Of a stretch of DNA of 64,000 nt, positions 1 through 64,000 are shown in pieces. Under the pieces are notes generated by a model, which was not told the DNA's origin, did no database searches, and saw only the letters and a list, made by a program, of their open reading frames with translations. Positions within the stretch are counted from its first letter, which is position 1. Every line of letters begins with the position of its first letter. This DNA comes from Lachnospiraceae bacterium. GTDB lineage: Bacteria > Bacillota > Clostridia > Lachnospirales > Lachnospiraceae. Location: assembly GCA_017938145.1 (NCBI GenBank), contig JAGBCB010000041.1, positions 42,084 through 106,083 of the forward strand, read 5' to 3'. A program made the translations under genes and the position numbers.

Positions 1-665
1 TCTTTTTTCTCAATATACGGAATTGGTAAGAAAAACATTTTATCCACTAGATTCTTAAAACTCTTTTTTTGTAAATCTAATGTAAACGGCGACACATAAA
101 CAACTTTATCCGCATTTCCAATAAGTCTTCTTTCTATCATTTTAACAATGCACCGCGGATAAATATAATTTTTAGTCATATCATACGCAAGGGGATCTCC
201 CCAATATTGTACCCACCTGTTATACCTTAAACCTTGGCTTATAAGCTGTCTTACTGCAATATGCGCAGTTTTAGGATCAGACGAGGAAATAACATATTCA
301 TATTCTATTTCCCCTTCTAGAAGCTCTATTTTTACATTTTTAGCAATATTTTCTGTCGAACCCAAAATAAACAATGAATGATAAACTTTCCTCAATACAT
401 TAACTATACGTGCCTTAAGAGTTGTTTTTTTAGGATCTGTCCAAATTTTATCTCTTAATTTACTTTGTGGAATTCTAATTATTTTAACATCTTTTAAAAA
501 CTTATATTTTTCAACATTTACATAAGTACTTCCAGATGCATTTTCTAAACATAATATTGTAACATCATGATTTAAATCCACTAACCCCTTAACCACTGCA
601 AGTGTACGCAAAACAGCTGAGGATAAATTTTCTACCGGTGCCATCATTACTAATAAAATCTTCAT
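1..665 (-). CDS. Glycosyltransferase, GT-B/family 4 type (3' part beyond window)
   Basis: The frame opens at ATG 663-665 and runs without a stop to the left window edge, so only the N-terminal part (about 221 residues) is seen. The product begins MKILLVMMAPVENLSS and has alternating hydrophobic strands plus a 'VQYWGDPLAY' segment and 'ADKVVYVSPFT', the pattern of the N-terminal Rossmann half of GT-B enzymes (family 4). It would transfer a sugar from an activated donor onto a lipid-linked glycan at the cytoplasmic membrane face. It is the last visible gene of the minus-strand glycan operon. Donor and acceptor cannot be told, and the catalytic C-terminal half is outside the window. Confidence 0.7.
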   Translation of the reverse strand, partial: MKILLVMMAPVENLSSAVLRTLAVVKGLVDLNHDVTILCLENASGSTYVNVEKYKFLKDVKIIRIPQSKLRDKIWTDPKKTTLKARIVNVLRKVYHSLFILGSTENIAKNVKIELLEGEIEYEYVISSSDPKTAHIAVRQLISQGLRYNRWVQYWGDPLAYDMTKNYIYPRCIVKMIERRLIGNADKVVYVSPFTLDLQKKSFKNLVDKMFFLPIPYIEKK

Positions 666-700
666 ACTTTTTTCTCCATTACATTAAGTATTAGTGTCAA

Positions 701-1471
701 CTAAAAGCTTTTTCCACCTTCAATCATAATTCTAAAGGCATTCCACCAATTCATACCATAGCTATTATGTTTTCTAAGTGCATCTTGCAAGCATAATATT
801 CTCCACCAATGCTTTGATATAGCTCTATAAAGCACACCTTGGTCGTTAATATATTTTTGATCATATCCATTATTCCATGTAGATAAACGCTCATCTGTTA
901 ATTTAGCTATGTAATACGGAACTGCATATATTTTTAACCCTTTCTTTAAACACTCCGTCAGGAAAAGATTATCTTCACCATGACAATAAGAGGTTCCTCC
1001 GCCAAAACACTGATTAAAATATATGGCATTTTTCTTAACGCTATTTGTTCTAACAGCTACTCGCGCAGTCCCATAACGTAAATAGTTATAATATCTTACC
1101 CTATGTTTATTTTTAATAATATATCTAGAACTATTTTCCTCATGCAAATTAAATATAATGACATCTGCATCCTTACATTCCTCAAATGCTTTATCCACTA
1201 TTTTATCGTATCCATCCACATACACCATATCATCATCAGCAAATAAACAAACATCTGCATCAGCCCTCATAAGTGTATTATTTCGATTTAATCCTACTCC
1301 GCGTTCCTCAAAATTAAAATATGTAATATTCTTCCCGTTCCATGAAAAATTTTCGATGAAACTTTTATCACATTGATTACCTATCAGCGCATCTGTTTGA
1401 ATATTCATCTTATCAAGTAGAGAATGGTCATCTTGTTTCATAGTTGCTACGAGCACTTGCACTGTAATCAT
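701..1471 (-). CDS. Glycosyltransferase family 2-like protein
   Basis: A 256-residue protein with a GT-A type fold: an N-terminal strand 'MITVQVLVATM', a GVGLNRN segment near residue 60 and the acidic 'LFADDDMVYVDGY' motif (DDD, metal and nucleotide-sugar binding) near residues 76-88. A downstream GGGTSYCHGED segment resembles the catalytic-base region of family 2 enzymes. It probably adds one sugar to the growing repeat unit in the cytoplasm. It lies 35 nt from the family 4 enzyme and 10 nt downstream of another family 2 gene, so it is co-transcribed. Base composition is AT-rich, like the rest of the operon and unlike the element to the right. Specificity is unknown. Confidence 0.75.
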   Translation of the reverse strand: MITVQVLVATMKQDDHSLLDKMNIQTDALIGNQCDKSFIENFSWNGKNITYFNFEERGVGLNRNNTLMRADADVCLFADDDMVYVDGYDKIVDKAFEECKDADVIIFNLHEENSSRYIIKNKHRVRYYNYLRYGTARVAVRTNSVKKNAIYFNQCFGGGTSYCHGEDNLFLTECLKKGLKIYAVPYYIAKLTDERLSTWNNGYDQKYINDQGVLYRAISKHWWRILCLQDALRKHNSYGMNWWNAFRIMIEGGKSF

Positions 1472-1481
1472 TATTAACTCC

Positions 1482-2234
1482 TCACTTTATGCGAAAAACT
1501 TTTAATACAACCCAAAAACAAATGTGAAATATCGAACGTGGAACACTCAAATGCTCTATTTCACGGTACAAAATCCAATGATACTTTACTACCTTAAGTT
1601 TATTACTTGATATGGAATTTTTCCGTACTCGATATTTCATTAGCACTTCTGGCATTCCATATATATATTTTTCCTTTTTTAACATTTGTAGCCACAATGC
1701 ATCATCGTTTCTTTTTCGAATATTCGGAACTTCAAACTTTCCCATTTGTCCTACATTATAAACCACTGTAGAATTTCCTACGGGACAATCCAATAACAAA
1801 CGATTATAATTTGTCCTCTTTACAGTCTTAATAATTCGTCCATTAGCCTTACCGGTTTCATCAATTTGCTCATACGCAGTACACGTAAAATTATAATTAT
1901 TCAATTTCATAAAAGATATTTGCTTGTCCAATTTATCCGGCAACCACAAATCATCGCTATCTAAAAAGGCCATATATTCGCCATTAGCATTTTTCATAGC
2001 CTCAGTCCTTGCAATTGCAGCGCCAGAATTTTCTTGTAAACAAATATACTTTATTCTATTGTCTACTTCTAAAAATTTACTGACAATTTGTTTTGTATTA
2101 TCATTCGAGCAATCATCCACAATAATAATTTCCCAATTTTGATAAGTCTGTGCTAATACACTTTCGATAGTTTCCGCAATAAAATTCCCACAATTATAAG
2201 TAGGCATAATAACCGATACAAGATCTTTTTCCAT
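1482..2234 (-). CDS. Glycosyltransferase family 2
   Basis: 250 residues, clearly family 2: 'VSVIMPTYNCGNFIAETIES' at the N-terminus, IIVDDCSNDNT near residue 40, and 'YMAFLDSDDLW' near residue 90 (the DxD metal/nucleotide-sugar site). The C-terminus ends in a hydrophobic segment (IFHICFWVVLKVF) that may anchor the enzyme at the membrane. It would transfer a sugar onto an undecaprenyl-linked intermediate. It is followed closely by a second family 2 gene and preceded by a 163-base gap after the initiating transferase gene. That gap holds no ORF; the only structure I see is a short imperfect hairpin near 2320. Confidence 0.85.
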   Translation of the reverse strand: MEKDLVSVIMPTYNCGNFIAETIESVLAQTYQNWEIIIVDDCSNDNTKQIVSKFLEVDNRIKYICLQENSGAAIARTEAMKNANGEYMAFLDSDDLWLPDKLDKQISFMKLNNYNFTCTAYEQIDETGKANGRIIKTVKRTNYNRLLLDCPVGNSTVVYNVGQMGKFEVPNIRKRNDDALWLQMLKKEKYIYGMPEVLMKYRVRKNSISSNKLKVVKYHWILYREIEHLSVPRSIFHICFWVVLKVFRIK

Positions 2235-2397
2235 TACGCATCACCCTCATTCTAAATGTTATATGTGTTGCAAAATGATTCGCTTATCAGAGAGCAGAGG
2301 TTTGTTTATTGTAATTAAGAAGACTTATCTTCATCACAAATCAAAAAAATAATATAAACCATTTCCCTTCAACCTGATAATTACCTAAACGTGACAT

Positions 2398-3099
2398 TCA
2401 TTCTTCAGAGAAATCTTTGCCCAATACCGTAAATACTGTTTGAAACATAATTTTTACATCATTGATCAGGCTAAACTTTCGCATTGCCGCAAGATTATAT
2501 TTCATTTTCTGCGGAAGTATTTGATGAATATATACATTTTCAGCATCAGCTGCACTGGTTAACATTTTATCTTCATCCTTATACTTAATGCTTGCTTCAG
2601 AAGTAATTCCAGCTGGCAAGAGCAGTGTAGCCCACATGCTCTTAGAATAATGTTCAACATATTTAACAGCTTCAGGCCTTGTTCCTACAAATGTCATAGT
2701 TCCTCTTAACACATCAATCAACTGCCCTAACTCATCAAGTCTTAACTTACGAATTTTCTTTCCTACACGAGTAATACGAGTATCATTGTCAACAGTAATA
2801 TGCATGCCACCATCTGCATTTTGTACCATCGTCCGGAACTTAAATATTCTAAATGTCTTGCCATATTGTGTCACTCGCTCTTGCCTATAAAATACTGGTC
2901 CCTTAGAATCAATTTTTATTGCAACTGCTAATATCACAAATACCGGAGAACAAATGACTAATAATAAAAAAGATACTACTACATCAAAAGCTCGTTTAAG
3001 CAACAAACTTCCTTTTCTTCTTCTTAATATCATGTAATATTCTTTTACTTCATCAGATTGCATTTGTACTGGCAACTCTTCCCACTCTACTAATCTCAT
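2398..3099 (-). CDS. Initiating polyprenyl-phosphate sugar-phosphate transferase (PglC/WcaJ type)
   Basis: 233 residues of the bacterial sugar transferase family, which moves a sugar-1-phosphate from a nucleotide sugar to undecaprenyl phosphate and starts repeat-unit assembly at the membrane. Visible: a re-entrant membrane helix after 'LLKRAFDVVVSFLLLVICSP' (about residues 33-60), the 'FRIFKFRTM' motif, and the 'RLDELGQLIDVLRGTMTFVG' plus TRPE block that carries the catalytic residues. Length fits the short monotopic PglC class rather than the five-helix WbaP class. Its ATG overlaps the aminotransferase stop by 4 nt (3096-3099), so the two are translationally coupled. Together with the acyltransferase and aminotransferase it suggests a diacetamido-sugar (bacillosamine-like) first residue; that is inference. 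Confidence 0.9.
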   Translation of the reverse strand: MRLVEWEELPVQMQSDEVKEYYMILRRRKGSLLLKRAFDVVVSFLLLVICSPVFVILAVAIKIDSKGPVFYRQERVTQYGKTFRIFKFRTMVQNADGGMHITVDNDTRITRVGKKIRKLRLDELGQLIDVLRGTMTFVGTRPEAVKYVEHYSKSMWATLLLPAGITSEASIKYKDEDKMLTSAADAENVYIHQILPQKMKYNLAAMRKFSLINDVKIMFQTVFTVLGKDFSEE

Positions 3100-4313
3100 A
3101 AATATCTTCCTACAATTTCACAATATGTACTAATTACATACTCTATTTCTTCATTTGTTAAACAAGTATGCAATGGCAAAGTAATTTCTTTAGCAAAATG
3201 CATATAAGCATTCGGGAAATCTTTTATATCTAAGCCGTAAGCTTTATAAGCCGTCATCATAGGCAATGGCTTATAATGTACATTACAAGCTATCTCCCTT
3301 TCTGCCATTTCTAATATAATAGCATTTCGCTGTTCCTCGTTTATTCCCGGAATTTTAGTAATATAAAGATGTCCCGATGAATACCTGTCTTTTTCATAAT
3401 GTGGTAATACTTCTATTCCCAAAGGAATAAATTGCTCATTATATTTTTCAATAATTTCCTTTCTTCTCATTAACAAGCTATCATACTTTCTCTGCTGTGC
3501 AATTCCTACCGCAGCAGCGATATCTGTCATATTACACTTATAATACGGTGCTACAATATCATACTCCCATGCTCCTAATTTAGTTTTTGCCAAAGCATCC
3601 TTCGACTGTCCATGTAGTGACAATAACATATACTGTCCATACAGTTCATCATCACTTATTGCCGAATTCTTCTTCCATGTTATTGCTCCGCCCTCAGCAG
3701 TAGTTAAATTTTTAACAGCATGAAATGAAAAGCTAGTAAAATCTGCAATTGCTCCACACATAACTTTATTTCCAGCCATATCCTTAATATATGCACCATA
3801 TGCATGTGCTGCGTCTGCCATAATAACTATTCTGCCAAATTTTTCTTGAATACTTGTCTCCGGAGTAAATAAGTATTTCTTTTTCTCTACAATGTCATAT
3901 ATCTTTTGATAATCACATACTATTCCTGCTAAATCCACAGGAATAATAACTTTCGTTTTTTCTGTTATCAAACTTTCCAATTTTTCGTAATCCATTTCAA
4001 GCGAATCATTTGCACTATCCACGAATACTGGTGTTGCTCCCACATGACATACTACACTTGCTGTCGCTGTATATGTATAGGCTGGAACTATAACTTCATC
4101 ACCGGCTTTAACTCCCAATATCCGCAATGTCAATTCCATGCATGCTGTCGCAGAGTTAAGACATACAGCCCTATTAGTTCCACAATAATTTGCTATAATT
4201 CTTTCAAATTCTTTTGTCTTTGGTCCGGTGGTAATCCATCCGGATTTTAACACTTCTCCTATTTCGATAATTTCCTCATTTCCAATATCTGGCGGTGAAA
4301 ACATAACTTTCAT
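3096..4313 (-). CDS. DegT/DnrJ/EryC1/StrS (PglE-like) sugar aminotransferase
   Basis: 405 residues of the PLP-dependent sugar aminotransferase family, which converts a keto-sugar nucleotide to an amino sugar. 'DEVIVPAYTYTATASVV' (about residues 73-90) and ADAAHAYGA are family signatures; the Schiff-base lysine is expected in 'SFHAVKNLTTAEGG' near residue 205. 'PYYKCNMTDIAAAVGIAQ' is the usual later motif. Start ATG 4313 has a good GGAG ribosome site. In this cluster it sits with a PglD-like acyltransferase and a PglC-like transferase, the gene set used for UDP-diacetamido-sugars, so it probably makes the 4-amino intermediate. No dehydratase is seen in the window. Confidence 0.9.
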   Translation of the reverse strand: MKVMFSPPDIGNEEIIEIGEVLKSGWITTGPKTKEFERIIANYCGTNRAVCLNSATACMELTLRILGVKAGDEVIVPAYTYTATASVVCHVGATPVFVDSANDSLEMDYEKLESLITEKTKVIIPVDLAGIVCDYQKIYDIVEKKKYLFTPETSIQEKFGRIVIMADAAHAYGAYIKDMAGNKVMCGAIADFTSFSFHAVKNLTTAEGGAITWKKNSAISDDELYGQYMLLSLHGQSKDALAKTKLGAWEYDIVAPYYKCNMTDIAAAVGIAQQRKYDSLLMRRKEIIEKYNEQFIPLGIEVLPHYEKDRYSSGHLYITKIPGINEEQRNAIILEMAEREIACNVHYKPLPMMTAYKAYGLDIKDFPNAYMHFAKEITLPLHTCLTNEEIEYVISTYCEIVGRYL

Positions 4314-4352
4314 AATCTTTTTCTCCTTTCAAAAATAAAATCATATAAATAG

Positions 4353-4367
4353 GTGCTTACAAAGCAC
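4353..4367 (-). terminator. Weak hairpin between glycan-operon genes
   Basis: Perfect 6-bp arms GTGCTT/AAGCAC with a 3-nt loop in the 130-base gap between the 315-residue membrane protein gene and the aminotransferase gene. Only a loosely T-rich stretch follows on the minus strand, so it is more likely a partial terminator or mRNA stabiliser than a full stop. Nothing else was recognised in this AT-rich gap. Confidence 0.3.
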
Positions 4368-4443
4368 GAAAAATACGTTTCAATGTAGTATTTTAGTAGT
4401 AAAAAACATAAAACAAATCATCAACTTAATAATATTTTATAAA

Positions 4444-5391
4444 TCACTCTAGATTATACCACGGGCGGAAATCCGCTCTCCATATCCACTCGTCAACATA
4501 ATAACCTGTCCATATTTTTGTAACAGCATATTCTGTTGGTAATGAACATTTAGCAACGCGATATTTTCCTGTGTTCCAAGTTAATAATTCATTCTCTTCA
4601 AATTTAAAGCTTCTATTATCCCAGAGCCAATTATTTTCCAAGCGTTCAGAAGGTAATTTGTCAATCTGTGTTGTACTCATTTGATATTGCACATCAGTAT
4701 TTCCCTTTAAAAATTGAAATTCACCATCAATAATCCAATATAAGTCATTTTCATATTGATATATGTACACACATTTATTTTTATTATAATAACGAACTTT
4801 TCCAAGTCTTATAATTCGTTCCAAATCCGTTCCTTCTATTTCTGGCTCACAAAACTCATTAGGATTTACGCAACTCAACTCATTCTCTGAATAATAAAGT
4901 CCCGTATAATACCCTAATCTACTGTTCTTTGGACGTAATATAATTGTATATGTATTTCCATCCAAATCTAACTTTCTTGTAGATATACTTGCCAAAAAGC
5001 CCGAATATTTATAATCGTACTCACACTTAAAATAATCATTTACATTATCATTTTTAGAATACTCCATTTTAGGATAAAATCGCTCTTTTGTCTCAATATT
5101 TTCTAAGATTATATCAAATGCTTCATTAGATGAATCCATTCCTTCTTTAAATGCCCATCCTTTTATAAATACCTTTCCTTCATCTTCATACATTTTGTCA
5201 ATTTGATACACCCACGAAAAATTATCCTGTACTACATCATATCTTCGTTGTAGATATGTTATACTTGGCACATATACTACAACTAATACCAACATTGAAA
5301 TCACAAAAAAAATAAGTTGCTTTGGTACGCTCTTCGTAATACTATTAAAAAAACGTAAGCTTTTATTTGATTTCTTTTTTTTATTAAGCAT
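4444..5391 (-). CDS. Membrane-anchored protein of unknown function in the glycan operon
   Basis: 315 residues that I do not recognise. A Lys-rich N-terminus is followed by one membrane helix (about residues 27-47, 'LIFFVISMLVLVVVYVPSI'), and the remaining 265 residues are soluble, rich in Tyr, Trp and Asn, probably extracytoplasmic. The early segment 'GKVFIKGWAFKEG' resembles small beta-sandwich modules seen next to glycosyltransferases in surface-glycan loci, but I cannot name a family. Second gene of the operon, starting 41 bases downstream of the acyltransferase stop, with a strong AGGAGG site. A role in glycan export, attachment or regulation is possible from context only. Confidence 0.6.
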   Translation of the reverse strand: MLNKKKKSNKSLRFFNSITKSVPKQLIFFVISMLVLVVVYVPSITYLQRRYDVVQDNFSWVYQIDKMYEDEGKVFIKGWAFKEGMDSSNEAFDIILENIETKERFYPKMEYSKNDNVNDYFKCEYDYKYSGFLASISTRKLDLDGNTYTIILRPKNSRLGYYTGLYYSENELSCVNPNEFCEPEIEGTDLERIIRLGKVRYYNKNKCVYIYQYENDLYWIIDGEFQFLKGNTDVQYQMSTTQIDKLPSERLENNWLWDNRSFKFEENELLTWNTGKYRVAKCSLPTEYAVTKIWTGYYVDEWIWRADFRPWYNLE

Positions 5392-5432
5392 TGCACAGTC
5401 CTCCTCTTATATGCACAGCATATAATTAATAT

Positions 5433-6113
5433 TCAAAAAACATCTCGGCTTCCAACCATAAAACCATCTGGTAACTTTTTACCTTTTTGAATTATTCCCC
5501 CACAATCAATGTGAGAATAGCTACCTATAGTACAACCATAATTAACCAAACTATTCGATGCTAATATGCAGAAATTTCCTATCTCAGCATTATTAACAGT
5601 ACTCTGCGGCATTATGGCTACTCCTTCACCTATTTTCGCATCCTTTGATATATTTGCTGCAGGAGATATGATGTTTGGTATTAAGAAATTGCATTCCTTT
5701 AGGAAATTAGCATACTTCTTTCTTATTTCATTGTTACCAATTGCCACAAAAGCACATGGGTATTCGTATTTAAAATTAAGTGCTTCGGAGCATTTACCTA
5801 TGATGTCCTCTCCGGTTTCGTTATCATCCAGGAAAGATATCTTTTGGAACACCCGAAGGGATTCTGCTATCTCCTTTACGCTCCGTCCATGGCTCCCGGC
5901 TCCTAGTATAAGGAGGTTCATTTTAACCGGTGCGGGTTTTACTTCTTCAGTTATTGAAAAAAGCTCATTTCGCTTTTTTATAACCTCTTCCTCCGACTGG
6001 CCGTAAACTGCGCCATACACAGCCCGCCCGTTTGCAGAATAGCCCTTGACATATCTGGCTTCCCAGCGTCCATCATTCCGTTTGTATACACCTTTTAATT
6101 TCTTTGTTTCCAA
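5433..6113 (-). CDS. PglD/NeuD-like sugar O/N-acyltransferase fused to an integrase-type arm DNA-binding domain
   Basis: 226 residues in two parts. Residues 1-50 (LKGVYKRNDGRWEARYVKGY, then YGQSEEEVIKKRNELF) match the three-strand AP2-like arm-binding domain found at the N-terminus of tyrosine integrases. From about residue 65 the protein is a NeuD/PglD acyltransferase: Rossmann start 'MNLLILGAGSHGRSV', then hexapeptide repeats of the left-handed beta-helix (ISKDAKIGEGVAIMPQ, NAEIGNFCILASNS, GSYSHIDCGG). The usual catalytic His is probably in the SHID or nearby turn. Start is TTG 6113 with AGGAGAGG nine bases upstream; a nearby ATG is out of frame. First gene of the glycan operon, directly behind the 6158-6186 promoter. 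Acetylation of a UDP-amino-sugar is likely; the role of the arm domain is unknown. Confidence 0.85.
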   Translation of the reverse strand: METKKLKGVYKRNDGRWEARYVKGYSANGRAVYGAVYGQSEEEVIKKRNELFSITEEVKPAPVKMNLLILGAGSHGRSVKEIAESLRVFQKISFLDDNETGEDIIGKCSEALNFKYEYPCAFVAIGNNEIRKKYANFLKECNFLIPNIISPAANISKDAKIGEGVAIMPQSTVNNAEIGNFCILASNSLVNYGCTIGSYSHIDCGGIIQKGKKLPDGFMVGSRDVF

Positions 6114-6157
6114 GATGACATACCTCTCCTTATAAATTAAAGCCTATAATCCTTTTG

Positions 6158-6186
6158 ATTATACCACACCCCATAGCAGTGGTCAA
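6158..6186 (-). promoter_or_regulatory. Sigma-A promoter of the glycan operon
   Basis: On the minus strand: -35 TTGACC (6181-6186), 17-base spacer, -10 TATAAT (6158-6163), about 45 bases before the TTG start of the acyltransferase gene. Close to consensus, so strong basal transcription is expected. Confidence 0.8.
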
Positions 6187-6233
6187 TCCATAAAATCGGC
6201 TTTTTCTTCTTTTTTCTTTTTGGTCATTTTTGG

Positions 6234-9044
6234 TCATTTCGTTATGTTTTGATTTTTTTCTCCTATAGTTTGTTTATCCCTCTTTTCATACCAAACCATT
6301 CCAATCGTCTCCAACTTTTTTATCTGTTCCTCTGTAATTTTTCTTTCTTTAGGATTATTGTTCTTATAACGTTTCCGCATATCCATTTTCCACTGCCACA
6401 GTTTTTCTCCTGTCCGAGTGGTATAGTCCACAGGCATTTCCAAACTGCCATGGCACTGGTAATAGTTTTTCATTTCTTCATACATCCTGTTCCAGTAATG
6501 CTCCGTATAGTCCCAGATAAAACCGCACTTATTCAAGTGTTGCTCTCTGTCAGGTGCTAATTTATTTTTCCGTTTCAGACTCCGCTGCCTTGCTGCCCAT
6601 TTACCAAGCAGATATCCATCCTCAGTTATATAACTGACCGGAATCAGCAGTGAATGGTGTTCTTTTTTATATTTTTTCAATTCTTCCATACCTTTTTCAA
6701 AATATGTATCAGATTTTAACTCCCACTCCAGTCCAATTGCCTGCAGCTTTTCTATTTGGTCCTTAGTAAGTAGCCTGCGGTTCCTGCCATTTCTGCGGTA
6801 AGCATCCTGTTGTGATGTAAGCCATTCAAATAGTCCCCTGCCCCTTGGTCCTTTTAATGCCGCCGGAACCGGAAGCAGATGCCCATGTACTTCATAGTAA
6901 TGCTTTGCCTCCTCATACATTTCCTCCCACAGAGTATCATTCACTTTCCATATCATACCAGCATCATTTAATTTCTGTTCCTGCTCTATGGTTATAAAAC
7001 ACTTAGGGCATTCCGCGCCTTCAGGCAGCAGCCTCTGCAGCTTATTGTGCGAGTATTTTGACCTGAGCGTCAACACCCATTGTCCAAGAGCGACACCATC
7101 TTTTGTTACATATGTCTTTCTTACCAGTGTGTCCCCGTTATCTATCCTGTACTGCACCAAAGCTTTTAACTTAGTTTCAAATAACTCCTCCTCTGATACC
7201 GGCTCCCATATCATATGCAGCTTATCCAATTTCTCCTTCTGTTCCTTTGTCAATATTCCTCTTATTTTTCCCAGGTACACATTCCGCTGCGTTGCTATCC
7301 ATGCGCCAAGATTGATACCATCTTCCGTTTTATATTTTCTTCCAATCTTCAAATGTCCATGAGTTTTATAGAATGCCTCAGCCAGTTTATAATTTCTTTC
7401 CCAGAGGCTGTCCAGTGCACTCCATGAAAAGCCAATAGCTTCCAAACGCTCTATCTGATGTTTGGTAAGTTTCTTTTGATGATAAGCTGTTCTTGTATTA
7501 CAGACATATAAACCAAGTTTCTTTCCTTCCGGTGTTACATACGAACCGGGAACCAGCAGATGTCCGTGCTCTATTTTATACCGTACCAGGTCATTATACC
7601 ATCCCTCAAAATTTACCTCTTTATCCGTCCGAAAGTCTACGCCCAGCTCCGCAAGAAGTGATGCCTTTTCTTCCGGAAGCTTTCCTGCCCGGCAGGTGCT
7701 CCTTTGGCGGTTCAGCCACTTACCAAGCGCAAGTCCATCTTCTGTCACATAGCGTCTTGGAAGTTTCACATGCCCGTTAACTGCCTTATAATGCACCAGT
7801 TCCTGATAATACCGTTCCCAGGATGACTCCAGGTTCTTCACAAGTACAGAAAACAGTTCTCTGCTGTCCCTTAACTCATCAATCACATTAAAATCGTCAT
7901 AAACTACATATTCTCCCTGTACTGCAAGCTTTTTCCGGAGCGCAGTAAATTCATGCTGCAGGTCGCGAATGTTATACAGACTGTCGAAATTGTTGACCAT
8001 ATCAAAGATAAGCGGGCTGCCCTTTGCATCTGAAGCCAGCGCACGGCCAATCTGCTGCTTATAAATGATTGGAGATATGGTAGGACGTAACAGGATGACA
8101 CCATCCACATCATCCACATGGATACCTTCATTCAGCATATCAATCGTAAACAATAACTTAATATGGTCACTGTCGTCCTCCTGAAATGCCTTAAAGTCAG
8201 CATCTGCATCCACATTATAGCAATGCACGCAGTATACATGTGGAAGCCGGTCTATTTCCGCAAACCATTCCGGTACCCGGGTCATCATTTCATACATTTT
8301 ATCAAGGTTTGTGCAGAACACAATAAACCTGCCGTTTTTCTTTTTGATATGCTTTGCAAATACCCGGCTCATGTCCTGCGCCTGTTCAACGGAACTGCGG
8401 AGTTTTTCCAATACCCGGACGTTTTCCTGCTTAAGGACTGCATTCTGCTGTTTACTGATGCGCTCCTCATATTCTTTTAACTTTTCCTGGTAGTAATAAG
8501 CACACACCACATAAGTCGGTACAGGAAGGTATCCCCTTACCATAGCCTCCACCAGGTCAAATTCAGAGCAGATGTTACCGTCAAACAGTTCTTCTGCCAT
8601 ATTCCTGCGCTTATCCAGATAACGGATGTTTGTGGCAGTCATACCAAATAAGCATGCATCCGGATAGAGTTCCAGCAGCTTACTAATACTATTACCCCAG
8701 TATTTCGCCCCGCACCGGTGAAATTCATCCAGGATAATATAATCCGGATGCAGTTTATCCAAAGCATCCTTGTTTCTCATAAGCCACGCATAGGTATGAA
8801 ATTCCACATTATCAAAAGCAATCCCCTGCTTCCGCTTTAATTTTTCCACCTGAAGGCGGTAAATATATTCACTTGGTCCAAGCCACAAAAATTTTTCCAC
8901 CGGGTGGTCTTCTATCAGTTTAAAGGCGATATATGACTTTCCCGTTCCGGTTGGATGAACTACACATGCTTTTCGTTTTTCGGCAAGTGTTGCTTTTACT
9001 TTTGTATAAGCTTCCTGATTATGCTTATAAAGCTGAATTCCCAT
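6234..9044 (-). CDS. Superfamily II DEAD-like helicase with seven helicase-associated (HA) repeats
   Basis: 936 residues. The N-terminal half is an SF2 translocase: Walker A PTGTGKS (residues 31-37), DEFH box (106-109), 'FGMTATNIR' motif III, and motif VI 'QQIGRALAS' in the second RecA domain. From about residue 410 to the end there are seven copies of the HA domain, each about 65-75 residues with the pattern W-x-x-x-[YW]...HGH..[VI]P..Y.T.DG..LG.W...QR....L...Q...L...G..W. HA repeats bind nucleic acid in related proteins. Its ATG overlaps the upstream stop (TAATG), so it is coupled to the two-HA-repeat gene. Possible role in defence or element DNA processing; not assignable from sequence. 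Confidence 0.85.
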   Translation of the reverse strand: MGIQLYKHNQEAYTKVKATLAEKRKACVVHPTGTGKSYIAFKLIEDHPVEKFLWLGPSEYIYRLQVEKLKRKQGIAFDNVEFHTYAWLMRNKDALDKLHPDYIILDEFHRCGAKYWGNSISKLLELYPDACLFGMTATNIRYLDKRRNMAEELFDGNICSEFDLVEAMVRGYLPVPTYVVCAYYYQEKLKEYEERISKQQNAVLKQENVRVLEKLRSSVEQAQDMSRVFAKHIKKKNGRFIVFCTNLDKMYEMMTRVPEWFAEIDRLPHVYCVHCYNVDADADFKAFQEDDSDHIKLLFTIDMLNEGIHVDDVDGVILLRPTISPIIYKQQIGRALASDAKGSPLIFDMVNNFDSLYNIRDLQHEFTALRKKLAVQGEYVVYDDFNVIDELRDSRELFSVLVKNLESSWERYYQELVHYKAVNGHVKLPRRYVTEDGLALGKWLNRQRSTCRAGKLPEEKASLLAELGVDFRTDKEVNFEGWYNDLVRYKIEHGHLLVPGSYVTPEGKKLGLYVCNTRTAYHQKKLTKHQIERLEAIGFSWSALDSLWERNYKLAEAFYKTHGHLKIGRKYKTEDGINLGAWIATQRNVYLGKIRGILTKEQKEKLDKLHMIWEPVSEEELFETKLKALVQYRIDNGDTLVRKTYVTKDGVALGQWVLTLRSKYSHNKLQRLLPEGAECPKCFITIEQEQKLNDAGMIWKVNDTLWEEMYEEAKHYYEVHGHLLPVPAALKGPRGRGLFEWLTSQQDAYRRNGRNRRLLTKDQIEKLQAIGLEWELKSDTYFEKGMEELKKYKKEHHSLLIPVSYITEDGYLLGKWAARQRSLKRKNKLAPDREQHLNKCGFIWDYTEHYWNRMYEEMKNYYQCHGSLEMPVDYTTRTGEKLWQWKMDMRKRYKNNNPKERKITEEQIKKLETIGMVWYEKRDKQTIGEKNQNITK

Positions 9045-9481
9045 TACTCTACCCCCAGTACCCCAAGCTTTTCCTTCTGCTCCTCACTCAGATCCATATA
9101 GTATCTTCTCTGCCTGTCCAGCCATGCTCCCAGCATTACGCCGTCTTCCGTACAGTATCCGGGCCGCATGCAGACGTTGCCATTTCTCGTAAAATACTCC
9201 AGTGCCATCCGGTACATGGATTCCCAGGTCTGCTCTTTTTCCTCATAAGAAATGCCCAGAGTTTCTAACCTGGCTGTCTGCTTTTCATCAAACGCATGAT
9301 TCTGCAAACCGGTTCTGACTTCCTTAAGCCACCTGCCTAAAGGAAAGCCATCCGGCATCACCTTATCCTCCGGTATATCGAGGTCCGGATGATTTGTTAA
9401 ATGCATCATAATCTGCGCATAGCCATGATTAAAATATGCTCTGGGCATTTCTCCATATAATATTCGGTTGTTTTTTTCCAT
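9044..9481 (-). CDS. Small protein made of two helicase-associated (HA) repeats
   Basis: 145 residues with no helicase core, composed of two HA domains: residues about 15-75 (GYAQIMMHLTNHPDLDIP, then DGFPLGRWLKEVR) and about 80-140 (YFTRNGNVCMRP, GVMLGAWLDRQR). It ends exactly on the helicase start (TAATG), and lies 18 bases after the XRE regulator stop, so all three form one operon. Ribosome site upstream of ATG 9481 is poor, which fits translational coupling to the XRE gene. Likely a DNA/RNA-binding partner or regulator of the helicase; function inferred only from context. Confidence 0.75.
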   Translation of the reverse strand: MEKNNRILYGEMPRAYFNHGYAQIMMHLTNHPDLDIPEDKVMPDGFPLGRWLKEVRTGLQNHAFDEKQTARLETLGISYEEKEQTWESMYRMALEYFTRNGNVCMRPGYCTEDGVMLGAWLDRQRRYYMDLSEEQKEKLGVLGVE

Positions 9482-9499
9482 AGATGATTACAGTACCAG

Positions 9500-9751
9500 C
9501 TATGTTCTTTTAAAAAGCTCATCATAGGTAGTGTCAAGGATATCCCGGATTGCTTCCAGGGTACTTGCTGCAATGGTGTGTGTTCCAATTTCTATCTTCG
9601 CATACGCCGCACGGAAAATAGATATTCCACGCAGTTGCAGTTCCCTGGTCATGTCTTCCTGGGTCATGCCTTTGCTCTGGCGTAACTTACTGATATTTTT
9701 TCCTACCATAATTGTATTATCTGATTTTATTTTCTGCATCTTACACCACAT
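9500..9751 (-). CDS. XRE-family helix-turn-helix regulator (first gene of helicase operon)
   Basis: 83 residues with an XRE/Cro-type HTH: 'VGKNISKLRQSKGMTQEDM' then the recognition region 'ISIFRAAYAKIEIGTHTIAA' and 'TLEAIRDILDTTYDELF'. The N-terminal 14 residues may not be translated, since Met5 and Met15 are alternatives, but neither has a clear ribosome site. It faces a second XRE gene across a 109-base promoter region with two GTTCC-N6-GGAAC operators, so it is probably an autorepressor of the helicase operon. Confidence 0.8.
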   Translation of the reverse strand: MWCKMQKIKSDNTIMVGKNISKLRQSKGMTQEDMTRELQLRGISIFRAAYAKIEIGTHTIAASTLEAIRDILDTTYDELFKRT

Positions 9752-9761
9752 CTTTCTATCT

Positions 9762-9777
9762 GTTCCGTTTTTGGAAC
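9762..9777. promoter_or_regulatory. Operator 1 of divergent XRE pair
   Basis: Perfect inverted repeat GTTCC-N6-GGAAC (inner bases GTTTTT). It lies just downstream of the minus-strand -10 at 9786-9791, so it should cover the start of transcription of the helicase operon. Confidence 0.75.
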
Positions 9778-9806
9778 TTGATTTTATTATAAAAAAATGT
9801 TATGAT
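9778..9806 (+). promoter_or_regulatory. Promoter of the plus-strand XRE gene
   Basis: -35 TTGATT (9778-9783), 17-base spacer, -10 TATGAT (9801-9806). Operator 2 begins 7 bases past the -10, at the expected start point. On the other strand a TATAAT (9786-9791) is the likely -10 of the helicase operon, with only a weak -35. Confidence 0.65.
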
Positions 9807-9812
9807 TATTTT

Positions 9813-9828
9813 GTTCCATTTTTGGAAC
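9813..9828. promoter_or_regulatory. Operator 2 of divergent XRE pair
   Basis: Second perfect GTTCC-N6-GGAAC (inner bases ATTTTT), 51 bases centre to centre from operator 1. It overlaps the expected transcription start of the plus-strand XRE gene, mirroring the position of operator 1 at the opposite promoter. Confidence 0.75.
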
Positions 9829-9860
9829 ACGCAGAAAATAATTTGTAGGAAGTGAACACC

Positions 9861-10226
9861 ATGGCAGATATCAATTACAAGCTGTTAGGACTTCGAATCC
9901 GCAAGCGCCGGAAACAGCTCCATCTGACACAGATTGAACTGGCGGAACGGACTGAATTATCCGTATCTTATATCAGCTATATTGAGACAGGCAAGAAAAG
10001 CCCCGGCCTTTCCTGCCTGCTCTCGATTGCACAGGCACTTAATACCACCATTGATAATCTTCTTACTGGTACATTGTCTCCTTCCTCTCATAATAAACAG
10101 TGCGCAGATGCTCTGTTTGCTGGCTGTTCTCCGGAAGAACGGGCCGTTCTGTTAAAATATCTTCCGGAGTTTTTGGAAGATGTTTCAAAGTTTTTGCAGA
10201 ATTACGCTCATGAAGCTTCTCCATAG
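9861..10226 (+). CDS. XRE-family helix-turn-helix regulator (divergent)
   Basis: 121 residues from ATG 9861, which has AGGAAG eight bases upstream; a GTG at 9852 is in frame but overlaps that site. Residues 8-65 are a canonical XRE domain: 'GLRIRKRRKQLHLTQIELAE' ... SVSYISYIETGKKSPGLSCL. A C-terminal helical tail (about residues 75-121) probably dimerises. Transcribed away from the helicase operon from a promoter flanked by twin operators. Its 3' end overlaps, in antisense, the last 164 bases of the ParB-like gene. Confidence 0.85.
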   Translation: MADINYKLLGLRIRKRRKQLHLTQIELAERTELSVSYISYIETGKKSPGLSCLLSIAQALNTTIDNLLTGTLSPSSHNKQCADALFAGCSPEERAVLLKYLPEFLEDVSKFLQNYAHEASP

Positions 10227-10998
10227 AAAGCGGATTATGCAGTTTCCGGTTATATATCATCAAAATTGCTTCTGCACATCCGGTAGTTCCTCCCTTTCTC
10301 TCCCTTGCGCAGCGCAGGATTTCCCGGATGGATACCATGGAAAGCTTCTCTTTCAGCGCATCATCACGTATTTCTGTTCCATATACAGTCAGCACCTTTG
10401 CAACACCTTTTAACACACTGGCACCAAGGGACTGCTGGTTTCCTTCCCATGCCCCAATTATAATCCGGATGGTTCTGCTTAACAGTTCATATCCATACCG
10501 GTCATATAAATACTCCAGTGCACCGACAGCACAGATACAGCACGGCTTGCTGACCGGTGAAAGGGAAAGGCCATACGATTCTACCAAGTCCCGGATGAGC
10601 AGCTGCTTATCATTTCCCGCTTCAATATTGGCAATAAAGATTTCATACGGTGTCAGTACCTTTACATACTTCTGCTGGTTCGCAAAAATATCTGCTTCCC
10701 TCTTATATTCCAGATCATCATATACCATGCACCAGACCGGTGTTTCCCTGCTTCCGGATACTGTGGCAACAATCTCCATGGTATGCTGGCCGTTTACTAC
10801 ATAATTGATGCCATCCCTGCGGCTGACTTTTACCGGATTCAACTGATAGACGTCAAAATTTGCAGCAGCATTTTTGATATGCCTTTCCGATTTGTTTCTC
10901 TGGTATTCCTGGTTGGATACCAGTCTGTTTATCGGGATCGCTTCAAAAGAAACCCGTGGAAGATATCCCTTTAATTCCTGTGTTTCTGTTTCGTACAT
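10063..10998 (-). CDS. ParB-like/DUF6551-type protein
   Basis: 311 residues. The N-terminal part looks like the ParB/Srx nuclease-like fold: 'IPINRLVSNQEYQRNKSERH' (residues 20-39), a NPVKVSRRDG strand and the 'YVVNGQHTMEIV' box at about 65-78 (GQH in place of the usual GxHR). The rest is helical, and the final 40 residues are highly charged. Proteins of this type occur on phages and conjugative elements; role in partition, modification or transcription is not established. Start ATG 10998 has GGAGG. It is the last gene of the recombinase operon and its end overlaps the convergent XRE gene. Confidence 0.6.
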   Translation of the reverse strand: MYETETQELKGYLPRVSFEAIPINRLVSNQEYQRNKSERHIKNAAANFDVYQLNPVKVSRRDGINYVVNGQHTMEIVATVSGSRETPVWCMVYDDLEYKREADIFANQQKYVKVLTPYEIFIANIEAGNDKQLLIRDLVESYGLSLSPVSKPCCICAVGALEYLYDRYGYELLSRTIRIIIGAWEGNQQSLGASVLKGVAKVLTVYGTEIRDDALKEKLSMVSIREILRCARERKGGTTGCAEAILMIYNRKLHNPLSMEKLHERNSAKTLKHLPKTPEDILTERPVLPENSQQTEHLRTVYYERKETMYQ

Positions 10999-11027
10999 AA
11001 TTATACCCTTCCTCCTTGTATCGAATT

Positions 11028-11411
11028 TTATAACACCTTAATCAGCTGTTTTAATTCCCGGTACCCCATCTTGGTTTCTCCGGAAAGAATCTGTTCTGCC
11101 AGCTGTTCATTCTTTTTACTGACTTCATCCACCACTTCGCTGTAGCAGGCATAACTGATTACCGTGCTTTTTGACAAGTGGCATTCTTTTGCAAGCCGCT
11201 CAGCTATTGCCTGCTTACAGTTCATCTTGTGGGTACGGATATATTCCTCATCCTGTTCCTTAGCCGCCTGAATATACCGGTCTTCCGCTTCTGTAACCCT
11301 CCGGTAATACTCTTTCCCGATCAGATACTTTCTCATGGCAGGGGAAATATCTTTCTGTATTGCACTACCTGTTTTCTCCATCTGCTCTATCTTTTTCATA
11401 CGCTTCCTCAT
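11028..11411 (-). CDS. Small helix-turn-helix protein paired with the ParB-like gene
   Basis: 127 residues, strongly charged and helical. Residues 68-90 (AIAERLAKECHLSKSTVISY) form a plausible HTH like that of ParB/KorB central domains, followed by ALSGETKMGY-like text, here LSGETKMGYRELKQLIKV. The downstream ParB-like protein has the N-terminal fold but no obvious HTH, so the pair may be a split ParB; this is inference. Its start lies inside the end of the upstream gene (47-base overlap); ATG 11411 has GGAGG very close, and ATG 11399 is an alternative. Confidence 0.6.
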   Translation of the reverse strand: MRKRMKKIEQMEKTGSAIQKDISPAMRKYLIGKEYYRRVTEAEDRYIQAAKEQDEEYIRTHKMNCKQAIAERLAKECHLSKSTVISYACYSEVVDEVSKKNEQLAEQILSGETKMGYRELKQLIKVL

Positions 11412-12045
11412 TACCTCCGGTACTCATTTTCTCTACTGCCAGTTCCATCATCCGATTCAGGTTGTCTTCCTTCACTGGAAGTTTTATTTCAAACAGGCCG
11501 TCTTCTTCATATACCGTTACAACATCTTTTTCTTCATGCTCTGCCTCAGCAATGCCAAATTTCATTTCCCATTCCTTTGGAAACAGTTCCTGCACAACCG
11601 GCTTACCATTCTCATCCAGGGTATCTTCTGTAACATAGCAGACAGCTTCCGACAGCCGGAAAAACAAAACGGTAGCGGAGCCGTATTCCAGTTTTGTTCC
11701 GGTTATCCGGTATCTGGCATTTAAGTTCCATCCCATCATCCGGTAGATCATGTAATAAAGCGGCACACAACGCATATGTCTTGGCTGCCGTTTCTTTCCG
11801 GCACTCCACCGGAAAGAATCCTTGGCCTTTTCCCTCAATGGTTTGATAATCAGTACTTTTTCTTCCTTATCCACTAATATCTGGATATAGTCCTGATCTG
11901 GAAACATTCTAAGACCCGCAGAATTGATATAGGCTTTCCCCTTTTTGAATGTAAACTGCGGCTCCTCCTGGCTTACAAAATAGTCCTGGCGTACCACTTC
12001 CAGATTAAGCCTCCCCGGCTGTAACGGTATCATGTTCTCTTCCAT
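11365..12045 (-). CDS. Stand-alone paralogue of the recombinase C-terminal domain
   Basis: 226 residues from ATG 12045 (GAGAGGAAG upstream; an earlier in-frame ATG at 12072 lies deeper in the recombinase). Not a complete recombinase: no resolvase catalytic domain. Residues about 70-190 align by eye with the C-terminal region of the neighbouring serine recombinase: W-[AS] followed by R..R..R, PLYYMIYRMMGW against FIPILYELCGW, RYRITG against YTVTGY, VLFFRLSE against VLLFYMSE, and FPKEWEMKFG against YPAEWKDEFG. It overlaps the recombinase gene by 41 bases, so expression is coupled. Possible recombination directionality or accessory factor. Confidence 0.7.
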   Translation of the reverse strand: MEENMIPLQPGRLNLEVVRQDYFVSQEEPQFTFKKGKAYINSAGLRMFPDQDYIQILVDKEEKVLIIKPLREKAKDSFRWSAGKKRQPRHMRCVPLYYMIYRMMGWNLNARYRITGTKLEYGSATVLFFRLSEAVCYVTEDTLDENGKPVVQELFPKEWEMKFGIAEAEHEEKDVVTVYEEDGLFEIKLPVKEDNLNRMMELAVEKMSTGGNEEAYEKDRADGENR

Positions 12046-13855
12046 TTCTTTCTTCCTCTCTTTCCGCTTCAATCTCTGCCATCACTTTTTCTATTTCTTC
12101 AGCAATCCATGTATCCGAAAATGTCGTAAACTCCGGAAGAACCGCAATCACTCCCGGTGTATTTAACATCCAGTCCCTGTCTTTTGAAAAAACCGATATG
12201 GATTTTGCCTGATGGACATGATAGTAGTCGCCAAATTCATCCTTCCATTCTGCAGGATACATAGTAACCTGCCTGTCGTCTGCCCATTTCCGTATCTCAG
12301 GCTCACTCATGTAAAAAAGCAGTACTTTTTCATTTCCCTGCTTTTTTACATAACCGGTTACCGTATATCCGAGTTCTTCCTTCCAGCCGCAAAGTTCATA
12401 AAGAATCGGAATAAAACTCCGGCTCCTTATGGTTCTTGCCACCCGTCTGTCTTTTGCATAAGTAGCCCATTTGACCGCATGCGGGTCATTCTTATCCCCT
12501 TTACGGACAACCAGCAGTTCCAGCAGCGGATGATATAATAATTCCACATAAAACATATCCTCCATTTCCTTAATCGCATCATAACTGAACTTCATGGTTT
12601 CTGCAGATATGGATACACTGATTCTTCTTGCTGACGGCACAAACTGCCCTCTCGTAACCTGATATTTCCTAAGATCCATTTCTCCCCGCCGCTTTCTGAC
12701 AATCAGCGACGGTTTCAGATAATCCGCATCATCCAATACACTGTGGCTGGCATCCAGGTAATCATCTCCGTCAAATCCCATCCAGCAGGGATTGACCTGG
12801 ACAAATCCCTTTAGTACACCTTTATCAATCACCTTAAGCTCCGGTGTGATAGTGCGGAACCGGTATTTCATCTGGTCTAACATTTTCTGTACCGCAACAA
12901 ACATTTCACGGGATATGTGGCCCGGATGATGGTCTTTTTCGTAATACTGGGTTCGTTCTCCTCTGTTTCTTACAGATTTATGGTTTAAAAAGTTCGGCGT
13001 AAATGTTTTTCTTGCTCGTATATCCCCGCAGTTCTTTTCATTTCTTAATACTCCGTATACGCTCCCCGGATTCCATTCCGTATTACCAATCTTTGTCTTC
13101 CGTCCAAGCACTGTAAGCATTTTTGCGATTTCCTCCAGACTATATCTTCCGAGACATAACAGATACATAAGACGGAGTGTTCTTCCCTCACTGCTATTCA
13201 GGATTAAGTTGCCTTCTTCATCATGGTCAAACCCAAGAGACACCGGTGTCAGGAAAATTCCTCTCTCAAATCTCATTTCAATGGAACGGTTCATACCTTC
13301 ACTCTTGATATGGCTCTCTTCCTGTGCAAGCGTTGCAAGAAATGCCAGCTGCATCTCACTGTTTGGATCCAGGGTATAAATATTTTCCGTTTCATACAGG
13401 ATTCCTACTGCAGGTTTTAGTGACTTTAATTCCCTGGAATAATGAATGCAGTCTTCCACATTTCGCGCAAAACGGGATACCGATTTTGTCAGCACCAGGT
13501 CAATCAGGCCTTTCCGGCAGTCCTCCATCAGCCGCATGAAATCATCCCGGTGGTTTAAGGATGTTCCGGAAATACCTTCATCTGCATAAATGCTGACCAA
13601 AGTCCAGTTTGGATGTTTCGACACCAAATCCTCATAATAATTCTTCTGCAGTTCGTAGGAAGAAGTCTGGTTCGGATCATCGGTCGATACTCTGGCATAA
13701 ACAGCCACTCTTTTTACTTCTGTTTCATCAAAAATACTCGCCGGCAGCTGCGCCGGTATAATCTGCACATGGTCCATGTTCCTGCCTTTATACCGCTGCC
13801 TGATACGTGCTTTTCTCTCACTCACAGACATATTTTTCTGTGTAGTTTCATTCAT
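12005..13855 (-). CDS. Large serine recombinase (site-specific integrase)
   Basis: 616 residues from ATG 13855, which has GGAGAGGTG upstream (a 26-codon longer frame lacks a site). Resolvase domain: 'RVAVYARVSTDDPNQTSSYE' carries the nucleophile Ser (YARVSTD), followed by 'IYADEGISGTSLNHRDDF' and 'VLTKSVSRFARNVEDCI'. Then the recombinase domain ('PGSVYGVLRNEKNCGDIRAR') and a C-terminal region of about 250 residues in which no canonical CxxC zinc ribbon is seen. It should catalyse attP x attB exchange through a 2-bp crossover. It is the only integrase in the window and the best candidate for insertion into cotJC, although that junction lies 40 kb away. Confidence 0.9.
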   Translation of the reverse strand: MNETTQKNMSVSERKARIRQRYKGRNMDHVQIIPAQLPASIFDETEVKRVAVYARVSTDDPNQTSSYELQKNYYEDLVSKHPNWTLVSIYADEGISGTSLNHRDDFMRLMEDCRKGLIDLVLTKSVSRFARNVEDCIHYSRELKSLKPAVGILYETENIYTLDPNSEMQLAFLATLAQEESHIKSEGMNRSIEMRFERGIFLTPVSLGFDHDEEGNLILNSSEGRTLRLMYLLCLGRYSLEEIAKMLTVLGRKTKIGNTEWNPGSVYGVLRNEKNCGDIRARKTFTPNFLNHKSVRNRGERTQYYEKDHHPGHISREMFVAVQKMLDQMKYRFRTITPELKVIDKGVLKGFVQVNPCWMGFDGDDYLDASHSVLDDADYLKPSLIVRKRRGEMDLRKYQVTRGQFVPSARRISVSISAETMKFSYDAIKEMEDMFYVELLYHPLLELLVVRKGDKNDPHAVKWATYAKDRRVARTIRSRSFIPILYELCGWKEELGYTVTGYVKKQGNEKVLLFYMSEPEIRKWADDRQVTMYPAEWKDEFGDYYHVHQAKSISVFSKDRDWMLNTPGVIAVLPEFTTFSDTWIAEEIEKVMAEIEAEREEERNGREHDTVTAGEA

Positions 13856-13920
13856 GGGGATATCACCTCTCCTTTTTTTCTTTGAGGTGATTATAGAAAA
13901 AGATTTGAAGAAAAGGAATA

Positions 13921-13951
13921 AACCACAAGTCAACCTTCTGACCTGTGGTTT
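13921..13951 (-). terminator. Hairpin between parR and the recombinase gene
   Basis: Inverted repeat with 12-bp arms (AACCACAGGTCA and TGACTTGTGGTT as RNA on the minus strand, one G-U pair) and a 7-base loop, followed by a moderately T-rich stretch. It ends the parM-parR transcript at least partly, leaving the recombinase at lower or separate control. Confidence 0.6.
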
Positions 13952-13974
13952 ATGTTTTGAAAAATATTTTTTAC

Positions 13975-14367
13975 TTACTGGGACTGGAATGCTGCAATGG
14001 ATGCTAAGATGCCATTCATCGCATTTTCATCCAAACTGCTTAAAATGCTGTCTTCCGGTTCCTGCGGTGCCTCCGGTTCTGTCTTTTCCTGAGGTATATC
14101 TCTTACCAGTTCATTGCCGTCCTGTTTCAGTTCTTTTAAAATCTGATACACCATCCGCTTCACGGTATCATAATCTGCACCGGAGCCGGATGGACTTCCT
14201 AAGCCCTCCCCTCCGTTTGCTAACATGTTCTGATATCCAAGGACGGCTTTTACAATGTATTGTGCTTTGCTTCTTCCCATAGAGTTAAGAAGCTCTGCCA
14301 CCCGCACATGGTCGGGGTCGTCTTTATTAAACCCCACTGTAGTTACATAAGGATTCTTTTTTTCCAC
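13975..14367 (-). CDS. parR: ParR-like partition adaptor
   Basis: 130 residues, directly downstream of parM (6-base gap). The N-terminal third fits a ribbon-helix-helix fold: a short strand 'NPYVTTVGFNKDDPDHVRV' followed by two helices 'AELLNSMGRSKAQYIVKAVL'. The C-terminal part is acidic, Pro/Glu-rich and probably the filament-binding tail. ParR proteins bind a centromere and the end of the ParM filament. Start is GTG 14367 with a modest AGGTAAG site. Assignment rests on position and fold pattern more than on sequence match. Confidence 0.65.
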   Translation of the reverse strand: MEKKNPYVTTVGFNKDDPDHVRVAELLNSMGRSKAQYIVKAVLGYQNMLANGGEGLGSPSGSGADYDTVKRMVYQILKELKQDGNELVRDIPQEKTEPEAPQEPEDSILSSLDENAMNGILASIAAFQSQ

Positions 14368-14373
14368 TAAGAC

Positions 14374-15300
14374 TTACCTGCCTCTCTTTTGTACCTCATA
14401 AAGCAGCTCATATCCTCTTGCATTGGCACTGATGTCTTCGATAAAGATACACTTTCCGATTTTGCCGGATACTTCCAGGTACTCCCGAAGGAGCATCGCC
14501 CCGCCGCCGATAAATACAACGCAGCCTGTTTTCAAATCAAGGCCGCGTTCTCGCAGGGTTCCGAGTATGTCATCCACATACGTCTTGGTCATTTCTTTTA
14601 CCATGTTAATGATGGTGCTGTCATAATCAGTTTTCTTATTGCGGATAATGCTGTCAACATCCGTATCATCCAGCAGAATATCATATTCTGAATTCACGCG
14701 GGAGATAATGGAATTATAAAGCGGAATGACACCCTTTTCCAAAGACTCACACACGGACAAATCCGGTGCCCCGTTTCGCATCAGAAGATAATCCAGGGTA
14801 AAACCACCAATATCTACAGTTGTTACCTTGCTGTATTCGGAAATCTCCGGATATATGGTCATGGCTGCTGCATAATCCTGTGGAAATGCAATGGCATTTT
14901 CAATCAGTACGTGGTAATTATGTCCCTGGTAGGTAAAGATCTGGATTCCCCTGTCTGTAAAATATTCCTGGAACTTTTTATGTAATGCTCCGTAATGCTT
15001 TGGCGGAAGCCCTACCGGAAGGTCCACGGTAAGAAGTACGTTATCCGAAGCCACTCCTCTGCGTTCTGCTTCCATTGCAATCGCAAACAAAGTCAGGATA
15101 AAGAACCGGTTGTCCATTGTCTTATCTCTCATATACGGAATTCTCTGCTCGGATAAGGTGTAATAATGGCCGTTGTAAAATAAAAACTCTCCCAGCACCG
15201 GTCTGCAGTCACTTTCAATAATACCGGAAGTAAATACAAACTGGCTGGTTTTCATGTTTCTGTTACCGTGATCCACGGCTACTGTAAGTTTCTGATTCAT
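14374..15300 (-). CDS. parM: ParM/StbA-family actin-like partition ATPase
   Basis: 308 residues with actin-fold signatures: phosphate-1 'VAVDHGNRNMKT' (residues 7-18), phosphate-2 'VTTVDIGGFTLDYLLM' (about 164-179) and adenosine motif 'GCVVFIGGGAMLLREYL' (about 262-278). It would polymerise with ATP and push plasmid-like DNA copies apart through ParR bound to a centromere. GGAGCTG ribosome site before ATG. The 5' region 15301-15371 holds a promoter, and any parC should lie there or nearby. Indicates that the element, though integrated, has an extrachromosomal stage. Confidence 0.85.
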   Translation of the reverse strand: MNQKLTVAVDHGNRNMKTSQFVFTSGIIESDCRPVLGEFLFYNGHYYTLSEQRIPYMRDKTMDNRFFILTLFAIAMEAERRGVASDNVLLTVDLPVGLPPKHYGALHKKFQEYFTDRGIQIFTYQGHNYHVLIENAIAFPQDYAAAMTIYPEISEYSKVTTVDIGGFTLDYLLMRNGAPDLSVCESLEKGVIPLYNSIISRVNSEYDILLDDTDVDSIIRNKKTDYDSTIINMVKEMTKTYVDDILGTLRERGLDLKTGCVVFIGGGAMLLREYLEVSGKIGKCIFIEDISANARGYELLYEVQKRGR

Positions 15301-15331
15301 AATAAACAGCTCCTTTTTTCTTATTTACTGT

Positions 15332-15360
15332 TATATACGCACAGAATATGTAAAAGCCAA
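15332..15360 (-). promoter_or_regulatory. Promoter of parM-parR
   Basis: Minus strand: -35 TTGGCT (15355-15360), 17-base spacer, -10 TATATA (15332-15337), just downstream of the primase terminator. Candidate site for ParR autoregulation and centromere function. Confidence 0.5.
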
Positions 15361-15371
15361 CATTTATACAT

Positions 15372-15416
15372 AAAAAAATTCGGAGAAGCACTTCTCAAAA
15401 GAAGCACTCCTCCGAA
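15372..15416 (-). terminator. Strong intrinsic terminator after the primase gene
   Basis: Long hairpin: arms TTCGGAG/CTCCGAA continuing into GTGCTTCT/AGAAGTGC, 4-base loop, followed on the minus strand by seven T. It separates the primase from parM, which has its own promoter. Confidence 0.9.
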
Positions 15417-15438
15417 ACATCCATTCATTACTTATTCT

Positions 15439-16650
15439 TTACTTATTCCGTTCCAGATGAAACAAATAATCATCCACACCTTTTAACTGCTCTGCCCAGT
15501 CGCCATCCTGGTCCATATCCCAGGTCAGTATTTTCCCGGGAAGTTTCAGCTCGCCGCATATTTCAGCAAGCTTCCTGCACCCGCGCTGGATGTTATTTCG
15601 CTTGGTCTGTTTCTTTTCACATACTATGTGAACCCCTTCCCGATAGTTAGAATAATGCGGACAATGTACACATGCCGCATTATAATCTCTGCGGCAGACC
15701 GGTTTTAACAGCTTGTCCATATCATAAGCCTCATAAACAAATTCGGTTCCCGCTTCTTTCATGGAAGCTAAGAAAGCCGGAAGATTTGCATACTGGTTTG
15801 CACCCGGCACACATCCAAAAGTTCTGCCGGATAAAGCAAAGGCCAGATCACCTTTTAACGGACCTTCCGTGATGAACACCGTTTTTGCCCCGGGACGTCC
15901 TGCCAGATGCAACGGGCTTCCCGATGAAGTGCCCATATGGTAATTCACACTGGACAGCCAGATATACTTTCTGCCATCCTGCGGATGGTCCAGCCGTATC
16001 TGGGCACCGACAATCAGACCTTCCATGTTGCGGACAGGGATTAGGAAGCCTGCGGATTTAGGATTAAAATGGACACTCCATGCACCATTTTCCTCCTGAT
16101 AAAATCCCGGCACTCCCTTTACTTCACATCCTGCTTCTATGAGCCTCTTTGTCAGATTCTTAAACCCAAAGACCGGTGTACTCTTATATCCGTTTTTTTC
16201 TATCTGCCCTTCCGAAAACCCACGCTGTAATAATTTCTGCTTGTGTGTTTCCGATAAGGTCAGCATGGAAAAGAACATAGTATAGGTTTTATGTTTTACT
16301 GCATCCGGTGCAGGCGGAGAATTGGTTAACTCCGGTTCTTCCGCAAAAGCAGCCTTTGTCTGCACTTTATACTCTTTTGCATTACATATTCCATACAGTA
16401 TATCCTTAATCTCCTGATATGCCGTCTGGTTATCAACACCATAGAGCTTTCCGTATAAAGCAAGCATTCCGCCGCTTTCCCCACACCGGTTGCATTTAAA
16501 CACATTCTTTTTAAGATTAATATTTAGTTTTCCTTTTTTCTCTCCGCAAAAAGGGCAGTCCACATCATAACTGATGGCATTCTTATGCCTGATATGAAGT
16601 CCCAGCACTCCTGCAACATCCCTGATGGTAAAAGGAAAGTCCTGTTCCAT
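15439..16650 (-). CDS. DnaG-like primase (CHC2 zinc finger plus TOPRIM)
   Basis: 403 residues. Zinc finger CPFC...CNRC at about residues 33-58 (C-x2-C, 19-residue spacer, C-x2-C) typical of CHC2 primases. A TOPRIM-like core follows with 'KTVFITEGPLKGDLAFALSG' near residue 255 and 'EFVYEAYDMDKL' near 300. A Cys-rich insert (CRRDYNAACVHCPHY) near residue 320 is unusual. Shorter than chromosomal DnaG (about 600), and lacks the helicase-binding tail. Likely synthesises primers for replication or conjugative second-strand synthesis of the element. Confidence 0.85.
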   Translation of the reverse strand: MEQDFPFTIRDVAGVLGLHIRHKNAISYDVDCPFCGEKKGKLNINLKKNVFKCNRCGESGGMLALYGKLYGVDNQTAYQEIKDILYGICNAKEYKVQTKAAFAEEPELTNSPPAPDAVKHKTYTMFFSMLTLSETHKQKLLQRGFSEGQIEKNGYKSTPVFGFKNLTKRLIEAGCEVKGVPGFYQEENGAWSVHFNPKSAGFLIPVRNMEGLIVGAQIRLDHPQDGRKYIWLSSVNYHMGTSSGSPLHLAGRPGAKTVFITEGPLKGDLAFALSGRTFGCVPGANQYANLPAFLASMKEAGTEFVYEAYDMDKLLKPVCRRDYNAACVHCPHYSNYREGVHIVCEKKQTKRNNIQRGCRKLAEICGELKLPGKILTWDMDQDGDWAEQLKGVDDYLFHLERNK

Positions 16651-16706
16651 GGCTTGTCTCCTTTCTGCGGCCCGGTTTTACCGGACCGCCTTAGTTATGC
16701 CATGAA

Positions 16707-17708
16707 TCATCCTGCTTTTGCATACGCCTTTTCCATCAGAAACTTAGCAGCTGCACGCAGCAGATTGTCAGCACCGCCATAGGATTTTACATACCACTCC
16801 AAGCTTTCCGGCTTTTCAACTGCAATCTGTCCCAAGGTCTTTCCTTTATAATATCCGGCAGACACCACAACTGCCGCAGCCGTATCACGGGTCAGAACCT
16901 GCATAATCTCATCCACTGGCATGTCCTTTCGGATTTCCCTGGTGCCGGTTGTTGCCGGTACTGCCGCATTGCTACTTTGCTGCATGGCAGGAACCTGCTG
17001 TGGCCGGTTCTGGATGGGTGCTTTCTGCATCATTGCCGGTATACCGTTCTGTTGTGGTACCGGCATCTGTCTCATAGCAACTCCTACCTGTGCCGGTGTC
17101 GGAATGTATTCTTCAATTCCATACTGGCCCGGGATAGAAGCTTCCTCAAACGGTACTTCTTCCGGTTCCTGCATCAACTGGTTTTCCAAAGAAGCATCCT
17201 CCATATAAGTACCTGTAGGAAGCGGATTTGTTCCGTTCATAGCAAAACCATCGATTGGTGCTTCCGTTATTTCCGGATCGATATCTCCTTCCGTATCTGC
17301 AAACTGCAGGCCGAACCCGGCATCTGATAATGCCCGTCCCACTGCAGCTGTTTCTGCCAGTTCCACAAATTTGTTACCAAACTGTTCATCACCGGACTGG
17401 TACTTCTGTGCCAGTGCATTGGAAATAAAATTATCCTCTGCATCATTCCGGTTCAAATACACCCTTGCTTCCACAATAGCCACATTGTCAGTCAGCTTAA
17501 TCAGCTTCTTTACAATCTTTCCTTCCGGGAAACAAAGCCGGAACCAAAGCTTTCTAAACGCAACATCCAGATAATACTTACTCTGTTGTCCTTCATTGGA
17601 AATCAGACGCATATACTTTCTTGGATCAAATCCTTTTACTTTATTTAAGTTGTTTACCACTTCTACTTCTTCATACATACCATATCCGGTACTAGCCAAT
17701 TCACTCAT
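16707..17708 (-). CDS. Rad52/Sak-like single-strand annealing protein with ExoX-like C-terminal domain
   Basis: 333 residues. N-terminal 120 residues resemble phage Rad52-type annealing proteins: 'KYYLDVAFRKLWFRLCFPEG' strands and the helix 'FVELAETAAVGRALSDAGFG'. A low-complexity Pro/Gln/Met linker spans about 170-250. The C-terminus 'YYKGKTLGQIAVEKPESLEW' followed by YVKSYGG is the small domain found at the end of exonuclease-X-like and many phage recombination proteins. Likely binds ssDNA and promotes annealing with the element's SSB. The family assignment is by pattern only. Confidence 0.6.
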   Translation of the reverse strand: MSELASTGYGMYEEVEVVNNLNKVKGFDPRKYMRLISNEGQQSKYYLDVAFRKLWFRLCFPEGKIVKKLIKLTDNVAIVEARVYLNRNDAEDNFISNALAQKYQSGDEQFGNKFVELAETAAVGRALSDAGFGLQFADTEGDIDPEITEAPIDGFAMNGTNPLPTGTYMEDASLENQLMQEPEEVPFEEASIPGQYGIEEYIPTPAQVGVAMRQMPVPQQNGIPAMMQKAPIQNRPQQVPAMQQSSNAAVPATTGTREIRKDMPVDEIMQVLTRDTAAAVVVSAGYYKGKTLGQIAVEKPESLEWYVKSYGGADNLLRAAAKFLMEKAYAKAG

Positions 17709-17767
17709 TCTAAATCTCCTTTCACGTTAAACTTCCTCTCAATTAATAAATATCCTGAATTCTTCGA

Positions 17768-18214
17768 TTACTTGAAAATTTCTAAAACTTTTTCAGAATC
17801 TTGTTCTGCGATTTTTTCAAAAAGGACTGTTTTACCGTCGGCATATGGCTGCAAAGCCATAATTATCTGTTTACGCAGGTTCTCTATCAGAAGATTGATT
17901 TCCTCCATATCCTGTCTTGCAAATACCGCATACGATAATTCCTTCATATCAGCTGAGTTCTGCATGATTTCTTCAATGATAGCAATGCCCTCTTTAACAA
18001 AATCCGCATGAATCCGGATATCCTTAAGCGCTACTTGTATCACATATTCTGAAGCTTTTTCCTTGATGTCGCTCCTCAGCGCATCATACCCTTGTTTATA
18101 TCTGGTCTGTAACAGTTTAAGCGGAACCCTGTCACGGTTTGTTTTAAGTGTCTTTAACTGTGATGCCAGTTCATCCCTAAGAAACATCAGGTCCGGACTT
18201 AATGCCAGTTCCAT
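17768..18214 (-). CDS. Small helical protein, function unknown
   Basis: 148 residues from ATG 18214, which has AAAGGAG eight bases upstream; the frame also allows ATG 18238. I do not recognise it. It is almost all helix with heptad-like spacing (LRDELASQLKTLKTNRDRV; IIEEIMQNSADMKELSYAV), so a coiled-coil or four-helix protein is likely. Co-directional with its neighbours in the DNA-metabolism operon. Confidence 0.6.
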   Translation of the reverse strand: MELALSPDLMFLRDELASQLKTLKTNRDRVPLKLLQTRYKQGYDALRSDIKEKASEYVIQVALKDIRIHADFVKEGIAIIEEIMQNSADMKELSYAVFARQDMEEINLLIENLRKQIIMALQPYADGKTVLFEKIAEQDSEKVLEIFK

Positions 18215-18241
18215 CTTACCGTCTCCTTTCCAATCCATCTG

Positions 18242-18499
18242 CTATGCGGCAAGTTTTGCACTCTCTGCTTCCGGTCCATAATAGGAAATGGAATAGATGC
18301 TGTGCTCTGTTTCAAACCGCACATGGTCAGGATCCACTTCTAAAATGGCCTCCACAGCTGTTGTTCGGATTAAATATCCCTGATACATATATACGGCAGG
18401 GATTCCCGGGCGCAGTGCCCTTGCCAGTGTTCCGGTTACGTTTATTACAGGTTTTCTTTTCTGAACTCTTCTTTTCAACATTTTAAATAATTTAAACAT
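18242..18499 (-). CDS. Small basic protein, function unknown
   Basis: 85 residues, with a very basic N-terminus (FKLFKMLKRRVQKRKP) followed by a predicted beta-rich part 'GIPAVYMYQGYLIRTTAVEA' and HSIYSISYYG. No family recognised. Lies 13 bases after the methylase stop and 27 bases before the next start, so it is part of the same operon. Confidence 0.55.
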   Translation of the reverse strand: MFKLFKMLKRRVQKRKPVINVTGTLARALRPGIPAVYMYQGYLIRTTAVEAILEVDPDHVRFETEHSIYSISYYGPEAESAKLAA

Positions 18500-18512
18500 C
18501 TAACTTTCCTCC

Positions 18513-19562
18513 TTATGCAACCTGATACGTAAGACGGTATGTACCGTCTCCGCATGCTATGTACTGGTCTTTATGCTCATAAATCGTCGCACGGATGCGT
18601 TCCTTGTAATGTGGATTCTTCTCTGCCTTCGGGTGGTTTTTAAGTCGTACATAAAGCTCTGTAAGACTCATCCTTCCGCCGGCACTTTCCAACGTCATTC
18701 GGATTAAGTGGTGCCATGTCAGTGCTGCCAGATCCGTTTCTGCAATGGAAAAACATTGATTCTGCGAATAATGAAACGGAACCATAAACACGTCCTTTTT
18801 ATGCAGAAGCAGCATATACTCCGTCACAATCGGAATAAACGGCTTCTCATATCTTCTGCCATCTGATACGCAGTTAAACTGGCCCTTCACTAAGAAAGAC
18901 TCAAACTCGCCCATCCGCATCATGTCATGCTGTATGGAATAAAACTGCCCTTTGGAACGGATGTCACCTACAAGGACTGCCAGACGGCCATCCTTTCTGA
19001 GCGCCATGTAAAACTTCCGGATGCAAAGGTTTAATTTCTCCAAAAAATCATTGTAATTTTCACAGCGGGATAAATCATCCGGGTGTGGCTTTCCCCACAT
19101 ATTGCCGGAATACTTGATGATATCGTGATACGGCGGATGGAAAAATATCAGGTCTGCCGAATCCTCTACATCATGCTTTAATGCATTCCAGTTTCCTTTT
19201 CCAGCGGCAGGTGCAGGGTTTAAGTCATAAAGAACCGATGCAATACCATACTTATCTGCCACCGCCTTGCTGGTACCGGAACCGGACATAGGATCAAGCA
19301 GGGTAAACTGCGATATGTCCTTTCCGTAATACTGCTTGGTATCAAGAACATATTCAAGGACAGCGGACACCACTTCAGGGGAACAGTTTCCACGCCAGGT
19401 GCTGCTTCCGCCTTCTCCACGCTCCGGGAATGCCAGAAACGATGTCAGCTCCTTGCCAACCCGCTTCCGAAGATTATCCGTGCCAAGCTGTTGGGCAATG
19501 GTAAGCCAATCCGGTCCAAATTCACGTTCCAGAAGTTTTGCTGCCTGTGCTATTTTGTCCAT
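18513..19562 (-). CDS. Orphan DNA methyltransferase (N4/N6 amino type)
   Basis: 349 residues from ATG 19562 (AGAGGTG upstream). S-adenosylmethionine motif I 'FTLLDPMSGSGTSKAVAD' and catalytic motif IV 'DLIFFHPPYHDIIKYSG', a variant with HPPY where most have DPPY or NPPY. 'DGRLAVLVGDIRS' is a typical motif. Order I then IV suits the beta/gamma class. The C-terminal 80 residues look like a winged-helix DNA reader (ALTWHHLIRMTLESAGGRMS). No restriction gene nearby, so it probably protects the element or adjusts its expression. Confidence 0.85.
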   Translation of the reverse strand: MDKIAQAAKLLEREFGPDWLTIAQQLGTDNLRKRVGKELTSFLAFPERGEGGSSTWRGNCSPEVVSAVLEYVLDTKQYYGKDISQFTLLDPMSGSGTSKAVADKYGIASVLYDLNPAPAAGKGNWNALKHDVEDSADLIFFHPPYHDIIKYSGNMWGKPHPDDLSRCENYNDFLEKLNLCIRKFYMALRKDGRLAVLVGDIRSKGQFYSIQHDMMRMGEFESFLVKGQFNCVSDGRRYEKPFIPIVTEYMLLLHKKDVFMVPFHYSQNQCFSIAETDLAALTWHHLIRMTLESAGGRMSLTELYVRLKNHPKAEKNPHYKERIRATIYEHKDQYIACGDGTYRLTYQVA

Positions 19563-19566
19563 ACAG

Positions 19567-20103
19567 TTACACCTCTTTCTGCTTTGTAAGCTCAGAAAGG
19601 ATGTCTGCCATGTATCTGGCACAGCCGCGTTCCACTGGGGTTGCCTCCCTGAAATGAATCAGGATTACAGCACCCATCGGATTATTCTTGGTGCCAACCG
19701 GATACAGGGAATCCACCAAATACTTACTGTTTTCAAATAACCTCATCTGATCTGATTCCGTATACTGGTATTCCGTTGCGTTTGCGATATACCACCGTAC
19801 TTCTTCAGAAAGCAGGATATCCGTAGAAAAATTCATGCCTCTTGTTGCAATTACTTTCTCTGTACTGCTGACAATGCATATTGTTCTGCAGGACTTAAAG
19901 AAAGCGTCCAAATAAGTTTTGCACAAAGATTCTAATGTCTGTAATGGCTGATACTTTCTTACCTGGATTGTACGTCCGTATACACCAATTTCCACCGCAT
20001 CTTCCGATTCAATCTCCAGCTGTTTTCTTAATTCCTTCGGTATCACCACTCGGCCAAGATCGTCTACATGCCTGATGATTCCACTGCTCATTTCATTCTT
20101 CAC
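19567..20103 (-). CDS. AbrB/SpoVT-family transition regulator
   Basis: 178 residues. The first 55 are a swapped-hairpin AbrB domain: 'GIIRHVDDLGRVVIPKELRK' and EDAVEIGVYGRTIQVRKY. The rest is GAF-like, as in SpoVT. In Firmicutes this architecture regulates late sporulation genes. Here it sits on a mobile element whose insertion site is a spore-coat gene, so a link to the host sporulation programme is worth noting, though only by inference. Stop is 5 bases from the methylase start. Confidence 0.85.
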   Translation of the reverse strand: MKNEMSSGIIRHVDDLGRVVIPKELRKQLEIESEDAVEIGVYGRTIQVRKYQPLQTLESLCKTYLDAFFKSCRTICIVSSTEKVIATRGMNFSTDILLSEEVRWYIANATEYQYTESDQMRLFENSKYLVDSLYPVGTKNNPMGAVILIHFREATPVERGCARYMADILSELTKQKEV

Positions 20104-20173
20104 TACCTAACCTCCTTCATGACAGAAGGGAACACCTGTCGGTATTCCCTTCTTAAACACTTCCTATTAAGCT

Positions 20174-20824
20174 TTATGCTGCACTACGTTCCGCCTGCCT
20201 CTTTGCAATCACATTCTTTGCATGGGTGATTAACTGTGGACCGATGGCTTTTTCCCACGCATTGATGTAGGATGATACCCGTCCAAGCAGCTTAAACATA
20301 TCCATGTCGCTTAAATTGGCATATACCTTTCCTTCGCTTACAAAAGACTTCGGTTTCATGTAGGTGCCGCCGGTGGCATTCTTAAGCGGAATCCCTTTTC
20401 CGTTCTCCACTTCAATATACCACGGAAGTTTCCGGACATTGCCCTTTCCATCCTTGGTTGCCCGGATAATCCGGACCTTGGATACTTTTGCATAGCCGGA
20501 AGCATCCACATTTCCAAAGATTTTCTCCTGCTCAAAGGCGTATTCCTGAAAACCGGCAGTCAGCCGTGATAAAATAAACTTCGCCTCTTCCGGCGAAATG
20601 TTTGCTGTCACCGTCACTGCCTTATCCCCGGTTCCGTTGGAATAGTCCTTCATCAGTATTCCAATCAGGGAATGCCGCTTCGGTCCTTCCGCAGTTGCTT
20701 CCCCGTCTGCATGCAGATGGGCATAGCATTCCAGGCTCGCCGCCTTTAACTTGTCCTGAAATTCCACCAGTGTCTTGTTATTCTTATAAACCGCTATCTG
20801 ATTTGATATATATACTTCATTCAT
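20174..20824 (-). CDS. Unknown protein next to the VWA gene
   Basis: 216 residues; family not recognised. Segments 'HSLIGILMKDYSNGTGDKAV' and 'VTANISPEEAKFILSRLTAG' suggest a compact alpha/beta fold; the C-terminus is basic and helical. Twenty bases downstream of the VWA gene in the same operon (AAGGG site, ATG 20824). It may act with the MoxR-VWA pair. Confidence 0.6.
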   Translation of the reverse strand: MNEVYISNQIAVYKNNKTLVEFQDKLKAASLECYAHLHADGEATAEGPKRHSLIGILMKDYSNGTGDKAVTVTANISPEEAKFILSRLTAGFQEYAFEQEKIFGNVDASGYAKVSKVRIIRATKDGKGNVRKLPWYIEVENGKGIPLKNATGGTYMKPKSFVSEGKVYANLSDMDMFKLLGRVSSYINAWEKAIGPQLITHAKNVIAKRQAERSAA

Positions 20825-20844
20825 TTAAATTTCCCTTCTTTCCT

Positions 20845-22923
20845 CTATGCTGCGTACTTGTTTTTCACCTGCGTAATAATCAGTTTCCCAAGGTTTACCG
20901 GAAGCTTCTCAAGATTAGTAATATCAAGAAATCCATCCCCGTAGATACGCTGGATATTCTGCTTGTCACTGCCAATCGCAGCGGCAAACAACTGGATTCC
21001 TTTGGCTGAATACTCCTTCTTGATTCCTCTAAGGTCAGCTTCTGCTTCCGTTCCGTAATAACCGGTTCCGGCAGGCTGGCCGTCAGAAATAATAATTAAC
21101 AATTTGATTTCTTCCGGACGTGTCATCAGTCGTTCTGCGGCATACCGAAGTGCTGCACCATCACGGTTCCCGCCTCTGGCACTCATGTCCATCATGCGGT
21201 ACTTGTCCTTATTATCGATGGAATCAAATTCTGCGTAAGCATACAGCTCCACATCTGTTTCTTCCGTATGGCCATATACTGCAACCGGAATATCAAGCCC
21301 CCTGCAGAAATCATACAGAATAATGGAAGCAGCTCTGGCATAAGTAATACGGTTGCAGCTGCACATGGAGCCGCTTTCGTCATTTAGAACCACAACTGCG
21401 ATATCAGGATGGTCATTTGGAAGCCTAAGCTTATAAAATATCTTGCCGTCATTCCGGAATAATGTCCTTGCATTAATACGTTTTCCCATAGGAAGATTAT
21501 CAAGCTTTCCTCCTTCCTTAAAATCCTTCAGCATCTGCGATATCTGCTTCTGAAGACGTTTAGAAACCAAGAGTAATGGCGGTGCTACTTTACGGTATGC
21601 TTCCATACAGGTGTTGTCCACATAAGACATACGGTTCACATGTACATGCATACCCCGGTGAGCATTACCATAACGGATTTTATCCGCTTCTTCCTGAAGT
21701 TCTTCTGTCAGTTCCTCTTCATATGCTTCGTAAACCGATTCTTCCGCAAGCTGTGACATAATACGTTCCATATCTTCTGCTGCTTTTGATACATAACCTG
21801 CTCCCGCATAATCTGTGGACCGGCTGATACCACCATCGCCATCCTCGTTAATCTCTTCCGTCTTTTCCAGCGCTATTCTTCCTGCTTCATAATCAAGAAC
21901 CTCCTGAAGATAATCCTGTTCTTCCAAAACAGAAGATGGATCAAACTTTGATTTTCCGGTTCCCGGAGCCGCTTTCCCTTTTCCGCTTGGCATTTGGGAA
22001 CTTCCTGCCATTTGGGAATTAAGGTCAGCTTCTGCCTCGTTTGTCCCGTTCTTAATGTCCTCCCGTATCTTTTCCACAAAGCTTTCCATGAAAGGCCATA
22101 AGTTAAGCAGGATATGGTTGGCAGCATCATAGCGCACCCTGGCATCATCATCGTAAGCACCGTCATCGATATACGGAATACACTCATATACCGCATCCAG
22201 ATACTTGCCTTTGTAACCGCCCAGATTGTTTAGGTCCCCTGTCTTTGCATACTGGATCAAAAGATTTACGATGATAAAAACATCTTGGTGTCCCTTTGTA
22301 ATCTGCTCCTGTACAGAATCCATATCTTCTGCAAACCGGAGGTTATTTAGTAAAATACCGGACCGGATACTTCCTGGGAACGCATCACACATGCGTCCTT
22401 CAATATAGACATCTTCCATGATATTAATCAGGTTGTGGGCAATCTGTGAGACCGCCATTATGACAGCCTCATCCTCTGCTTCAAACCCATCAAGGATTTC
22501 CTTCAGACTCTTATCTTGCTCCACACTTAACTCTTCAGGTTCATTCGGATAAAACCTACCTCCGGTTAATGCCTGATTGTATGTCGTAAGCATCGTAAAA
22601 TCCGTGTACAGGATATGCCCGCATTCATGCCCCACAATACCTAAAAGACTGTCTGCCATCAGTGTCCTTGTCGGGAAGCTCTGCGTCAGACAGTTCCCGG
22701 TATTCACCTGAATGACCCGGTTATCCGTACAGGCAATCCCCGCTTCCGGACGCTCATCCCAGTAAGTCTTTACCTTACTGGAACGCTTGTAGCGTTTGGT
22801 AATGCCTTCCGCAATATCCGTCAGATACGAGGCATATTGTGGAGAGGCAAAAATCTGCTCATTGGTCAGCTTGCTTTTTTGTTCTGCAATCATTTTCCGG
22901 ATTGCCAGATGTGATGTTCTCAT
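20845..22923 (-). CDS. VWA-domain protein with an N-terminal HExxH motif
   Basis: 692 residues. Near residues 99-103 the sequence HECGH, in 'LLGIVGHECGHILYTDF', matches the HExxH zinc-protease signature. A long acidic low-complexity middle follows (about 285-400). At 515-520 'LNDESGSM' is the DxSxS MIDAS motif of a von Willebrand A domain; 'LLIIISDGQPAGTG' is the later strand. CobT/BatA-type VWA proteins work with MoxR ATPases, and a MoxR gene lies just upstream. Likely a MoxR-driven remodelling or maturation machine. Its start overlaps the XRE gene stop by 4 nt. Confidence 0.8.
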   Translation of the reverse strand: MRTSHLAIRKMIAEQKSKLTNEQIFASPQYASYLTDIAEGITKRYKRSSKVKTYWDERPEAGIACTDNRVIQVNTGNCLTQSFPTRTLMADSLLGIVGHECGHILYTDFTMLTTYNQALTGGRFYPNEPEELSVEQDKSLKEILDGFEAEDEAVIMAVSQIAHNLINIMEDVYIEGRMCDAFPGSIRSGILLNNLRFAEDMDSVQEQITKGHQDVFIIVNLLIQYAKTGDLNNLGGYKGKYLDAVYECIPYIDDGAYDDDARVRYDAANHILLNLWPFMESFVEKIREDIKNGTNEAEADLNSQMAGSSQMPSGKGKAAPGTGKSKFDPSSVLEEQDYLQEVLDYEAGRIALEKTEEINEDGDGGISRSTDYAGAGYVSKAAEDMERIMSQLAEESVYEAYEEELTEELQEEADKIRYGNAHRGMHVHVNRMSYVDNTCMEAYRKVAPPLLLVSKRLQKQISQMLKDFKEGGKLDNLPMGKRINARTLFRNDGKIFYKLRLPNDHPDIAVVVLNDESGSMCSCNRITYARAASIILYDFCRGLDIPVAVYGHTEETDVELYAYAEFDSIDNKDKYRMMDMSARGGNRDGAALRYAAERLMTRPEEIKLLIIISDGQPAGTGYYGTEAEADLRGIKKEYSAKGIQLFAAAIGSDKQNIQRIYGDGFLDITNLEKLPVNLGKLIITQVKNKYAA

Positions 22924-23177
22924 TCGTTTTCTTTCCTTCCTTTCCTGCCCGGCAGTTCCGCTGATAGCAAATCATCCATGGATATTCCAAAGTATTCTGC
23001 CAACCCTGCAAGAATATGCAGCGGTGGCAGCGTAACTTCATTTTCATATCTGGAGATACTTTTCTGCGTCACTTCCAGTTTATTTGCAAGCATGGTCTGT
23101 GACATGCGGGGACTTCGCTGTTTTCTTAAATACCGCATGTTCTTAGCAAGATTCTTTCTTAATTTTTCTTCATCCAA
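22920..23177 (-). CDS. XRE-family regulator between the MoxR and VWA genes
   Basis: 85 residues, canonical XRE HTH: 'LAKNMRYLRKQRSPRMSQTM' then 'LEVTQKSISRYENEVTLPPL' and HILAGLAEYFGISMDDLLS. Start is TTG 23177 with GGAGGG about nine bases upstream. It overlaps the VWA gene start by 4 nt and follows the MoxR gene by 13 bases, an unusual place for a repressor, which suggests autoregulation of the MoxR-VWA module. Confidence 0.85.
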   Translation of the reverse strand: MDEEKLRKNLAKNMRYLRKQRSPRMSQTMLANKLEVTQKSISRYENEVTLPPLHILAGLAEYFGISMDDLLSAELPGRKGRKENE

Positions 23178-23190
23178 TCATTCATCCCTC

Positions 23191-24978
23191 CTATGCCGCA
23201 AACTTCTGTTCCAGACAGGAGGATAAAATGTCAGCCCTGTTTTCCGGATCACTGGAAACAGAAGACAATACGGTATACTTCGCTGCCTCTAGGGCATTTC
23301 CACATACCATATAGGACTGTACCCAGCTGATGAGTTCTCTTACGCCGCAGCTTCCGTCGTTAATCATGGTTTCCCTGCAGCGCTCACTGATTTCCTGTAC
23401 TGCAGCAGCCATATCCGTTACCATGGTTTTATCTGTACATCCGGTAACTAACATGGTACGCTCTGCAAGGGTGCCCACATCCGGTGTCTCCACATCCAGA
23501 ATCAGGTTCATTCGGGAAATCACCGACTGGTTCATATCCCTGCATCCGGCATAACAGTTGTTGGTGGTAATCACCACAACTGTATCCGGGTGCCGGTGGA
23601 TTACTTCACCGGTAGTAAGAGTAATACTGGCACAACGATCCAACAGGGCATTTAAGCCAACTAAAACACCGGGGTTAGCTATTACCGTAGGCTCCTGTAT
23701 TTCTATCAGGTAACCGTTCCGTATCGCTTGGATTAATGGTGTTTCCACGTAACGGAACTTCTGTCCGCCGGCATTATCGTTCACCAGTGTTTTTGCATCC
23801 CGTTCCATCACTTCTAACAACTTGTTATAAACCTCCACATCCGTCACTGCTTCATCATAAATTCCGGTCAGTTTTTTATAAGCAGACGGCGGATCCATCT
23901 GAATATCAGTAAAGGAAGGATACTCTGCCACCGTTTCCTGTTTCCCGTCCGTTTCCGGAAGCATCTGTCCGAGGAAATCATAGATTTCCGTATTGGCAGA
24001 ACAGGTATAATACAGGTATGGCAGACCGAGTCCTGCAGCAATTGCCTTTGCACCTTCCGTCTTTCCGGTTCCTGCAGGTCCGCGCATCATAAAGTTCCGC
24101 ATCGGCTGGGCACTGCTTGTTGTCAAAAAGGCGTGCTTACATATAGTCACTACTTCCTGCGGAATCAGATACCAGTCCTCAATCTTTGGTATCATCAGCT
24201 GCTCCTGTGGAGAAAACATGCGGTTGGAAAGCGGATAATTCCCGATGAAGTCTTTCTTATCTACAGCTGTCCCCGCAGTCAAAACAGCGGTTCCCGTGAA
24301 TATTTCAAATGTTCCGTATAATACGCTGGACGGGCTGTACGCCTTTTTGTTTAGATTCAGTGTCGTAATCGGTGCAATGTTTCCGGTTGCCGGAATATCC
24401 AAGGCAATCCCATTTTTCCCATGCAGGTTTGCACCTTCGATACGACGGTACAGATTGTCGCATAAGATAAAGGCTGCTTTTTCTGCCTCTTCCATATCCG
24501 AGAAGCCATCATTCTTACAGCGTCCAAGCAGTTCATAATATTCCCTAAACTCATCCTCTGTAAGTGCCTCCGGAATCAGCGCAAAAAACAAAGCTGTACC
24601 AGTGTTTCCACCATCCTTTAAGGAATACACCTTAGGCGCAGCTGTCGGATCTTCAAAACGGCCAACATTAAACTTACCGTTCTTTTTGTTGAAAACCACT
24701 GCATGAATTTCTTTTGTCCGGCTTCTGTACTCAGCAACAATTTTGTCTCCCTGTGTGCCAATGGCACATGCCGATGTACTGGCCGGTGTGTATGTGGTAT
24801 CCATATCAAGATACGCCAAGATGGCACTTAAAGTCGGAGAATGCAGTGTTGCTTTCTTTGCCGATGCCATATTGTATCTGGAATAGTGTATGGTACTGGT
24901 TCCATTGACCGTTAAATGAAACGGCTCCGGCAGTGTCATCCTCCAGGTACGTGAATCATATAATTTGTTTTTCGCCAT
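23191..24978 (-). CDS. MoxR-family AAA+ ATPase
   Basis: 595 residues from ATG 24978, which is 8 bases after AGAAGGG. An N-terminal region of about 270 residues is not a recognised domain. Walker A 'MMRGPAGTGKTEGAKAIAAG' lies near residue 295-315; 'DTVVVITTNNCYAGCRDMNQ' near 450 is the sensor-1 region and SVISRMNLIL the arginine-finger helix. Partners with the VWA protein encoded two genes downstream. MoxR ATPases remodel or insert cofactors into substrates; the target here is unknown. Confidence 0.85.
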   Translation of the reverse strand: MAKNKLYDSRTWRMTLPEPFHLTVNGTSTIHYSRYNMASAKKATLHSPTLSAILAYLDMDTTYTPASTSACAIGTQGDKIVAEYRSRTKEIHAVVFNKKNGKFNVGRFEDPTAAPKVYSLKDGGNTGTALFFALIPEALTEDEFREYYELLGRCKNDGFSDMEEAEKAAFILCDNLYRRIEGANLHGKNGIALDIPATGNIAPITTLNLNKKAYSPSSVLYGTFEIFTGTAVLTAGTAVDKKDFIGNYPLSNRMFSPQEQLMIPKIEDWYLIPQEVVTICKHAFLTTSSAQPMRNFMMRGPAGTGKTEGAKAIAAGLGLPYLYYTCSANTEIYDFLGQMLPETDGKQETVAEYPSFTDIQMDPPSAYKKLTGIYDEAVTDVEVYNKLLEVMERDAKTLVNDNAGGQKFRYVETPLIQAIRNGYLIEIQEPTVIANPGVLVGLNALLDRCASITLTTGEVIHRHPDTVVVITTNNCYAGCRDMNQSVISRMNLILDVETPDVGTLAERTMLVTGCTDKTMVTDMAAAVQEISERCRETMINDGSCGVRELISWVQSYMVCGNALEAAKYTVLSSVSSDPENRADILSSCLEQKFAA

Positions 24979-24996
24979 AACAATCACCCTTCTTTC

Positions 24997-25848
24997 TTAC
25001 ATAATCCAGGAAACCTGTACGGTTTCTCCTGCAACTCTTGCCTTCAATTCATTCTCTTCCAAAATAGCAACCAGTTCATTCCAATACTTCTTTTCCGGAA
25101 ACGCTTCTAACGTAGTCATCAGGGACTCCTTTTTCTGTCTCTGAATTACAATGTCTCCGTTTTCTTTGATGGAAAGCTTGCTGTGGCCATTGGCATTCAG
25201 TTCCACAATCTGTGCCTCCAGTATTTTCTGTCCAATCAGTTCATACCAGGCACGTACATCCACCACAGATGGTTCCGAAGAAACCTCCTCGGTTTCTTCT
25301 GCAGACTGGGAAGTGCCAAAATTTCCTACAGTCAAAGGCTCCACATGGATGCGACCAAACCGGTCAAAGGTGATGTCCGCATGACTGTACGCAGCCATAT
25401 TCTCTACTTTGATACGTACCGTGGTTCCAGAAAGAAGTTCCATAAGGGAAGCTTTTTTACACCACTGCCAGACGGCATCCGGATAAGCGGATTTTAGCTT
25501 TTCACTGATTCGAAGCGATACCTGCTGCATCATCAGTTCTAGCCCATCCTCTGAAACCATAGTGTTTCCAGAAATCTTAGCAATCCCGTTATCAGTTTCC
25601 GGTTCGCCCGGTACCGGTACAGGACATACCTGCCACTTCGTATCTTTCGGGCCAAAAACCTTAGCGGGCCTCCCTTTCCTTACCTTTTTCATATGCCGGT
25701 CAAGGAATGACATACCCATCACTGCCAGCCAGAGCACCATGGTTACTGCCATCATGATTTGTGAATACTGTTTCGGAGCCAGTGCTGCTTCTGCAAGGAG
25801 CAGTACAATAAGCACACGGATACTTTTTGTAAATACCTTCTTTTTCAT
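24997..25848 (-). CDS. Membrane-anchored protein of unknown function
   Basis: 283 residues from ATG 25848 (AAAGGAC upstream; a longer frame would start inside the terminator hairpin). Two hydrophobic helices at the N-terminus (IRVLIVLLLAEAALAP and IMMAVTMVLWLAVMGMSFL), then a basic stretch and a soluble, mostly cytosolic part of about 220 residues. Family not recognised. It is separated from ssb by a strong terminator only 25 nt before its start, so expression depends on read-through or antitermination. Confidence 0.6.
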   Translation of the reverse strand: MKKKVFTKSIRVLIVLLLAEAALAPKQYSQIMMAVTMVLWLAVMGMSFLDRHMKKVRKGRPAKVFGPKDTKWQVCPVPVPGEPETDNGIAKISGNTMVSEDGLELMMQQVSLRISEKLKSAYPDAVWQWCKKASLMELLSGTTVRIKVENMAAYSHADITFDRFGRIHVEPLTVGNFGTSQSAEETEEVSSEPSVVDVRAWYELIGQKILEAQIVELNANGHSKLSIKENGDIVIQRQKKESLMTTLEAFPEKKYWNELVAILEENELKARVAGETVQVSWIM

Positions 25849-25873
25849 CTTCTTTTGTCCTTTCTCTTGAAAT

Positions 25874-25926
25874 AAAAAAAGAGGAATCACACCCAAAGCA
25901 TTTTCGCCATAGTTGCAATTCCTCTT
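25874..25926 (-). terminator. Intrinsic terminator/attenuator after ssb
   Basis: 13-bp stem with two G-U pairs (AAGAGGAAT at its base), 27-base gap-loop, then TTTTTTTATTT on the minus strand. The T-run ends 25 bases before the next start codon, leaving no room for a promoter. Confidence 0.85.
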
Positions 25927-25941
25927 GTGCCGCTTAAAACT

Positions 25942-26382
25942 TTAATTAAACGGTAATCCATTTGGTCCACAGTTCTCATAAGCAGGAAAACCACCTGTAT
26001 AATCCGGAATGGATTCTTCAGAAGATTCCGCCCCATTTTCCTCAGAACTCTTTGGACGACCTGTAAGTGCATAGCTCCAGTTCATTACCTGGATTTTTGC
26101 CATCCAGCCGGTAGAGTTGTTATTTCTCTTGTACTCCACAAGCTCCTGGTCCCCGATAATCTGGATTGCGCTTCCCTTTTTTACTTTTGCATCAATCATT
26201 CGTTGTGCGTCTTCACCATAGACAATGCAGTTGTAGAAGTTAGGATGGGTGTTTTCACCATACCCTCTGTTGACAGCAAGGCCAAATGCGACATACTTGG
26301 TGTTCTTACCGTTCTGACTCAGTTTCAGCTCAAGGTCTGCCGTTACCCGTCCTGTGGTGATGATAGTTACTGGATCATTCAT
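25942..26382 (-). CDS. ssb: Single-stranded DNA-binding protein
   Basis: 146 residues from ATG 26382 (GGGAG nine bases upstream). OB-fold strands visible: 'VTIITTGRVTADLELKLSQN', 'KTKYVAFGLAVNRGYG'-like text, NFYNCIVYGEDAQRMI, and 'KKGSAIQIIGDQELVEY'. The C-terminal tip ends GLPFN, a divergent form of the acidic D-x-I/L-P-F tail that recruits partner proteins. Plasmid-type SSBs protect transferred single strands. Preceded by a promoter (26550-26578) and a leader terminator (26420-26472). Confidence 0.9.
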   Translation of the reverse strand: MNDPVTIITTGRVTADLELKLSQNGKNTKYVAFGLAVNRGYGENTHPNFYNCIVYGEDAQRMIDAKVKKGSAIQIIGDQELVEYKRNNNSTGWMAKIQVMNWSYALTGRPKSSEENGAESSEESIPDYTGGFPAYENCGPNGLPFN

Positions 26383-26419
26383 GTTTCTTTTCTCCCTTCT
26401 TGGATTAAATTTTTGTATT

Positions 26420-26472
26420 AAAAAAAGTGCCAAAAGACTGCCATTTCATAAATGGTAATTCTTCTGACACTT
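26420..26472 (-). terminator. Leader terminator (attenuator) upstream of ssb
   Basis: Hairpin with a 13-bp lower stem (three G-U pairs) and a 6-bp upper stem, followed by seven T on the minus strand. It lies between the ssb promoter and the ssb start, 37 nt before the ATG. Confidence 0.85.
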
Positions 26473-26549
26473 ATTTCAATCATAAACAACGTGTGTATGA
26501 TACCAAACGGTACTTCCTTACGGAAAACACAAAAATCAACTACAGTTCT

Positions 26550-26578
26550 ATAGTAGCATAAGTTTATTCACCTGTCAA
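26550..26578 (-). promoter_or_regulatory. Promoter of the ssb transcription unit
   Basis: -35 TTGACA (26573-26578), 17-base spacer, -10 TACTAT (26550-26555). Predicted start near 26543, giving a leader of about 160 nt that contains the 26420-26472 terminator. Confidence 0.75.
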
Positions 26579-26606
26579 ACGCAAATACTGCCCCGGTTCT
26601 AATATC

Positions 26607-26864
26607 TTACTTGTCATCATAATGTCCTTTACACTGCATTACTATAATGGTTTCATCCGTAACATCATACACCAGTCGGTCTTTATCATTGATACGGCGG
26701 CTCCATAGCCCTCCTTTTAATGGCTCAGGTTTTCCTTCGCCTGTAAAAGGTTGTCTCTGCACATCTTTTAACAAGGAATTAATCTTCTTTAAGGTTTTCT
26801 TATCCTGCATCTGCCAATACAGATATTCTTCCCAGGCATCTTCCGCAAATGTGATTTTACTCAA
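26607..26864 (-). CDS. YoeB/Txe-family mRNA interferase toxin
   Basis: About 85 residues from TTG 26864, with GGAGG nine bases upstream; it overlaps the antitoxin stop by 8 bases. RelE-fold YoeB pattern: 'FAEDAWEEYLYWQMQDKKTL', 'GKPEPLKGGLWSRRINDKDR', LVYDV and C-terminal KGHY, giving the expected catalytic Glu, Arg and His. The loop before WSRR is shorter than in most YoeB proteins. Cleaves ribosome-bound mRNA when freed from antitoxin; here it probably stabilises the element. Confidence 0.85.
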   Translation of the reverse strand: MSKITFAEDAWEEYLYWQMQDKKTLKKINSLLKDVQRQPFTGEGKPEPLKGGLWSRRINDKDRLVYDVTDETIIVMQCKGHYDDK

Positions 26865-27129
26865 CTTCCATTGCCTCCAGTTCCTCCATGGTCTTAACAA
26901 CCACGTTTCCAGCCTTTACCTGCTGTTCTGCCTTTGCAAGTTGCGCCATATTGGACTCCGAATAAAATGGTTCCACGGGAGCCGTAATATCAAACGGAAT
27001 ACGGCGGTCACGCAATGCCTTCTTCGCATAAATCATAAAGAACGTGGTAAGATTCATACCCATCTCGTCACACATAATATCTAACTGCTGCTTCATATCA
27101 TCATCAAGACGTATACTTACTGTTGTCAT
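26857..27129 (-). CDS. RelB/DinJ-family antitoxin
   Basis: About 90 residues from ATG 27129. N-terminal ribbon-helix-helix 'MTTVSIRLDDDMKQQLDIMC' then 'MGMNLTTFFMIYAKKALRDR', a DinJ/RelB signature, and a C-terminal toxin-binding helix (NMAQLAKAEQQVKAGN). Binds its own promoter, where a palindrome lies between -35 and -10. YoeB toxins more often pair with YefM antitoxins; this RelB/DinJ partner makes a mixed pair. Confidence 0.85.
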   Translation of the reverse strand: MTTVSIRLDDDMKQQLDIMCDEMGMNLTTFFMIYAKKALRDRRIPFDITAPVEPFYSESNMAQLAKAEQQVKAGNVVVKTMEELEAMEVE

Positions 27130-27154
27130 AATCACTACCTCACTTTCCAATAAC

Positions 27155-27183
27155 AGTATACTTCATTTTGAAGCAATTTGCAA
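27155..27183 (-). promoter_or_regulatory. Promoter and operator of the toxin-antitoxin pair
   Basis: -35 TTGCAA (27178-27183), 17-base spacer, -10 TATACT (27155-27160). The spacer contains the perfect palindrome CTTCA-AAA-TGAAG, the likely antitoxin operator; a half-copy lies just upstream. Confidence 0.75.
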
Positions 27184-27257
27184 TGTATTTGCTTCATTTT
27201 CTTTCATTTGTATTATAATAGTATATGATATAAAGAAACAATTTATACGTAAGTTAA

Positions 27258-27935
27258 TTACACCAGTTGAAACACAATCCGCTGCTTCATGTAAAGATTA
27301 GCCACTGCAGATAAGATAACATATCTGATTTCAGAGAATCTTCCTTCTGTAACAATCTTTTCACAATCGTCATCTTCCTCCGGATACAGGCATTCCATCA
27401 GTTCCTCGTTATCCTTCAGACTTGTTTTACCCTTTTCTGTACACCGGATCAGTTCTGCCGTGGAAAGCGTCTGGTTCTTCACAAGGGTGAGAATCTGTTT
27501 TTCCACCGGTTCCAGCTTTTCCTTATGAAATACTCCTATCGCTTTTTTCCAAGGCAGCTTCTTACATAGTGTCAGTTTCATAAAAGATAACACCTTTTCC
27601 GGCCATCCGTCCGGCACCGGCTGTACATGCAGATGTCCTAACAGATTATAAAGTGCATCTGCCCCGGTACAATCTTTACCGGATACTACCAGTCCCCGCA
27701 TCATCAGGCGGTGCAGGCAGTGGTCAAACTCCATCTCATCCGGAATATCAAGCTCCATCATATGCATATAAAACTTTTCTTTCAGTTCCTTGTATGTTAA
27801 AATCCGGAACGCAAGATCGCTCCATAGCAATAATTCACATGGAACCAAACCATATTCCTTATTTCCAGACACAATTGTTGGTAACCCTCTGTTTCCCAGC
27901 TTATATGTCCCAATTGCTGTATATAATGTCATCAT
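27258..27935 (-). CDS. Unknown protein, possible winged-helix tail
   Basis: About 225 residues (start ATG 27935 with GAGAGG six bases upstream; ATG 27941 is in frame but too close to the site). Starts with a strand-rich part 'LYTAIGTYKLGNRGLPTIVS', and around 140-175 has helices like a winged helix (EPVEKQILTLVKNQTLST, AELIRC). Family not named. Follows the sigma-factor gene by about 20 bases, so the two may work together. Confidence 0.55.
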   Translation of the reverse strand: MMTLYTAIGTYKLGNRGLPTIVSGNKEYGLVPCELLLWSDLAFRILTYKELKEKFYMHMMELDIPDEMEFDHCLHRLMMRGLVVSGKDCTGADALYNLLGHLHVQPVPDGWPEKVLSFMKLTLCKKLPWKKAIGVFHKEKLEPVEKQILTLVKNQTLSTAELIRCTEKGKTSLKDNEELMECLYPEEDDDCEKIVTEGRFSEIRYVILSAVANLYMKQRIVFQLV

Positions 27936-27954
27936 CTTCATCCTCTCCCCTTAC

Positions 27955-28509
27955 TTATGCCGCGTATTCTGTCCTCATCTTCTGAAGTGCTCTGGATACC
28001 CATGCAGATACATGGTTTGGTTTAACACCAAAATGACTGGCGATTTCATTTCCGTCATGTCCCTGATACTTAAGCCTCAGAGCCTGTACGCCTTTTTTTG
28101 CAATACCGGCAAACTGTTCCTCCATCTGTGCCAGCATAACGTCCGTTTCCAAATCAGAAATTCCATGTTCTTCTTCATCCGGCAGACAGTCTGCATAAGT
28201 CAGGTCGTCCTGTCCAATAAGCGGCATATCCAGATAACGGACCGGTGTCTGAATCCGGCTTACCTTTCTGCAGTGGGAAATCAGACTGTTCTTAATAACC
28301 ACATCCGCAAATGTAGTAAAAGATGCTCCTCTTTCTTCCCTGTAATTTAATGCAGCCTTACATAACGCCTCACAGCCGGTCTGATATAAATCTTCGTATC
28401 CTAATCCCTGGACATCTTCATTGATAGACATGGTTCCTCTTACAATCCTGCTTACCATTTCCAAATGTTCTTCTACTAATCGTTGTTCCTTCCTGGTCAT
28501 AATCCCCAT
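27955..28509 (-). CDS. Sigma-70-family RNA polymerase sigma factor
   Basis: 184 residues from ATG 28509 (AGAGGTGG upstream). Region 2: 'GYEDLYQTGCEALCKAALNY' and 'ERGASFTTFADVVIKNSLIS' (the -10 reading helix). Region 4 HTH: 'RLKYQGHDGNEIASHFGVKP' with NHVSAWVSRALQKMR. Resembles sporulation/phage type sigma factors more than ECF. It is a candidate for driving the element's late promoters, which have TTTACA -35 boxes, but that link is inference. Confidence 0.85.
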   Translation of the reverse strand: MGIMTRKEQRLVEEHLEMVSRIVRGTMSINEDVQGLGYEDLYQTGCEALCKAALNYREERGASFTTFADVVIKNSLISHCRKVSRIQTPVRYLDMPLIGQDDLTYADCLPDEEEHGISDLETDVMLAQMEEQFAGIAKKGVQALRLKYQGHDGNEIASHFGVKPNHVSAWVSRALQKMRTEYAA

Positions 28510-28540
28510 ACTTCCACCTCTCTTTCCTCCTGCACTGTTA

Positions 28541-28957
28541 TTAAACCGCAACCGTGATATGATTATTTCTCAGCACTTTTCTGCATTCTTCTATCAAACA
28601 ATCACAACGGTACTCCGAAAATTCACCAATATGGGCCTGTGTATCCGTCAGGCAGAACACATCCTGCATCCACCGGTAAGCATCCTTCCGGGAGAAAACG
28701 CCATTCTTCCAGATTGCATCAAACAAACGATGTGCTTCAATTCTCTTATGCCGCAGGTCACCATTTGCCAGTGTTCCTTTTGGAACCTGGGTTCCTTCAT
28801 GGACTCCAACATAAGCATCACATTCCGGATACCCGCTGCATACATACAGATTCTTTTCGAATGCAGCATCTTTATATACATACCGGGCACTTCTCAATAC
28901 CGCATTACGTCCACAATACGGACACTTTACGGAATATTTTCTTGCTTTCTTTCCCAT
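28541..28957 (-). CDS. DUF3268-type zinc-finger protein
   Basis: 138 residues. Zinc ribbon with CPYCG at residues 12-16 and 'LYVCSGYPECDAYVG' at 37-51 (two C-x2/4-C knuckles), the pattern of the phage/element zinc-finger family DUF3268. The rest is helical. Ends 32 bases before the sigma-factor start, so likely co-transcribed. DNA- or RNA-binding is likely. Confidence 0.75.
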   Translation of the reverse strand: MGKKARKYSVKCPYCGRNAVLRSARYVYKDAAFEKNLYVCSGYPECDAYVGVHEGTQVPKGTLANGDLRHKRIEAHRLFDAIWKNGVFSRKDAYRWMQDVFCLTDTQAHIGEFSEYRCDCLIEECRKVLRNNHITVAV

Positions 28958-29095
28958 GACGATTTCCTCCTTTCAGTCGCTTTTTTGAATACGTATTCTG
29001 TAAGTATATTTTAAAATAAATTAAGGATGAATCCTATGGCACTGCCGCAGATTCTTAAGTCATTTGCGTCTATTCTGCCAGTTTCTGGCAATTTT

Positions 29096-29320
29096 TTAGT
29101 TACCAAACAGTTCCGTAATCTCCTGGGTGATACGTGGAATAACCGTTGTATTAAAAATAGTGGTCAGGGCACCTAATAACAGTGCACCCAGCACTACGGC
29201 GATGATAATCTTAACACCATCAGAGATGTAGAAATCACCTCTCTCGTTGTTTAATGCCGCCTTTACACGGCTGATTACATTCCCAGTTTTTAAAGCTACC
29301 TTATTCATCATTTTTCTCAT
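29096..29320 (-). CDS. Small Flp-like pilin candidate (DUF6133-like)
   Basis: 74 residues: basic N-terminus (MRKMMNKVALKTGNVISRVK), NERGD, then one hydrophobic helix 'GVKIIIAVVLGALLLGALTT' and a short tail. The ERGD just before the helix recurs in the two other pilin-like proteins of this locus. Length and shape fit a major Flp/Tad pilin. Last gene of the pilus locus; a GC-rich hairpin at 29362-29380 precedes it. A prepilin peptidase is encoded in the same operon. Confidence 0.65.
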   Translation of the reverse strand: MRKMMNKVALKTGNVISRVKAALNNERGDFYISDGVKIIIAVVLGALLLGALTTIFNTTVIPRITQEITELFGN

Positions 29321-29361
29321 TTTTGTTTTCTCCTTTTCTCAATCAATGTTTTGTTCTCTAT

Positions 29362-29380
29362 GTCCGGCTGTATACCGGAC
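29362..29380 (-). other. mRNA hairpin upstream of the pilin gene
   Basis: Arms GTCCGG/CCGGAC with a 7-base loop, no T-run. It may be a processing or stability element giving higher pilin mRNA levels. Confidence 0.4.
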
Positions 29381-29445
29381 TTTTATAAGTTATCTTTCCT
29401 TCTTTCCCTGCATCACATAAGCCCCGCCTCCTTTCTCTGCAGATA

Positions 29446-30321
29446 CTAAAAGAAGCCTCCTAAAGAACTGACAACTTCTACAGACAGTACTACGACATAA
29501 ATAAGCAGAATGCAGAACAGCATCATCATGGAATACTTCTGCATCTGTTTTGGCCGTTTGGCTGCCTCCTTCTTTAAGTTGTTCTGTTCAATCTGGCGCA
29601 TATCAAATACCAGCATCTTAAAATACATCTGCTGGTCGTCACCGCGAAGAGTGCCAATCAGTCCGCGGACAATATCCGACAGCATGGTGCTGCCAACCCT
29701 GTTCTGTAACCGGAGCAATGCATTTTCATAGTTTCCGGTCTTCATATCCGCAATCGTAGTGTCCAATTCCTGTCCAAGATGCGGTCCGGCAATACGCCGG
29801 TAGGAAATCAGAAGTTTCAGCACATCCCTGTCAGTACTAAGGGACTGCTGAATACTGACTGCAAATCTTGGGAGCTCTGCTTCAATCAGCTTCTTTCTCT
29901 TTTTTACAATGTCAAATACCTGATGATAGGAAGAAAACCACATCAGAACAGAGAGCCCCATGACTGCAAATCCCGCCATCGGAATAAGCAGCAATAAAAA
30001 AAGCCCTGCAAGCAGGGTCAGTAAAGCCATGAGTAATGCCTTCATGGTGTAACTCTCCGGAGTCAGGTTCATCCCTGCAATGTGCAGAACCGCTTCCAGC
30101 TTACTCCGTTTAATAGTATCCATTTTTAAGATTGGGCTTAATTTTTCCGCAATCTTGGTGATGTATACTTCCACCAGTTTTTCATCACCGGTACCGGTCT
30201 GCTTTTTTGCAAGCATCATAGCCCGGGAGGTTTTTGCCGTCGGTACATCCACAAACGCACACGAGAGATTGTAAATACCAAATCCCACAAATATGGAAGC
30301 CAGTATAACTAAAACTGCCAT
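29446..30321 (-). CDS. TadC-like inner-membrane pilus assembly protein (GspF fold)
   Basis: 291 residues. N-terminal membrane helix, then basic cytoplasmic segment, two hydrophobic helices around 90-135 ('TLLAGLFLLLLIPMAGFAVM'), the T2SF domain 'ELPRFAVSIQQSLSTDRDVL' and C-terminal helix. T2SF proteins form the platform moved by the CpaF ATPase. Adjacent to TadB as in other Tad loci (16-base gap). Confidence 0.8.
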   Translation of the reverse strand: MAVLVILASIFVGFGIYNLSCAFVDVPTAKTSRAMMLAKKQTGTGDEKLVEVYITKIAEKLSPILKMDTIKRSKLEAVLHIAGMNLTPESYTMKALLMALLTLLAGLFLLLLIPMAGFAVMGLSVLMWFSSYHQVFDIVKKRKKLIEAELPRFAVSIQQSLSTDRDVLKLLISYRRIAGPHLGQELDTTIADMKTGNYENALLRLQNRVGSTMLSDIVRGLIGTLRGDDQQMYFKMLVFDMRQIEQNNLKKEAAKRPKQMQKYSMMMLFCILLIYVVVLSVEVVSSLGGFF

Positions 30322-30337
30322 ATGTTTTTCTTCCTTT

Positions 30338-31258
30338 CTATGTGTTATATTCCACCGGGCGGCTGAGTTTTAGAATCTTGGTAAACGAGAAAAGAATAAT
30401 AGCCGCACAGATGGCTAACGTAATCTTTCCCGGTGTGGAAAACATCAGTGTTTCAAACCATGTTTTATTCAAAACATATAAAAGAGGAATGTTGCCTATC
30501 ACAAGAAACATCATAGTGATTGCTTCCTTCTTTGGCTCATTTATCATCGCCTCCAGCTCCGACTGCATAATCCTCATGTCAGAAAACTTCTGTACCGTAA
30601 AAGTCAGCGTGTTTTTCATGCTTCTGTCACTCTGGCACTGGATCAGTGTATTGCACCATTCATGGAAGATACGGTTTGGTACCCTCATCTTCAGAGTGTT
30701 AATAGTGGAGATCATATTGGCATTTAACATCTCCGACTCCAGCACAAAAGCTTCGAAATGATTTTTTACCGGAGGATTTAAGTACGGGATATTTTCCTTT
30801 ACGGACTTTAATATGTCCCCGGTGCGAAGATATGAAGTGGTAATCACTGAAATTGCTGTTTCCAGTTCCTCATTCAGGTGCTTTTTATAGGACGCCGCTG
30901 TGGATCTTAAATACCATACCGGTGCAAATGCAAAGCCGGCACCCATAATCGGTATCATGAACGGATTATCAATCAGAATAGCTGCAATGGCGCCAACGGA
31001 GAACAGGATAATGGAAATTCGTTTTACCATGTTAAATCTGCCTTCCCTTCCGGTGGCAATCAACAGCTGCTCAATCTCTAATGTCTCCCTGTTAAAAAAT
31101 CCTTTCGCCGGTTTTCCAAGCAGCACATCCACATCATCCTGCAGTGTACTTTTGACCTGTGGAGATAAAAGGTTTAGGAAATCAATAAAGCGTACATGAA
31201 AGAGCGAAAACAGCCCGCTAACTATCAGCAGGAATACAATAATCTGAACCCATTGCAT
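30338..31258 (-). CDS. TadB-like inner-membrane pilus assembly protein (GspF fold)
   Basis: 306 residues. Membrane helices at about 4-24, 85-120 and 255-300; T2SF domain 'EELETAISVITTSYLRTGDI' with SVKENIPYL. Start ATG 31258 has GGAGGG and lies 41 bases inside the end of the CpaF gene, so translation is coupled. Works with TadC and CpaF to extrude pilin. Confidence 0.8.
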   Translation of the reverse strand: MQWVQIIVFLLIVSGLFSLFHVRFIDFLNLLSPQVKSTLQDDVDVLLGKPAKGFFNRETLEIEQLLIATGREGRFNMVKRISIILFSVGAIAAILIDNPFMIPIMGAGFAFAPVWYLRSTAASYKKHLNEELETAISVITTSYLRTGDILKSVKENIPYLNPPVKNHFEAFVLESEMLNANMISTINTLKMRVPNRIFHEWCNTLIQCQSDRSMKNTLTFTVQKFSDMRIMQSELEAMINEPKKEAITMMFLVIGNIPLLYVLNKTWFETLMFSTPGKITLAICAAIILFSFTKILKLSRPVEYNT

Positions 31259-32645
31259 TCATTGTCCCTCCTCTCATTGCCCCATTCTCATTAGAATCCA
31301 AAAATAGTTTCAACTTTCCTGCCGGAATACCGTTATCTAACATCCGTTTTTTCAAAGACTCTGAAATTCCACCAAGCTTCCTGTGGCTGCCAAGAACTGA
31401 AATCTTGCCACTCTCATCCGTGCGGTTATCCTCCACATCATACTGATACAACGGACGGTAATACAGTTTTCCGTTCCGGTAATCCTCACCCTCAATAATC
31501 TGCATGATTTTTCTGGATCCATCTTCTAACTGCTTGGTAAATACAACTATCGGATATGCCTCCACCATAATCTGCATCAGGATATCATCCGCCATGTTGT
31601 ATTTTCTCTTTGCCAGAGTCATCATTCTTCGGTACGTGGATTCTGACGAATTGGAATGGATGGTTGTGACTACCGTATGGCCTGTTCTGGAACTTTCCGC
31701 AACCGACAATGCTTCCTTGGCAGAACGCATCTCACCTACCCCAATCACATCCGGATGTTTTCTAAGTACACGTTCCAGTAGAACGTCCTGGTCAATATCC
31801 AGTGCCGGGTTTTCATGCGGCCTGGTAAGCAAGTGGACGACGCTGTTAATGGCATGTCCGTTCTCATCCCTCTTAATCAAATCAAATTCCCGGCTTCCTT
31901 CTTCAATGGTAATCAGTCGCCGGTTGTCCGGCACCATGGAAAGCAGCCAGCTCATAACCGTAGTTTTTCCGGAACCGGTGCTTCCGGCAATGCATACTGA
32001 AACACCATACCGGATGCAGCAAGTTAAGAAATCTAACATCTCCTCTGTTGCAGAACCGGAAGCAATCAGCTTATCCTTGGATACCGACTGCTGGTTGACA
32101 ATTCGGATAGAAGCATTGATGCCTACCTCCGCATCCACAATCGGAGTCTTGTCTACGGAAATTCGGATATTCTTATCTAAGAATCCGATGACAGATGGCA
32201 TAGTATCATCAATCACCATACCACAGGTGTTAAGGAGACGTCGGGTTACATCCACGGCATGCTGCGGAGACTGAAACCGGTCCGGAATTTTCATGGAACG
32301 TCCACCGCTCATAATAACTTCGATATCATCAAAGGCATTGATATTTACCTCTTCAATCCCCGGTTTGTAAATCCATTTCTTTAAAAAAGAAATTCCGGCC
32401 ATATCCTCAAACAGGCTGTCTTTTAATTCCTCCGTTGTCATTCCATCGATATGATAGGATTTACTGAGGATATACTGCAGAATAAATTCTTTTAATAACA
32501 GTTTTGCCTCTTCCTGATTTCCTTCCGTGGTTAACTTATCCGCATGATTTACAGTGCAGTATTTCTGTACATCCTCCAAAATCTGGTCATACGTTACCAC
32601 CTCCTGCCCGGCAGAAGCAAAAAACATATCATTCAATGACTGCAT
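31218..32645 (-). CDS. cpaF: CpaF/TadA (VirB11-like) secretion ATPase
   Basis: 475 residues. Walker A 'IAGSTGSGKTTVMSW' at about 226-240, Walker B/His boxes 'RRLITIEEGSREFDL' and 'HPDVIGVGEMRSAKEAL', and arginine-rich 'TTIHSNSSESTYRRMMTLAK'. N-terminal domain 'FLKKWIYKPGIEEVNINAFD' is typical of CpaF. Hexameric motor that powers pilus assembly from the cytosol. Overlaps neighbours by 17 and 41 bases. Confidence 0.9.
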   Translation of the reverse strand: MQSLNDMFFASAGQEVVTYDQILEDVQKYCTVNHADKLTTEGNQEEAKLLLKEFILQYILSKSYHIDGMTTEELKDSLFEDMAGISFLKKWIYKPGIEEVNINAFDDIEVIMSGGRSMKIPDRFQSPQHAVDVTRRLLNTCGMVIDDTMPSVIGFLDKNIRISVDKTPIVDAEVGINASIRIVNQQSVSKDKLIASGSATEEMLDFLTCCIRYGVSVCIAGSTGSGKTTVMSWLLSMVPDNRRLITIEEGSREFDLIKRDENGHAINSVVHLLTRPHENPALDIDQDVLLERVLRKHPDVIGVGEMRSAKEALSVAESSRTGHTVVTTIHSNSSESTYRRMMTLAKRKYNMADDILMQIMVEAYPIVVFTKQLEDGSRKIMQIIEGEDYRNGKLYYRPLYQYDVEDNRTDESGKISVLGSHRKLGGISESLKKRMLDNGIPAGKLKLFLDSNENGAMRGGTMNAMGSDYCIPADS

Positions 32646-33474
32646 CCATAGCCTCCTCCTCTTTCTTTAATCCCTGTGGCTCTTCCAGAACTACTTCTGT
32701 TCCTTCCGGCAGGTCTGCGGGCTCTTCTTCCTGCTCCTCCTGTGGTTCTTCCAGACGTTTTCTCACCAGTTTAAGTGAACTCAAATAACGCTGATTGCAA
32801 TACCCCAGTGCTTTAAACATCTGTCCGCTGGTACCGCACCTCTCAATTTCCTTCGAGTAAGGAAGTAACCCATCAAACCCTCCAATCAGATTATCCATCT
32901 CATCAATGGCATGGAACGGTCTTGCCAGCCCTGCAAAGGTCAGATGTTTGTCATAGTGAAACTTTTCATCCGTCAGAAGCGCTTTATGAGCTTTTAGATA
33001 ATTCAGACCTCTAAGGTCCGGTGTAACAATCCGGATGACCAGATCTGCCGCTTCAATTGCGGACGGAGTAAAAAAGTTCAGCATATTCGAGCTGCAATCC
33101 AGAATAATATAATCCACCAGTTTAGATGCTTCCGTAATAAACAGTTTGATTTTTTCATACTTCAGCTCCGGATAAGAAAATGGATTTTCACCTGCCGCAT
33201 ACCCCATTACACCGATAAACGGATACTCCTTCAAAATCACCACCCGTTCTGCAATCAATGCATTATTAATCTCAAGTCCGGTCAGTACATTACCAATGGA
33301 AGAAGCTGTTTCAATCATCCGCTCCGGCATCCATACCGGAAGCATCGGTGTACTGGAATCCGCGTTAATAACCAGTGCTTTCTTTTTATCTGCTGTCAAA
33401 ACTTTTGCAAGATTACAGCAAAACATGGACTTACCGCACCCCGGGTTTCCCCATACTGTAATAATCTTTGACAT
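32629..33474 (-). CDS. CpaE/TadZ-like P-loop ATPase (ParA/MinD family)
   Basis: 281 residues from ATG 33474 (AGGAGG eight bases upstream; an earlier GTG overlaps that site). 'ITVWGNPGCGKSMFCCNLAK' is a Walker A of GKS type without the deviant lysine of classical ParA; 'LVDYIILDCSSNMLNFF' is Walker B. Acidic Glu/Pro-rich C-terminal tail. CpaE/TadZ marks the pole for pilus assembly. Confidence 0.75.
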   Translation of the reverse strand: MSKIITVWGNPGCGKSMFCCNLAKVLTADKKKALVINADSSTPMLPVWMPERMIETASSIGNVLTGLEINNALIAERVVILKEYPFIGVMGYAAGENPFSYPELKYEKIKLFITEASKLVDYIILDCSSNMLNFFTPSAIEAADLVIRIVTPDLRGLNYLKAHKALLTDEKFHYDKHLTFAGLARPFHAIDEMDNLIGGFDGLLPYSKEIERCGTSGQMFKALGYCNQRYLSSLKLVRKRLEEPQEEQEEEPADLPEGTEVVLEEPQGLKKEEEAMDAVIE

Positions 33475-33486
33475 GATGTACACCTC

Positions 33487-34344
33487 CTATGGCAGTTCTT
33501 CCTTTTCAGATTCCGGTTCAAAAGCCATATCCTCCTTGTCCTCAGAAAAGGAATCCTCCGTCCAGTCTTCCGACATTTCTTCCTCCCCTTCATTAGGATC
33601 CGTATCTTCGTCCGGTGTTCCGTAAATTTCCTCTAAAACCTGTTCCTGACGCAATAACAGTTCTTCCGCCAGTTTCGCATTACCACGGCTTACTAAAGCC
33701 ACATGTAATATTCCCTCATTTTCAAACCGGGTAAGCAGCATTGCCTGCTCCGGTGATGCCAATACCGTAATTGTTGCTGTCTGCTGCTTTTCTTCATCTT
33801 CATTGAGCGGCTTTGTGTAATCCACATCCAGGCCGTCTGCATCACTAATGGACAATACCTTAATAAATCTGAGTTCCGGTATATCTTTTACCGGTTCTTC
33901 TTCCTCTTCGTTATAATGGTAGAGGCGGACAATATCCCCATCCTGCAGTTTATCCGAAAGCGCGGTAGCCAGTGTCTGTGTAGTAATGGATAACACCACC
34001 TTGCCATCCGGGATTTCATTTAACATAGGATCCGAAGACACCGGCGTACTGCTTACCTTTTCCGCAAGAATATAGTCTCCCGGATATAAATCAGCAGCTG
34101 CATAAATTCCTACTACATCCGTTTCCTTCTTGGCAACCGAACCTGGCAAATTATATTCACCCACAGTAACAACCTCTACATCTTCTGCAGTAATCTGCAT
34201 GCCGCGTGCTACCATCTGTTTCATCCGTACAACTTCGCAGGTTCCGTTCGTCTGCTTTGATACTGCAGGTACGGCAATGAATGCAATAATGGCAGCCAGT
34301 ATAATACTGAAGATGCCATAAATAAATCTGTTATTCAGCCTCAT
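33487..34344 (-). CDS. CpaB/RcpC-like SAF-domain protein
   Basis: 285 residues. N-terminal membrane helix (FIYGIFSIILAAIIAFIAVP), then an SAF domain 'MVARGMQITAEDVEVVTVGE' and DLYPGDYILAEKVSS. A C-terminal acidic tail follows (about 225-285). CpaB/RcpC proteins form the wall/periplasmic part of Tad systems. The SAF fold and position next to CpaE support it. Confidence 0.75.
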   Translation of the reverse strand: MRLNNRFIYGIFSIILAAIIAFIAVPAVSKQTNGTCEVVRMKQMVARGMQITAEDVEVVTVGEYNLPGSVAKKETDVVGIYAAADLYPGDYILAEKVSSTPVSSDPMLNEIPDGKVVLSITTQTLATALSDKLQDGDIVRLYHYNEEEEEPVKDIPELRFIKVLSISDADGLDVDYTKPLNEDEEKQQTATITVLASPEQAMLLTRFENEGILHVALVSRGNAKLAEELLLRQEQVLEEIYGTPDEDTDPNEGEEEMSEDWTEDSFSEDKEDMAFEPESEKEELP

Positions 34345-34355
34345 AAGTTACTCCT

Positions 34356-34844
34356 TCATATCATGATTTGCGGTAAGACATATACAAGCACTCCAAGAGC
34401 CACGTACGGTGCATAAGCAATACTTTCCATGGTTTTCTTCTGCAGTTTTTTCTGAATCCATACATGCAGTAAAGCAGCCAGGCAGGAAACAAGCAGCATA
34501 CCAAGTATTCCTGCTGTACCAAGCGGTATGGCAAGTATCGTTACTAACTTAATATCCCCGCCGCCAATTCCTTCATTGCTCAGGAAATATATAAACAGGA
34601 GTGATAAGAAGGCAGCCATACTGCCTAAAATCGCATGAAACGTCAGGTCAATCCAATGAACACTTGGATCTGCCAGAGTTCTTACCGGTATATATAAAAG
34701 GCACCATACAAAGAACGCAGCAAGAGCAGGATTGCGAATCTTATGGTGCCTGTAATCGTATATGGCAAAAAGTAATAAAAAAACAAGTGTGAGTATCCAG
34801 TAAAGCGGAAGCACATTACTCACGTTTAGAATACCAGTCATCAT
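34356..34844 (-). CDS. A24-family prepilin peptidase (CpaA/TadV-like)
   Basis: About 162 residues from ATG 34844 (GAGGG upstream). Six membrane helices. Aspartate-protease motifs: 'AIYDYRHHKIRNP' (first Asp) and GIGGGDIKL, the GxGD signature (second Asp). It would cut class III prepilins at the ERG/D-type sites of the three pilin-like proteins in this locus. The N-terminal methylase domain of long PilD enzymes is absent, as in Tad systems. Overlaps the upstream adhesin-like gene by about 29 bases. Confidence 0.85.
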   Translation of the reverse strand: MMTGILNVSNVLPLYWILTLVFLLLFAIYDYRHHKIRNPALAAFFVWCLLYIPVRTLADPSVHWIDLTFHAILGSMAAFLSLLFIYFLSNEGIGGGDIKLVTILAIPLGTAGILGMLLVSCLAALLHVWIQKKLQKKTMESIAYAPYVALGVLVYVLPQIMI

Positions 34845-36669
34845 ACATACTACCCTCAATTTCTATAGAATCCGTCAGGTTCATTGCAAGCATGCCAACC
34901 GGAGTCCACGCATCCAAAATATAGGTATAAACCTGATATGTAGAATTCGGGAACCATACCGGTGTAAAATGAACCTCTCTGTTATAGGTGGAAAATACAT
35001 TGTTCTGGAAGGTAAAATAATTTGGGTTGCCTCCGCTTCCTTTTAACAGTCTCCAGTAGGTTTTATACTTAAATTCCGGAAAATACGAGACTGCATTCTG
35101 CGTTGGAACATAGTCTCTTTCATCCGCATTGGTATAATATCTGGACCAAGCAAACTGCTTGATTCCGTACCCACTTTTCATGGTATCGCCAACGGCAGTC
35201 GGTACAATATCATCCGGATGAATTTCCATGGATGTCTGCATGGACATGTTATAGTACGTGGAACTGAACACATACTTACCATGATCCACCCACTCTCCAT
35301 AGTCCACCCATTCTCCGTGGTCTACCCATTCTCCATAATCTACCCATTCTTCCACTTCAACCCATTCACCATTATCAACCCACTGGCCATCTACTATTTC
35401 CCAATTGGATTCCCATTCCTCCTTCGTTTCCAATTGCAAATCAGATTCCCATACCCAGTTTGAATCCCACTGCCAATCAGCTTCCCATTCCCACTTTGGT
35501 TCCCAGACTGCACTCCAGACACTCCAGGATGCATTGGATTTCTGATCGTTATGAGGAACAGATACCCTGCTGTAAGTAGGATTTGAATCTGTCGCCATCG
35601 GGTCAGGAGGGACATTTTCGTTCAGTTCTTCAATACGTGCCGTAAAACTGGTCTGTCCCGTTTCTGCACCATCAATGCGGATGTTAATATTTATAATCCC
35701 CGGAGAAGACGGTGTGTGCCATTTTACCCAGACTAACTGGGAATCCCCTTCCGGCATGACAATATCTTCTACCCGGTAGCTAGCTCCATCAATGGTAAAA
35801 GTCACACTTGCCGGTTCATCCGGATTCACCTCAACATCACTATGTAATGTCACGCTGGTAATGACATCCGTATCCACCCGGTAGGTATAATCCGTTTCTG
35901 GAATGATAATCTCCCGCAGGTTTTCATAACTGATGATACCAATTCCTAAATAATCGATAATCGCTGTGTCTGATACCTTATCTGCTGTGCTGCCTGTCCA
36001 GGCAGGATATCCAAGTTCCGGTTTTTCTAAGAACAGCGCCAGTGGCAGATTCTTATGTGTCAGTGTTGACATTTTCTGCCTCAGCTTTCCATCTGACATC
36101 TGGTTATATAAGGCCGCTTCCGTTGCTGTCATGGCATAATCCACACCTAAAAATTTGAAATATGCTACCGGCTCTAACACAACTTTATACGGTCCGGAAA
36201 TCAGTTCGTAATAGGGAATCCCCGTTTTATCCGATACCATCTTCGCAGCATATTCCGAACAGAAATATCTCTTGATTGCTTCAATACTGGCCTGATACTT
36301 ACCGCTGCTGATAATACGCGGCAGCTCTTCTTCCGGTTTGGAATAGCTGTAAGAACCTCCCGCCGGTGAAAGTGTATGTCCTTCAGCATAATGAAGCTTA
36401 CTGGTCCGTCCAAAATGGACCACACTTCCTGACACATCACAGTTGGCCAGATCAAACGGTGTTGATACAATGCTGCCATCAGTCCTTACTACGGTAACAC
36501 GCACTCCGTATTTATAGTTACTCCAGTAGCTGTCCTTAGTTCCGGTACCCATTCCGCCACCACCGCCGTCAATATTTCCTTCTCCGGTTTCCGCATGTGC
36601 TGTTGTTCCAGACAGAAATACAAGAACTGTTATACACAGCAAAAACAACGTTTTCCTAATTTGCCTCAT
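34816..36669 (-). CDS. Secreted Trp-rich surface protein of the pilus locus
   Basis: 617 residues from ATG 36669 (AAAGGAGC upstream; an earlier ATG 36693 overlaps the terminator region). Signal peptide at the N-terminus (KTLFLLCITVLVFLSGTTAHA). An Ig-like CARDB-type segment lies about 270-345 (TLHSDVEVNPDEPASVTFTI). Residues about 375-465 are an extraordinary Trp repeat, about 19 Trp in 90 residues, with six-residue GEWVDY/GEWVDH units at the end. No LPXTG or transmembrane anchor is seen. Probable tip adhesin or structural protein. Family not named. Confidence 0.65.
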   Translation of the reverse strand: MRQIRKTLFLLCITVLVFLSGTTAHAETGEGNIDGGGGGMGTGTKDSYWSNYKYGVRVTVVRTDGSIVSTPFDLANCDVSGSVVHFGRTSKLHYAEGHTLSPAGGSYSYSKPEEELPRIISSGKYQASIEAIKRYFCSEYAAKMVSDKTGIPYYELISGPYKVVLEPVAYFKFLGVDYAMTATEAALYNQMSDGKLRQKMSTLTHKNLPLALFLEKPELGYPAWTGSTADKVSDTAIIDYLGIGIISYENLREIIIPETDYTYRVDTDVITSVTLHSDVEVNPDEPASVTFTIDGASYRVEDIVMPEGDSQLVWVKWHTPSSPGIININIRIDGAETGQTSFTARIEELNENVPPDPMATDSNPTYSRVSVPHNDQKSNASWSVWSAVWEPKWEWEADWQWDSNWVWESDLQLETKEEWESNWEIVDGQWVDNGEWVEVEEWVDYGEWVDHGEWVDYGEWVDHGKYVFSSTYYNMSMQTSMEIHPDDIVPTAVGDTMKSGYGIKQFAWSRYYTNADERDYVPTQNAVSYFPEFKYKTYWRLLKGSGGNPNYFTFQNNVFSTYNREVHFTPVWFPNSTYQVYTYILDAWTPVGMLAMNLTDSIEIEGSMYDDWYSKRE

Positions 36670-36694
36670 TCTTTCTGCTCCTTTTCCGTGCATT

Positions 36695-36723
36695 AAAAAA
36701 AAGACATGTCGCCATGTCTTTTT
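36695..36723 (-). terminator. Terminator/attenuator before the Trp-rich protein gene
   Basis: Arms AAAGACATG/CATGTCTTT, 4-base loop, then eight T on the minus strand, ending 26 bases before the next ATG. It should reduce expression of all downstream pilus genes unless read through. Confidence 0.85.
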
Positions 36724-36730
36724 CTAATAC

Positions 36731-37453
36731 TTAATTCTTTCCCATTGTACCTACCTGCTTGTCCAGACTGCCATCATTATCTACATTGTCAGATACCACC
36801 TCTCCGGTGACAATCCAGCCAAAAACCGGATCATATACCTGTCCCGGATGCCCGTCCTCGTCAGCGGTTTTAATTTCATCTTCCTCATATTCTGGTTTCT
36901 TGTCCTTATTATTGGTATCATCCGCTGTTTCCGGTTTTTCTTCCGGCTTCGTATCTGCCTGTTCTTCCTTCGTTACATTTTCCGTAAAATGAATCACTGT
37001 TTCAGGAACATCTACATCTGTATTTTCTTCCGGTTCCTCTTTTGGTTCCTCATTTTCCGGCTCTTCCGGTTTTACCACTGGGTCATCCGGCTGTTCCGGT
37101 TCTTCCACTACAGGCGGCAAATTTTCCTCCGGTTCCTTCACATCTAAAGGATCCTTTTCTTTTGGTCCTTCCCCATTTTCCTTCGCATCCGTTTCCTTCA
37201 CCGGTATATCAGTTACCTTAGGCACAACCTCAAGTTCATTTTCTGTAGTATTTTCCACTGTCCCTGCCAAAACGATTTGCTCATTTTCATTCCAGTCCTG
37301 AGTAACAGATACTTTTTCCTTATATGCCGGTTCAAATATTTCTTCTTTTGGACTGGCAAGTAAAATAATCGCAAGTCCCAACAGTGCACCGCCCATAATG
37401 ATATATGTATTTGGGAAAGTTGCTGCACCCGGTATATTCAATTTTTTCTTCAT
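36731..37453 (-). CDS. Pro/Glu-rich membrane-anchored stalk protein (DUF6550-like)
   Basis: 240 residues from ATG 37453 (GGAGAGG upstream). One membrane helix near residues 17-35 (IIMGGALLGLAIILLA), then a long disordered Pro/Glu/Asp stalk (about 70-205) and the conserved end 'GQVYDPVFGWIVTGEVV'. This ending recurs in proteins of conjugative elements; I associate it with DUF6550, from memory. Likely an extracytoplasmic spacer in the pilus or wall. Confidence 0.65.
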   Translation of the reverse strand: MKKKLNIPGAATFPNTYIIMGGALLGLAIILLASPKEEIFEPAYKEKVSVTQDWNENEQIVLAGTVENTTENELEVVPKVTDIPVKETDAKENGEGPKEKDPLDVKEPEENLPPVVEEPEQPDDPVVKPEEPENEEPKEEPEENTDVDVPETVIHFTENVTKEEQADTKPEEKPETADDTNNKDKKPEYEEDEIKTADEDGHPGQVYDPVFGWIVTGEVVSDNVDNDGSLDKQVGTMGKN

Positions 37454-37525
37454 CAGAACCTCTCCTCTCTTGTCCGTTTTCTGGTACTTTATACGCACAG
37501 CCTGTCCTGTTTACAACAACCGTAC

Positions 37526-38005
37526 CTAATATTTTGTATTATGTGTTCCTGTTAGGCGTATTTCCTGCTCTATTGGTGGAAACAACTGCCCAAACATATT
37601 GATTTTAAATGTTACCAGTCCGGTAGCGATATACTCAATTCTGTCATCATATTTCATAAACTGTATACCAATATCCGTCAAAGAATAATCGTCTGTCTCT
37701 AAAGGAACCTTTTCCTGCACTCCTTCGATAAAGCCCTCCTCCAATGCCTTAAGATACGCCTGGCTGATATGGACATCTGCCATATATGACATCAGATTTG
37801 CTTCTCTTTGAGAATGAAACGTATCTGCATAGATACTGGCACTGACATTATTCAGTTCCATCTTAAAAGCATTCCGAATATTGATGCTGTTTATTTTAAC
37901 GGTGGCATACAGTAAAACAAAGGACATTATCATAACAACTGCCAGCATAATAAACAAAGTAAGAAACGGCATATCGCCTCTCTCATCCTTTAATATCTTT
38001 TTCAT
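37526..38005 (-). CDS. TadE-like minor pseudopilin
   Basis: 159 residues: basic start MKKILKDERGD, then hydrophobic helix 'MPFLTLFIMLAVVMIMSFVL' and a soluble ectodomain. The ERGD box before the helix is shared with the two other pilin-like proteins. TadE-like pseudopilins prime or stabilise pili. Good AGGAGG site. Confidence 0.7.
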   Translation of the reverse strand: MKKILKDERGDMPFLTLFIMLAVVMIMSFVLLYATVKINSINIRNAFKMELNNVSASIYADTFHSQREANLMSYMADVHISQAYLKALEEGFIEGVQEKVPLETDDYSLTDIGIQFMKYDDRIEYIATGLVTFKINMFGQLFPPIEQEIRLTGTHNTKY

Positions 38006-38013
38006 GCTGCCTC

Positions 38014-38439
38014 CTATTTCCAGTAGTGCTCGCTTACACCAGCACCCTGTGCCCTGAGATTTATGTTTACCAGATTAAAATTCCACATTCCACCCAGGGT
38101 ACAACTTCCCGTAACTGTTATGTAAAACGGAGTTCCAATCTGAATCCGCGATGGAGACCCCACTGTAGTTACCGTATACTGAAGATTCCTAACCTCATCC
38201 AGCTGACCACTAAGGAAATTAAAAAGAGCTGCAGTATCCGAATTTGTACCGCCGCTCAACTGAATCTGTTTTACCATCTGGTCAACCATATGGTCCATCT
38301 CCTGCTTTGCTGAAATAATCTTAAAAACATTGATAATAAATACAATCATGATAACTGCAACCAGAATATACACATAACTCGTAATATACGAGGTATCACC
38401 TCTCTCTGAACGAAGCAGCTTCCCAATCTTTCTTTTCAA
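38014..38439 (-). CDS. Pilin-like protein (DUF4320-like)
   Basis: 141 residues from TTG 38439, which has GGAGG nine bases upstream; a longer frame to 38508 lacks a site and would cross a leader hairpin. Sequence begins KRKIGKLLRSERGDTSYITS, then helix 'YVYILVAVIMIVFIINVF' and a soluble domain with 'IQIGTPFYITVTGSCTLGG'. First gene of the pilus operon behind the shared-type promoter at 38530-38558. Confidence 0.7.
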   Translation of the reverse strand: MKRKIGKLLRSERGDTSYITSYVYILVAVIMIVFIINVFKIISAKQEMDHMVDQMVKQIQLSGGTNSDTAALFNFLSGQLDEVRNLQYTVTTVGSPSRIQIGTPFYITVTGSCTLGGMWNFNLVNINLRAQGAGVSEHYWK

Positions 38440-38463
38440 TAATCCCCACCTCCATAAATGCAA

Positions 38464-38506
38464 GAAACGCAGGTGTAGTCGGGAAATTCCTTCACATCTG
38501 CGTTTC
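38464..38506 (-). other. Leader hairpin of the pilus operon
   Basis: Stem GAAACGCAG/CTGCGTTTC extended by TGT/ACA after a mismatch, with an inner GGAATTTCC. It sits between the promoter start and the TTG start, has no T-run, and may control translation or mRNA stability. Confidence 0.55.
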
Positions 38507-38529
38507 ATTCATACTTTATCACGATACAC

Positions 38530-38595
38530 ATTTTAACATAGTGAAATTACCATGTAAATCGCAAAACCGTGCCAATTTAGGACAATTTTGTGCCA
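38530..38595 (-). promoter_or_regulatory. Promoter and activator boxes of the Tad pilus operon
   Basis: Minus strand: -35 TTTACA (38553-38558), 17-base spacer, -10 TAAAAT (38530-38535). Upstream, two TGGCA boxes (38570-38574 and 38591-38595) are 21 bases apart and start 17 bases from the -35. The same boxes at the same spacing stand before the conjugation operon at 52501-52567. The remaining sequence of the 376-base gene gap holds the plus-strand promoter. Confidence 0.7.
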
Positions 38596-38736
38596 TTTCA
38601 TTCTTATTTATCTCTTTACTTTTCTGTTTTCTAAATCATGCAATCTATATGCATGATAGACAATATCATATTGCCTTGCAAGTCGAACTTTTAGATCGAA
38701 TTGTATGCTTTTTATTATCAGTACCTGTTTTATTTA

Positions 38737-38765
38737 TTGAAAATTCATTGTATTTACAGTATAAT
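38737..38765 (+). promoter_or_regulatory. Promoter of the 720-residue cargo gene
   Basis: -35 TTGAAA (38737-38742), 17-base spacer, -10 TATAAT (38760-38765). It gives a leader of about 45 bases before ATG 38816. Confidence 0.7.
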
Positions 38766-38815
38766 TATTTTATCAGTAGCTATCAACGCTGAATCCGAGA
38801 GAAAGGAAGTGTCCT

Positions 38816-40978
38816 ATGAAACCATTACTACAAATAAAACAAACCTCTAGCAAGGACTTTCAAGTAGATTATGAAGTCATAAGAGATTCTAGTAGCATTT
38901 CTAAAGATGACAAATTTCTAGCAGATGAAATATATAAACTGACGGACCACACAGATAATGCTGACCGGATTTACGCCATAGCTTCCGGTGTATTTACCGG
39001 CATTTTTGATTCCTTTATCGTAGGTGAATGGGACTTCATGACAGCCAAAGCTCGGACTAATAGAACAGTAAATAACATTGTACTTGATTTTGCAAAAAAG
39101 CACAAAGGATATATAGATTTCTGTAAAAAAAACAAGTACGACAGCGAAAGACTACTTAGTGCCATCTTATTTTTAGAAGACACCTATCCTTTACCTGGCG
39201 ACGGTACATACAGACAAGCTTCAGGTAAAAGAATCACACCTAGTACACATCACTTAGATGATTTCTGCCATCATCCTACTCTTGCAGGTCTTTTTTGTAG
39301 TATCATAGTACAATTTACAGGGGAATCCATATATGTAGATAAGACGGGTGAATTAGCTCGGGTCCCTATCACAGTAAATAAATACGGTCAGTTCATTGGT
39401 GGAAATCCCGTCGCTAAATTGTTTTCCGGCATAATTAACTGGTGTTTTTCAGTTGCACATATAGTTGCAAACACATCAGGTCATTGGATTAGTGATATCG
39501 CTGGTTCTTCAGATTCTGTAAGCAAAGGAAGCCTTGGCTCCGGATTACCCGGTCCATTTTTATCCTTGATTAAAGAATTGTCTGCATTACCTATTGTAAA
39601 ATCAAGAAAAATGAACGAACAACTGCGTAAGGCATTTCAAAATGGTATCGGAACACGTGACACACAGGTGAATCTTTATTTATTCAATTCTTTATTTTAT
39701 GGAGCTTCAAGTAAAGTAGATTTAAGAACTGAATTGGCCGTCATGCACGAGATTGGCCGACAAACCATTCCTGTTGTATTGAATGAGGTCATTGTCAGAT
39801 CTGTTTACTTTATCCGCAGATTTGTACAGGAATACAAAGATCAAAAGAAGCTAAAGAACATCGATTTGAGTAAAGTACTGCCATTTGATAGCAATAACCG
39901 TACAATCGCTCGAATGCTTACTATCTCCTCAGGAACCTTTGTAGTCATGGATTTGGCTGATGCTGCCATACGCACAGCTTCACACTTTTATAAAATGACT
40001 GGAAATAGTAAAACGAGGTTCCTCGAAAAGATGATACTTCGTGTTAATTTTCCTGGCATCGGAAGATTCTTGGTTGCGATTGGACATGACATTTCTTTAG
40101 GCATAAAAAAATATCACCTTGAAAATAAAGACTCACATAGTAGCCGCAAATTCCTATTGCAGCAAATTAAATTAGAAGTACGAAAAAATGACGCTTGGCA
40201 TCAAATAACCAAAGATACTCCTCTAACAGAACTCATTGAAGACACTAAAATTGAAGAACTCCATAACATTGAGGAGGAGGACGATTTCTATGTGGACACA
40301 CTAGAAATGCAAAGCAATAATTCTACTGCAACCACACACACTTCTAATGATATATCCCACACGGGCTACACAGAACCGAAATCAAAACATTCCGTAGCGT
40401 TAATTAATTCAATTACTATCATAACCCTAGTACTTACCGTTTTATCCTCGCTGTTAATGATTTTTGTCTTGCAAAATCTAGGAATCAATAATGCAATTCT
40501 TTATGCTATGCTAATTGGATATCTTGCGTTTATGTTTATGTTTCCTATCGCAATTTACAGAAATGGTATTTTATATAAACTACTTTTATTCTATTATGTA
40601 GTTTCACAGATAGGTTTTACCTTTTTTATGAATATGTATTTGTATAATACCAATCAGAAAATCGGTATTTTGGTTCCTGTTGTTTGCGTTGTCCTCTGGA
40701 TAGCATTCAATAATGAGCTTGACAAACTCCGAAGAAAATACTCACCGCATAGTTCAAGAAGAGAAGATTATCCGCTTACTTGCGTAATAATAAAAACTAT
40801 CTTCCTCTCTCCTGTTCGGTGTGCAACGGTTCACACCCTGGCCCTATTAGTATTCCGAATAATTTCCGGATTACTGAAAAACGTTGATAAGCCAATACCA
40901 TTTATTGCTGGTACCATCTTTTCACTCGCATCCGTACTATTATTTATATTCATTGATCTCAAAACGGAACCCGAGTAA
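38816..40978 (+). CDS. Large membrane protein of unknown function (plus-strand cargo gene)
   Basis: 720 residues, the only long plus-strand gene in the element apart from one XRE gene. Residues 1-490 are soluble, with the conserved-looking blocks 'THHLDDFCHHPTLAGLFCS' (about 144-162), an ISDIAGSSDSVSKGS block and 'SGLPGPFLSLIKELSALP' (about 240-258). Then an acidic linker and about six membrane helices in 530-720. No catalytic motif I can name. I recall similar unnamed proteins from gut Firmicutes, but cannot cite a family. AT-rich, own promoter, perfect 14-bp stem after the stop: a classic cargo or defence-type cassette. Confidence 0.7.
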   Translation: MKPLLQIKQTSSKDFQVDYEVIRDSSSISKDDKFLADEIYKLTDHTDNADRIYAIASGVFTGIFDSFIVGEWDFMTAKARTNRTVNNIVLDFAKKHKGYIDFCKKNKYDSERLLSAILFLEDTYPLPGDGTYRQASGKRITPSTHHLDDFCHHPTLAGLFCSIIVQFTGESIYVDKTGELARVPITVNKYGQFIGGNPVAKLFSGIINWCFSVAHIVANTSGHWISDIAGSSDSVSKGSLGSGLPGPFLSLIKELSALPIVKSRKMNEQLRKAFQNGIGTRDTQVNLYLFNSLFYGASSKVDLRTELAVMHEIGRQTIPVVLNEVIVRSVYFIRRFVQEYKDQKKLKNIDLSKVLPFDSNNRTIARMLTISSGTFVVMDLADAAIRTASHFYKMTGNSKTRFLEKMILRVNFPGIGRFLVAIGHDISLGIKKYHLENKDSHSSRKFLLQQIKLEVRKNDAWHQITKDTPLTELIEDTKIEELHNIEEEDDFYVDTLEMQSNNSTATTHTSNDISHTGYTEPKSKHSVALINSITIITLVLTVLSSLLMIFVLQNLGINNAILYAMLIGYLAFMFMFPIAIYRNGILYKLLLFYYVVSQIGFTFFMNMYLYNTNQKIGILVPVVCVVLWIAFNNELDKLRRKYSPHSSRREDYPLTCVIIKTIFLSPVRCATVHTLALLVFRIISGLLKNVDKPIPFIAGTIFSLASVLLFIFIDLKTEPE

Positions 40979-41020
40979 TTCTTAATCATATTGTGCTCTT
41001 TATTAGTGCATAAATGACTA

Positions 41021-41064
41021 CTACAAGCAATCTGAAAGCGTCTGCGAAAACAGATTGCTTGTAG
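41021..41064 (+). terminator. Hairpin after the cargo gene
   Basis: Perfect 14-bp arms CTACAAGCAATCTG/CAGATTGCTTGTAG with a 16-base loop, 43 bases after the stop. No T-run, so a weak terminator or a recombination/boundary structure is possible. Confidence 0.5.
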
Positions 41065-41092
41065 CATGTTATTAAATACTATTTACCGCTTA

Positions 41093-42061
41093 TTAAATAT
41101 TCTGCTTAATAATTCTTGAAATCAGTCCAACAGCCACATTCCGCTCCTCGTCAATCTTTGTCACTACAAAACTGACTTCATCCTTCTTTCCCGGCATCCG
41201 GTTATCATAGCAGCTGTGGGCAACCGCATTGACCCCGATATGCAGCCGTACAAAGACAGTTCCCTTATGAATATCTGTCACAACCCCCGCATACTTGCCC
41301 TGTACTTTACACTTGGCAAGATTGGCCTTGCTTGTATTTCCCTTCACGCTCTTTACATCTGCCTTCACGATGATGTCTTCCAGTGAATTGATAGTAACAC
41401 TAAGTACTCGCACTAAAATCTGCTCTCCCACATGGAAGCTCTCTGTGGCATCTCCCATCCAGTCCCAGGACAAATCACGGGCTAAAATAGAGCATTCCAC
41501 ACCAAAAATTTCCGTACGTACTACCTTTTCTGCTACAGCAATTACTCTTGCCTGTACAATCCGGTCTTCACAGACTCTGGTATTCCCTGCCGCATCCGGC
41601 ATATAAAAAATCTGGCGCTTCTTATACATGGCATCCTTACGGCTTGCCACTACACTTCTGCTTTCGTTATCAATGCCCTTGATAATAAAATCAATCTCAC
41701 ATCCAAGCATATTTCCAAGAATTTTATTCTGGCGCTGTACCATTTCCCCGTAATTATGTTCTTCACTCTCCACAAGGTTAATCATCATCTCCGCCAACGG
41801 GATCACAATTCGCATTTCTTTGTAGTAAATGACTGCAATCGTGCCTCCGCCTTCCATCTTCTCCACACCGCCAAGATTACCGGTTAAAATTTTCCTGGTA
41901 CGGTATGCATTCTGTAATTCATGCCAGATGATATCCTCTTTTGTCTCCTGGGTTTCCACTTCCGCATCGGCTGTCAATGTAAGTATAGACGCCGGTGCAC
42001 TCTTTTTCGCAGTTACTACTTCCATTTCATTTACTTCTTCTGTTTTCTTTTTTCTAGGCAT
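41093..42061 (-). CDS. S1-like RNA-binding domain protein
   Basis: 322 residues. Two parts look like S1/OB motifs: 'RILTGNLGG..'-type early segment and the C-terminal 'VQGKYAGVVTDIHKGTVFVR' with VNAVAHSCYDNR and VSFVVTKIDEERNVAVGLIS, the standard S1 strands. A third sits in the middle (IVQARVIAVAEKVVRTEIFG). Present at this position behind VirD4 in related elements, in my recollection. May act on mRNA or in the transfer machinery. Good GGAG site. Confidence 0.7.
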   Translation of the reverse strand: MPRKKKTEEVNEMEVVTAKKSAPASILTLTADAEVETQETKEDIIWHELQNAYRTRKILTGNLGGVEKMEGGGTIAVIYYKEMRIVIPLAEMMINLVESEEHNYGEMVQRQNKILGNMLGCEIDFIIKGIDNESRSVVASRKDAMYKKRQIFYMPDAAGNTRVCEDRIVQARVIAVAEKVVRTEIFGVECSILARDLSWDWMGDATESFHVGEQILVRVLSVTINSLEDIIVKADVKSVKGNTSKANLAKCKVQGKYAGVVTDIHKGTVFVRLHIGVNAVAHSCYDNRMPGKKDEVSFVVTKIDEERNVAVGLISRIIKQNI

Positions 42062-42075
42062 GTTCCTAATCTCCT

Positions 42076-44013
42076 TTACGACATAATTGATTTTTTATCA
42101 GTTGCAACAATAACACTGTCATTACTAAAATATCCCTCCGGCCACTCAACATCGGTTTCTTCCTGAATCTGCACGGATGACTCCTTCTTTACCCTCTTCT
42201 TTTTTTCTTTTGGCTTTGGTTTCAGAAGACTGGTAAAATCTGCTTCTTCCCTTTCCGGATTCCTCCTCCATTCCGGTACATGTTCGCTTGCTCGGCATAC
42301 CTTAATTTTTTTGCTTTCCGGATGCAGTGTATAGTCATACTTCTCTACCTTCAGCACTTTCTGGCCTCTTAATATAATGAGTGCCTGGTCCAGGGGCAGA
42401 CGAAGTACCTCATCCGGAGTCATCAGCTTTCGTTTTCCTACCGAACTCGTCTGCCGGTAATCAGGGGTATAATCAGAAATCCGCATGGCATTTAGCTGTT
42501 TCGCCTCCGTCGATACAGCCACACTTACCTCACCAGTCCGGTTACTAATAAATTCAGCTGTCATTTCATCGGTGCACCCAAGAAACAGTTGGGTATCACA
42601 GTTACCGATAATCTCCTGCCATTTATTATCCGGATACCGGTTCTGCATCTGGGGCAGGTTCTGGAAAATACAGCTGATGGACAATGCCCTGGAACGGATA
42701 GTGCTGATTTTCTTCGTCAGATCTGCAATAGTACATCCGCCATTGGCCAGTTCATCTGCCAGAATATGTACCGGTACAGGAAGCCTGCCACCCTCACCAT
42801 ATTTATCCGCATACTTCACTAACTTAATAAATACAAACGACATAAACAAAGAAGATAAAAAGTCAAATGCGGAATCCTGATCGGATGTGATACAAAAGTA
42901 AGCACATTTCTTTTGTCCCGGTAAGGTCAGACTGATTTCATCGAAGCTTGTGATTTTACAGATTAACTTATTCTGGAATACCTGCAGCCTGGTACCAAGG
43001 CCGATAATTACACCGCTGCGGACCGAATCCGCTGCCTGTTGAAAAATGTTATACGGTGCTTTAGCCGGATGGGAAACCGGAAGCAGGTCAAATAAACTGT
43101 TAAGCTCTTTTTCAGAATTTAGAGTCAGAAGCTTATACACCTGCCCAATGTTTTTTCCTTCCAGCGGGAATCCCTGGTCCACATACAGGACAAGTGCCTT
43201 TAACAGATTCATTTCTGCATTGTCCCAGAAATGATCTCCCTTCTCCGAACCGGTATTCTTTATGATTACATCACAAAATAACTGCGCCATAATCTCCTGC
43301 CCTTCCACCTCCGCCAGACAGTTCCAGCTGTCAGAGTTTTCCGGATCCACGAGATTAAATACCCGGACCAGATAATCATTTTCCTCCAGATACCATTTCA
43401 TATCCCCGTAAAGCTCGGATTTCGGATCTGTGATAACCAGGCTTTCTCCTCTTGCAACGCACTGGAAGATGACATTCCTTGCATATGCACGGCTTTTCAT
43501 GGAACCACTGGCACCAAACACAGCTACATTTCGGTTCATCCTTGTATGTTCCGGCAGACAGACTGCCTTACCTTCCAGTTTTCCCAGAATCACACCCTTC
43601 GTCTGTGATACATCTGATACCAGTTCCAGTACCTTATTCATTTCCGGCTCACTCATAAATCCGGAAGTTCCATAGGTGCCTTTATCCGAATATGTCAGGT
43701 TACGTTCCTTATCAAAGGTCCCTTTTCCACCAAATCCCATTCGCATGACAAAAATAATCAATACCCCAAATAAAACAGAGCAAAATAAAAGGCCGTACAA
43801 GTTATACGGTACTACTGTCATTGCTTTTATACAGGCTGCGATTTCACCGGACGGAAACTTTGGGGCTGTTTCATAACCAAAAACCGACCCATTGTCATTC
43901 CACTCATTATAGTTAATCATGAACTGCGCTATAAAGCCGCTGGCATAAAGAATCACAAAAAGAAGCACCGGTAATACAACACAGATGCATACCGTTTTCT
44001 TTTTATCCCACAT
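42076..44013 (-). CDS. virD4: VirD4/TraG-type coupling protein
   Basis: 645 residues from ATG 44013, with AAGGAGG 12 bases upstream. Two N-terminal membrane helices (VLPVLLFVILYASGFI; GLLFCSVLFGVLIIFVMRMG). Walker A 'AVFGASGSMKSRAYARNVIF' near residue 160-175, Walker B 'PVHILADELANGGCTIADLT', and 'CIFQNLPQMQNRYP'. Hexameric ATPase that hands the DNA-relaxase complex to the secretion channel. The basic, Glu/Lys-rich C-terminus is long. Overlaps the next upstream gene by 11 bases. Confidence 0.9.
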   Translation of the reverse strand: MWDKKKTVCICVVLPVLLFVILYASGFIAQFMINYNEWNDNGSVFGYETAPKFPSGEIAACIKAMTVVPYNLYGLLFCSVLFGVLIIFVMRMGFGGKGTFDKERNLTYSDKGTYGTSGFMSEPEMNKVLELVSDVSQTKGVILGKLEGKAVCLPEHTRMNRNVAVFGASGSMKSRAYARNVIFQCVARGESLVITDPKSELYGDMKWYLEENDYLVRVFNLVDPENSDSWNCLAEVEGQEIMAQLFCDVIIKNTGSEKGDHFWDNAEMNLLKALVLYVDQGFPLEGKNIGQVYKLLTLNSEKELNSLFDLLPVSHPAKAPYNIFQQAADSVRSGVIIGLGTRLQVFQNKLICKITSFDEISLTLPGQKKCAYFCITSDQDSAFDFLSSLFMSFVFIKLVKYADKYGEGGRLPVPVHILADELANGGCTIADLTKKISTIRSRALSISCIFQNLPQMQNRYPDNKWQEIIGNCDTQLFLGCTDEMTAEFISNRTGEVSVAVSTEAKQLNAMRISDYTPDYRQTSSVGKRKLMTPDEVLRLPLDQALIILRGQKVLKVEKYDYTLHPESKKIKVCRASEHVPEWRRNPEREEADFTSLLKPKPKEKKKRVKKESSVQIQEETDVEWPEGYFSNDSVIVATDKKSIMS

Positions 44014-45127
44014 CTGTAATGTACCTCCTTTTAAACTTCTCCAAATCAATAGTTTCAAGCATGACTGCCCCACCAAAGTACTCTTCCAGCGCTTCTTTCT
44101 GGAAATCAAAACAGATAACTTTTCCTTTGAGTCCATGAAGCGACAAGTATGTAAAGAACCTGGTTATTCTTAACATTTCAAAATCATGGCACAGTAGAAC
44201 CGGTAAACCTTCACTGACAGCATCATGCTCCAGCCCCAGTGTTCTGTCCGCCGGAAGAAGGTCTGAAACCAAAAGCTTCTCCAGCTCATTTCTTAGCTCC
44301 GCATTACAAAGTAACTGAAGCATCACCTCCCCTTCTTTGGATGCAGGAATAAAATGATAGCCATCGAAGCTTGCATCCAGACAGAAGAAACTCTTTTTAT
44401 ATCCGCCGGTACTTTTCATCAGCTTTACGGCCATGTCCATGTTTTCTCCGATTATCAAAGCCCTGATTGGTGTATCCGGATGGTACCAGGGATAGAAATT
44501 ATTTTTTGATAACACACCCCGGCTGGCATGGAACTGAAGCAAGGTCTTTACTTTCAGTTCTGTCCGGTACTCCCATTTCATTAAGGAACCTCCGGTATAA
44601 TAAACTGCATATAAACGTCTTGGCGCCAGTAAAACTCCCATCGTTCTTGAGTTATTGATTTTCACCGCTTCTGCTCCAAGTTCCTTTACCTCTCTTGCCT
44701 GATAAAATGCAGGGAGTTTTAGATTCCGCTGCTTCGTGGCATCTTGGGTAAACAGAAATTTCTTCTCATCGCGATACAGACTAACGCCTGCATTCTGCAG
44801 CATGACATATACAATAGAAGTCTGCTGAAGTCTGAGCCTTCGTGTAAAATCGCTCCTCGGGCGGTTGGTATCTGTATTCCCGCTTAGATAAAACAAAAAC
44901 CGGTCCGGGTTACTGCCAATCAGAAACTTTTTGCCCCTGTTCGTCAGTCTGTATCCCCGCAACCGGTCCCTATAGTGGGTTTTTATGTAACCCTCATCTT
45001 TTAATTTAGTAATAAGCTTTTCCGCATAACTTGGACTTATTCCCATATAGGTTATTATGTCTACGCTGCATTCTCCGGAAAGTGCAATCAATGACAGCAA
45101 TTGATATGCACAGGTATCAGTTTCCAA
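44003..45127 (-). CDS. Winged-helix protein of the transfer region (function unknown)
   Basis: 374 residues from TTG 45127 (AGGAGG nine bases upstream). Residues 1-70 form a winged helix ('YMGISPSYAEKLITKLKDEG', YIKTHYRDRLRGYRLTNRG). The remainder is alpha/beta and not recognised; the layout resembles replication-relaxation-type proteins found beside TraG in Firmicutes elements, but the match is weak. Preceded by a 173-base gap with duplicated CCGTTAAAAATCC. Confidence 0.55.
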   Translation of the reverse strand: METDTCAYQLLSLIALSGECSVDIITYMGISPSYAEKLITKLKDEGYIKTHYRDRLRGYRLTNRGKKFLIGSNPDRFLFYLSGNTDTNRPRSDFTRRLRLQQTSIVYVMLQNAGVSLYRDEKKFLFTQDATKQRNLKLPAFYQAREVKELGAEAVKINNSRTMGVLLAPRRLYAVYYTGGSLMKWEYRTELKVKTLLQFHASRGVLSKNNFYPWYHPDTPIRALIIGENMDMAVKLMKSTGGYKKSFFCLDASFDGYHFIPASKEGEVMLQLLCNAELRNELEKLLVSDLLPADRTLGLEHDAVSEGLPVLLCHDFEMLRITRFFTYLSLHGLKGKVICFDFQKEALEEYFGGAVMLETIDLEKFKRRYITDVG

Positions 45128-45300
45128 TGGTCTTTCCCTCCTATCTCAGATATGTTTTTCCACGGTCATTACATGTGAAATTTTACCATACCAGACTAAA
45201 ACTCCGTTAAAAATCCATTTTTTCAAAAGCTTCGAAGCAGGCATTTTATCACGCTTTCCATAACTTTTTACCATAGTCGGATTTATTTTTGAAAAATCCG

Positions 45301-45963
45301 TTAAAAATCCGATATCATTTTTCCCTGCTCTTCCTGCCTCTTAAGCCACATAGGAAATAAACTCTTTTCCATAATGGTAAGTATCGTGCAGTCCCGTTCA
45401 CCAAACTCCGTGGTATGGTAAGCATCACAAAACAATCCACTGTCATCCGTCAGAACAAATCCTGCCACTGTATCAATAATCTGTTTACATTCCAGATTAT
45501 CGTAATCCCGGATTCTTCTGGCAGATAATGCCTGGTCAAAAATATGAGAGAAACACACAACGCAGTCCCGAAATCTTGGAATGTCGTTTGTTTTCACATA
45601 GGTATTTAAACTGGCATACAACGGATCCGTTAAAAATGTAGTGTTTACACGCTTGGTACGCTTTGGCATCAGCCCGGGAAGTGTAATACAAACCATATCA
45701 CTCGTATGTTCTATGGTAATCCCCTGTACTTTAGCCACCCGTTCCATTAACGTCTGGCGTTCCACCAGATTAGCTGCAAATATCAAATTTCTTAATGAGC
45801 ACGCAACCTTCTCAGCTCTTTGCGCGGCATCCATACTAAGCTCTTCATAATTCTTCCCATAAACACCTGTATTGGTAATCTTCATGGCATTTATCGTATT
45901 TGACAGCTTTGGCAGTTCCTCAGCAATCTTGGATAACCGCGCGGATAATGTAAATTGATCCAT
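45301..45963 (-). CDS. Conserved conjugative-element protein (DUF6100-like)
   Basis: 220 residues, helical N-terminus (LSKIAEELPKLSNTINAMKI) and a mixed C-terminus with 'PRFRDCVVCFSHIFDQALSA'. From memory, similar proteins beside DUF5697 genes are called DUF6100; the name is uncertain. Starts one base after the DUF5697-like stop, so the two are coupled. Function unknown. Confidence 0.5.
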   Translation of the reverse strand: MDQFTLSARLSKIAEELPKLSNTINAMKITNTGVYGKNYEELSMDAAQRAEKVACSLRNLIFAANLVERQTLMERVAKVQGITIEHTSDMVCITLPGLMPKRTKRVNTTFLTDPLYASLNTYVKTNDIPRFRDCVVCFSHIFDQALSARRIRDYDNLECKQIIDTVAGFVLTDDSGLFCDAYHTTEFGERDCTILTIMEKSLFPMWLKRQEEQGKMISDF

Positions 45964-46503
45964 CTAACTCTCTTTCTCTCCTTGTTTCCTGAAATATTGA
46001 ATTTTACCATCCGGAAGGACAATGCAGTATGCTGTAATCCCCGGAAAATGAATCCGGGATATCTGCTCCGGATGTTCGACGATAACCAGCCGGTGCGGTG
46101 AACCTTCTCCATAGACCCTTAATGCATGGTTTAGTACCACTTCCTTTTCAAAAGGCACATATATCACATCAAAAATATCTTTGTCTGTGTAAAAGGTCAG
46201 AGCAACCGGATATTCACTGACTGTATGGTATGTAATCTCCGGATAAAAATCCAGCAGTACCCAGAAGGCTGCAATCACAGCCTGATTATATGTTCCCTCC
46301 TTTGTATAATGCACCATTCCCTTTTCCGTATCCACTGCCAGTCTCCCGCTCTTTTCCAAGCGTCCAAGCAGCATCTTCAGTTTTTCCTCTCCCAATTCCG
46401 GGAATAGCCTGCCAAGCTGTGCGATTTCAAGAGACCGGTACACAGAAACCAGCCGGGTTATCTTTAACAGGTGGTTTTCCTGTTCCTTACTTACAAGCTT
46501 CAT
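45964..46503 (-). CDS. Conserved conjugative-element protein (DUF5697-like)
   Basis: 179 residues. N-terminal wHTH-like helices 'ITRLVSVYRSLEIAQLGRLF' and KLKMLLGRLEKSGRL, then alpha/beta 'ITYHTVSEYPVALTFYTDKD'. From memory this resembles DUF5697 of Firmicutes elements. AGGAG site upstream of ATG 46503. Probably a regulator or accessory of transfer. Confidence 0.55.
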   Translation of the reverse strand: MKLVSKEQENHLLKITRLVSVYRSLEIAQLGRLFPELGEEKLKMLLGRLEKSGRLAVDTEKGMVHYTKEGTYNQAVIAAFWVLLDFYPEITYHTVSEYPVALTFYTDKDIFDVIYVPFEKEVVLNHALRVYGEGSPHRLVIVEHPEQISRIHFPGITAYCIVLPDGKIQYFRKQGEKES

Positions 46504-46579
46504 AAATCACTCCTTTATTACCAACTAATACATATTGTTTATGTAATCTTTACTTACTGAAATTTAAACCACTTTTTCC

Positions 46580-46594
46580 TGCAAATTATTTGCA
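46580..46594. promoter_or_regulatory. Palindrome in the gap after virB4
   Basis: Perfect TGCAAAT-T-ATTTGCA palindrome, upstream of the DUF5697-like gene in the 117-base gap. A candidate operator for the virD4 segment of the transfer region; no clear -35/-10 could be fixed. Confidence 0.4.
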
Positions 46595-46620
46595 CATAAT
46601 CTGTACATACACATTACGTA

Positions 46621-49551
46621 TTAGCCTGCTTCCAACATTCTCTGCCGTTCCTTTTCCAACAGCCGCTTCAGTTCCAAACGGTCTGTGGTAATCAGTTCTT
46701 TTTCCAGTTCCGAAGCTTTAAATTCCACGGTGACATTATTGTTATTTGTAGAAATAAGTCCGCTGCCTCGTTCAAAATGTGTCACTGCCATTGTTTCAGC
46801 TTCTGATAAATGCAGAATCGACTGCACACGCATTGCTTCTTCGTCCTCCAGATTCAGTACAATCTTGGTCTTTGAATTGTTAATAATACCTTTACCATAC
46901 TTACCATCTTCCAAAGCAAAAAAGTCATTCAAATCCTGGGTAGCACAGATGGCAGAACCACCATAGCCACGGATAATCTTAAAGATTTCCAATACAAACT
47001 CTGCCGCCAGCCGATTCGAACCGGCACCAATCAGCTGCCATGTCTCATCAATGTAAATAGCTTTTTCTACCGTCCTGTCTTCCTTAGCTTTATCCCATAC
47101 AAAATCCAGAGCAACAAACATTCCCACAGTAAGCAAATCACCGGTCAGTTCTGAGATATCAAGCACTGTGTATTTGTTGTCCAGATTCACGTTGGTCTGC
47201 TGGTTAAACGTAGATGCCGAACCATTTACCAGCCGGTTCATGATATTAGCCAGCCTTCTGGTATTCGGATTTTCTTTCAGGATATTATAAGTATCTCCAA
47301 GGATTGGCATTTCCTTATACTGTCCCGGATGCTCCGGATCTAACAAACTTTCGTTGTTATGGGTAATACCCTTTTTCTTATATGTCTGTATCAATGCTTC
47401 ATCAAGCAGCTGCTTTTCTTCATGGGACATATCCGGAATCAATAAAGAGAAGAAAATATGCAGTCGCTGGATTTTAGCAGCCAACAGTGATTTTTCTGTC
47501 TGTGGGCCATCCAGTATATCACTGGCGGATGAATCCACTTTTCTGATTTCCATGACATTGATACAGTTTTTAGAAGCCGGCGATATCGAAATGAACTCCC
47601 CTCCGATATTCGTGCAGGCCCGGTGGAACTCATGGCCTTTTAACGGTGCAATAATGAATACCTGGACATTCTTTCTTCTCATGCGCAGAGCCATCAGCTG
47701 CATCAGGAATGTTTTACCCGCTCCAGATGTTCCAAGGATGGCCATATTCGCATTCTTATAAACTCTGGAATTAAAAATATCCACAATAATAAGCGAATTG
47801 TTGTGCTTGTTTACCCCAAGAAGTATTCCGTTATCATCACACATTTCAAAAGATGTAAACGGATAACAGCTGGCTACACTTGTTGTAAGGATATTTCTCT
47901 TGGAGCGTTCAAAGAGGCTCTTATCCAAAGATACCAATGGCAGTGCAGAAAGCAGTGCCTGTTCCTCCCTGAAGTGGCAGGATACAGATTCCATGTCCTG
48001 CGAAAGAAGCAGTTTCTTCATTTCATTGGTACGCCACTCCAGTTCCTCCAAACTGTCTGCTGTGATTGTGATAAGGATATTCATATAATAGAAATCCTCA
48101 TTGGCTGCCAGCCCTTCCTTTAAGAAATATCCGGACCGGATGGCACTGTCTAAATCATCATAGTCTGTATTCGTATCGGACGTATCTTTGATTTTAGAAC
48201 GGTTGATTCTAAGCTGCTGTCCCAGTTTCTGTACTATCCTGTCTTTTGGCTGCCGTTCAAAGAAGATATCTACATCTATGCCTTCTCCTGCATTTACAAA
48301 CAATGACATCCATCCGGCACAAACCTGCGCCCGGTAACCGTAAGACGGTACCAGCAGATAACTATGATATATCCCATCCATTTTCACGTAGTTACCGTGA
48401 GTATAATCAATGCTGTCCGGTGCCATAAACTCGGTTGCAGGTATACGGTCAATTTCATCCCTTCGTCCTGCATTGATGTATTTACCAATTACTTCATTTA
48501 CCCGTACGTTAATAGGCTTTACTGCACTGGTTCTCCGGTTCAGAATACTGTAAAATACTTCTGTTGCCAGTTCATCATCTGCTTCTGCCACTACGACCTC
48601 ATTACCACACTGCTTCAGATATGTCTTTGCATTGCGTGCCACCGTGGTAAGGGAATTGATTGCTTCTGTTTCCATATCTCCATGATTGGCAGTCAGCGGT
48701 TCATATTCAAATGCAATAAAAAAACGCCGTGTGGTGGCCTCTTTTGAGCCAATACGGCGGATCAGATTTTCATAATCTTTCTGTAGCATCAGACATCGTT
48801 CATCAGTTTCCTGTTTCATTTCCTCACGGATGGAATTTAAGTGCTGATTGATGTCTGCCCGCTTTGTAAGTACCTTAAACTGCAGTTTTACCGGACTGAT
48901 TTTTAAATAGCTTATAAAGGAATATATAATGTTTCTTTGTTCCCTTGCACTCCTTAAAAGAAAATTGATTGGAATTACTTCAATAATTTTTACATACCTG
49001 TGATCCTTTGTATAAATAATCCCGTTTTCAATCTTTTTTATTGGCAGATAAGAGGCAACCGGGTTCATCGGTTCTACTTCTTTTACTATTGTTTTTTTCT
49101 GCGTTTTCTCAGACTGCTTTGCCTCTTTTCTTTCCTTGAACTGCCCAAATTCTTCTGCAAAATCCTCTTTTTTAGGCTTGATATTCTTTTCCTTTTTCTT
49201 TTTATTCCCCTTTTCCTGTTCTGCCTGCGGCTTTTCCATTGCGCCTACCACCCGTTTTTTCTTCAGGTAAGCGCAGAAATTCAGAATAAATGAACTGAAG
49301 CTTTCTCCATCCATTCCGATAAGTGCAAGCAGCGCAGCAGGAAGTACTGTCACACATGCAATAATAATCTTTGTTGTCAATGACACCGGAATATGAAACA
49401 CCGGAATTCCTATCGCTATAGCAATTACCACTGCTTCTACCGCATTTCGAAGTCTTATTGTTCCACCGAGTATTGTGCCGGTATCGATAAAATTGGGCGG
49501 GATAATATATATATCACTTTCATCCTGTCCTGTTGTTTTCTGTATCGACAT
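46621..49551 (-). CDS. virB4: VirB3-VirB4 fusion, conjugation ATPase
   Basis: 976 residues. Residues 1-95 are a PrgI/VirB3-like membrane part: 'IPPNFIDTGTILGGTIRLRN' then two helices (AVEAVVIAIAIGIPVF; IIIACVTVLPAALLALIG). A basic Lys/Glu linker (about 105-160) leads into the VirB4 domain: Walker A 'AILGTSGAGKTFLMQLMALR' near 575-590 and Walker B region 'AIYIDETWQLIGAGSNRLAA' near 820. Fused VirB3-VirB4 proteins are known elsewhere. It energises the transfer channel. Confidence 0.9.
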   Translation of the reverse strand: MSIQKTTGQDESDIYIIPPNFIDTGTILGGTIRLRNAVEAVVIAIAIGIPVFHIPVSLTTKIIIACVTVLPAALLALIGMDGESFSSFILNFCAYLKKKRVVGAMEKPQAEQEKGNKKKKEKNIKPKKEDFAEEFGQFKERKEAKQSEKTQKKTIVKEVEPMNPVASYLPIKKIENGIIYTKDHRYVKIIEVIPINFLLRSAREQRNIIYSFISYLKISPVKLQFKVLTKRADINQHLNSIREEMKQETDERCLMLQKDYENLIRRIGSKEATTRRFFIAFEYEPLTANHGDMETEAINSLTTVARNAKTYLKQCGNEVVVAEADDELATEVFYSILNRRTSAVKPINVRVNEVIGKYINAGRRDEIDRIPATEFMAPDSIDYTHGNYVKMDGIYHSYLLVPSYGYRAQVCAGWMSLFVNAGEGIDVDIFFERQPKDRIVQKLGQQLRINRSKIKDTSDTNTDYDDLDSAIRSGYFLKEGLAANEDFYYMNILITITADSLEELEWRTNEMKKLLLSQDMESVSCHFREEQALLSALPLVSLDKSLFERSKRNILTTSVASCYPFTSFEMCDDNGILLGVNKHNNSLIIVDIFNSRVYKNANMAILGTSGAGKTFLMQLMALRMRRKNVQVFIIAPLKGHEFHRACTNIGGEFISISPASKNCINVMEIRKVDSSASDILDGPQTEKSLLAAKIQRLHIFFSLLIPDMSHEEKQLLDEALIQTYKKKGITHNNESLLDPEHPGQYKEMPILGDTYNILKENPNTRRLANIMNRLVNGSASTFNQQTNVNLDNKYTVLDISELTGDLLTVGMFVALDFVWDKAKEDRTVEKAIYIDETWQLIGAGSNRLAAEFVLEIFKIIRGYGGSAICATQDLNDFFALEDGKYGKGIINNSKTKIVLNLEDEEAMRVQSILHLSEAETMAVTHFERGSGLISTNNNNVTVEFKASELEKELITTDRLELKRLLEKERQRMLEAG

Positions 49552-49565
49552 ACATGATAAACCTC

Positions 49566-50348
49566 CTAATTTATTTTCTGTACCATATCATTTAAAAACA
49601 GTTCCAGATTTCTTGCATAAACCTTTGCTGTTGCCTTCTGAGTTTCTGACAGTTCAAACACCTGTCCCGCCAAATACTCGCTTCCGGTATACAATACCGT
49701 ATACTCATAATGCGTTATTGTTACAGAGGTATCTGCTTCCTCATCGATTTTCTGGTATGTTGTCGTATTAACTGTATAAGAAAACATATTCTTTAAGTTC
49801 CTGCGCAACAGCCATTTCAGATTCCAGAGACTGATGTCCTGATAATTATTTTTTGAAGCACAGTACTGGGAGATAACCAGGGAGCTCTCATACACGATGT
49901 TTCCTGCAAACGTATCTGTAATGCTGTATTCGCATCCATCTTCCAGTTTTTCAGCTTCTTTTTCAATCTTTTTAATAACATCATCATGTTTTTCTTTCAG
50001 GACTTCTTCAATAGCACTTTCTGCTTCAGCCAGATTTTCCAGTATCTCATTACTATCCATTAATACCGTTTTCGATGCTCCCTGGATTCCATCAGCTCCA
50101 AAAATCAAAGACGGAAGCATCATCACATAAATAACCGGCAAAAACATAAGCAGGCAAAAGGCCGCTATTGCTTTACCAATAATCTTTCTACCTTCCCACA
50201 GGGCAGATGCCATCATACCATACGGTCCAGCAGCAGCTCCTTTCGCCACACCGGCAAGTGCTTTTCCTGATTTTACAGCACCTTTTGCAAAACCGGCGCT
50301 CGCTGCCACCTGCGAGAAAACAGAGTTATCTTTTTTATCCTCTGCCAT
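49566..50348 (-). CDS. Membrane protein of the conjugation channel, lacks a hydrolase domain
   Basis: 260 residues. A Gly/Ala-rich start (AKGAVKSGKALAGVAKGAAA) and one membrane helix (about 58-80, 'AIAAFCLLMFLPVIYVMMLP'), then a helical extracytoplasmic domain. It resembles the N-terminal part of VirB1/CHAP-type cell-wall hydrolases of Gram-positive T4SS, but no NlpC/CHAP or lysozyme-like domain follows. Starts directly at the previous stop. Confidence 0.6.
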   Translation of the reverse strand: MAEDKKDNSVFSQVAASAGFAKGAVKSGKALAGVAKGAAAGPYGMMASALWEGRKIIGKAIAAFCLLMFLPVIYVMMLPSLIFGADGIQGASKTVLMDSNEILENLAEAESAIEEVLKEKHDDVIKKIEKEAEKLEDGCEYSITDTFAGNIVYESSLVISQYCASKNNYQDISLWNLKWLLRRNLKNMFSYTVNTTTYQKIDEEADTSVTITHYEYTVLYTGSEYLAGQVFELSETQKATAKVYARNLELFLNDMVQKIN

Positions 50349-51233
50349 CTACACACGCTCCTTCCTTTTCGGCATCGCAGGCAGACGCTGTACAATGTGT
50401 TCTCTGTACGCAATCTCTCCAGATTCTTTCATGTATGGTGTACGGTCAACTGTATCTTCGGCATACTGCCGGTACCACATTGAATTATCCGCCGCAATCA
50501 CGGTCTCATAATGACCTTCCGGAGCCATATACTGCTCCGTACTGTACATTCCAAATTCTGTTCCGTTTGGATGTTCCACCGATACTTCAGTACCCATGAT
50601 TCTGCCACCGCCAATCTCTACATTTCTGTAGCTTGGAGCATCTGCCATATCATTCTGTCCAAGGTACGAAGTCAGTGCCTGAGCTGCCTGTTTTCCGGTC
50701 ATGGAACCGGTATAACTGATATTGCCCTGTGCCACTGCTCCCGTTACATTATTCGCAAACTCTCCGCCTTTTTTAAGCGATGCCTCAAATGCCATCCGGC
50801 TGACCGGATTATGTTTCTGTCCGGTCATAGTACTTGCCGCACTCTGTCCAAACCGCCTTCCTACAGCTCCGGCAAGTCCACCGTTCATAAAGGAAGTATT
50901 GCTTGTTGTTCCACCATGATAAGAACCTCCACGGAACATAGAATTTCCGGTCAGTGACTTGGCCGTTGAGAATCCTCTGGCAGCTATCATAAGTTCTGCC
51001 ATCATGGACCCTCCCGTATGCCCTACGTTAATACCCAGGCTCGACATAAAGCTATCAATCTTCTGGCTGATTTTAAGGAACGCAATCGCACAAAGAAACC
51101 AGATAAAAATACTGCCCGCTGCAGCTTCTTTTCCTACAGCCTCCACTTCTGCTTCCGTTACTGCATATACAGTTACCGGATTTGATAACAACATGACAAC
51201 TGCAGGAATAATACATAGTAATCTCTTTTTCAT
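50349..51233 (-). CDS. Conjugation protein with signal peptide and Gly/Ser-rich body
   Basis: 294 residues: signal peptide (LLCIIPAVVMLLSNPVTVYA), one further hydrophobic helix (AAAGSIFIWFLCAIAFLKIS) and a Gly/Ser/Met-rich segment 'GGSYHGGTTSNTSFMNGGLA' about 95-115. No named domain. Located between the VirB6-like and VirB1-like genes, so part of the channel. AGGAGG site. Confidence 0.6.
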   Translation of the reverse strand: MKKRLLCIIPAVVMLLSNPVTVYAVTEAEVEAVGKEAAAGSIFIWFLCAIAFLKISQKIDSFMSSLGINVGHTGGSMMAELMIAARGFSTAKSLTGNSMFRGGSYHGGTTSNTSFMNGGLAGAVGRRFGQSAASTMTGQKHNPVSRMAFEASLKKGGEFANNVTGAVAQGNISYTGSMTGKQAAQALTSYLGQNDMADAPSYRNVEIGGGRIMGTEVSVEHPNGTEFGMYSTEQYMAPEGHYETVIAADNSMWYRQYAEDTVDRTPYMKESGEIAYREHIVQRLPAMPKRKERV

Positions 51234-51243
51234 CCGTCTCCTC

Positions 51244-51954
51244 CTATAGTGACAATGGGTTTGCTAAAAAACTACCGACCATGGAAGTAAATAACCGCAG
51301 ACACCACGCATTCATAATCAACAGAAAAATCTGTCCTCCAAGCATTCTGCACCAGGATTTAAAAATATTTGATGTGCTCTGTGATGCACCTGTAGCAAAG
51401 GCAATCGGAGCTGTAAATATAATTACACCCAGTAAGATGTACCGTTCTGCTGCTTCAAATAACAGCTTGATATAATTCCATGCCAGAATCAGAACTAAAA
51501 TCAGTGCAATGATAGCCACGGAACCATTTGCCACCACACCAAGTACCGTCAGAATGACAGAATTAAAATCTGCAAAGTCAAGTGGTGGAAGGTCAGAACC
51601 CAGTATCCAGGAATACGGTGTCCCTCCGATTGCAAGCACCATGTCTGTAATATCCTCGCAGTAATAAATCAGTACAATGAAAATCACAGAACGTATGACA
51701 AGTTTTATCGGTTCCTCTGCTTCCACACCTGCAATCAGCCCAAAATTTTTAAACAACTGCCATATCAGATTCAGAAGCACCAATCCGATTGCTGTTGCCA
51801 CGAAAATATCGTACATTGTCTTTGCCGCCGGAAAGTATCTTAGGAATGTGTCCATGTTACACCCCAGAGTACCAAGCACAGAGGTTGTAATCAGATCAAG
51901 GACATTCATTACCTGGTCGGCTATCCATTCCACTATGCCGTCAAGTATTCCCAC
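51244..51954 (-). CDS. VirB6/TrbL-like polytopic channel protein
   Basis: 236 residues from GTG 51954 (GGGAGG upstream) with five or six membrane helices: 'MYDIFVATAIGLVLLNLIWQ', LVIRSVIFIVLIYY, 'GSVAIIALILVLILAWNYIK', 'LGVIIFTAPIAFATGASQST' and the last near residue 210. Fits the inner-membrane DNA-channel component of Gram-positive T4SS. Confidence 0.75.
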   Translation of the reverse strand: MGILDGIVEWIADQVMNVLDLITTSVLGTLGCNMDTFLRYFPAAKTMYDIFVATAIGLVLLNLIWQLFKNFGLIAGVEAEEPIKLVIRSVIFIVLIYYCEDITDMVLAIGGTPYSWILGSDLPPLDFADFNSVILTVLGVVANGSVAIIALILVLILAWNYIKLLFEAAERYILLGVIIFTAPIAFATGASQSTSNIFKSWCRMLGGQIFLLIMNAWCLRLFTSMVGSFLANPLSL

Positions 51955-51975
51955 GTTTCATACCTCCCATCATCC

Positions 51976-52374
51976 TTAGCCGACCCATTTGCCGCCCGTA
52001 AAAAATGGTGTCACATATGCCATGATAAAACCTAAACTGTTGAGCGCTGCCCAGCAGATAATAATCCGTTTTAACCACGCCCTTGCCTCATCAACCGTTT
52101 TTCCCGATGGACTAAAATGCATCAGCAGCAATGCCACTGAAGCTGTTACAATTGCTGTAATGGTTGAGATTCCTACAATCTTCCCGTAAACATCCTTCAT
52201 AATAGCTTCTGCCTTTGTCCAAATCGTTGTTGTAGCATACACCACCTCTGTTTCCAGACAGAAAAAATAAGCAAATGCGATTGCACCGATTATCAGGTAC
52301 TGGCAGGGAATCCTGATTCTTTTTCGCTTCCCTGCAGTCTGCTTACTCTTCTGTAAAGCATTCTTTAATTTCAC
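51976..52374 (-). CDS. VirB2/TrbC-like pilin-type membrane protein
   Basis: 132 residues from GTG 52374 (AGGAGG upstream). N-terminal helix ending ETEVVYA (likely signal/cleavage), then two helices 'STITAIVTASVALLLMHFS' and 'LKRIIICWAALNSLGFIMAY'. Two-helix architecture as in VirB2/TrbC pilins and related Firmicutes proteins. First gene of the transfer operon, after two leader terminators. Confidence 0.65.
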   Translation of the reverse strand: MKLKNALQKSKQTAGKRKRIRIPCQYLIIGAIAFAYFFCLETEVVYATTTIWTKAEAIMKDVYGKIVGISTITAIVTASVALLLMHFSPSGKTVDEARAWLKRIIICWAALNSLGFIMAYVTPFFTGGKWVG

Positions 52375-52391
52375 TCTTCTACCTCCTGTAA

Positions 52392-52419
52392 ATAAAAAAT
52401 AGCCAGCTATTCTGCTGGC
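52392..52419 (-). terminator. Leader terminator 2 of the transfer operon
   Basis: GCCAGC/GCTGGC stem, 6-base loop, then TATTTTTTATTT, ending about 20 bases before GTG 52374. Confidence 0.65.
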
Positions 52420-52421
52420 AT

Positions 52422-52454
52422 AAAAAAAGCAGCCGCTTCATCAGCAGTTGCTGC
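52422..52454 (-). terminator. Leader terminator 1 of the transfer operon
   Basis: GCAGC/GCTGC outer arms with a partly paired inner region, followed on the minus strand by seven T. Stands in tandem with a second terminator. Confidence 0.6.
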
Positions 52455-52470
52455 ACATTGGAATGGATAT

Positions 52471-52483
52471 TGCCATTATGGCA
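52471..52483. promoter_or_regulatory. TGCCA palindrome in the transfer leader
   Basis: Perfect TGCCAT-T-ATGGCA at about +11 to +23 of the predicted transcript. It carries the same TGCCA core as the activator boxes, and may be an operator or an RNA switch element. Confidence 0.5.
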
Positions 52484-52500
52484 TAATTTTGAGCATGACC

Positions 52501-52567
52501 ATTATAACATCGGTAAAATCACCTGTAAATCGCAATTCCATGCCATCTTATCCTGTTTTCGTGCCAT
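52501..52567 (-). promoter_or_regulatory. Promoter and activator boxes of the transfer operon
   Basis: -35 TTTACA (52524-52529), 17-base spacer, -10 TATAAT (52501-52506); TGGCA boxes at 52541-52545 and 52562-52566, 21 bases apart, plus a third at 52573-52577. The geometry is the same as at the pilus operon promoter (38530-38595). Confidence 0.75.
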
Positions 52568-52580
52568 TTTACTGCCACGA

Positions 52581-53117
52581 TTATTTTTCATCCGGAAAGA
52601 ACCAGTTTAACATCTCCAAACAGTCCTTTGAAGTATATCCCCAAAGAATAGAACTGAGTGCCTGTACTGCTATAGGACGCTTCCGGTAATATGTCCGGTA
52701 CGATATATTTACAATATGCGGCCGCAGACTCTCGATAATTTCTTCTGTATTCTGCAACTGCTGCGGCGACAGATAGCTGTAATACAGAATCCAGTAATAC
52801 TGCTCTCCATGCTTATGCTTATTTCTAAGAACCTCCACAGCTGAATTTAACAGATTCAGCATCTTGTTACTCCGCTCTATACTCTTTGCATAATTTTCAA
52901 GCTTGGAACCGCCAATATCTGCTCCGGCCAGATACATAGAATCTAAGAATTCCTCAATACTGCTTCCGTATTCAATCGCAAAGGAGTTTTTAACCTGCTG
53001 GACTACCAGTTCCAAGTTCCACACCGCATCACGGTAATTCTTAAGCAGTTTCCATGTATCATGGAATAACGGGTTGTCCTCTACATTCGGTATATTGTCT
53101 ACTGCCTTTTTACTCAT
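52581..53117 (-). CDS. ArpU/RinA-like late regulator candidate
   Basis: About 178 residues from ATG 53117 (GGGAGG upstream; the earlier ATG lacks a site). Helical throughout, ending in 'YYWILYYSYLSPQQLQNTEE' and 'NISYRTYYRKRPIAVQALSS', the arrangement of phage late-gene activators of the RinA/ArpU type (HTH near the C-terminus). Transcribed from 8 bases inside the upstream gene. A candidate activator for the TGGCA boxes; inference. Confidence 0.5.
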   Translation of the reverse strand: MSKKAVDNIPNVEDNPLFHDTWKLLKNYRDAVWNLELVVQQVKNSFAIEYGSSIEEFLDSMYLAGADIGGSKLENYAKSIERSNKMLNLLNSAVEVLRNKHKHGEQYYWILYYSYLSPQQLQNTEEIIESLRPHIVNISYRTYYRKRPIAVQALSSILWGYTSKDCLEMLNWFFPDEK

Positions 53118-54267
53118 AGCGTTCTTTGCCTCCCTTTTCCTCATGACTCTGTTCCATTTCTGCAGGTGTCAAAGTCAGTTCAAACTGATACGGTATCTTT
53201 CCATCCGGACAGTTGATACTAAGAGAATACTTTAAATTCCCCTCTTTGCAGTCTGATAAACTATATAACTTATATTGTGTACGGGGACATTCACAACACG
53301 AAACCCCTTGTGCTGAAAGGATTTTTGCCACTTTCCGCACCATCGCCCTGATGTTAAAATCTGAAACGCTACCCTCCTCATTTGAAACGCTGTCTTCCTC
53401 AATCATAATCTGCTCATCCTTAATCGTGCTATCTTCCTGAAATACATTTTCCATGAGCTGTACCGGAATCTGAAATGCCATAGAAACTTCCTCCTTATCA
53501 ATCATTACGTCACTGACACTAAACATGGTGGACAAATAATTGCACAGATAGATTACACTTCCATGCCGTCCGGTAAAGGACACCAGTGACAAATATTCCT
53601 TTTCCTGTAATTTATTTAATATCCGGCTGACAGAAGCCTTTGAGATTCCCCAGCGTTCTGCCAAATCCGTATAATTAGTTAATGGATTCCCCGTATTATT
53701 ACGGAAATATACTACTGGTCCGATGTCAGACCCCTGTACCTGTTCATCGTTATAGATTGCATGGATCCATAAATCCAGAACAATATCCATTTCCGAGCAC
53801 TTGCCCATACTAATCAGTTCATGCACTGCAGCCACCGGGAAAAAGAAAAATCCCATATCTTTCAGACATGGGTAGTTATAATCAAAACTTGTGTTACTTT
53901 TATTCCATCCGGTTATAACAAACTTAATCAAGTTACCACGCCCCAGTCTGGAGTAGGTAATATAATGCTGTTCCTGCAAATAATCCATAATGGATACTGC
54001 CTGGTGTTGAAACCTCGTTCTGAACCACTCTGACAGTTCTGCTGTGGTACATACCCATTCACCCGGTCCAACCAGATAAGAGATTCCTTCCATCTTTCTG
54101 TACGATGTCCGATAATTTGCATACGAGCAAAGTACCATAAAATAAAAAAGATAGGATTCTCCGTTTGTGCGAATCGACCTATCCTGCATAATGTTCCTAA
54201 GAAAATCCCGGTACACCCTACACCGTGGATAATCTACAATTTGTTTAATTTCTAAATGATATAACAT
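53110..54267 (-). CDS. Winged-helix regulator or replication-type protein
   Basis: 385 residues from ATG 54267 (AAGAGGTG upstream). Two winged helices: residues about 70-110 ('GPGEWVCTTAELSEWFRTRF'), like DnaD/replication-initiator N-termini, and about 205-245 ('LTNYTDLAERWGISKASVSR', ILNKLQEKEYL). The central and C-terminal parts are not recognised. First gene at the right end of the element; could control entry into excision or transfer, or replication initiation. Confidence 0.55.
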   Translation of the reverse strand: MLYHLEIKQIVDYPRCRVYRDFLRNIMQDRSIRTNGESYLFYFMVLCSYANYRTSYRKMEGISYLVGPGEWVCTTAELSEWFRTRFQHQAVSIMDYLQEQHYITYSRLGRGNLIKFVITGWNKSNTSFDYNYPCLKDMGFFFFPVAAVHELISMGKCSEMDIVLDLWIHAIYNDEQVQGSDIGPVVYFRNNTGNPLTNYTDLAERWGISKASVSRILNKLQEKEYLSLVSFTGRHGSVIYLCNYLSTMFSVSDVMIDKEEVSMAFQIPVQLMENVFQEDSTIKDEQIMIEEDSVSNEEGSVSDFNIRAMVRKVAKILSAQGVSCCECPRTQYKLYSLSDCKEGNLKYSLSINCPDGKIPYQFELTLTPAEMEQSHEEKGGKERYE

Positions 54268-54415
54268 AATTTCACCTCTTCATTTGATTTAAAATTGTAA
54301 TTAGAAATGGCTTATTCTATCATTTTTTCCTGGCTAATTTTTTCGATTTTTTTCGTATTATTTATGTCACTCCTCAACGGTTTTATCACGTTTCTAAGGG
54401 TTTTTGTTGTTCTTA

Positions 54416-54835
54416 TCAAGTCGTGGCATCTGCTGCCAGATCTTCATGCAGGTCTGTAATCGGGTCACCTTTGGACTGGACATAAGCTGCTGTCCAAGGT
54501 TCGCCGGTTGCACTTGCAGGATAAATACCGAGGGTATGGTCAACATAGTAATTGGCAAACGGTGTGCCTTCAATCTGCTCTGCCGTTAAGTTTCTTGTTA
54601 ACTGATGAACAATGGAAGAAATAATTTCCTCATGGGCCATTTCCTCCGTACCGATATCCGTGAGCAGGCCTGCTACATTGCTGTACGGCATGGAATATCT
54701 CTGGGAAATATATCTGGTTGCTGCTCCCTTTTCACCGTCCGGGCCGCCAAGCTGGGTCATAATCACCATGGCAAGCTTCGGATTGGTGGTGGTGATGTTT
54801 ACCGGATACTGTAATCTTTTTTCATAACTCCACAT
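54416..54835 (-). pseudogene. cotJC: cotJC, interrupted 3' end (manganese-catalase-like spore coat protein)
   Basis: 139-residue frame, of which about 131 match CotJC: MWSYEKRLQYPVNI, 'LGGPDGEKGAATRYISQRYS', 'LTDIGTEEMAHEEIISSIVH', 'YVDHTLGIYPASATGEPWTA' and ending DLHEDLAAD. Family members are about 190 residues and go on after this with EQKARATY and a last helix containing conserved metal-site residues; here the frame turns into ATT and a TGA. The break is therefore at the element junction. Metal-binding Glu/His of the last helices are lost, so the product should be inactive unless the element excises. Confidence 0.85.
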
Positions 54836-54851
54836 ACTTCACTACCTCCTT

Positions 54852-55115
54852 CTAATAATTCTGCCATGGCCACGGACCATCGGACCATCTCCAGTTATCA
54901 CAACCGGACTCTACATTACCGTACATAGTAAGCGGTCCGAACTGCGCTTCATAGGCGTCCACCGCTGCTCTGCGCTGTTCCTGAAGCTCATCAAAGTAAG
55001 TCAAAGCTTCGTTGCAGTTTGGATGGGTGTCCAAGTAGAGTCTTAAGTCATCCATGGTAAAACTGATTTCCATAATTCTCATCATAAGAGGATGTTTACA
55101 CATAACTACCGGCAT
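54852..55115 (-). CDS. cotJB: Spore coat protein CotJB
   Basis: 87 residues: 'ISFTMDDLRLYLDTHPNCNE' then ALTYFDELQEQRRAAVDAYE and 'YGPLTMYG'-like FGPLTMYG, the CotJB family pattern; the tail is Trp/Pro-rich (WRWSDGPWPW). Length fits the family. Two bases after cotJA stop and 16 before cotJC. Confidence 0.9.
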   Translation of the reverse strand: MPVVMCKHPLMMRIMEISFTMDDLRLYLDTHPNCNEALTYFDELQEQRRAAVDAYEAQFGPLTMYGNVESGCDNWRWSDGPWPWQNY

Positions 55116-55117
55116 AC

Positions 55118-55435
55118 CTAATTACATCTCCTTCCTGCAAAATCCAGATTCAATTCCGCAAACATGGTTCCGTTACGTAACGCCTGCGGCTGTGCATAAA
55201 TATTTCCGTAGTCCTGCCACGGTACATAAGCCATGGCAATCGGGCAGTCTCTTAATGTTGTTTCTTTATTGCATGCAGCTTCTGCACAGCCGCCTACAAT
55301 AATGTTTCCGGCCACTGCATTGTTGCAGCAGGAAGCCGTCTGAACCGGTACCGCATTACAGCAGCCCCGGTTCACAACCGCACTTGGTCTTCCCGAACGT
55401 CCGGAATAGCAATTGTTTTGTCTATTTACATTCAT
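55118..55435 (-). CDS. cotJA: Spore coat protein CotJA
   Basis: 105 residues from ATG 55435; an earlier in-frame ATG (55468) lies inside a hairpin and is unlikely. The C-terminal half 'CPIAMAYVPWQDYGNIYAQP' with ALRNGTMFAELNLDF is the CotJA signature. The N-terminal half is Cys/Asn-rich, which many clostridial CotJA proteins have. AAGGAAGG lies 7 bases before the ATG and is paired in the 55436-55489 hairpin. Confidence 0.85.
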   Translation of the reverse strand: MNVNRQNNCYSGRSGRPSAVVNRGCCNAVPVQTASCCNNAVAGNIIVGGCAEAACNKETTLRDCPIAMAYVPWQDYGNIYAQPQALRNGTMFAELNLDFAGRRCN

Positions 55436-55489
55436 AAAAAAACCTTCCTTTTCATAAAATGGTTTCATTACATTCTATGAACCGGAAGG
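55436..55489 (-). terminator. Terminator of dinB-dinG, overlapping the cotJA ribosome site
   Basis: CCTTCC/GGAAGG arms with internal TTCATA/TATGAA pairing, then seven T on the minus strand, directly followed by the cotJA ATG. The 3' arm is the cotJA Shine-Dalgarno (AAGGAAGG), so the hairpin can stop upstream transcription and also mask translation. Confidence 0.7.
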
Positions 55490-55505
55490 CTTTTGGTTCC
55501 TTTAT

Positions 55506-57926
55506 TTACTTATACTTCTCCCAGAAGGCTTTGAGAGCAGGCTTCATGGTTGCTGCATTTACGGCATCAAACGGGAACCATTCTCTCGGGAAAAGGTTCT
55601 GATACGAACCGTTCAGAAACCGTTCGTCCAGAAGAAGAATAGCACCTGTATCCTCTGTGGTTCTGATAACTCTGCCGGCGGACTGCATCACCTTATTCAT
55701 ACCCGGATACAGGTAGGCATAATCAAAGCCCCGACCGTTCTTTTCATCAAAATAAAACCGGAACAACTCTTTTTCATCGCAAACCATAGGAAGTCCTGTG
55801 CCTACAACCACCGTGCCGATTAAACGGTCGTTTTTCAAATCGATTCCTTCACCGAAAATTCCGCCCATGACACAAAAGCCTACGGTCCGTTTTTCCGGCT
55901 GTTCTGCAAAGGCCGCCAGAAACTGTTCCTTCTCTTTTTCCGTCATGCCGGATTTTTGCACATAAAGGTGCACCGGTGCTTCACTGTCAAAGGCAAAACT
56001 TCCGTCTTCTGTTACAGAACCTTGCTTCCAGCCCAAAAACTCCTCGATCAGTTCTGCCGTCTGTTCCATCATTTGGTAGGACGGAAAAAACACAAAATAG
56101 TTGCCCAGCTTTGCCGACACAAAATAGTCCAAATACAACGCTATTTTTTCGTATTCGCTGCGGGTACGGCGGGTATACTTGGTGCTGACGTCCCGGCCCA
56201 CCATTAACAGACGTTTGTCCGTGTCAAAAGGGGACGGAACATAAATGGCATAGTCCTCCTCACTGCCGCCCAACTGTTCTTTATAATAATTGACAGGAAG
56301 TAATGTGGCAGAAAACAAAACTGCGGTTCTTCCTTTGTTCATGCGCTCTTTTAACTGCTTAGCCGGCTCCATGCAAAGCAGCTTTAATCGGAAATCGCCA
56401 CCCTCCGTGTAGTCGGTATAGATACGGTATTCTTCCCCCATCACCTCATATACGGAAAGAAACTGCCGGACCGCAAAGTATAAATCAAGCACCGCTTCTT
56501 TTGCCTCCGGATCCAGCACATTCTCTGCCAAAAAATCTTCATATTCTGCCGAAAGCCTCATGAGAGGAATTACAAAGTCGCCCACATTATCCCAAACCTG
56601 AAAGGATTCACATTCTCGCTTTAACCTAAGAAGTGCTGTATTGCAGGCGTCCAGATACTTTTCCATCTGCCTGCTCTTTCCTTTGATTAACCGTTTTACC
56701 AGCAGGAAATTTTCTTTTATGAGTTCAGCGCTGTACATTTCCCTGGCACGTTCCACCAGATTATGGGCTTCATCAATCAAAAAGATAAAATCATGCTTTT
56801 TTTCCTCTGCGAAGAAACGCTTTAGTGCCACCGTTGGGTCAAACACGTAATTATAGTCGCATACTACCGCATCTGCCCAGGTGGAAACATCCAAACACAT
56901 TTCAAATGGGCAAACATTGTGTTTTTCGGCATATTGCTCGATTAACTCCCTGGTAATGGTTTCTTCGGAAGTCAACATATCAAACACCGCAGCGTTGACC
57001 CGGTCAAAATGCCCCTTTGCCCGCGGACAGCTGCCCGGATTGCACTCCGGCTTTTCTAAGATGCATATTTTTTCTTTTGAAGTAATGGTTACAAACCGGA
57101 ACCTGAGCCCCCGTTCCGAAAGCATGGAAAATGTATCCTCCGCCACTGTTCTTGCTATGGTTTTTGCCGTCAAATAAAACAACTTGGAGGATAAGCCTTC
57201 TCCCATGGCCTTTACCGCCGGGAATACGGTGGATATTGTTTTTCCGACACCGGTGGGCGCTTCCACAAATAATTTCTTTTCCCTTAAAATACTGCGGTAT
57301 ACACCGGTAACAAAATCCTTTTGCCCCGGTCGGTATTCAAAGGGAAACTGCAGACTCTTTATGCTTTCGTTCCGGATATTTTCCCAGTTTCTTTGCCAGA
57401 ACAACCACTTGGAATACTCTGTTACCAGACCGTAAAACCACTCTTTTAATTCCTCTTTGGTAAAGAATTCTTCAAACCGTTTTACCGCCTCGGTTTCAAT
57501 ATTTACATAGGTCATCTGTACACCGATGGAGTCTAAGTCATGTTGCTCGGCATAAATATAAGCATAACATTTCGCCTGGGCCTGATGCACAGGAACCGGT
57601 TCCTTAATGTGGGACAAATCCAGGTACATGCTTTTTATTTCATCAATAAGTACCTCGTTAGACGCCTCGTCCCTTAGCCACACACCGTCTGCCCGGCCTT
57701 CTACCGTGAGCATCAAAACATCCTCTCCATCTTCTAAAGGAAGTTCTGTTTTTAGTGAAACCTCTGCCGCATATCCGGAAGGCATGGCCTTTTGAATTTT
57801 TCGATGAATCCGGCTGCCTTCCTGCATGGCATCCGGGTCCTTAAACCCTTTTGAATTGTCAATATCTCCGCCCCGCAAAATAAATTCTACCAAATTGCGG
57901 ACGGAAACCGTTACCTGCTCTGACAT
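55506..57926 (-). CDS. dinG: DinG-like XPD-family helicase with N-terminal PD-(D/E)XK nuclease
   Basis: 806 residues. N-terminal nuclease-like part: 'GRADGVWLRDEASNEVLIDE' then IKSMY and HQAQAKCYAYIYA (PD-(D/E)XK signature). Helicase: Walker A 'VEAPTGVGKTISTVFPAVKA' near 215-230, Fe-S cysteines C...C in 'CILEKPECNPGSCPRAKGHF' and CPFEMC, DEAH 'FLIDEAHNLVERAREMYSA', and final 'SAGRVIRTTEDTGAILLLDE'. Unwinds damage-associated structures. Follows dinB; both behind the SOS box. Confidence 0.9.
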   Translation of the reverse strand: MSEQVTVSVRNLVEFILRGGDIDNSKGFKDPDAMQEGSRIHRKIQKAMPSGYAAEVSLKTELPLEDGEDVLMLTVEGRADGVWLRDEASNEVLIDEIKSMYLDLSHIKEPVPVHQAQAKCYAYIYAEQHDLDSIGVQMTYVNIETEAVKRFEEFFTKEELKEWFYGLVTEYSKWLFWQRNWENIRNESIKSLQFPFEYRPGQKDFVTGVYRSILREKKLFVEAPTGVGKTISTVFPAVKAMGEGLSSKLFYLTAKTIARTVAEDTFSMLSERGLRFRFVTITSKEKICILEKPECNPGSCPRAKGHFDRVNAAVFDMLTSEETITRELIEQYAEKHNVCPFEMCLDVSTWADAVVCDYNYVFDPTVALKRFFAEEKKHDFIFLIDEAHNLVERAREMYSAELIKENFLLVKRLIKGKSRQMEKYLDACNTALLRLKRECESFQVWDNVGDFVIPLMRLSAEYEDFLAENVLDPEAKEAVLDLYFAVRQFLSVYEVMGEEYRIYTDYTEGGDFRLKLLCMEPAKQLKERMNKGRTAVLFSATLLPVNYYKEQLGGSEEDYAIYVPSPFDTDKRLLMVGRDVSTKYTRRTRSEYEKIALYLDYFVSAKLGNYFVFFPSYQMMEQTAELIEEFLGWKQGSVTEDGSFAFDSEAPVHLYVQKSGMTEKEKEQFLAAFAEQPEKRTVGFCVMGGIFGEGIDLKNDRLIGTVVVGTGLPMVCDEKELFRFYFDEKNGRGFDYAYLYPGMNKVMQSAGRVIRTTEDTGAILLLDERFLNGSYQNLFPREWFPFDAVNAATMKPALKAFWEKYK

Positions 57927-57944
57927 ATAATATCTCCAAATATA

Positions 57945-59177
57945 TTACCGGTTATTTTCCGGGTGTTTACCACCCTTACTGTCTCCTGTTTTTAAGAAAG
58001 CGGCCCGTTTTATGGCGCCTGCGCCGAAACGTTCCCTGATAGCGTCCATGGCAGCATCTGCTTTTTCCTGTTTTTCGTAATCGGTGTCGTCAAACAAAGA
58101 AAGCTGCCTGCCTTCGTCCTCGGTTAATCTGCTGGCATAGAAATTGAGCAGACGGATTGGTTTTCCGTCCCAAAATTCCGATAGCAATCTGCAGGCGTGT
58201 TCATAAAGTTCTCTGGTGCCCGCCGTTGGATTCGGCAGCACGCACTGATGAGAAGAAGAAACAAACCAGGCATCTTTGATTCCTACAGACACTACTTCCG
58301 CTTTTTTTCCGTCGGCCCGAAGTCTGCCGGAAACCTGTTCCACCAGCCCCAGTAAAATTTCTTCCGCTTCTTCTTTTTCTGTTACGTCATGTGCCAGGGT
58401 TGTCTCGTTGCTATAGCCCTTAGCTTCCTGATTTTTTCTGCCGCCCACCACTTCGTCAATGCCGTTGGCAAATTTCCAGATGGTATCTCCCGTGGATTTC
58501 AAATGGCTGTGCAACATTTCTCTATTACTTTTTGCCAAATCACCAATGGTATGAATGCCCAGGGTATGCAGCTTTGCCGCCGTTGCCCTGCCTACAAAAA
58601 ACAAATCCTCTACCGGGAGGGGCCACATTTTTGCTTCGATTTCTTCCGGAAACAGAGTATGTACCAAATCCGGTTTTTTGAAATCCCCCGCCATTTTGGC
58701 CAATAAATGATTGGAGGAAATGCCCACATTTACCGTAAAACCAAGCTCATTTTTGATACGGTCTTTCAGCCGGTGGGCGCAGGCTACAGGCTCACCAAAC
58801 AGCTTTTCCATACCGGTCATGTCCATAAAGGCTTCATCAATGCTGTATTGCTCCACCACCGGGGAATATTCCTGTAATATTGCCATGAATTTAGAGGAAT
58901 AATATTCATAGATATGGTGTCTTGACGGCACTACCAAAAGCTCCGGACATTTTTGCAACGCCTGGGTAATAGGTTCTCCTGTGGTGATACCAAACTTTTT
59001 GGCAGGGGTCGACTTTGCCAGAACCACGCCGTGGCGTTTTTCCCTGTCACCGCCTACAATGGAGGGAACCAGACGCAAATCCTCAGTTTCGCCTTCCACC
59101 GTCATACGGTGTACCGCTTCCCAGCTTAAAAAAGCACTATTCACATCAATATGAAAAATAACTTTTTGCCGTTCCAT
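57945..59177 (-). CDS. dinB: DNA polymerase IV (Y-family)
   Basis: 410 residues. Catalytic carboxylates: 'IFHIDVNSAFLSWEAV' (first Asp) and 'YSIDEAFMDMTG' (S-I-D-E). 'NVGISSNHLLAKMAGDFKKP' and the little-finger part 'GKPIRLLNFYASRL' follow. Translesion synthesis past DNA damage. Start ATG 59177 with GGAGGAATT upstream. Co-transcribed with the helicase gene, 18 bases downstream. Confidence 0.95.
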   Translation of the reverse strand: MERQKVIFHIDVNSAFLSWEAVHRMTVEGETEDLRLVPSIVGGDREKRHGVVLAKSTPAKKFGITTGEPITQALQKCPELLVVPSRHHIYEYYSSKFMAILQEYSPVVEQYSIDEAFMDMTGMEKLFGEPVACAHRLKDRIKNELGFTVNVGISSNHLLAKMAGDFKKPDLVHTLFPEEIEAKMWPLPVEDLFFVGRATAAKLHTLGIHTIGDLAKSNREMLHSHLKSTGDTIWKFANGIDEVVGGRKNQEAKGYSNETTLAHDVTEKEEAEEILLGLVEQVSGRLRADGKKAEVVSVGIKDAWFVSSSHQCVLPNPTAGTRELYEHACRLLSEFWDGKPIRLLNFYASRLTEDEGRQLSLFDDTDYEKQEKADAAMDAIRERFGAGAIKRAAFLKTGDSKGGKHPENNR

Positions 59178-59224
59178 GACAATTCCTCCTCTTCTTTCAG
59201 TGTATCATATTACGCTCCACAGTG

Positions 59225-59238
59225 CAAACAAAAGTTCG
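59225..59238 (-). promoter_or_regulatory. LexA/SOS box upstream of dinB
   Basis: CAAACAAAAGTTCG, 11 of 14 matches to the Firmicutes consensus CGAACATATGTTCG, 48 bases before the dinB start and overlapping a plausible -35. Indicates damage-inducible expression of dinB-dinG. Confidence 0.6.
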
Positions 59239-59259
59239 GTCATATTTTATAAACCAACG

Positions 59260-59289
59260 TTGACAAGGGCATTGTTTGTCCACTATAAT
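59260..59289 (+). promoter_or_regulatory. Promoter of the DUF1292 gene
   Basis: -35 TTGACA (59260-59265), 18-base spacer, -10 TATAAT (59284-59289), 31 bases before ATG 59320. Confidence 0.75.
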
Positions 59290-59319
59290 AATACTATCAA
59301 ATATTCCGGAGGATTATTT

Positions 59320-59628
59320 ATGAAGGATTATAACGAAACAACCGATCAGATTACCCTTACTTTAGATGACGACAGCGAATTATTATGTGATGTCATTGCA
59401 ACCTTTCCTGCAAAAGTTAACGGCAAGGAGCAGATGTACATTGCACTGATTCCAACCGACGCAGAACCGGAGGATGACATTTATCTGTACCGTTTCATTG
59501 ATAACGGCGACGAAATCGATGTGCAGAACATTGAGGATGACGATGAATTTGACATTGTTGCCGATGCTTTCGACGAACTGTTAGACGAAGAAGAATTTGA
59601 AAACCTCATGGGTGATGAAGAAGAATAA
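59320..59628 (+). CDS. DUF1292 family acidic protein
   Basis: 102 residues from ATG 59320, with GGAGG at 59308-59313 and a near-consensus promoter; a longer frame opening at 59176 has no site. 'TLTLDDDSELLCDVIATFPA' and 'QMYIALIPTDAEPEDDIYLY' are the DUF1292 pattern (small beta fold, strongly acidic C-terminal tail EELENL-like). Very acidic. In clostridia these often lie by RNase/Holliday junction genes; role unknown. Host gene. Confidence 0.85.
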   Translation: MKDYNETTDQITLTLDDDSELLCDVIATFPAKVNGKEQMYIALIPTDAEPEDDIYLYRFIDNGDEIDVQNIEDDDEFDIVADAFDELLDEEEFENLMGDEEE

Positions 59629-59640
59629 AACTGTAAAATA

Positions 59641-59700
59641 AAAATAACACCGCTGAGTGCCTTACCCTAAAAACAGCACTCAGCGGTGTTATTTTATATT
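59641..59700. terminator. Bidirectional terminator
   Basis: Perfect 15-bp arms (59646-59660 and 59676-59690, AACACCGCTGAGTGC), loop 15, with T-rich ends on both strands. Serves the DUF1292 gene and the convergent DarA gene. Confidence 0.9.
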
Positions 59701-60026
59701 TTAACGTATTTTTCTACGTCCATCACAAAAATGGTGGCTCCGCCCACATCAACCATGACCGGATAAGCAACATATCCGTTGTTCATAGCTCCTACCGTTG
59801 GCGGAGTGTTTGCGGTAATGCGCTGTCTCGGTCCGCATTCCTGCTTTACAATTTCAATTACCTTGTCTACCTTTTCTGCCTCGGTACCAACTAAAAGTGT
59901 GGTGTTACCGGAGCGCAGGAAACTTCCGGTAGTGGCCATTTTTGTGCCGGAAAAACCGTTTTTATTCAACTGCTCCATTACTCTGTCATCATCTTCGCTG
60001 CTGACAATAATATAAATTAACTTCAT
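59694..60026 (-). CDS. darA: Cyclic-di-AMP receptor, DarA/PstA type (PII-like)
   Basis: 110 residues from ATG 60026 (GAGGAGG upstream; the longer frame to 60050 is worse). 'MKLIYIIVSSEDDDRVMEQL', NKNGFSGTKMATTGSFLRSG and 'VGTEAEKVDKVIEIVKQECG' match the PF06153 trimeric PII-like family that binds c-di-AMP in Firmicutes, with an 'NTPPTVGAMNNGYVAYPVMV' loop. Likely reads intracellular c-di-AMP; target unknown. Confidence 0.85.
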   Translation of the reverse strand: MKLIYIIVSSEDDDRVMEQLNKNGFSGTKMATTGSFLRSGNTTLLVGTEAEKVDKVIEIVKQECGPRQRITANTPPTVGAMNNGYVAYPVMVDVGGATIFVMDVEKYVKI

Positions 60027-60069
60027 GCAACTAACCTCCTCATCCCCCAAAGTTTTTGCATTGTTAGAA

Positions 60070-61086
60070 TTACTGTGCCTCGGTAATTACTGCATTATCG
60101 ATAATGAAGTCCATAACCAGTTCGGATAAAATAGAATTCACAATATTATCCTTGCCGTTTGCTTCTTCAAATTCTTCTGCAGTTTCATAGCCATAGTACT
60201 CTGCCATTTCTGCTACTTCGGTTGCATACAGATCATCGGATACTTCAATACCCTCAATCTTTGCAATTTCTTCGATAATCATGGCGTTCTTTTCTACTTC
60301 GTAAGCATACTTGCCCATTTCTTCTTCAAAAGCTTCCATGGAACCAAAACCTAAGAAATAAGTAATTGCGGTTTCGGTATCTAAACCATAGTAAGAACCG
60401 TAATATTCAGCATAGCTGGTATACTCAGCAATTAATCTTTCCTTGCGGAGTAATACTTCTGCTTCGTTGTACTTTTGTACTTCACTGGAAGCCATCAGCT
60501 GCTCGGTTACCTGCTCATAATAAGTAGTCTGGTTCATATTTTCACGAAGAGCCTCGGTATAAGTTTCTACTGTCGGATACTCCGGTACCTTTTCTGCAAC
60601 GAGTTCGTCGTTGAACTCAGGAACTCTTTTTTCCTTTACAGCATTTACTGTTACCTGGAATACTACTGCCTTGCCTGCCAAATCAGCATTGGTATAATTT
60701 TCAGGGAATGTGAGGTCTAAGTCTCTCTTTTCACCTGCAACCGCACCGATTAAGCCATCTTCAAAACCATCAATAAATCTGTTGGAGCCAAGCACCAGAT
60801 CAAAGCCTGTTTCGGAATCATCGGTACCGCCTTCAAAAGCTTCACCGTTTAAAAGACCGGTATAGTTAATATTAACTGTATCACCATCTGCTGCTGCACG
60901 TTCAACTTCTACATATTCCGCCATGTTTTCTAACATAGTCGCAATTTCAGCATCCACATCTGCCTGGGATACACTGGTAAGTGCCAGACCCTTATATTCA
61001 CCGATGGATACTTTTCCTTTGTTGCCACAGCCTGCTGCTAAAACCATCATACCTGCAAGCAAAACTGCCATTAATTTCTTTTTCAT
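60070..61086 (-). CDS. Lipoprotein peptidyl-prolyl isomerase, FKBP/trigger-factor-like
   Basis: 338 residues. Lipoprotein signal 'LLAGMMVLAAGCGNKG' with lipobox LAAGC. FKBP domain: 'GDTVNINYTGLLNGEAFEGG', FIDGFEDGLIGA and ENYTNADLAGKAVVFQV. The C-terminal helical part resembles the trigger factor SurA-like domain. Faces outside the membrane, helping fold secreted proteins. Host gene. Confidence 0.85.
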   Translation of the reverse strand: MKKKLMAVLLAGMMVLAAGCGNKGKVSIGEYKGLALTSVSQADVDAEIATMLENMAEYVEVERAAADGDTVNINYTGLLNGEAFEGGTDDSETGFDLVLGSNRFIDGFEDGLIGAVAGEKRDLDLTFPENYTNADLAGKAVVFQVTVNAVKEKRVPEFNDELVAEKVPEYPTVETYTEALRENMNQTTYYEQVTEQLMASSEVQKYNEAEVLLRKERLIAEYTSYAEYYGSYYGLDTETAITYFLGFGSMEAFEEEMGKYAYEVEKNAMIIEEIAKIEGIEVSDDLYATEVAEMAEYYGYETAEEFEEANGKDNIVNSILSELVMDFIIDNAVITEAQ

Positions 61087-61230
61087 AATGCATTTCCTTT
61101 CTGTTTGGGAACTCCCTTTTTGACACCGTTTTTCAAAAACAGTGCGAACCTTTCATATCATATCATAAAATTCATAAAAAGAAAAGCAGTTTTCTATAAT
61201 TCACACTTTTTTCAAAAAAGTCAGTTTGTG

Positions 61231-61259
61231 TTGAAAATGCTTTCATTTTGTGTTAAAAT
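61231..61259 (+). promoter_or_regulatory. Promoter of the GH105 gene
   Basis: -35 TTGAAA (61231-61236), 17-base spacer, -10 TAAAAT (61254-61259), 35 bases upstream of ATG 61295. Confidence 0.6.
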
Positions 61260-61294
61260 AAGTACATTAGTGAAAACTTATTGGAGGTTTACCT

Positions 61295-62422
61295 ATGAAT
61301 CAGAATCACATCGAAGCTTATATTGATGAATTACTGGAAAAAAGTACTTTAGATTTTCCTGCTTGGAATATCGAGAAAAAGCGTCAGGGCATCAAATCCG
61401 ACTGGAATTATATCGATGGCTGCATGATTAAGGCTATCCTTGAAATGTATTCCATCACCGGCAAAGAAAAATACCGCGACTTTGCAGAAAGCTACATCAG
61501 CCACCGCGTAAAAGAAGACGGTTCCATCGACGGATACAATCCAGAAAAATTCAACATCGACGACGTTAATGCAGGCAAAACCCTGTTTGAATTATACGAC
61601 CTTACCGGAAAAGAAAAATACCGTAAGGCCATCGAACTTATCTATTCCCAGGTTAAGCGCCAGCCACGTACCCGCGAGGGCAACTTCTGGCATAAGTTAA
61701 TTTATCCTGCGCAGGTTTGGTTAGACGGCATGTATATGGGTCAGCCATTCTATATGGAATACGAAACCCGCTTTAATGACAAAAAGAATTACGATGATAT
61801 TTTCAGCCAGTTCTTTAATGTAGTGGACAAGTGCCGCGACGAAAAAACCGGTCTTTACTACCATGCATACGACTGCTCCAGAGAAATGTTCTGGTGCGAC
61901 AAGGTAACCGGTCTTTCCCAGAACTTCTGGCTCCGTGCCCTTGGCTGGTATGCAATGGCCCTGCTTGATACTTTAGATAAGTGTGACCGCTCCGTATGTG
62001 AAGAAAACTACGACAAATTAAAAGAAGTATACATCGACTACATGAATGCTTTAAAGAACTTTCAGGACGAAAGCGGTATGTGGTGGCAGGTTCCTAACTT
62101 CCCTGGCCGCGAACGTAACTACTTAGAAACCAGCGGCAGTGCTATTTTATCCTACGCATTCTTAAAAGGTGTCAGACTCGGCTTCCTTCCTGAAGAATTT
62201 GCGGTTGCCGGCGAAAAAGCATTCAAGGGTATCTGTGACCGCTACTTAACCACAGAAGAAGGCAACATGAGCTTAGACGGTATCTGCCTGGTTGCAGGTC
62301 TCGGCGGCAAGCAGATGCGTGACGGTACCTACGACTACTACATGTCCGAGCCAATCGTAAAAGACGACGCTAAGGGCGTTGGACCATTCTTACTTGCTTA
62401 CACTGAAATGTTACGCAGATAA
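61295..62422 (+). CDS. Glycoside hydrolase family 105 (unsaturated rhamnogalacturonyl/uronyl hydrolase)
   Basis: 375 residues, (alpha/alpha)6 barrel: 'WNYIDGCMIKAILEMYSITG' with conserved catalytic Asp near residue 47, 'KLIYPAQVWLDGMYMGQPFY' containing the second Asp, HAYDCSREMFW and 'FWLRALGWYAMALLDTL'. Typical YteR/YesR size. Cleaves unsaturated uronic sugars produced by pectin lyases; cytoplasmic, with no signal peptide. TTGGAGG ribosome site. Fits a gut plant-polysaccharide user. Confidence 0.9.
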   Translation: MNQNHIEAYIDELLEKSTLDFPAWNIEKKRQGIKSDWNYIDGCMIKAILEMYSITGKEKYRDFAESYISHRVKEDGSIDGYNPEKFNIDDVNAGKTLFELYDLTGKEKYRKAIELIYSQVKRQPRTREGNFWHKLIYPAQVWLDGMYMGQPFYMEYETRFNDKKNYDDIFSQFFNVVDKCRDEKTGLYYHAYDCSREMFWCDKVTGLSQNFWLRALGWYAMALLDTLDKCDRSVCEENYDKLKEVYIDYMNALKNFQDESGMWWQVPNFPGRERNYLETSGSAILSYAFLKGVRLGFLPEEFAVAGEKAFKGICDRYLTTEEGNMSLDGICLVAGLGGKQMRDGTYDYYMSEPIVKDDAKGVGPFLLAYTEMLRR

Positions 62423-62433
62423 GTCACAAAATA

Positions 62434-62495
62434 AAAAGAGATATTCCAAAGCTGTTCCTCCCCATAGAAAGGGAACAATGCGGAATATCTCTTTT
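62434..62495. terminator. Bidirectional terminator after the GH105 gene
   Basis: 14-bp perfect arms AAAAGAGATATTCC/GGAATATCTCTTTT plus internal GTTCC/GGAAC pairing and T-rich flanks on both strands. Confidence 0.85.
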
Positions 62496-62503
62496 CTATT
62501 TTG

Positions 62504-62836
62504 CTATTTTTCTGCAATATTTTCGCCGCATACTTTTACATAAGCAGCTAAATCACTTAAGTGCTCCAGTTCTTCCTCGGCGTATTCCTTAACCTCATCC
62601 TTGACATCGGTAAAAACCTTACGTCCGAGAGTTGCAATTTCTGCAGCTTCCTTTGTCTTTAAGGACATCATAATCAGATCCCACTTATCTTCCTTGGTTG
62701 CTCCCTCAGGAACTTCCATACCGAAGATTTCCATTATCGTATTCAAATTACCGTCTGTCCAATCAGCAATGTTTGTAGCCGCAAGCAGCTCCATACGTTC
62801 CTTTGTGTTTTTACACTGTATAAATTTACGAATCAT
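62504..62836 (-). CDS. Small helical protein of unknown function
   Basis: 110 residues, all helix and acidic: 'NTKERMELLAATNIADWTDG', KEAAEIATLGRKVFTDVKDE. No family named. Single host gene bounded by terminators, convergent with the GH105 gene. Confidence 0.6.
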   Translation of the reverse strand: MIRKFIQCKNTKERMELLAATNIADWTDGNLNTIMEIFGMEVPEGATKEDKWDLIMMSLKTKEAAEIATLGRKVFTDVKDEVKEYAEEELEHLSDLAAYVKVCGENIAEK

Positions 62837-62984
62837 ACTTACCTCTTTTCTTCACGTTACGACGTGCAACAAACTATATACTCTCCTTACGCTTTCTTTT
62901 TAACATACTCATTACCAAAACGCAACTAGAAAAGAGTTGCTAAAATCCCCAAAAAATTATCACTTTTTTCGTGGATATAAACAA

Positions 62985-63032
62985 AAACAGGCATCGTTTT
63001 TTGTGCAATATGCGCAAAAAGCTTGCCTGTTT
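62985..63032 (-). terminator. Terminator after the TetR gene
   Basis: AAACAGGCA/TGCCTGTTT arms enclosing a second stem (TTTTGTGCA region), followed on the minus strand by TTTTTGTTT. Confidence 0.75.
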
Positions 63033-63064
63033 ACTAATATTTTCACACTGATATAAACGAAAAA

Positions 63065-63691
63065 TCAGAAAATCCCTTGTAATAATCCCTCTTCTGAAAT
63101 ATAAGATTCCATCATTTTTAAAGCTTCCTCATACGGAACATTTTCGTAGGACAATACCGCTTTCTTAACTATTTCCGGCATGGAAAGCTCCTGCAATTCC
63201 AACATACGTTCCGCTGACATCAGCATTCCGCCGGCAATCCATTCATACACAGTTTCCATGCCTCCGTATATATACGTACGCAGGACAAAAGCCTCTTCTT
63301 CCTTCAACTCCCGGTTCAGGCTTTTCATCATCTGCCATCGGTACGCACCGTAAAAGAACTCCCGGATATTCCTCTGAAATTCCTTTTGGGATACCGATTG
63401 AAATGCATTCATATAAAACTCCTTGTTTTCAATCAGCTGGCGCAGCCAGTTTTTGAACGTTAACCGCCACATCTGTCCTGCATCCTCTTCCAAAGCAGCC
63501 TTTACCGACCGGTATAAATGTACATAATGAATCCAGGATGCCAGCTCAAATTTATCATCAAAATGATGGTAAAACACCTGTCTGGTAACTCCTGCTTCCT
63601 GGGCAATCTGGCTTACCGTTATATTTTCCAATGATTTTCTCTTACAAATATTTTTTAATGCCTCCGCCAGACGATACGGTACTTGTTTCAT
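63065..63691 (-). CDS. TetR/AcrR-family regulator
   Basis: 208 residues from ATG 63691 (GGGAGG upstream; an earlier GTG/ATG frame to 63715 is possible). HTH: 'ENITVSQIAQEAGVTRQVFY' then HHFDDKFELASWI. The C-terminal ligand domain is helical (FYMNAFQSVSQKEFQRNIRE). Target unknown; the 309-base region upstream has no further gene seen on this strand. Confidence 0.85.
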   Translation of the reverse strand: MKQVPYRLAEALKNICKRKSLENITVSQIAQEAGVTRQVFYHHFDDKFELASWIHYVHLYRSVKAALEEDAGQMWRLTFKNWLRQLIENKEFYMNAFQSVSQKEFQRNIREFFYGAYRWQMMKSLNRELKEEEAFVLRTYIYGGMETVYEWIAGGMLMSAERMLELQELSMPEIVKKAVLSYENVPYEEALKMMESYISEEGLLQGIF

Positions 63692-63861
63692 TTGATTATC
63701 CTCCCCCGTTGACACTTTACCAAAAGTGCAACTTGTTTTTAAATTCCCCGTACTATATTATAATATTGATAATTTTTGTTGTAAAGATTAAAATGAACAA
63801 AATTGCCAACTAACTAAAATCTTACATAGATTATTCCCCTAAAGTGTAAAAGAGCCCGGTT

Positions 63862-63888
63862 TGATATGCCCCCTGTCAAGTAGACAGG
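63862..63888 (+). repeat. Possible insertion-sequence end
   Basis: TGATATGCCCCCTGTCAAGT begins a motif with inner arms CCTGTC-N5-GACAGG; it looks like the terminal repeat of an IS3-type element. The rest of the element would lie right of the window. Only a guess from pattern. Confidence 0.3.
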
Positions 63889-63916
63889 TTAAATATCTAA
63901 AATGAAGTGCTGGCGA

Positions 63917-63948
63917 ACGACCGTACAAAATTGTGCGGTCGTTTTTTT
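63917..63948 (+). terminator. Hairpin near the right edge
   Basis: ACGACCGTACAA/TTGTGCGGTCGT arms (one G-T pair), 2-base loop, then seven T. On the minus strand a short frame ending KEKWCA with a stop near 63949 may be the tail of a gene cut by the edge. Confidence 0.65.
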
Positions 63949-64000
63949 ATGCACACCATTTCTCTTTATATTTCTCAATTCGTTTGTTTCGAGGAATCAA

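Follow-up and report, generated by a model that had tools for sequence, protein, structure and literature searches.

The spore-coat gene cotJC of this gut bacterium was found to be cut at codon 136 by a site-specific element, which, as genome comparisons demonstrated, is driven by a large serine recombinase (LSR) and carries conjugation genes. Judging from promoter patterns and from precedent, the excision of such cotJC elements is likely to be controlled in a skin-like manner. The window is the whole stretch of DNA analysed, 64,000 nucleotides long, and corresponds to positions 42084-106083 of contig C31 in a Lachnospiraceae genome (G000) of 72 contigs and 78% completeness. The features around the junction were as follows:

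54416-54835, minus strand: N-terminal part of cotJC, codons 1-136, then ATT and a stop codon
54429-54434, minus strand: shared junction sequence AGCAGA, with the putative core dinucleotide GA at 54429-54430
54406-54428, minus strand: element-side attP half-site, TGCCACGACTTGATAAGAACAAC in the sense of cotJC
54852-55115, minus strand: cotJB, assigned by position, an open frame just upstream of cotJC
55118-55468, minus strand: cotJA, assigned by position, the frame being taken from the first possible start
55470-55500, minus strand: sigma-K-like promoter of the cotJ operon, AC-N16-CATAGAATGT, recognised by eye with the -35 rule found in the available part of PMC3789822

The translation of 54416-54835 (minus strand) gave 139 amino acids ending in DLHEDLAAD, ATT and a stop, which bore out the original prediction that cotJC departs from its family after DLHEDLAAD and then stops. 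The same prediction held cotJA and cotJB to be intact, and open frames were present in both places; searched against NCBIfam, the cotJB frame received no useful name and the cotJA frame had no match. The Mn-catalase profile (PF05067) located the N-terminal part of cotJC at C31:96493-96918 and a C-terminal part at C66:81618-81773, both on the minus strand. The C-terminal part picked up at the stop point of the window copy (AEQKARTTYDNIL...), and its frame was a minus-strand ORF of 74 amino acids with its own ATG a few codons earlier, within element sequence. Moreover, C66 carried an LSR ORF of 523 amino acids with Resolvase, Recombinase, zinc-ribbon and DUF4368 domains (PF00239, PF07508, PF13408, and PF14287), the end of which lay about 130 bp from the C-terminal part of cotJC. 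A further Mn-catalase gene of this genome (C71:135261-135868) consisted of two abutting frames and was apparently frameshifted.

When the two parts were joined in silico, a CotJC of 198 amino acids was obtained. Its alignment with the intact CotJC of the same-genus genome G288 had no gaps and showed 81.8% identity. In G288, the left flank of the element (from C66) aligned to L216:16806..8814 and the right flank, which lies in the window, to 8819..840, so that both flanks were contiguous and met inside an intact cotJC. A seamless gene at the same position therefore exists, so that the original prediction passed the refuting check it had named; an attB does lie inside cotJC, and a precise join restores the reading frame. 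The same cut, at nucleotides 406-407 of cotJC, was present in dozens of loci, which excludes chance.

The junctions, in the sense of cotJC, were CTGGCAGCAGA|TGCCACGACTTGATAAGAACAAC and GTTGTTCTTGTTTGTTGTAGCAGA|GCAGAAGG, and had AGCAGA in common. The inverted arms in G000 were GTTGTTCTT...AAGAACAAC. Compared between elements, the 23-nt C-side arm of L029 was an exact inverted copy of the N-side arm of L010 around GA, while arms compared inside a single element were imperfect inverted copies. In L063, GA was the entire sequence common to the two junctions. These alignments identified the attP as an inverted arm pair around a GA core, and recombination of attL with attR would rebuild cotJC in frame, so that the interruption is reversible in principle. 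Stop-free cotJC-like joins were obtained from 37 of 45 N/C pairs (Parablautia intestinalis was counted twice, as L014 and L200), with the cores placed by the rule of the longest shared run. Among the other eight, one was missing, two contained stop codons, and this rule left five out of register. Three features expected of a skin-type interruption were found: insertion in a mother-cell gene, an LSR adjoining the junction, and a frame restored by a precise join.

The element filled the left part of the window and contained the following:

1-54428, no strand: inserted element interior, running left to C31:1 and then, by the simplest contig join, into C66
46621-49551, minus strand: VirB4-like conjugation ATPase, 976 amino acids (PF19044; NF045971 with E 2.8e-80, under its curated cut-off)
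42076-44136, minus strand: conjugative coupling protein, TraG/VirD4-like (PF02534, E 1.2e-44)
31218-32645, minus strand: type II/IV secretion ATPase (PF00437, E 6.7e-28)
19567-20103, minus strand: SpoVT-like regulator (PF15714, E 1.3e-6)
12005-13933, minus strand: second LSR, inside the element and away from the cotJC junction

The last 95 bp of C66 were the first of C31, and under this join the element was about 98.9 kb; under others it would be larger. The identical 95 bp also terminated contigs C41 and C54, and the C66-C31 join is therefore the simplest but not the sole possibility. Conjugation genes were present among the element proteins scanned with Pfam and NCBIfam, and an integrase, a conjugation ATPase and a coupling protein, as expected of an integrative and conjugative element, were found on two contigs joined by the simplest overlap. 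The VirB4-like ATPase, the coupling protein and the secretion ATPase agree with the conjugative element that had been proposed to the left of cotJC. The LSR named in that proposal exists at 12005-13933, but the junction enzyme was the one on C66; the window LSR was rejected as the att recombinase because it is far from the junction, whereas the C66 LSR adjoins it. Likewise, the proposed SpoVT-like gene was real, but nothing was seen that ties 19567-20103 to excision. Runs of ORFs resembling surface-glycan biosynthesis genes were noted by eye as cargo (701-5391 of the window and C31:24-42 kb). Near the shared 95-bp end, C41 had a tyrosine-integrase-like ORF (by eye), which, with the ends of C41 and C54, suggests a second related element in G000.

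The C66 LSR was searched in titled genome records, and the best 80 of at least 288 relatives were taken. A cotJC half cut at codon 136 was within the fetched flanks of 74 of these 80 loci, and the comparison established that these elements nearly always enter cotJC, which serves as a family-wide hotspot. The six loci without a cotJC half were L017, L049, L058, L073, L083, and L085, of which L058 and L073 reach a contig end. The 3' end of the LSR faced the junction in 120 of 134 LSR-junction pairs, from either side of the element. In the pairs L059/L060, L070/L071, and L010/L011, the LSRs had a nucleotide identity of 97-99.9%, compared with 63-68% for the cotJC halves. Such near-identical LSRs beside divergent halves indicate transfer between genera, and their presence at one base of cotJC in different genera indicates that the elements move between species. 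In L031/L033, the LSRs (97.6%) and cotJC halves (96.2%) were about equally close, and transfer was therefore not evident in every pair. Among the elements lying whole on one contig, the shortest measured 2.4 kb at site B (L158) and 3.2 kb at site C (L063). Broken additional LSR copies were observed within one cotJC element in Parablautia intestinalis (L014/L200) and in G060 (L189), and the C-terminal part of cotJC was duplicated in G060. L085, from Holdemanella biformis, had an LSR of the site-C type with no cotJC nearby; a frame that contains VAPEEKQ started directly after this LSR, and from the similarity of this motif to the cotJC site it may be a secondary site.

The joined CotJC protein was also searched in 299 genomes of the family, 182 of which gave a match, and 48 genomes were searched again (G000, G288 of the same genus, and 46 whose best scores were weak). 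The cuts fell at site A (about codons 28-32), site B (about codons 59-68, with several sub-sites), and site C (codon 136), and perhaps also near codon 165. More than one cut was found in G194 and G111 (A and B), G059 (A and C), and G173. L159 likewise had two or more insertions in one cotJC. The 126 LSR entries near junctions formed 5 clusters at 35% identity and 13 at 45% by single linkage. Among the matches listed for genomes G000-G139, 86 of 140 had a cotJC match, and 22 of the 86 had the cut gene only, strong best scores being taken as intact without individual inspection. These were G000, G003, G011, G012, G014, G016, G017, G027, G030, G036, G047, G057, G059, G060, G082, G097, G098, G106, G111, G122, G131, and G138. 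A contig ended at the cut in G011 and G016, and one cotJC half was not found in G017 and G057. Among cultured species, Clostridium fessum SNUG30386 and Parablautia intestinalis D8-82 had both cotJC halves in view, and Diplocloster modestus and Anaerotignum lactatifermentans DSM 14214 one each.

A conserved ORF of about 50 amino acids was found upstream of the LSRs of the site-C type. A loose rule extracted 57 of these ORFs, a few of them spurious, and 23 aligned sequences gave the consensus CxSVFKSGExTTxKxQFTxKWIELINxxEKxK. The ORF of G000 (56 amino acids) had no family match in Pfam or NCBIfam. The promoter upstream of the small ORF had the form NATAnn - GnAC(A/T)(A/T)G... - CATANNNT with a 15-nt spacer. 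The consensus for sigma-E takes the form KMATATT/CATACAHT. In a first test against the sigma-E consensus, 75 regions had a mean score of 11.56, compared with 10.59 in shuffles. A matrix was then trained on 20 host spoIVA promoters, the sites of which were chosen by the analyst's consensus. With this matrix, 57 of 74 site-C-type regions (including L049, L073, L083, and L085, which have no cotJC half in view) passed at p<=0.05 and 31 of 74 at p<=0.01. The p<=0.05 level was also reached by 4 of 13 LSRs located elsewhere and, at sites A and B, by 6 of 28. No site reached p<=0.05 in 17 of the 74, and the site picked in some of the 57 was off the conserved place; as the regions are related, they are not independent tests. 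The composite box ATA-nn-GnAC[AT]-CATA occurred in 54 of 88 site-C-type regions, to which some loci contributed two, against 0.07 expected. It was found in 3 of 27 regions of site-A/B LSRs, and was absent from the reverse strand, from 16 LSRs elsewhere, and from 20 spoIVA promoters. In G000, the equivalent promoter TACTATA-GGACATGCAAAGGTT-CATATATTTGTA had a weak -35 and failed the strict composite box, and the matrix picked a different spot of this region with p=0.05. Accordingly, the skin-like sporulation control raised in the original prediction gained a sigma-E-like promoter at the level of the family, with a weaker counterpart in the window's own element.

The SpoIIID consensus is GGACAAG. 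In C. difficile it is given as KRTAACARK in the accessible text of PMC5025042, and the box in the small-ORF promoter fits the latter in part. The excerpt of PMC3789822 gives the C. difficile -35 as ATA for sigma-E and AC for sigma-K, with similar -10 elements. By this rule, the ATA-type -35 makes the small ORF look controlled by sigma-E, and sigma-K was rejected for it. The sigma-K-like AC-N16-CATAGAATGT also preceded cotJA in G288 (by eye). A sigma-A-like promoter preceded 41 of 78 site-C LSRs by a loose pattern used without a shuffle control; for the G000 LSR it was ATGACA-17-TACGAT, and the scan gave 8 sites compared with 4.5 expected.

These observations are probably best explained by a skin-like model, in which a small factor driven by sigma-E would trigger excision in the mother cell and cotJC would be rebuilt before sigma-K acts. 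The cotJ genes are used in the mother cell. As cotJC is needed only in this cell, which dies, it may be a harmless address for elements. The LSR would be made from an ordinary sigma-A-like promoter, and the protein of about 50 amino acids just upstream of it is a candidate directionality factor, whose sigma-E-type promoter, with the SpoIIID-like box, would fire in the mother cell. The element would then be excised there, as the promoters and the precedent of skin lead us to infer, with cotJC rebuilt ahead of the sigma-K transcription of the cotJ operon, and the chromosome that enters the spore would retain the element.

A plain insertion hotspot appears unlikely. Here, cotJC would be dispensable and silent in growth, and excision would be rare, stochastic and linked to transfer rather than to sporulation. 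The horizontal movement of the elements, the conjugation genes on the window's element, the sigma-A-like promoter before many site-C LSRs, and the scarcity of the sigma-E-like box at site-A/B LSRs are all consistent with it, and the intact halves could also result from recent and frequent insertion. In addition, mutants of two CotJC homologues of C. difficile are mildly affected, as cited in the part of PMC11222575 available. However, a sigma-E-like promoter conserved before the LSR-side small ORF, at a constant place and with a constant spacer, would not be expected from a plain hotspot. One-way insertion into a dead and decaying cotJC is very improbable. The N-terminal part does carry a stop codon and no restored gene was seen in the G000 assembly, but of 68 N-pieces only 4 had possible defects, as did 5 of 107 C-pieces, and part of these cases are alignments overrunning the junction; decay was rejected since the halves remain open frames. 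An artefact of the draft assembly (72 contigs, halves on separate contigs, and an overlap that also ends C41 and C54) has a negligible probability and is refuted by other loci in which the identical cut lies on one contig; among these are complete elements of 3-9 kb and a 23.7-kb element in the one-contig genome G282.

As a marker of sporulation in the hosts, SpoIVA passed the cut-off in 91 of the 140 genomes G000-G139. Its profile is about half of the protein; the matches spanned nearly the whole profile in all but G042 (53-237), in open frames of 342-574 amino acids. SpoIVA was present in 20 of the 22 genomes with interrupted cotJC in this sample (absent from G000 and G030) and in 23 of 26 genomes of a second set (absent from G000, G030, and G208, present in the same-genus G288, and in two pieces in G272, one at a contig start). 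Matches of the sigK type were nearly full length among those listed, and this control (TIGR02846) was blurred by sigma paralogues. G000 had no SpoIVA, no clear sigK among the matches listed, and half of spoIIID only, which is not decisive because the genome is 78% complete.

Other spore genes also lay beside LSRs. The gene spoIIID was split near residue 40 in G288 (L242) and G222 (L243), with the LSR reading into the C-terminal part. Both halves without an intact copy were found in 8 of 140 genomes, those of G093 being near contig ends; two more (G000 and G003) had the N-half only, which in G000 was at C14:54960-55079, and G115 had a different break. With the pattern used, no sigma-E-type site preceded the small ORF of the spoIIID elements, and the only one found was before spoIIID itself in L242. 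In G288, spoVAD was in two pieces (residues 2-203 and 201-327; L240/L244 and L245, on C17 and C26) with an LSR beside the C-terminal part, and it was intact in G000. The frames downstream of ten distant LSRs (33-48% identical) were named, and L107, L108, L112, L114, and L116 were left unscanned. Of the ten named frames, spoVAD, a nearly whole cwlD, a csp-type germination protease and a collagen-like protein occurred once each. D-Ala-D-Ala carboxypeptidases accounted for three, and the remaining three (nuclease, phosphoesterase, and galT) had no evident spore role. The related LSRs in L105, L117, L118, L106, L110, and L113 abutted frames of the csp-type protease, cwlD, collagen-like, and D-Ala-D-Ala carboxypeptidase kinds. 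A wider scheme, in which sporulation of gut Clostridia is built around many programmed excisions, is conceivable but rather doubtful. Elements in cotJC, spoIIID, spoVAD and other spore genes, some of them conjugative, would carry mother-cell switches; sigma-E would first release the spoIIID insert, SpoIIID and sigma-E would release the cotJC insert, and sigma-K would transcribe the rebuilt cotJ operon.

Among the matches listed from open-access literature, in the parts available, no description of an LSR element interrupting cotJC or spoIIID was found, and these sources give a handful of cases of sporulation-linked gene rearrangement in Bacillus, Geobacillus, and Clostridium or Clostridioides. 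In the present sample from one gut family, roughly one in four of the listed genomes with cotJC (22/86) apparently had the gene cut, and cultured species were among the carriers of cut copies. If this is true, gene splitting is common among gut spore formers, and mobile elements are able to insert into genes at little cost. Caution is also needed, as split genes may be mistaken for truncated or missing ones.

The skin element of C. difficile interrupts sigK, and its LSR CD1231 is made from a sigma-A promoter, while its directionality factor CD1234, of 72 amino acids, is under sigma-E and SpoIIID, according to the available text of PMC5025042. The cotJC elements were similar to skin in that an LSR element cuts a sporulation gene and a small ORF with a sigma-E-like promoter lies beside the LSR, a likeness in the layout of the circuit. 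They differed from skin in their target, in the conjugation genes on the element, and in a family that crosses genera. In C. difficile R20291, the phi027 prophage adjoins the CotJC homologue CDR20291_1465 (PMC11222575). Here too a Mn-catalase/CotJC-like gene has a mobile element as its neighbour, but the available portion of this source describes the two as adjacent, with no claim of interruption or restoration. The excerpted literature further reports SP-beta in spsM, vfbin in spoVFB, and vrin in spoVR (PMC4191935), gin in gerE, titled non prophage-like (PMC5595907), and yin in yabG (PMC10747680). These are likewise sporulation genes interrupted by LSR elements, and restoration by excision has been shown for several. 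Those elements are mostly prophage-like. In cotJC, several LSR lineages have used several sites, and a single copy of the gene sometimes carried two or more insertions. LSR transposons of the Tn5397/Tn4451 type (TndX and TnpX) have a GA core dinucleotide. The cotJC elements resemble them in the LSR and the putative GA core. Unlike these transposons, the cotJC elements were nearly all found at one site of cotJC.
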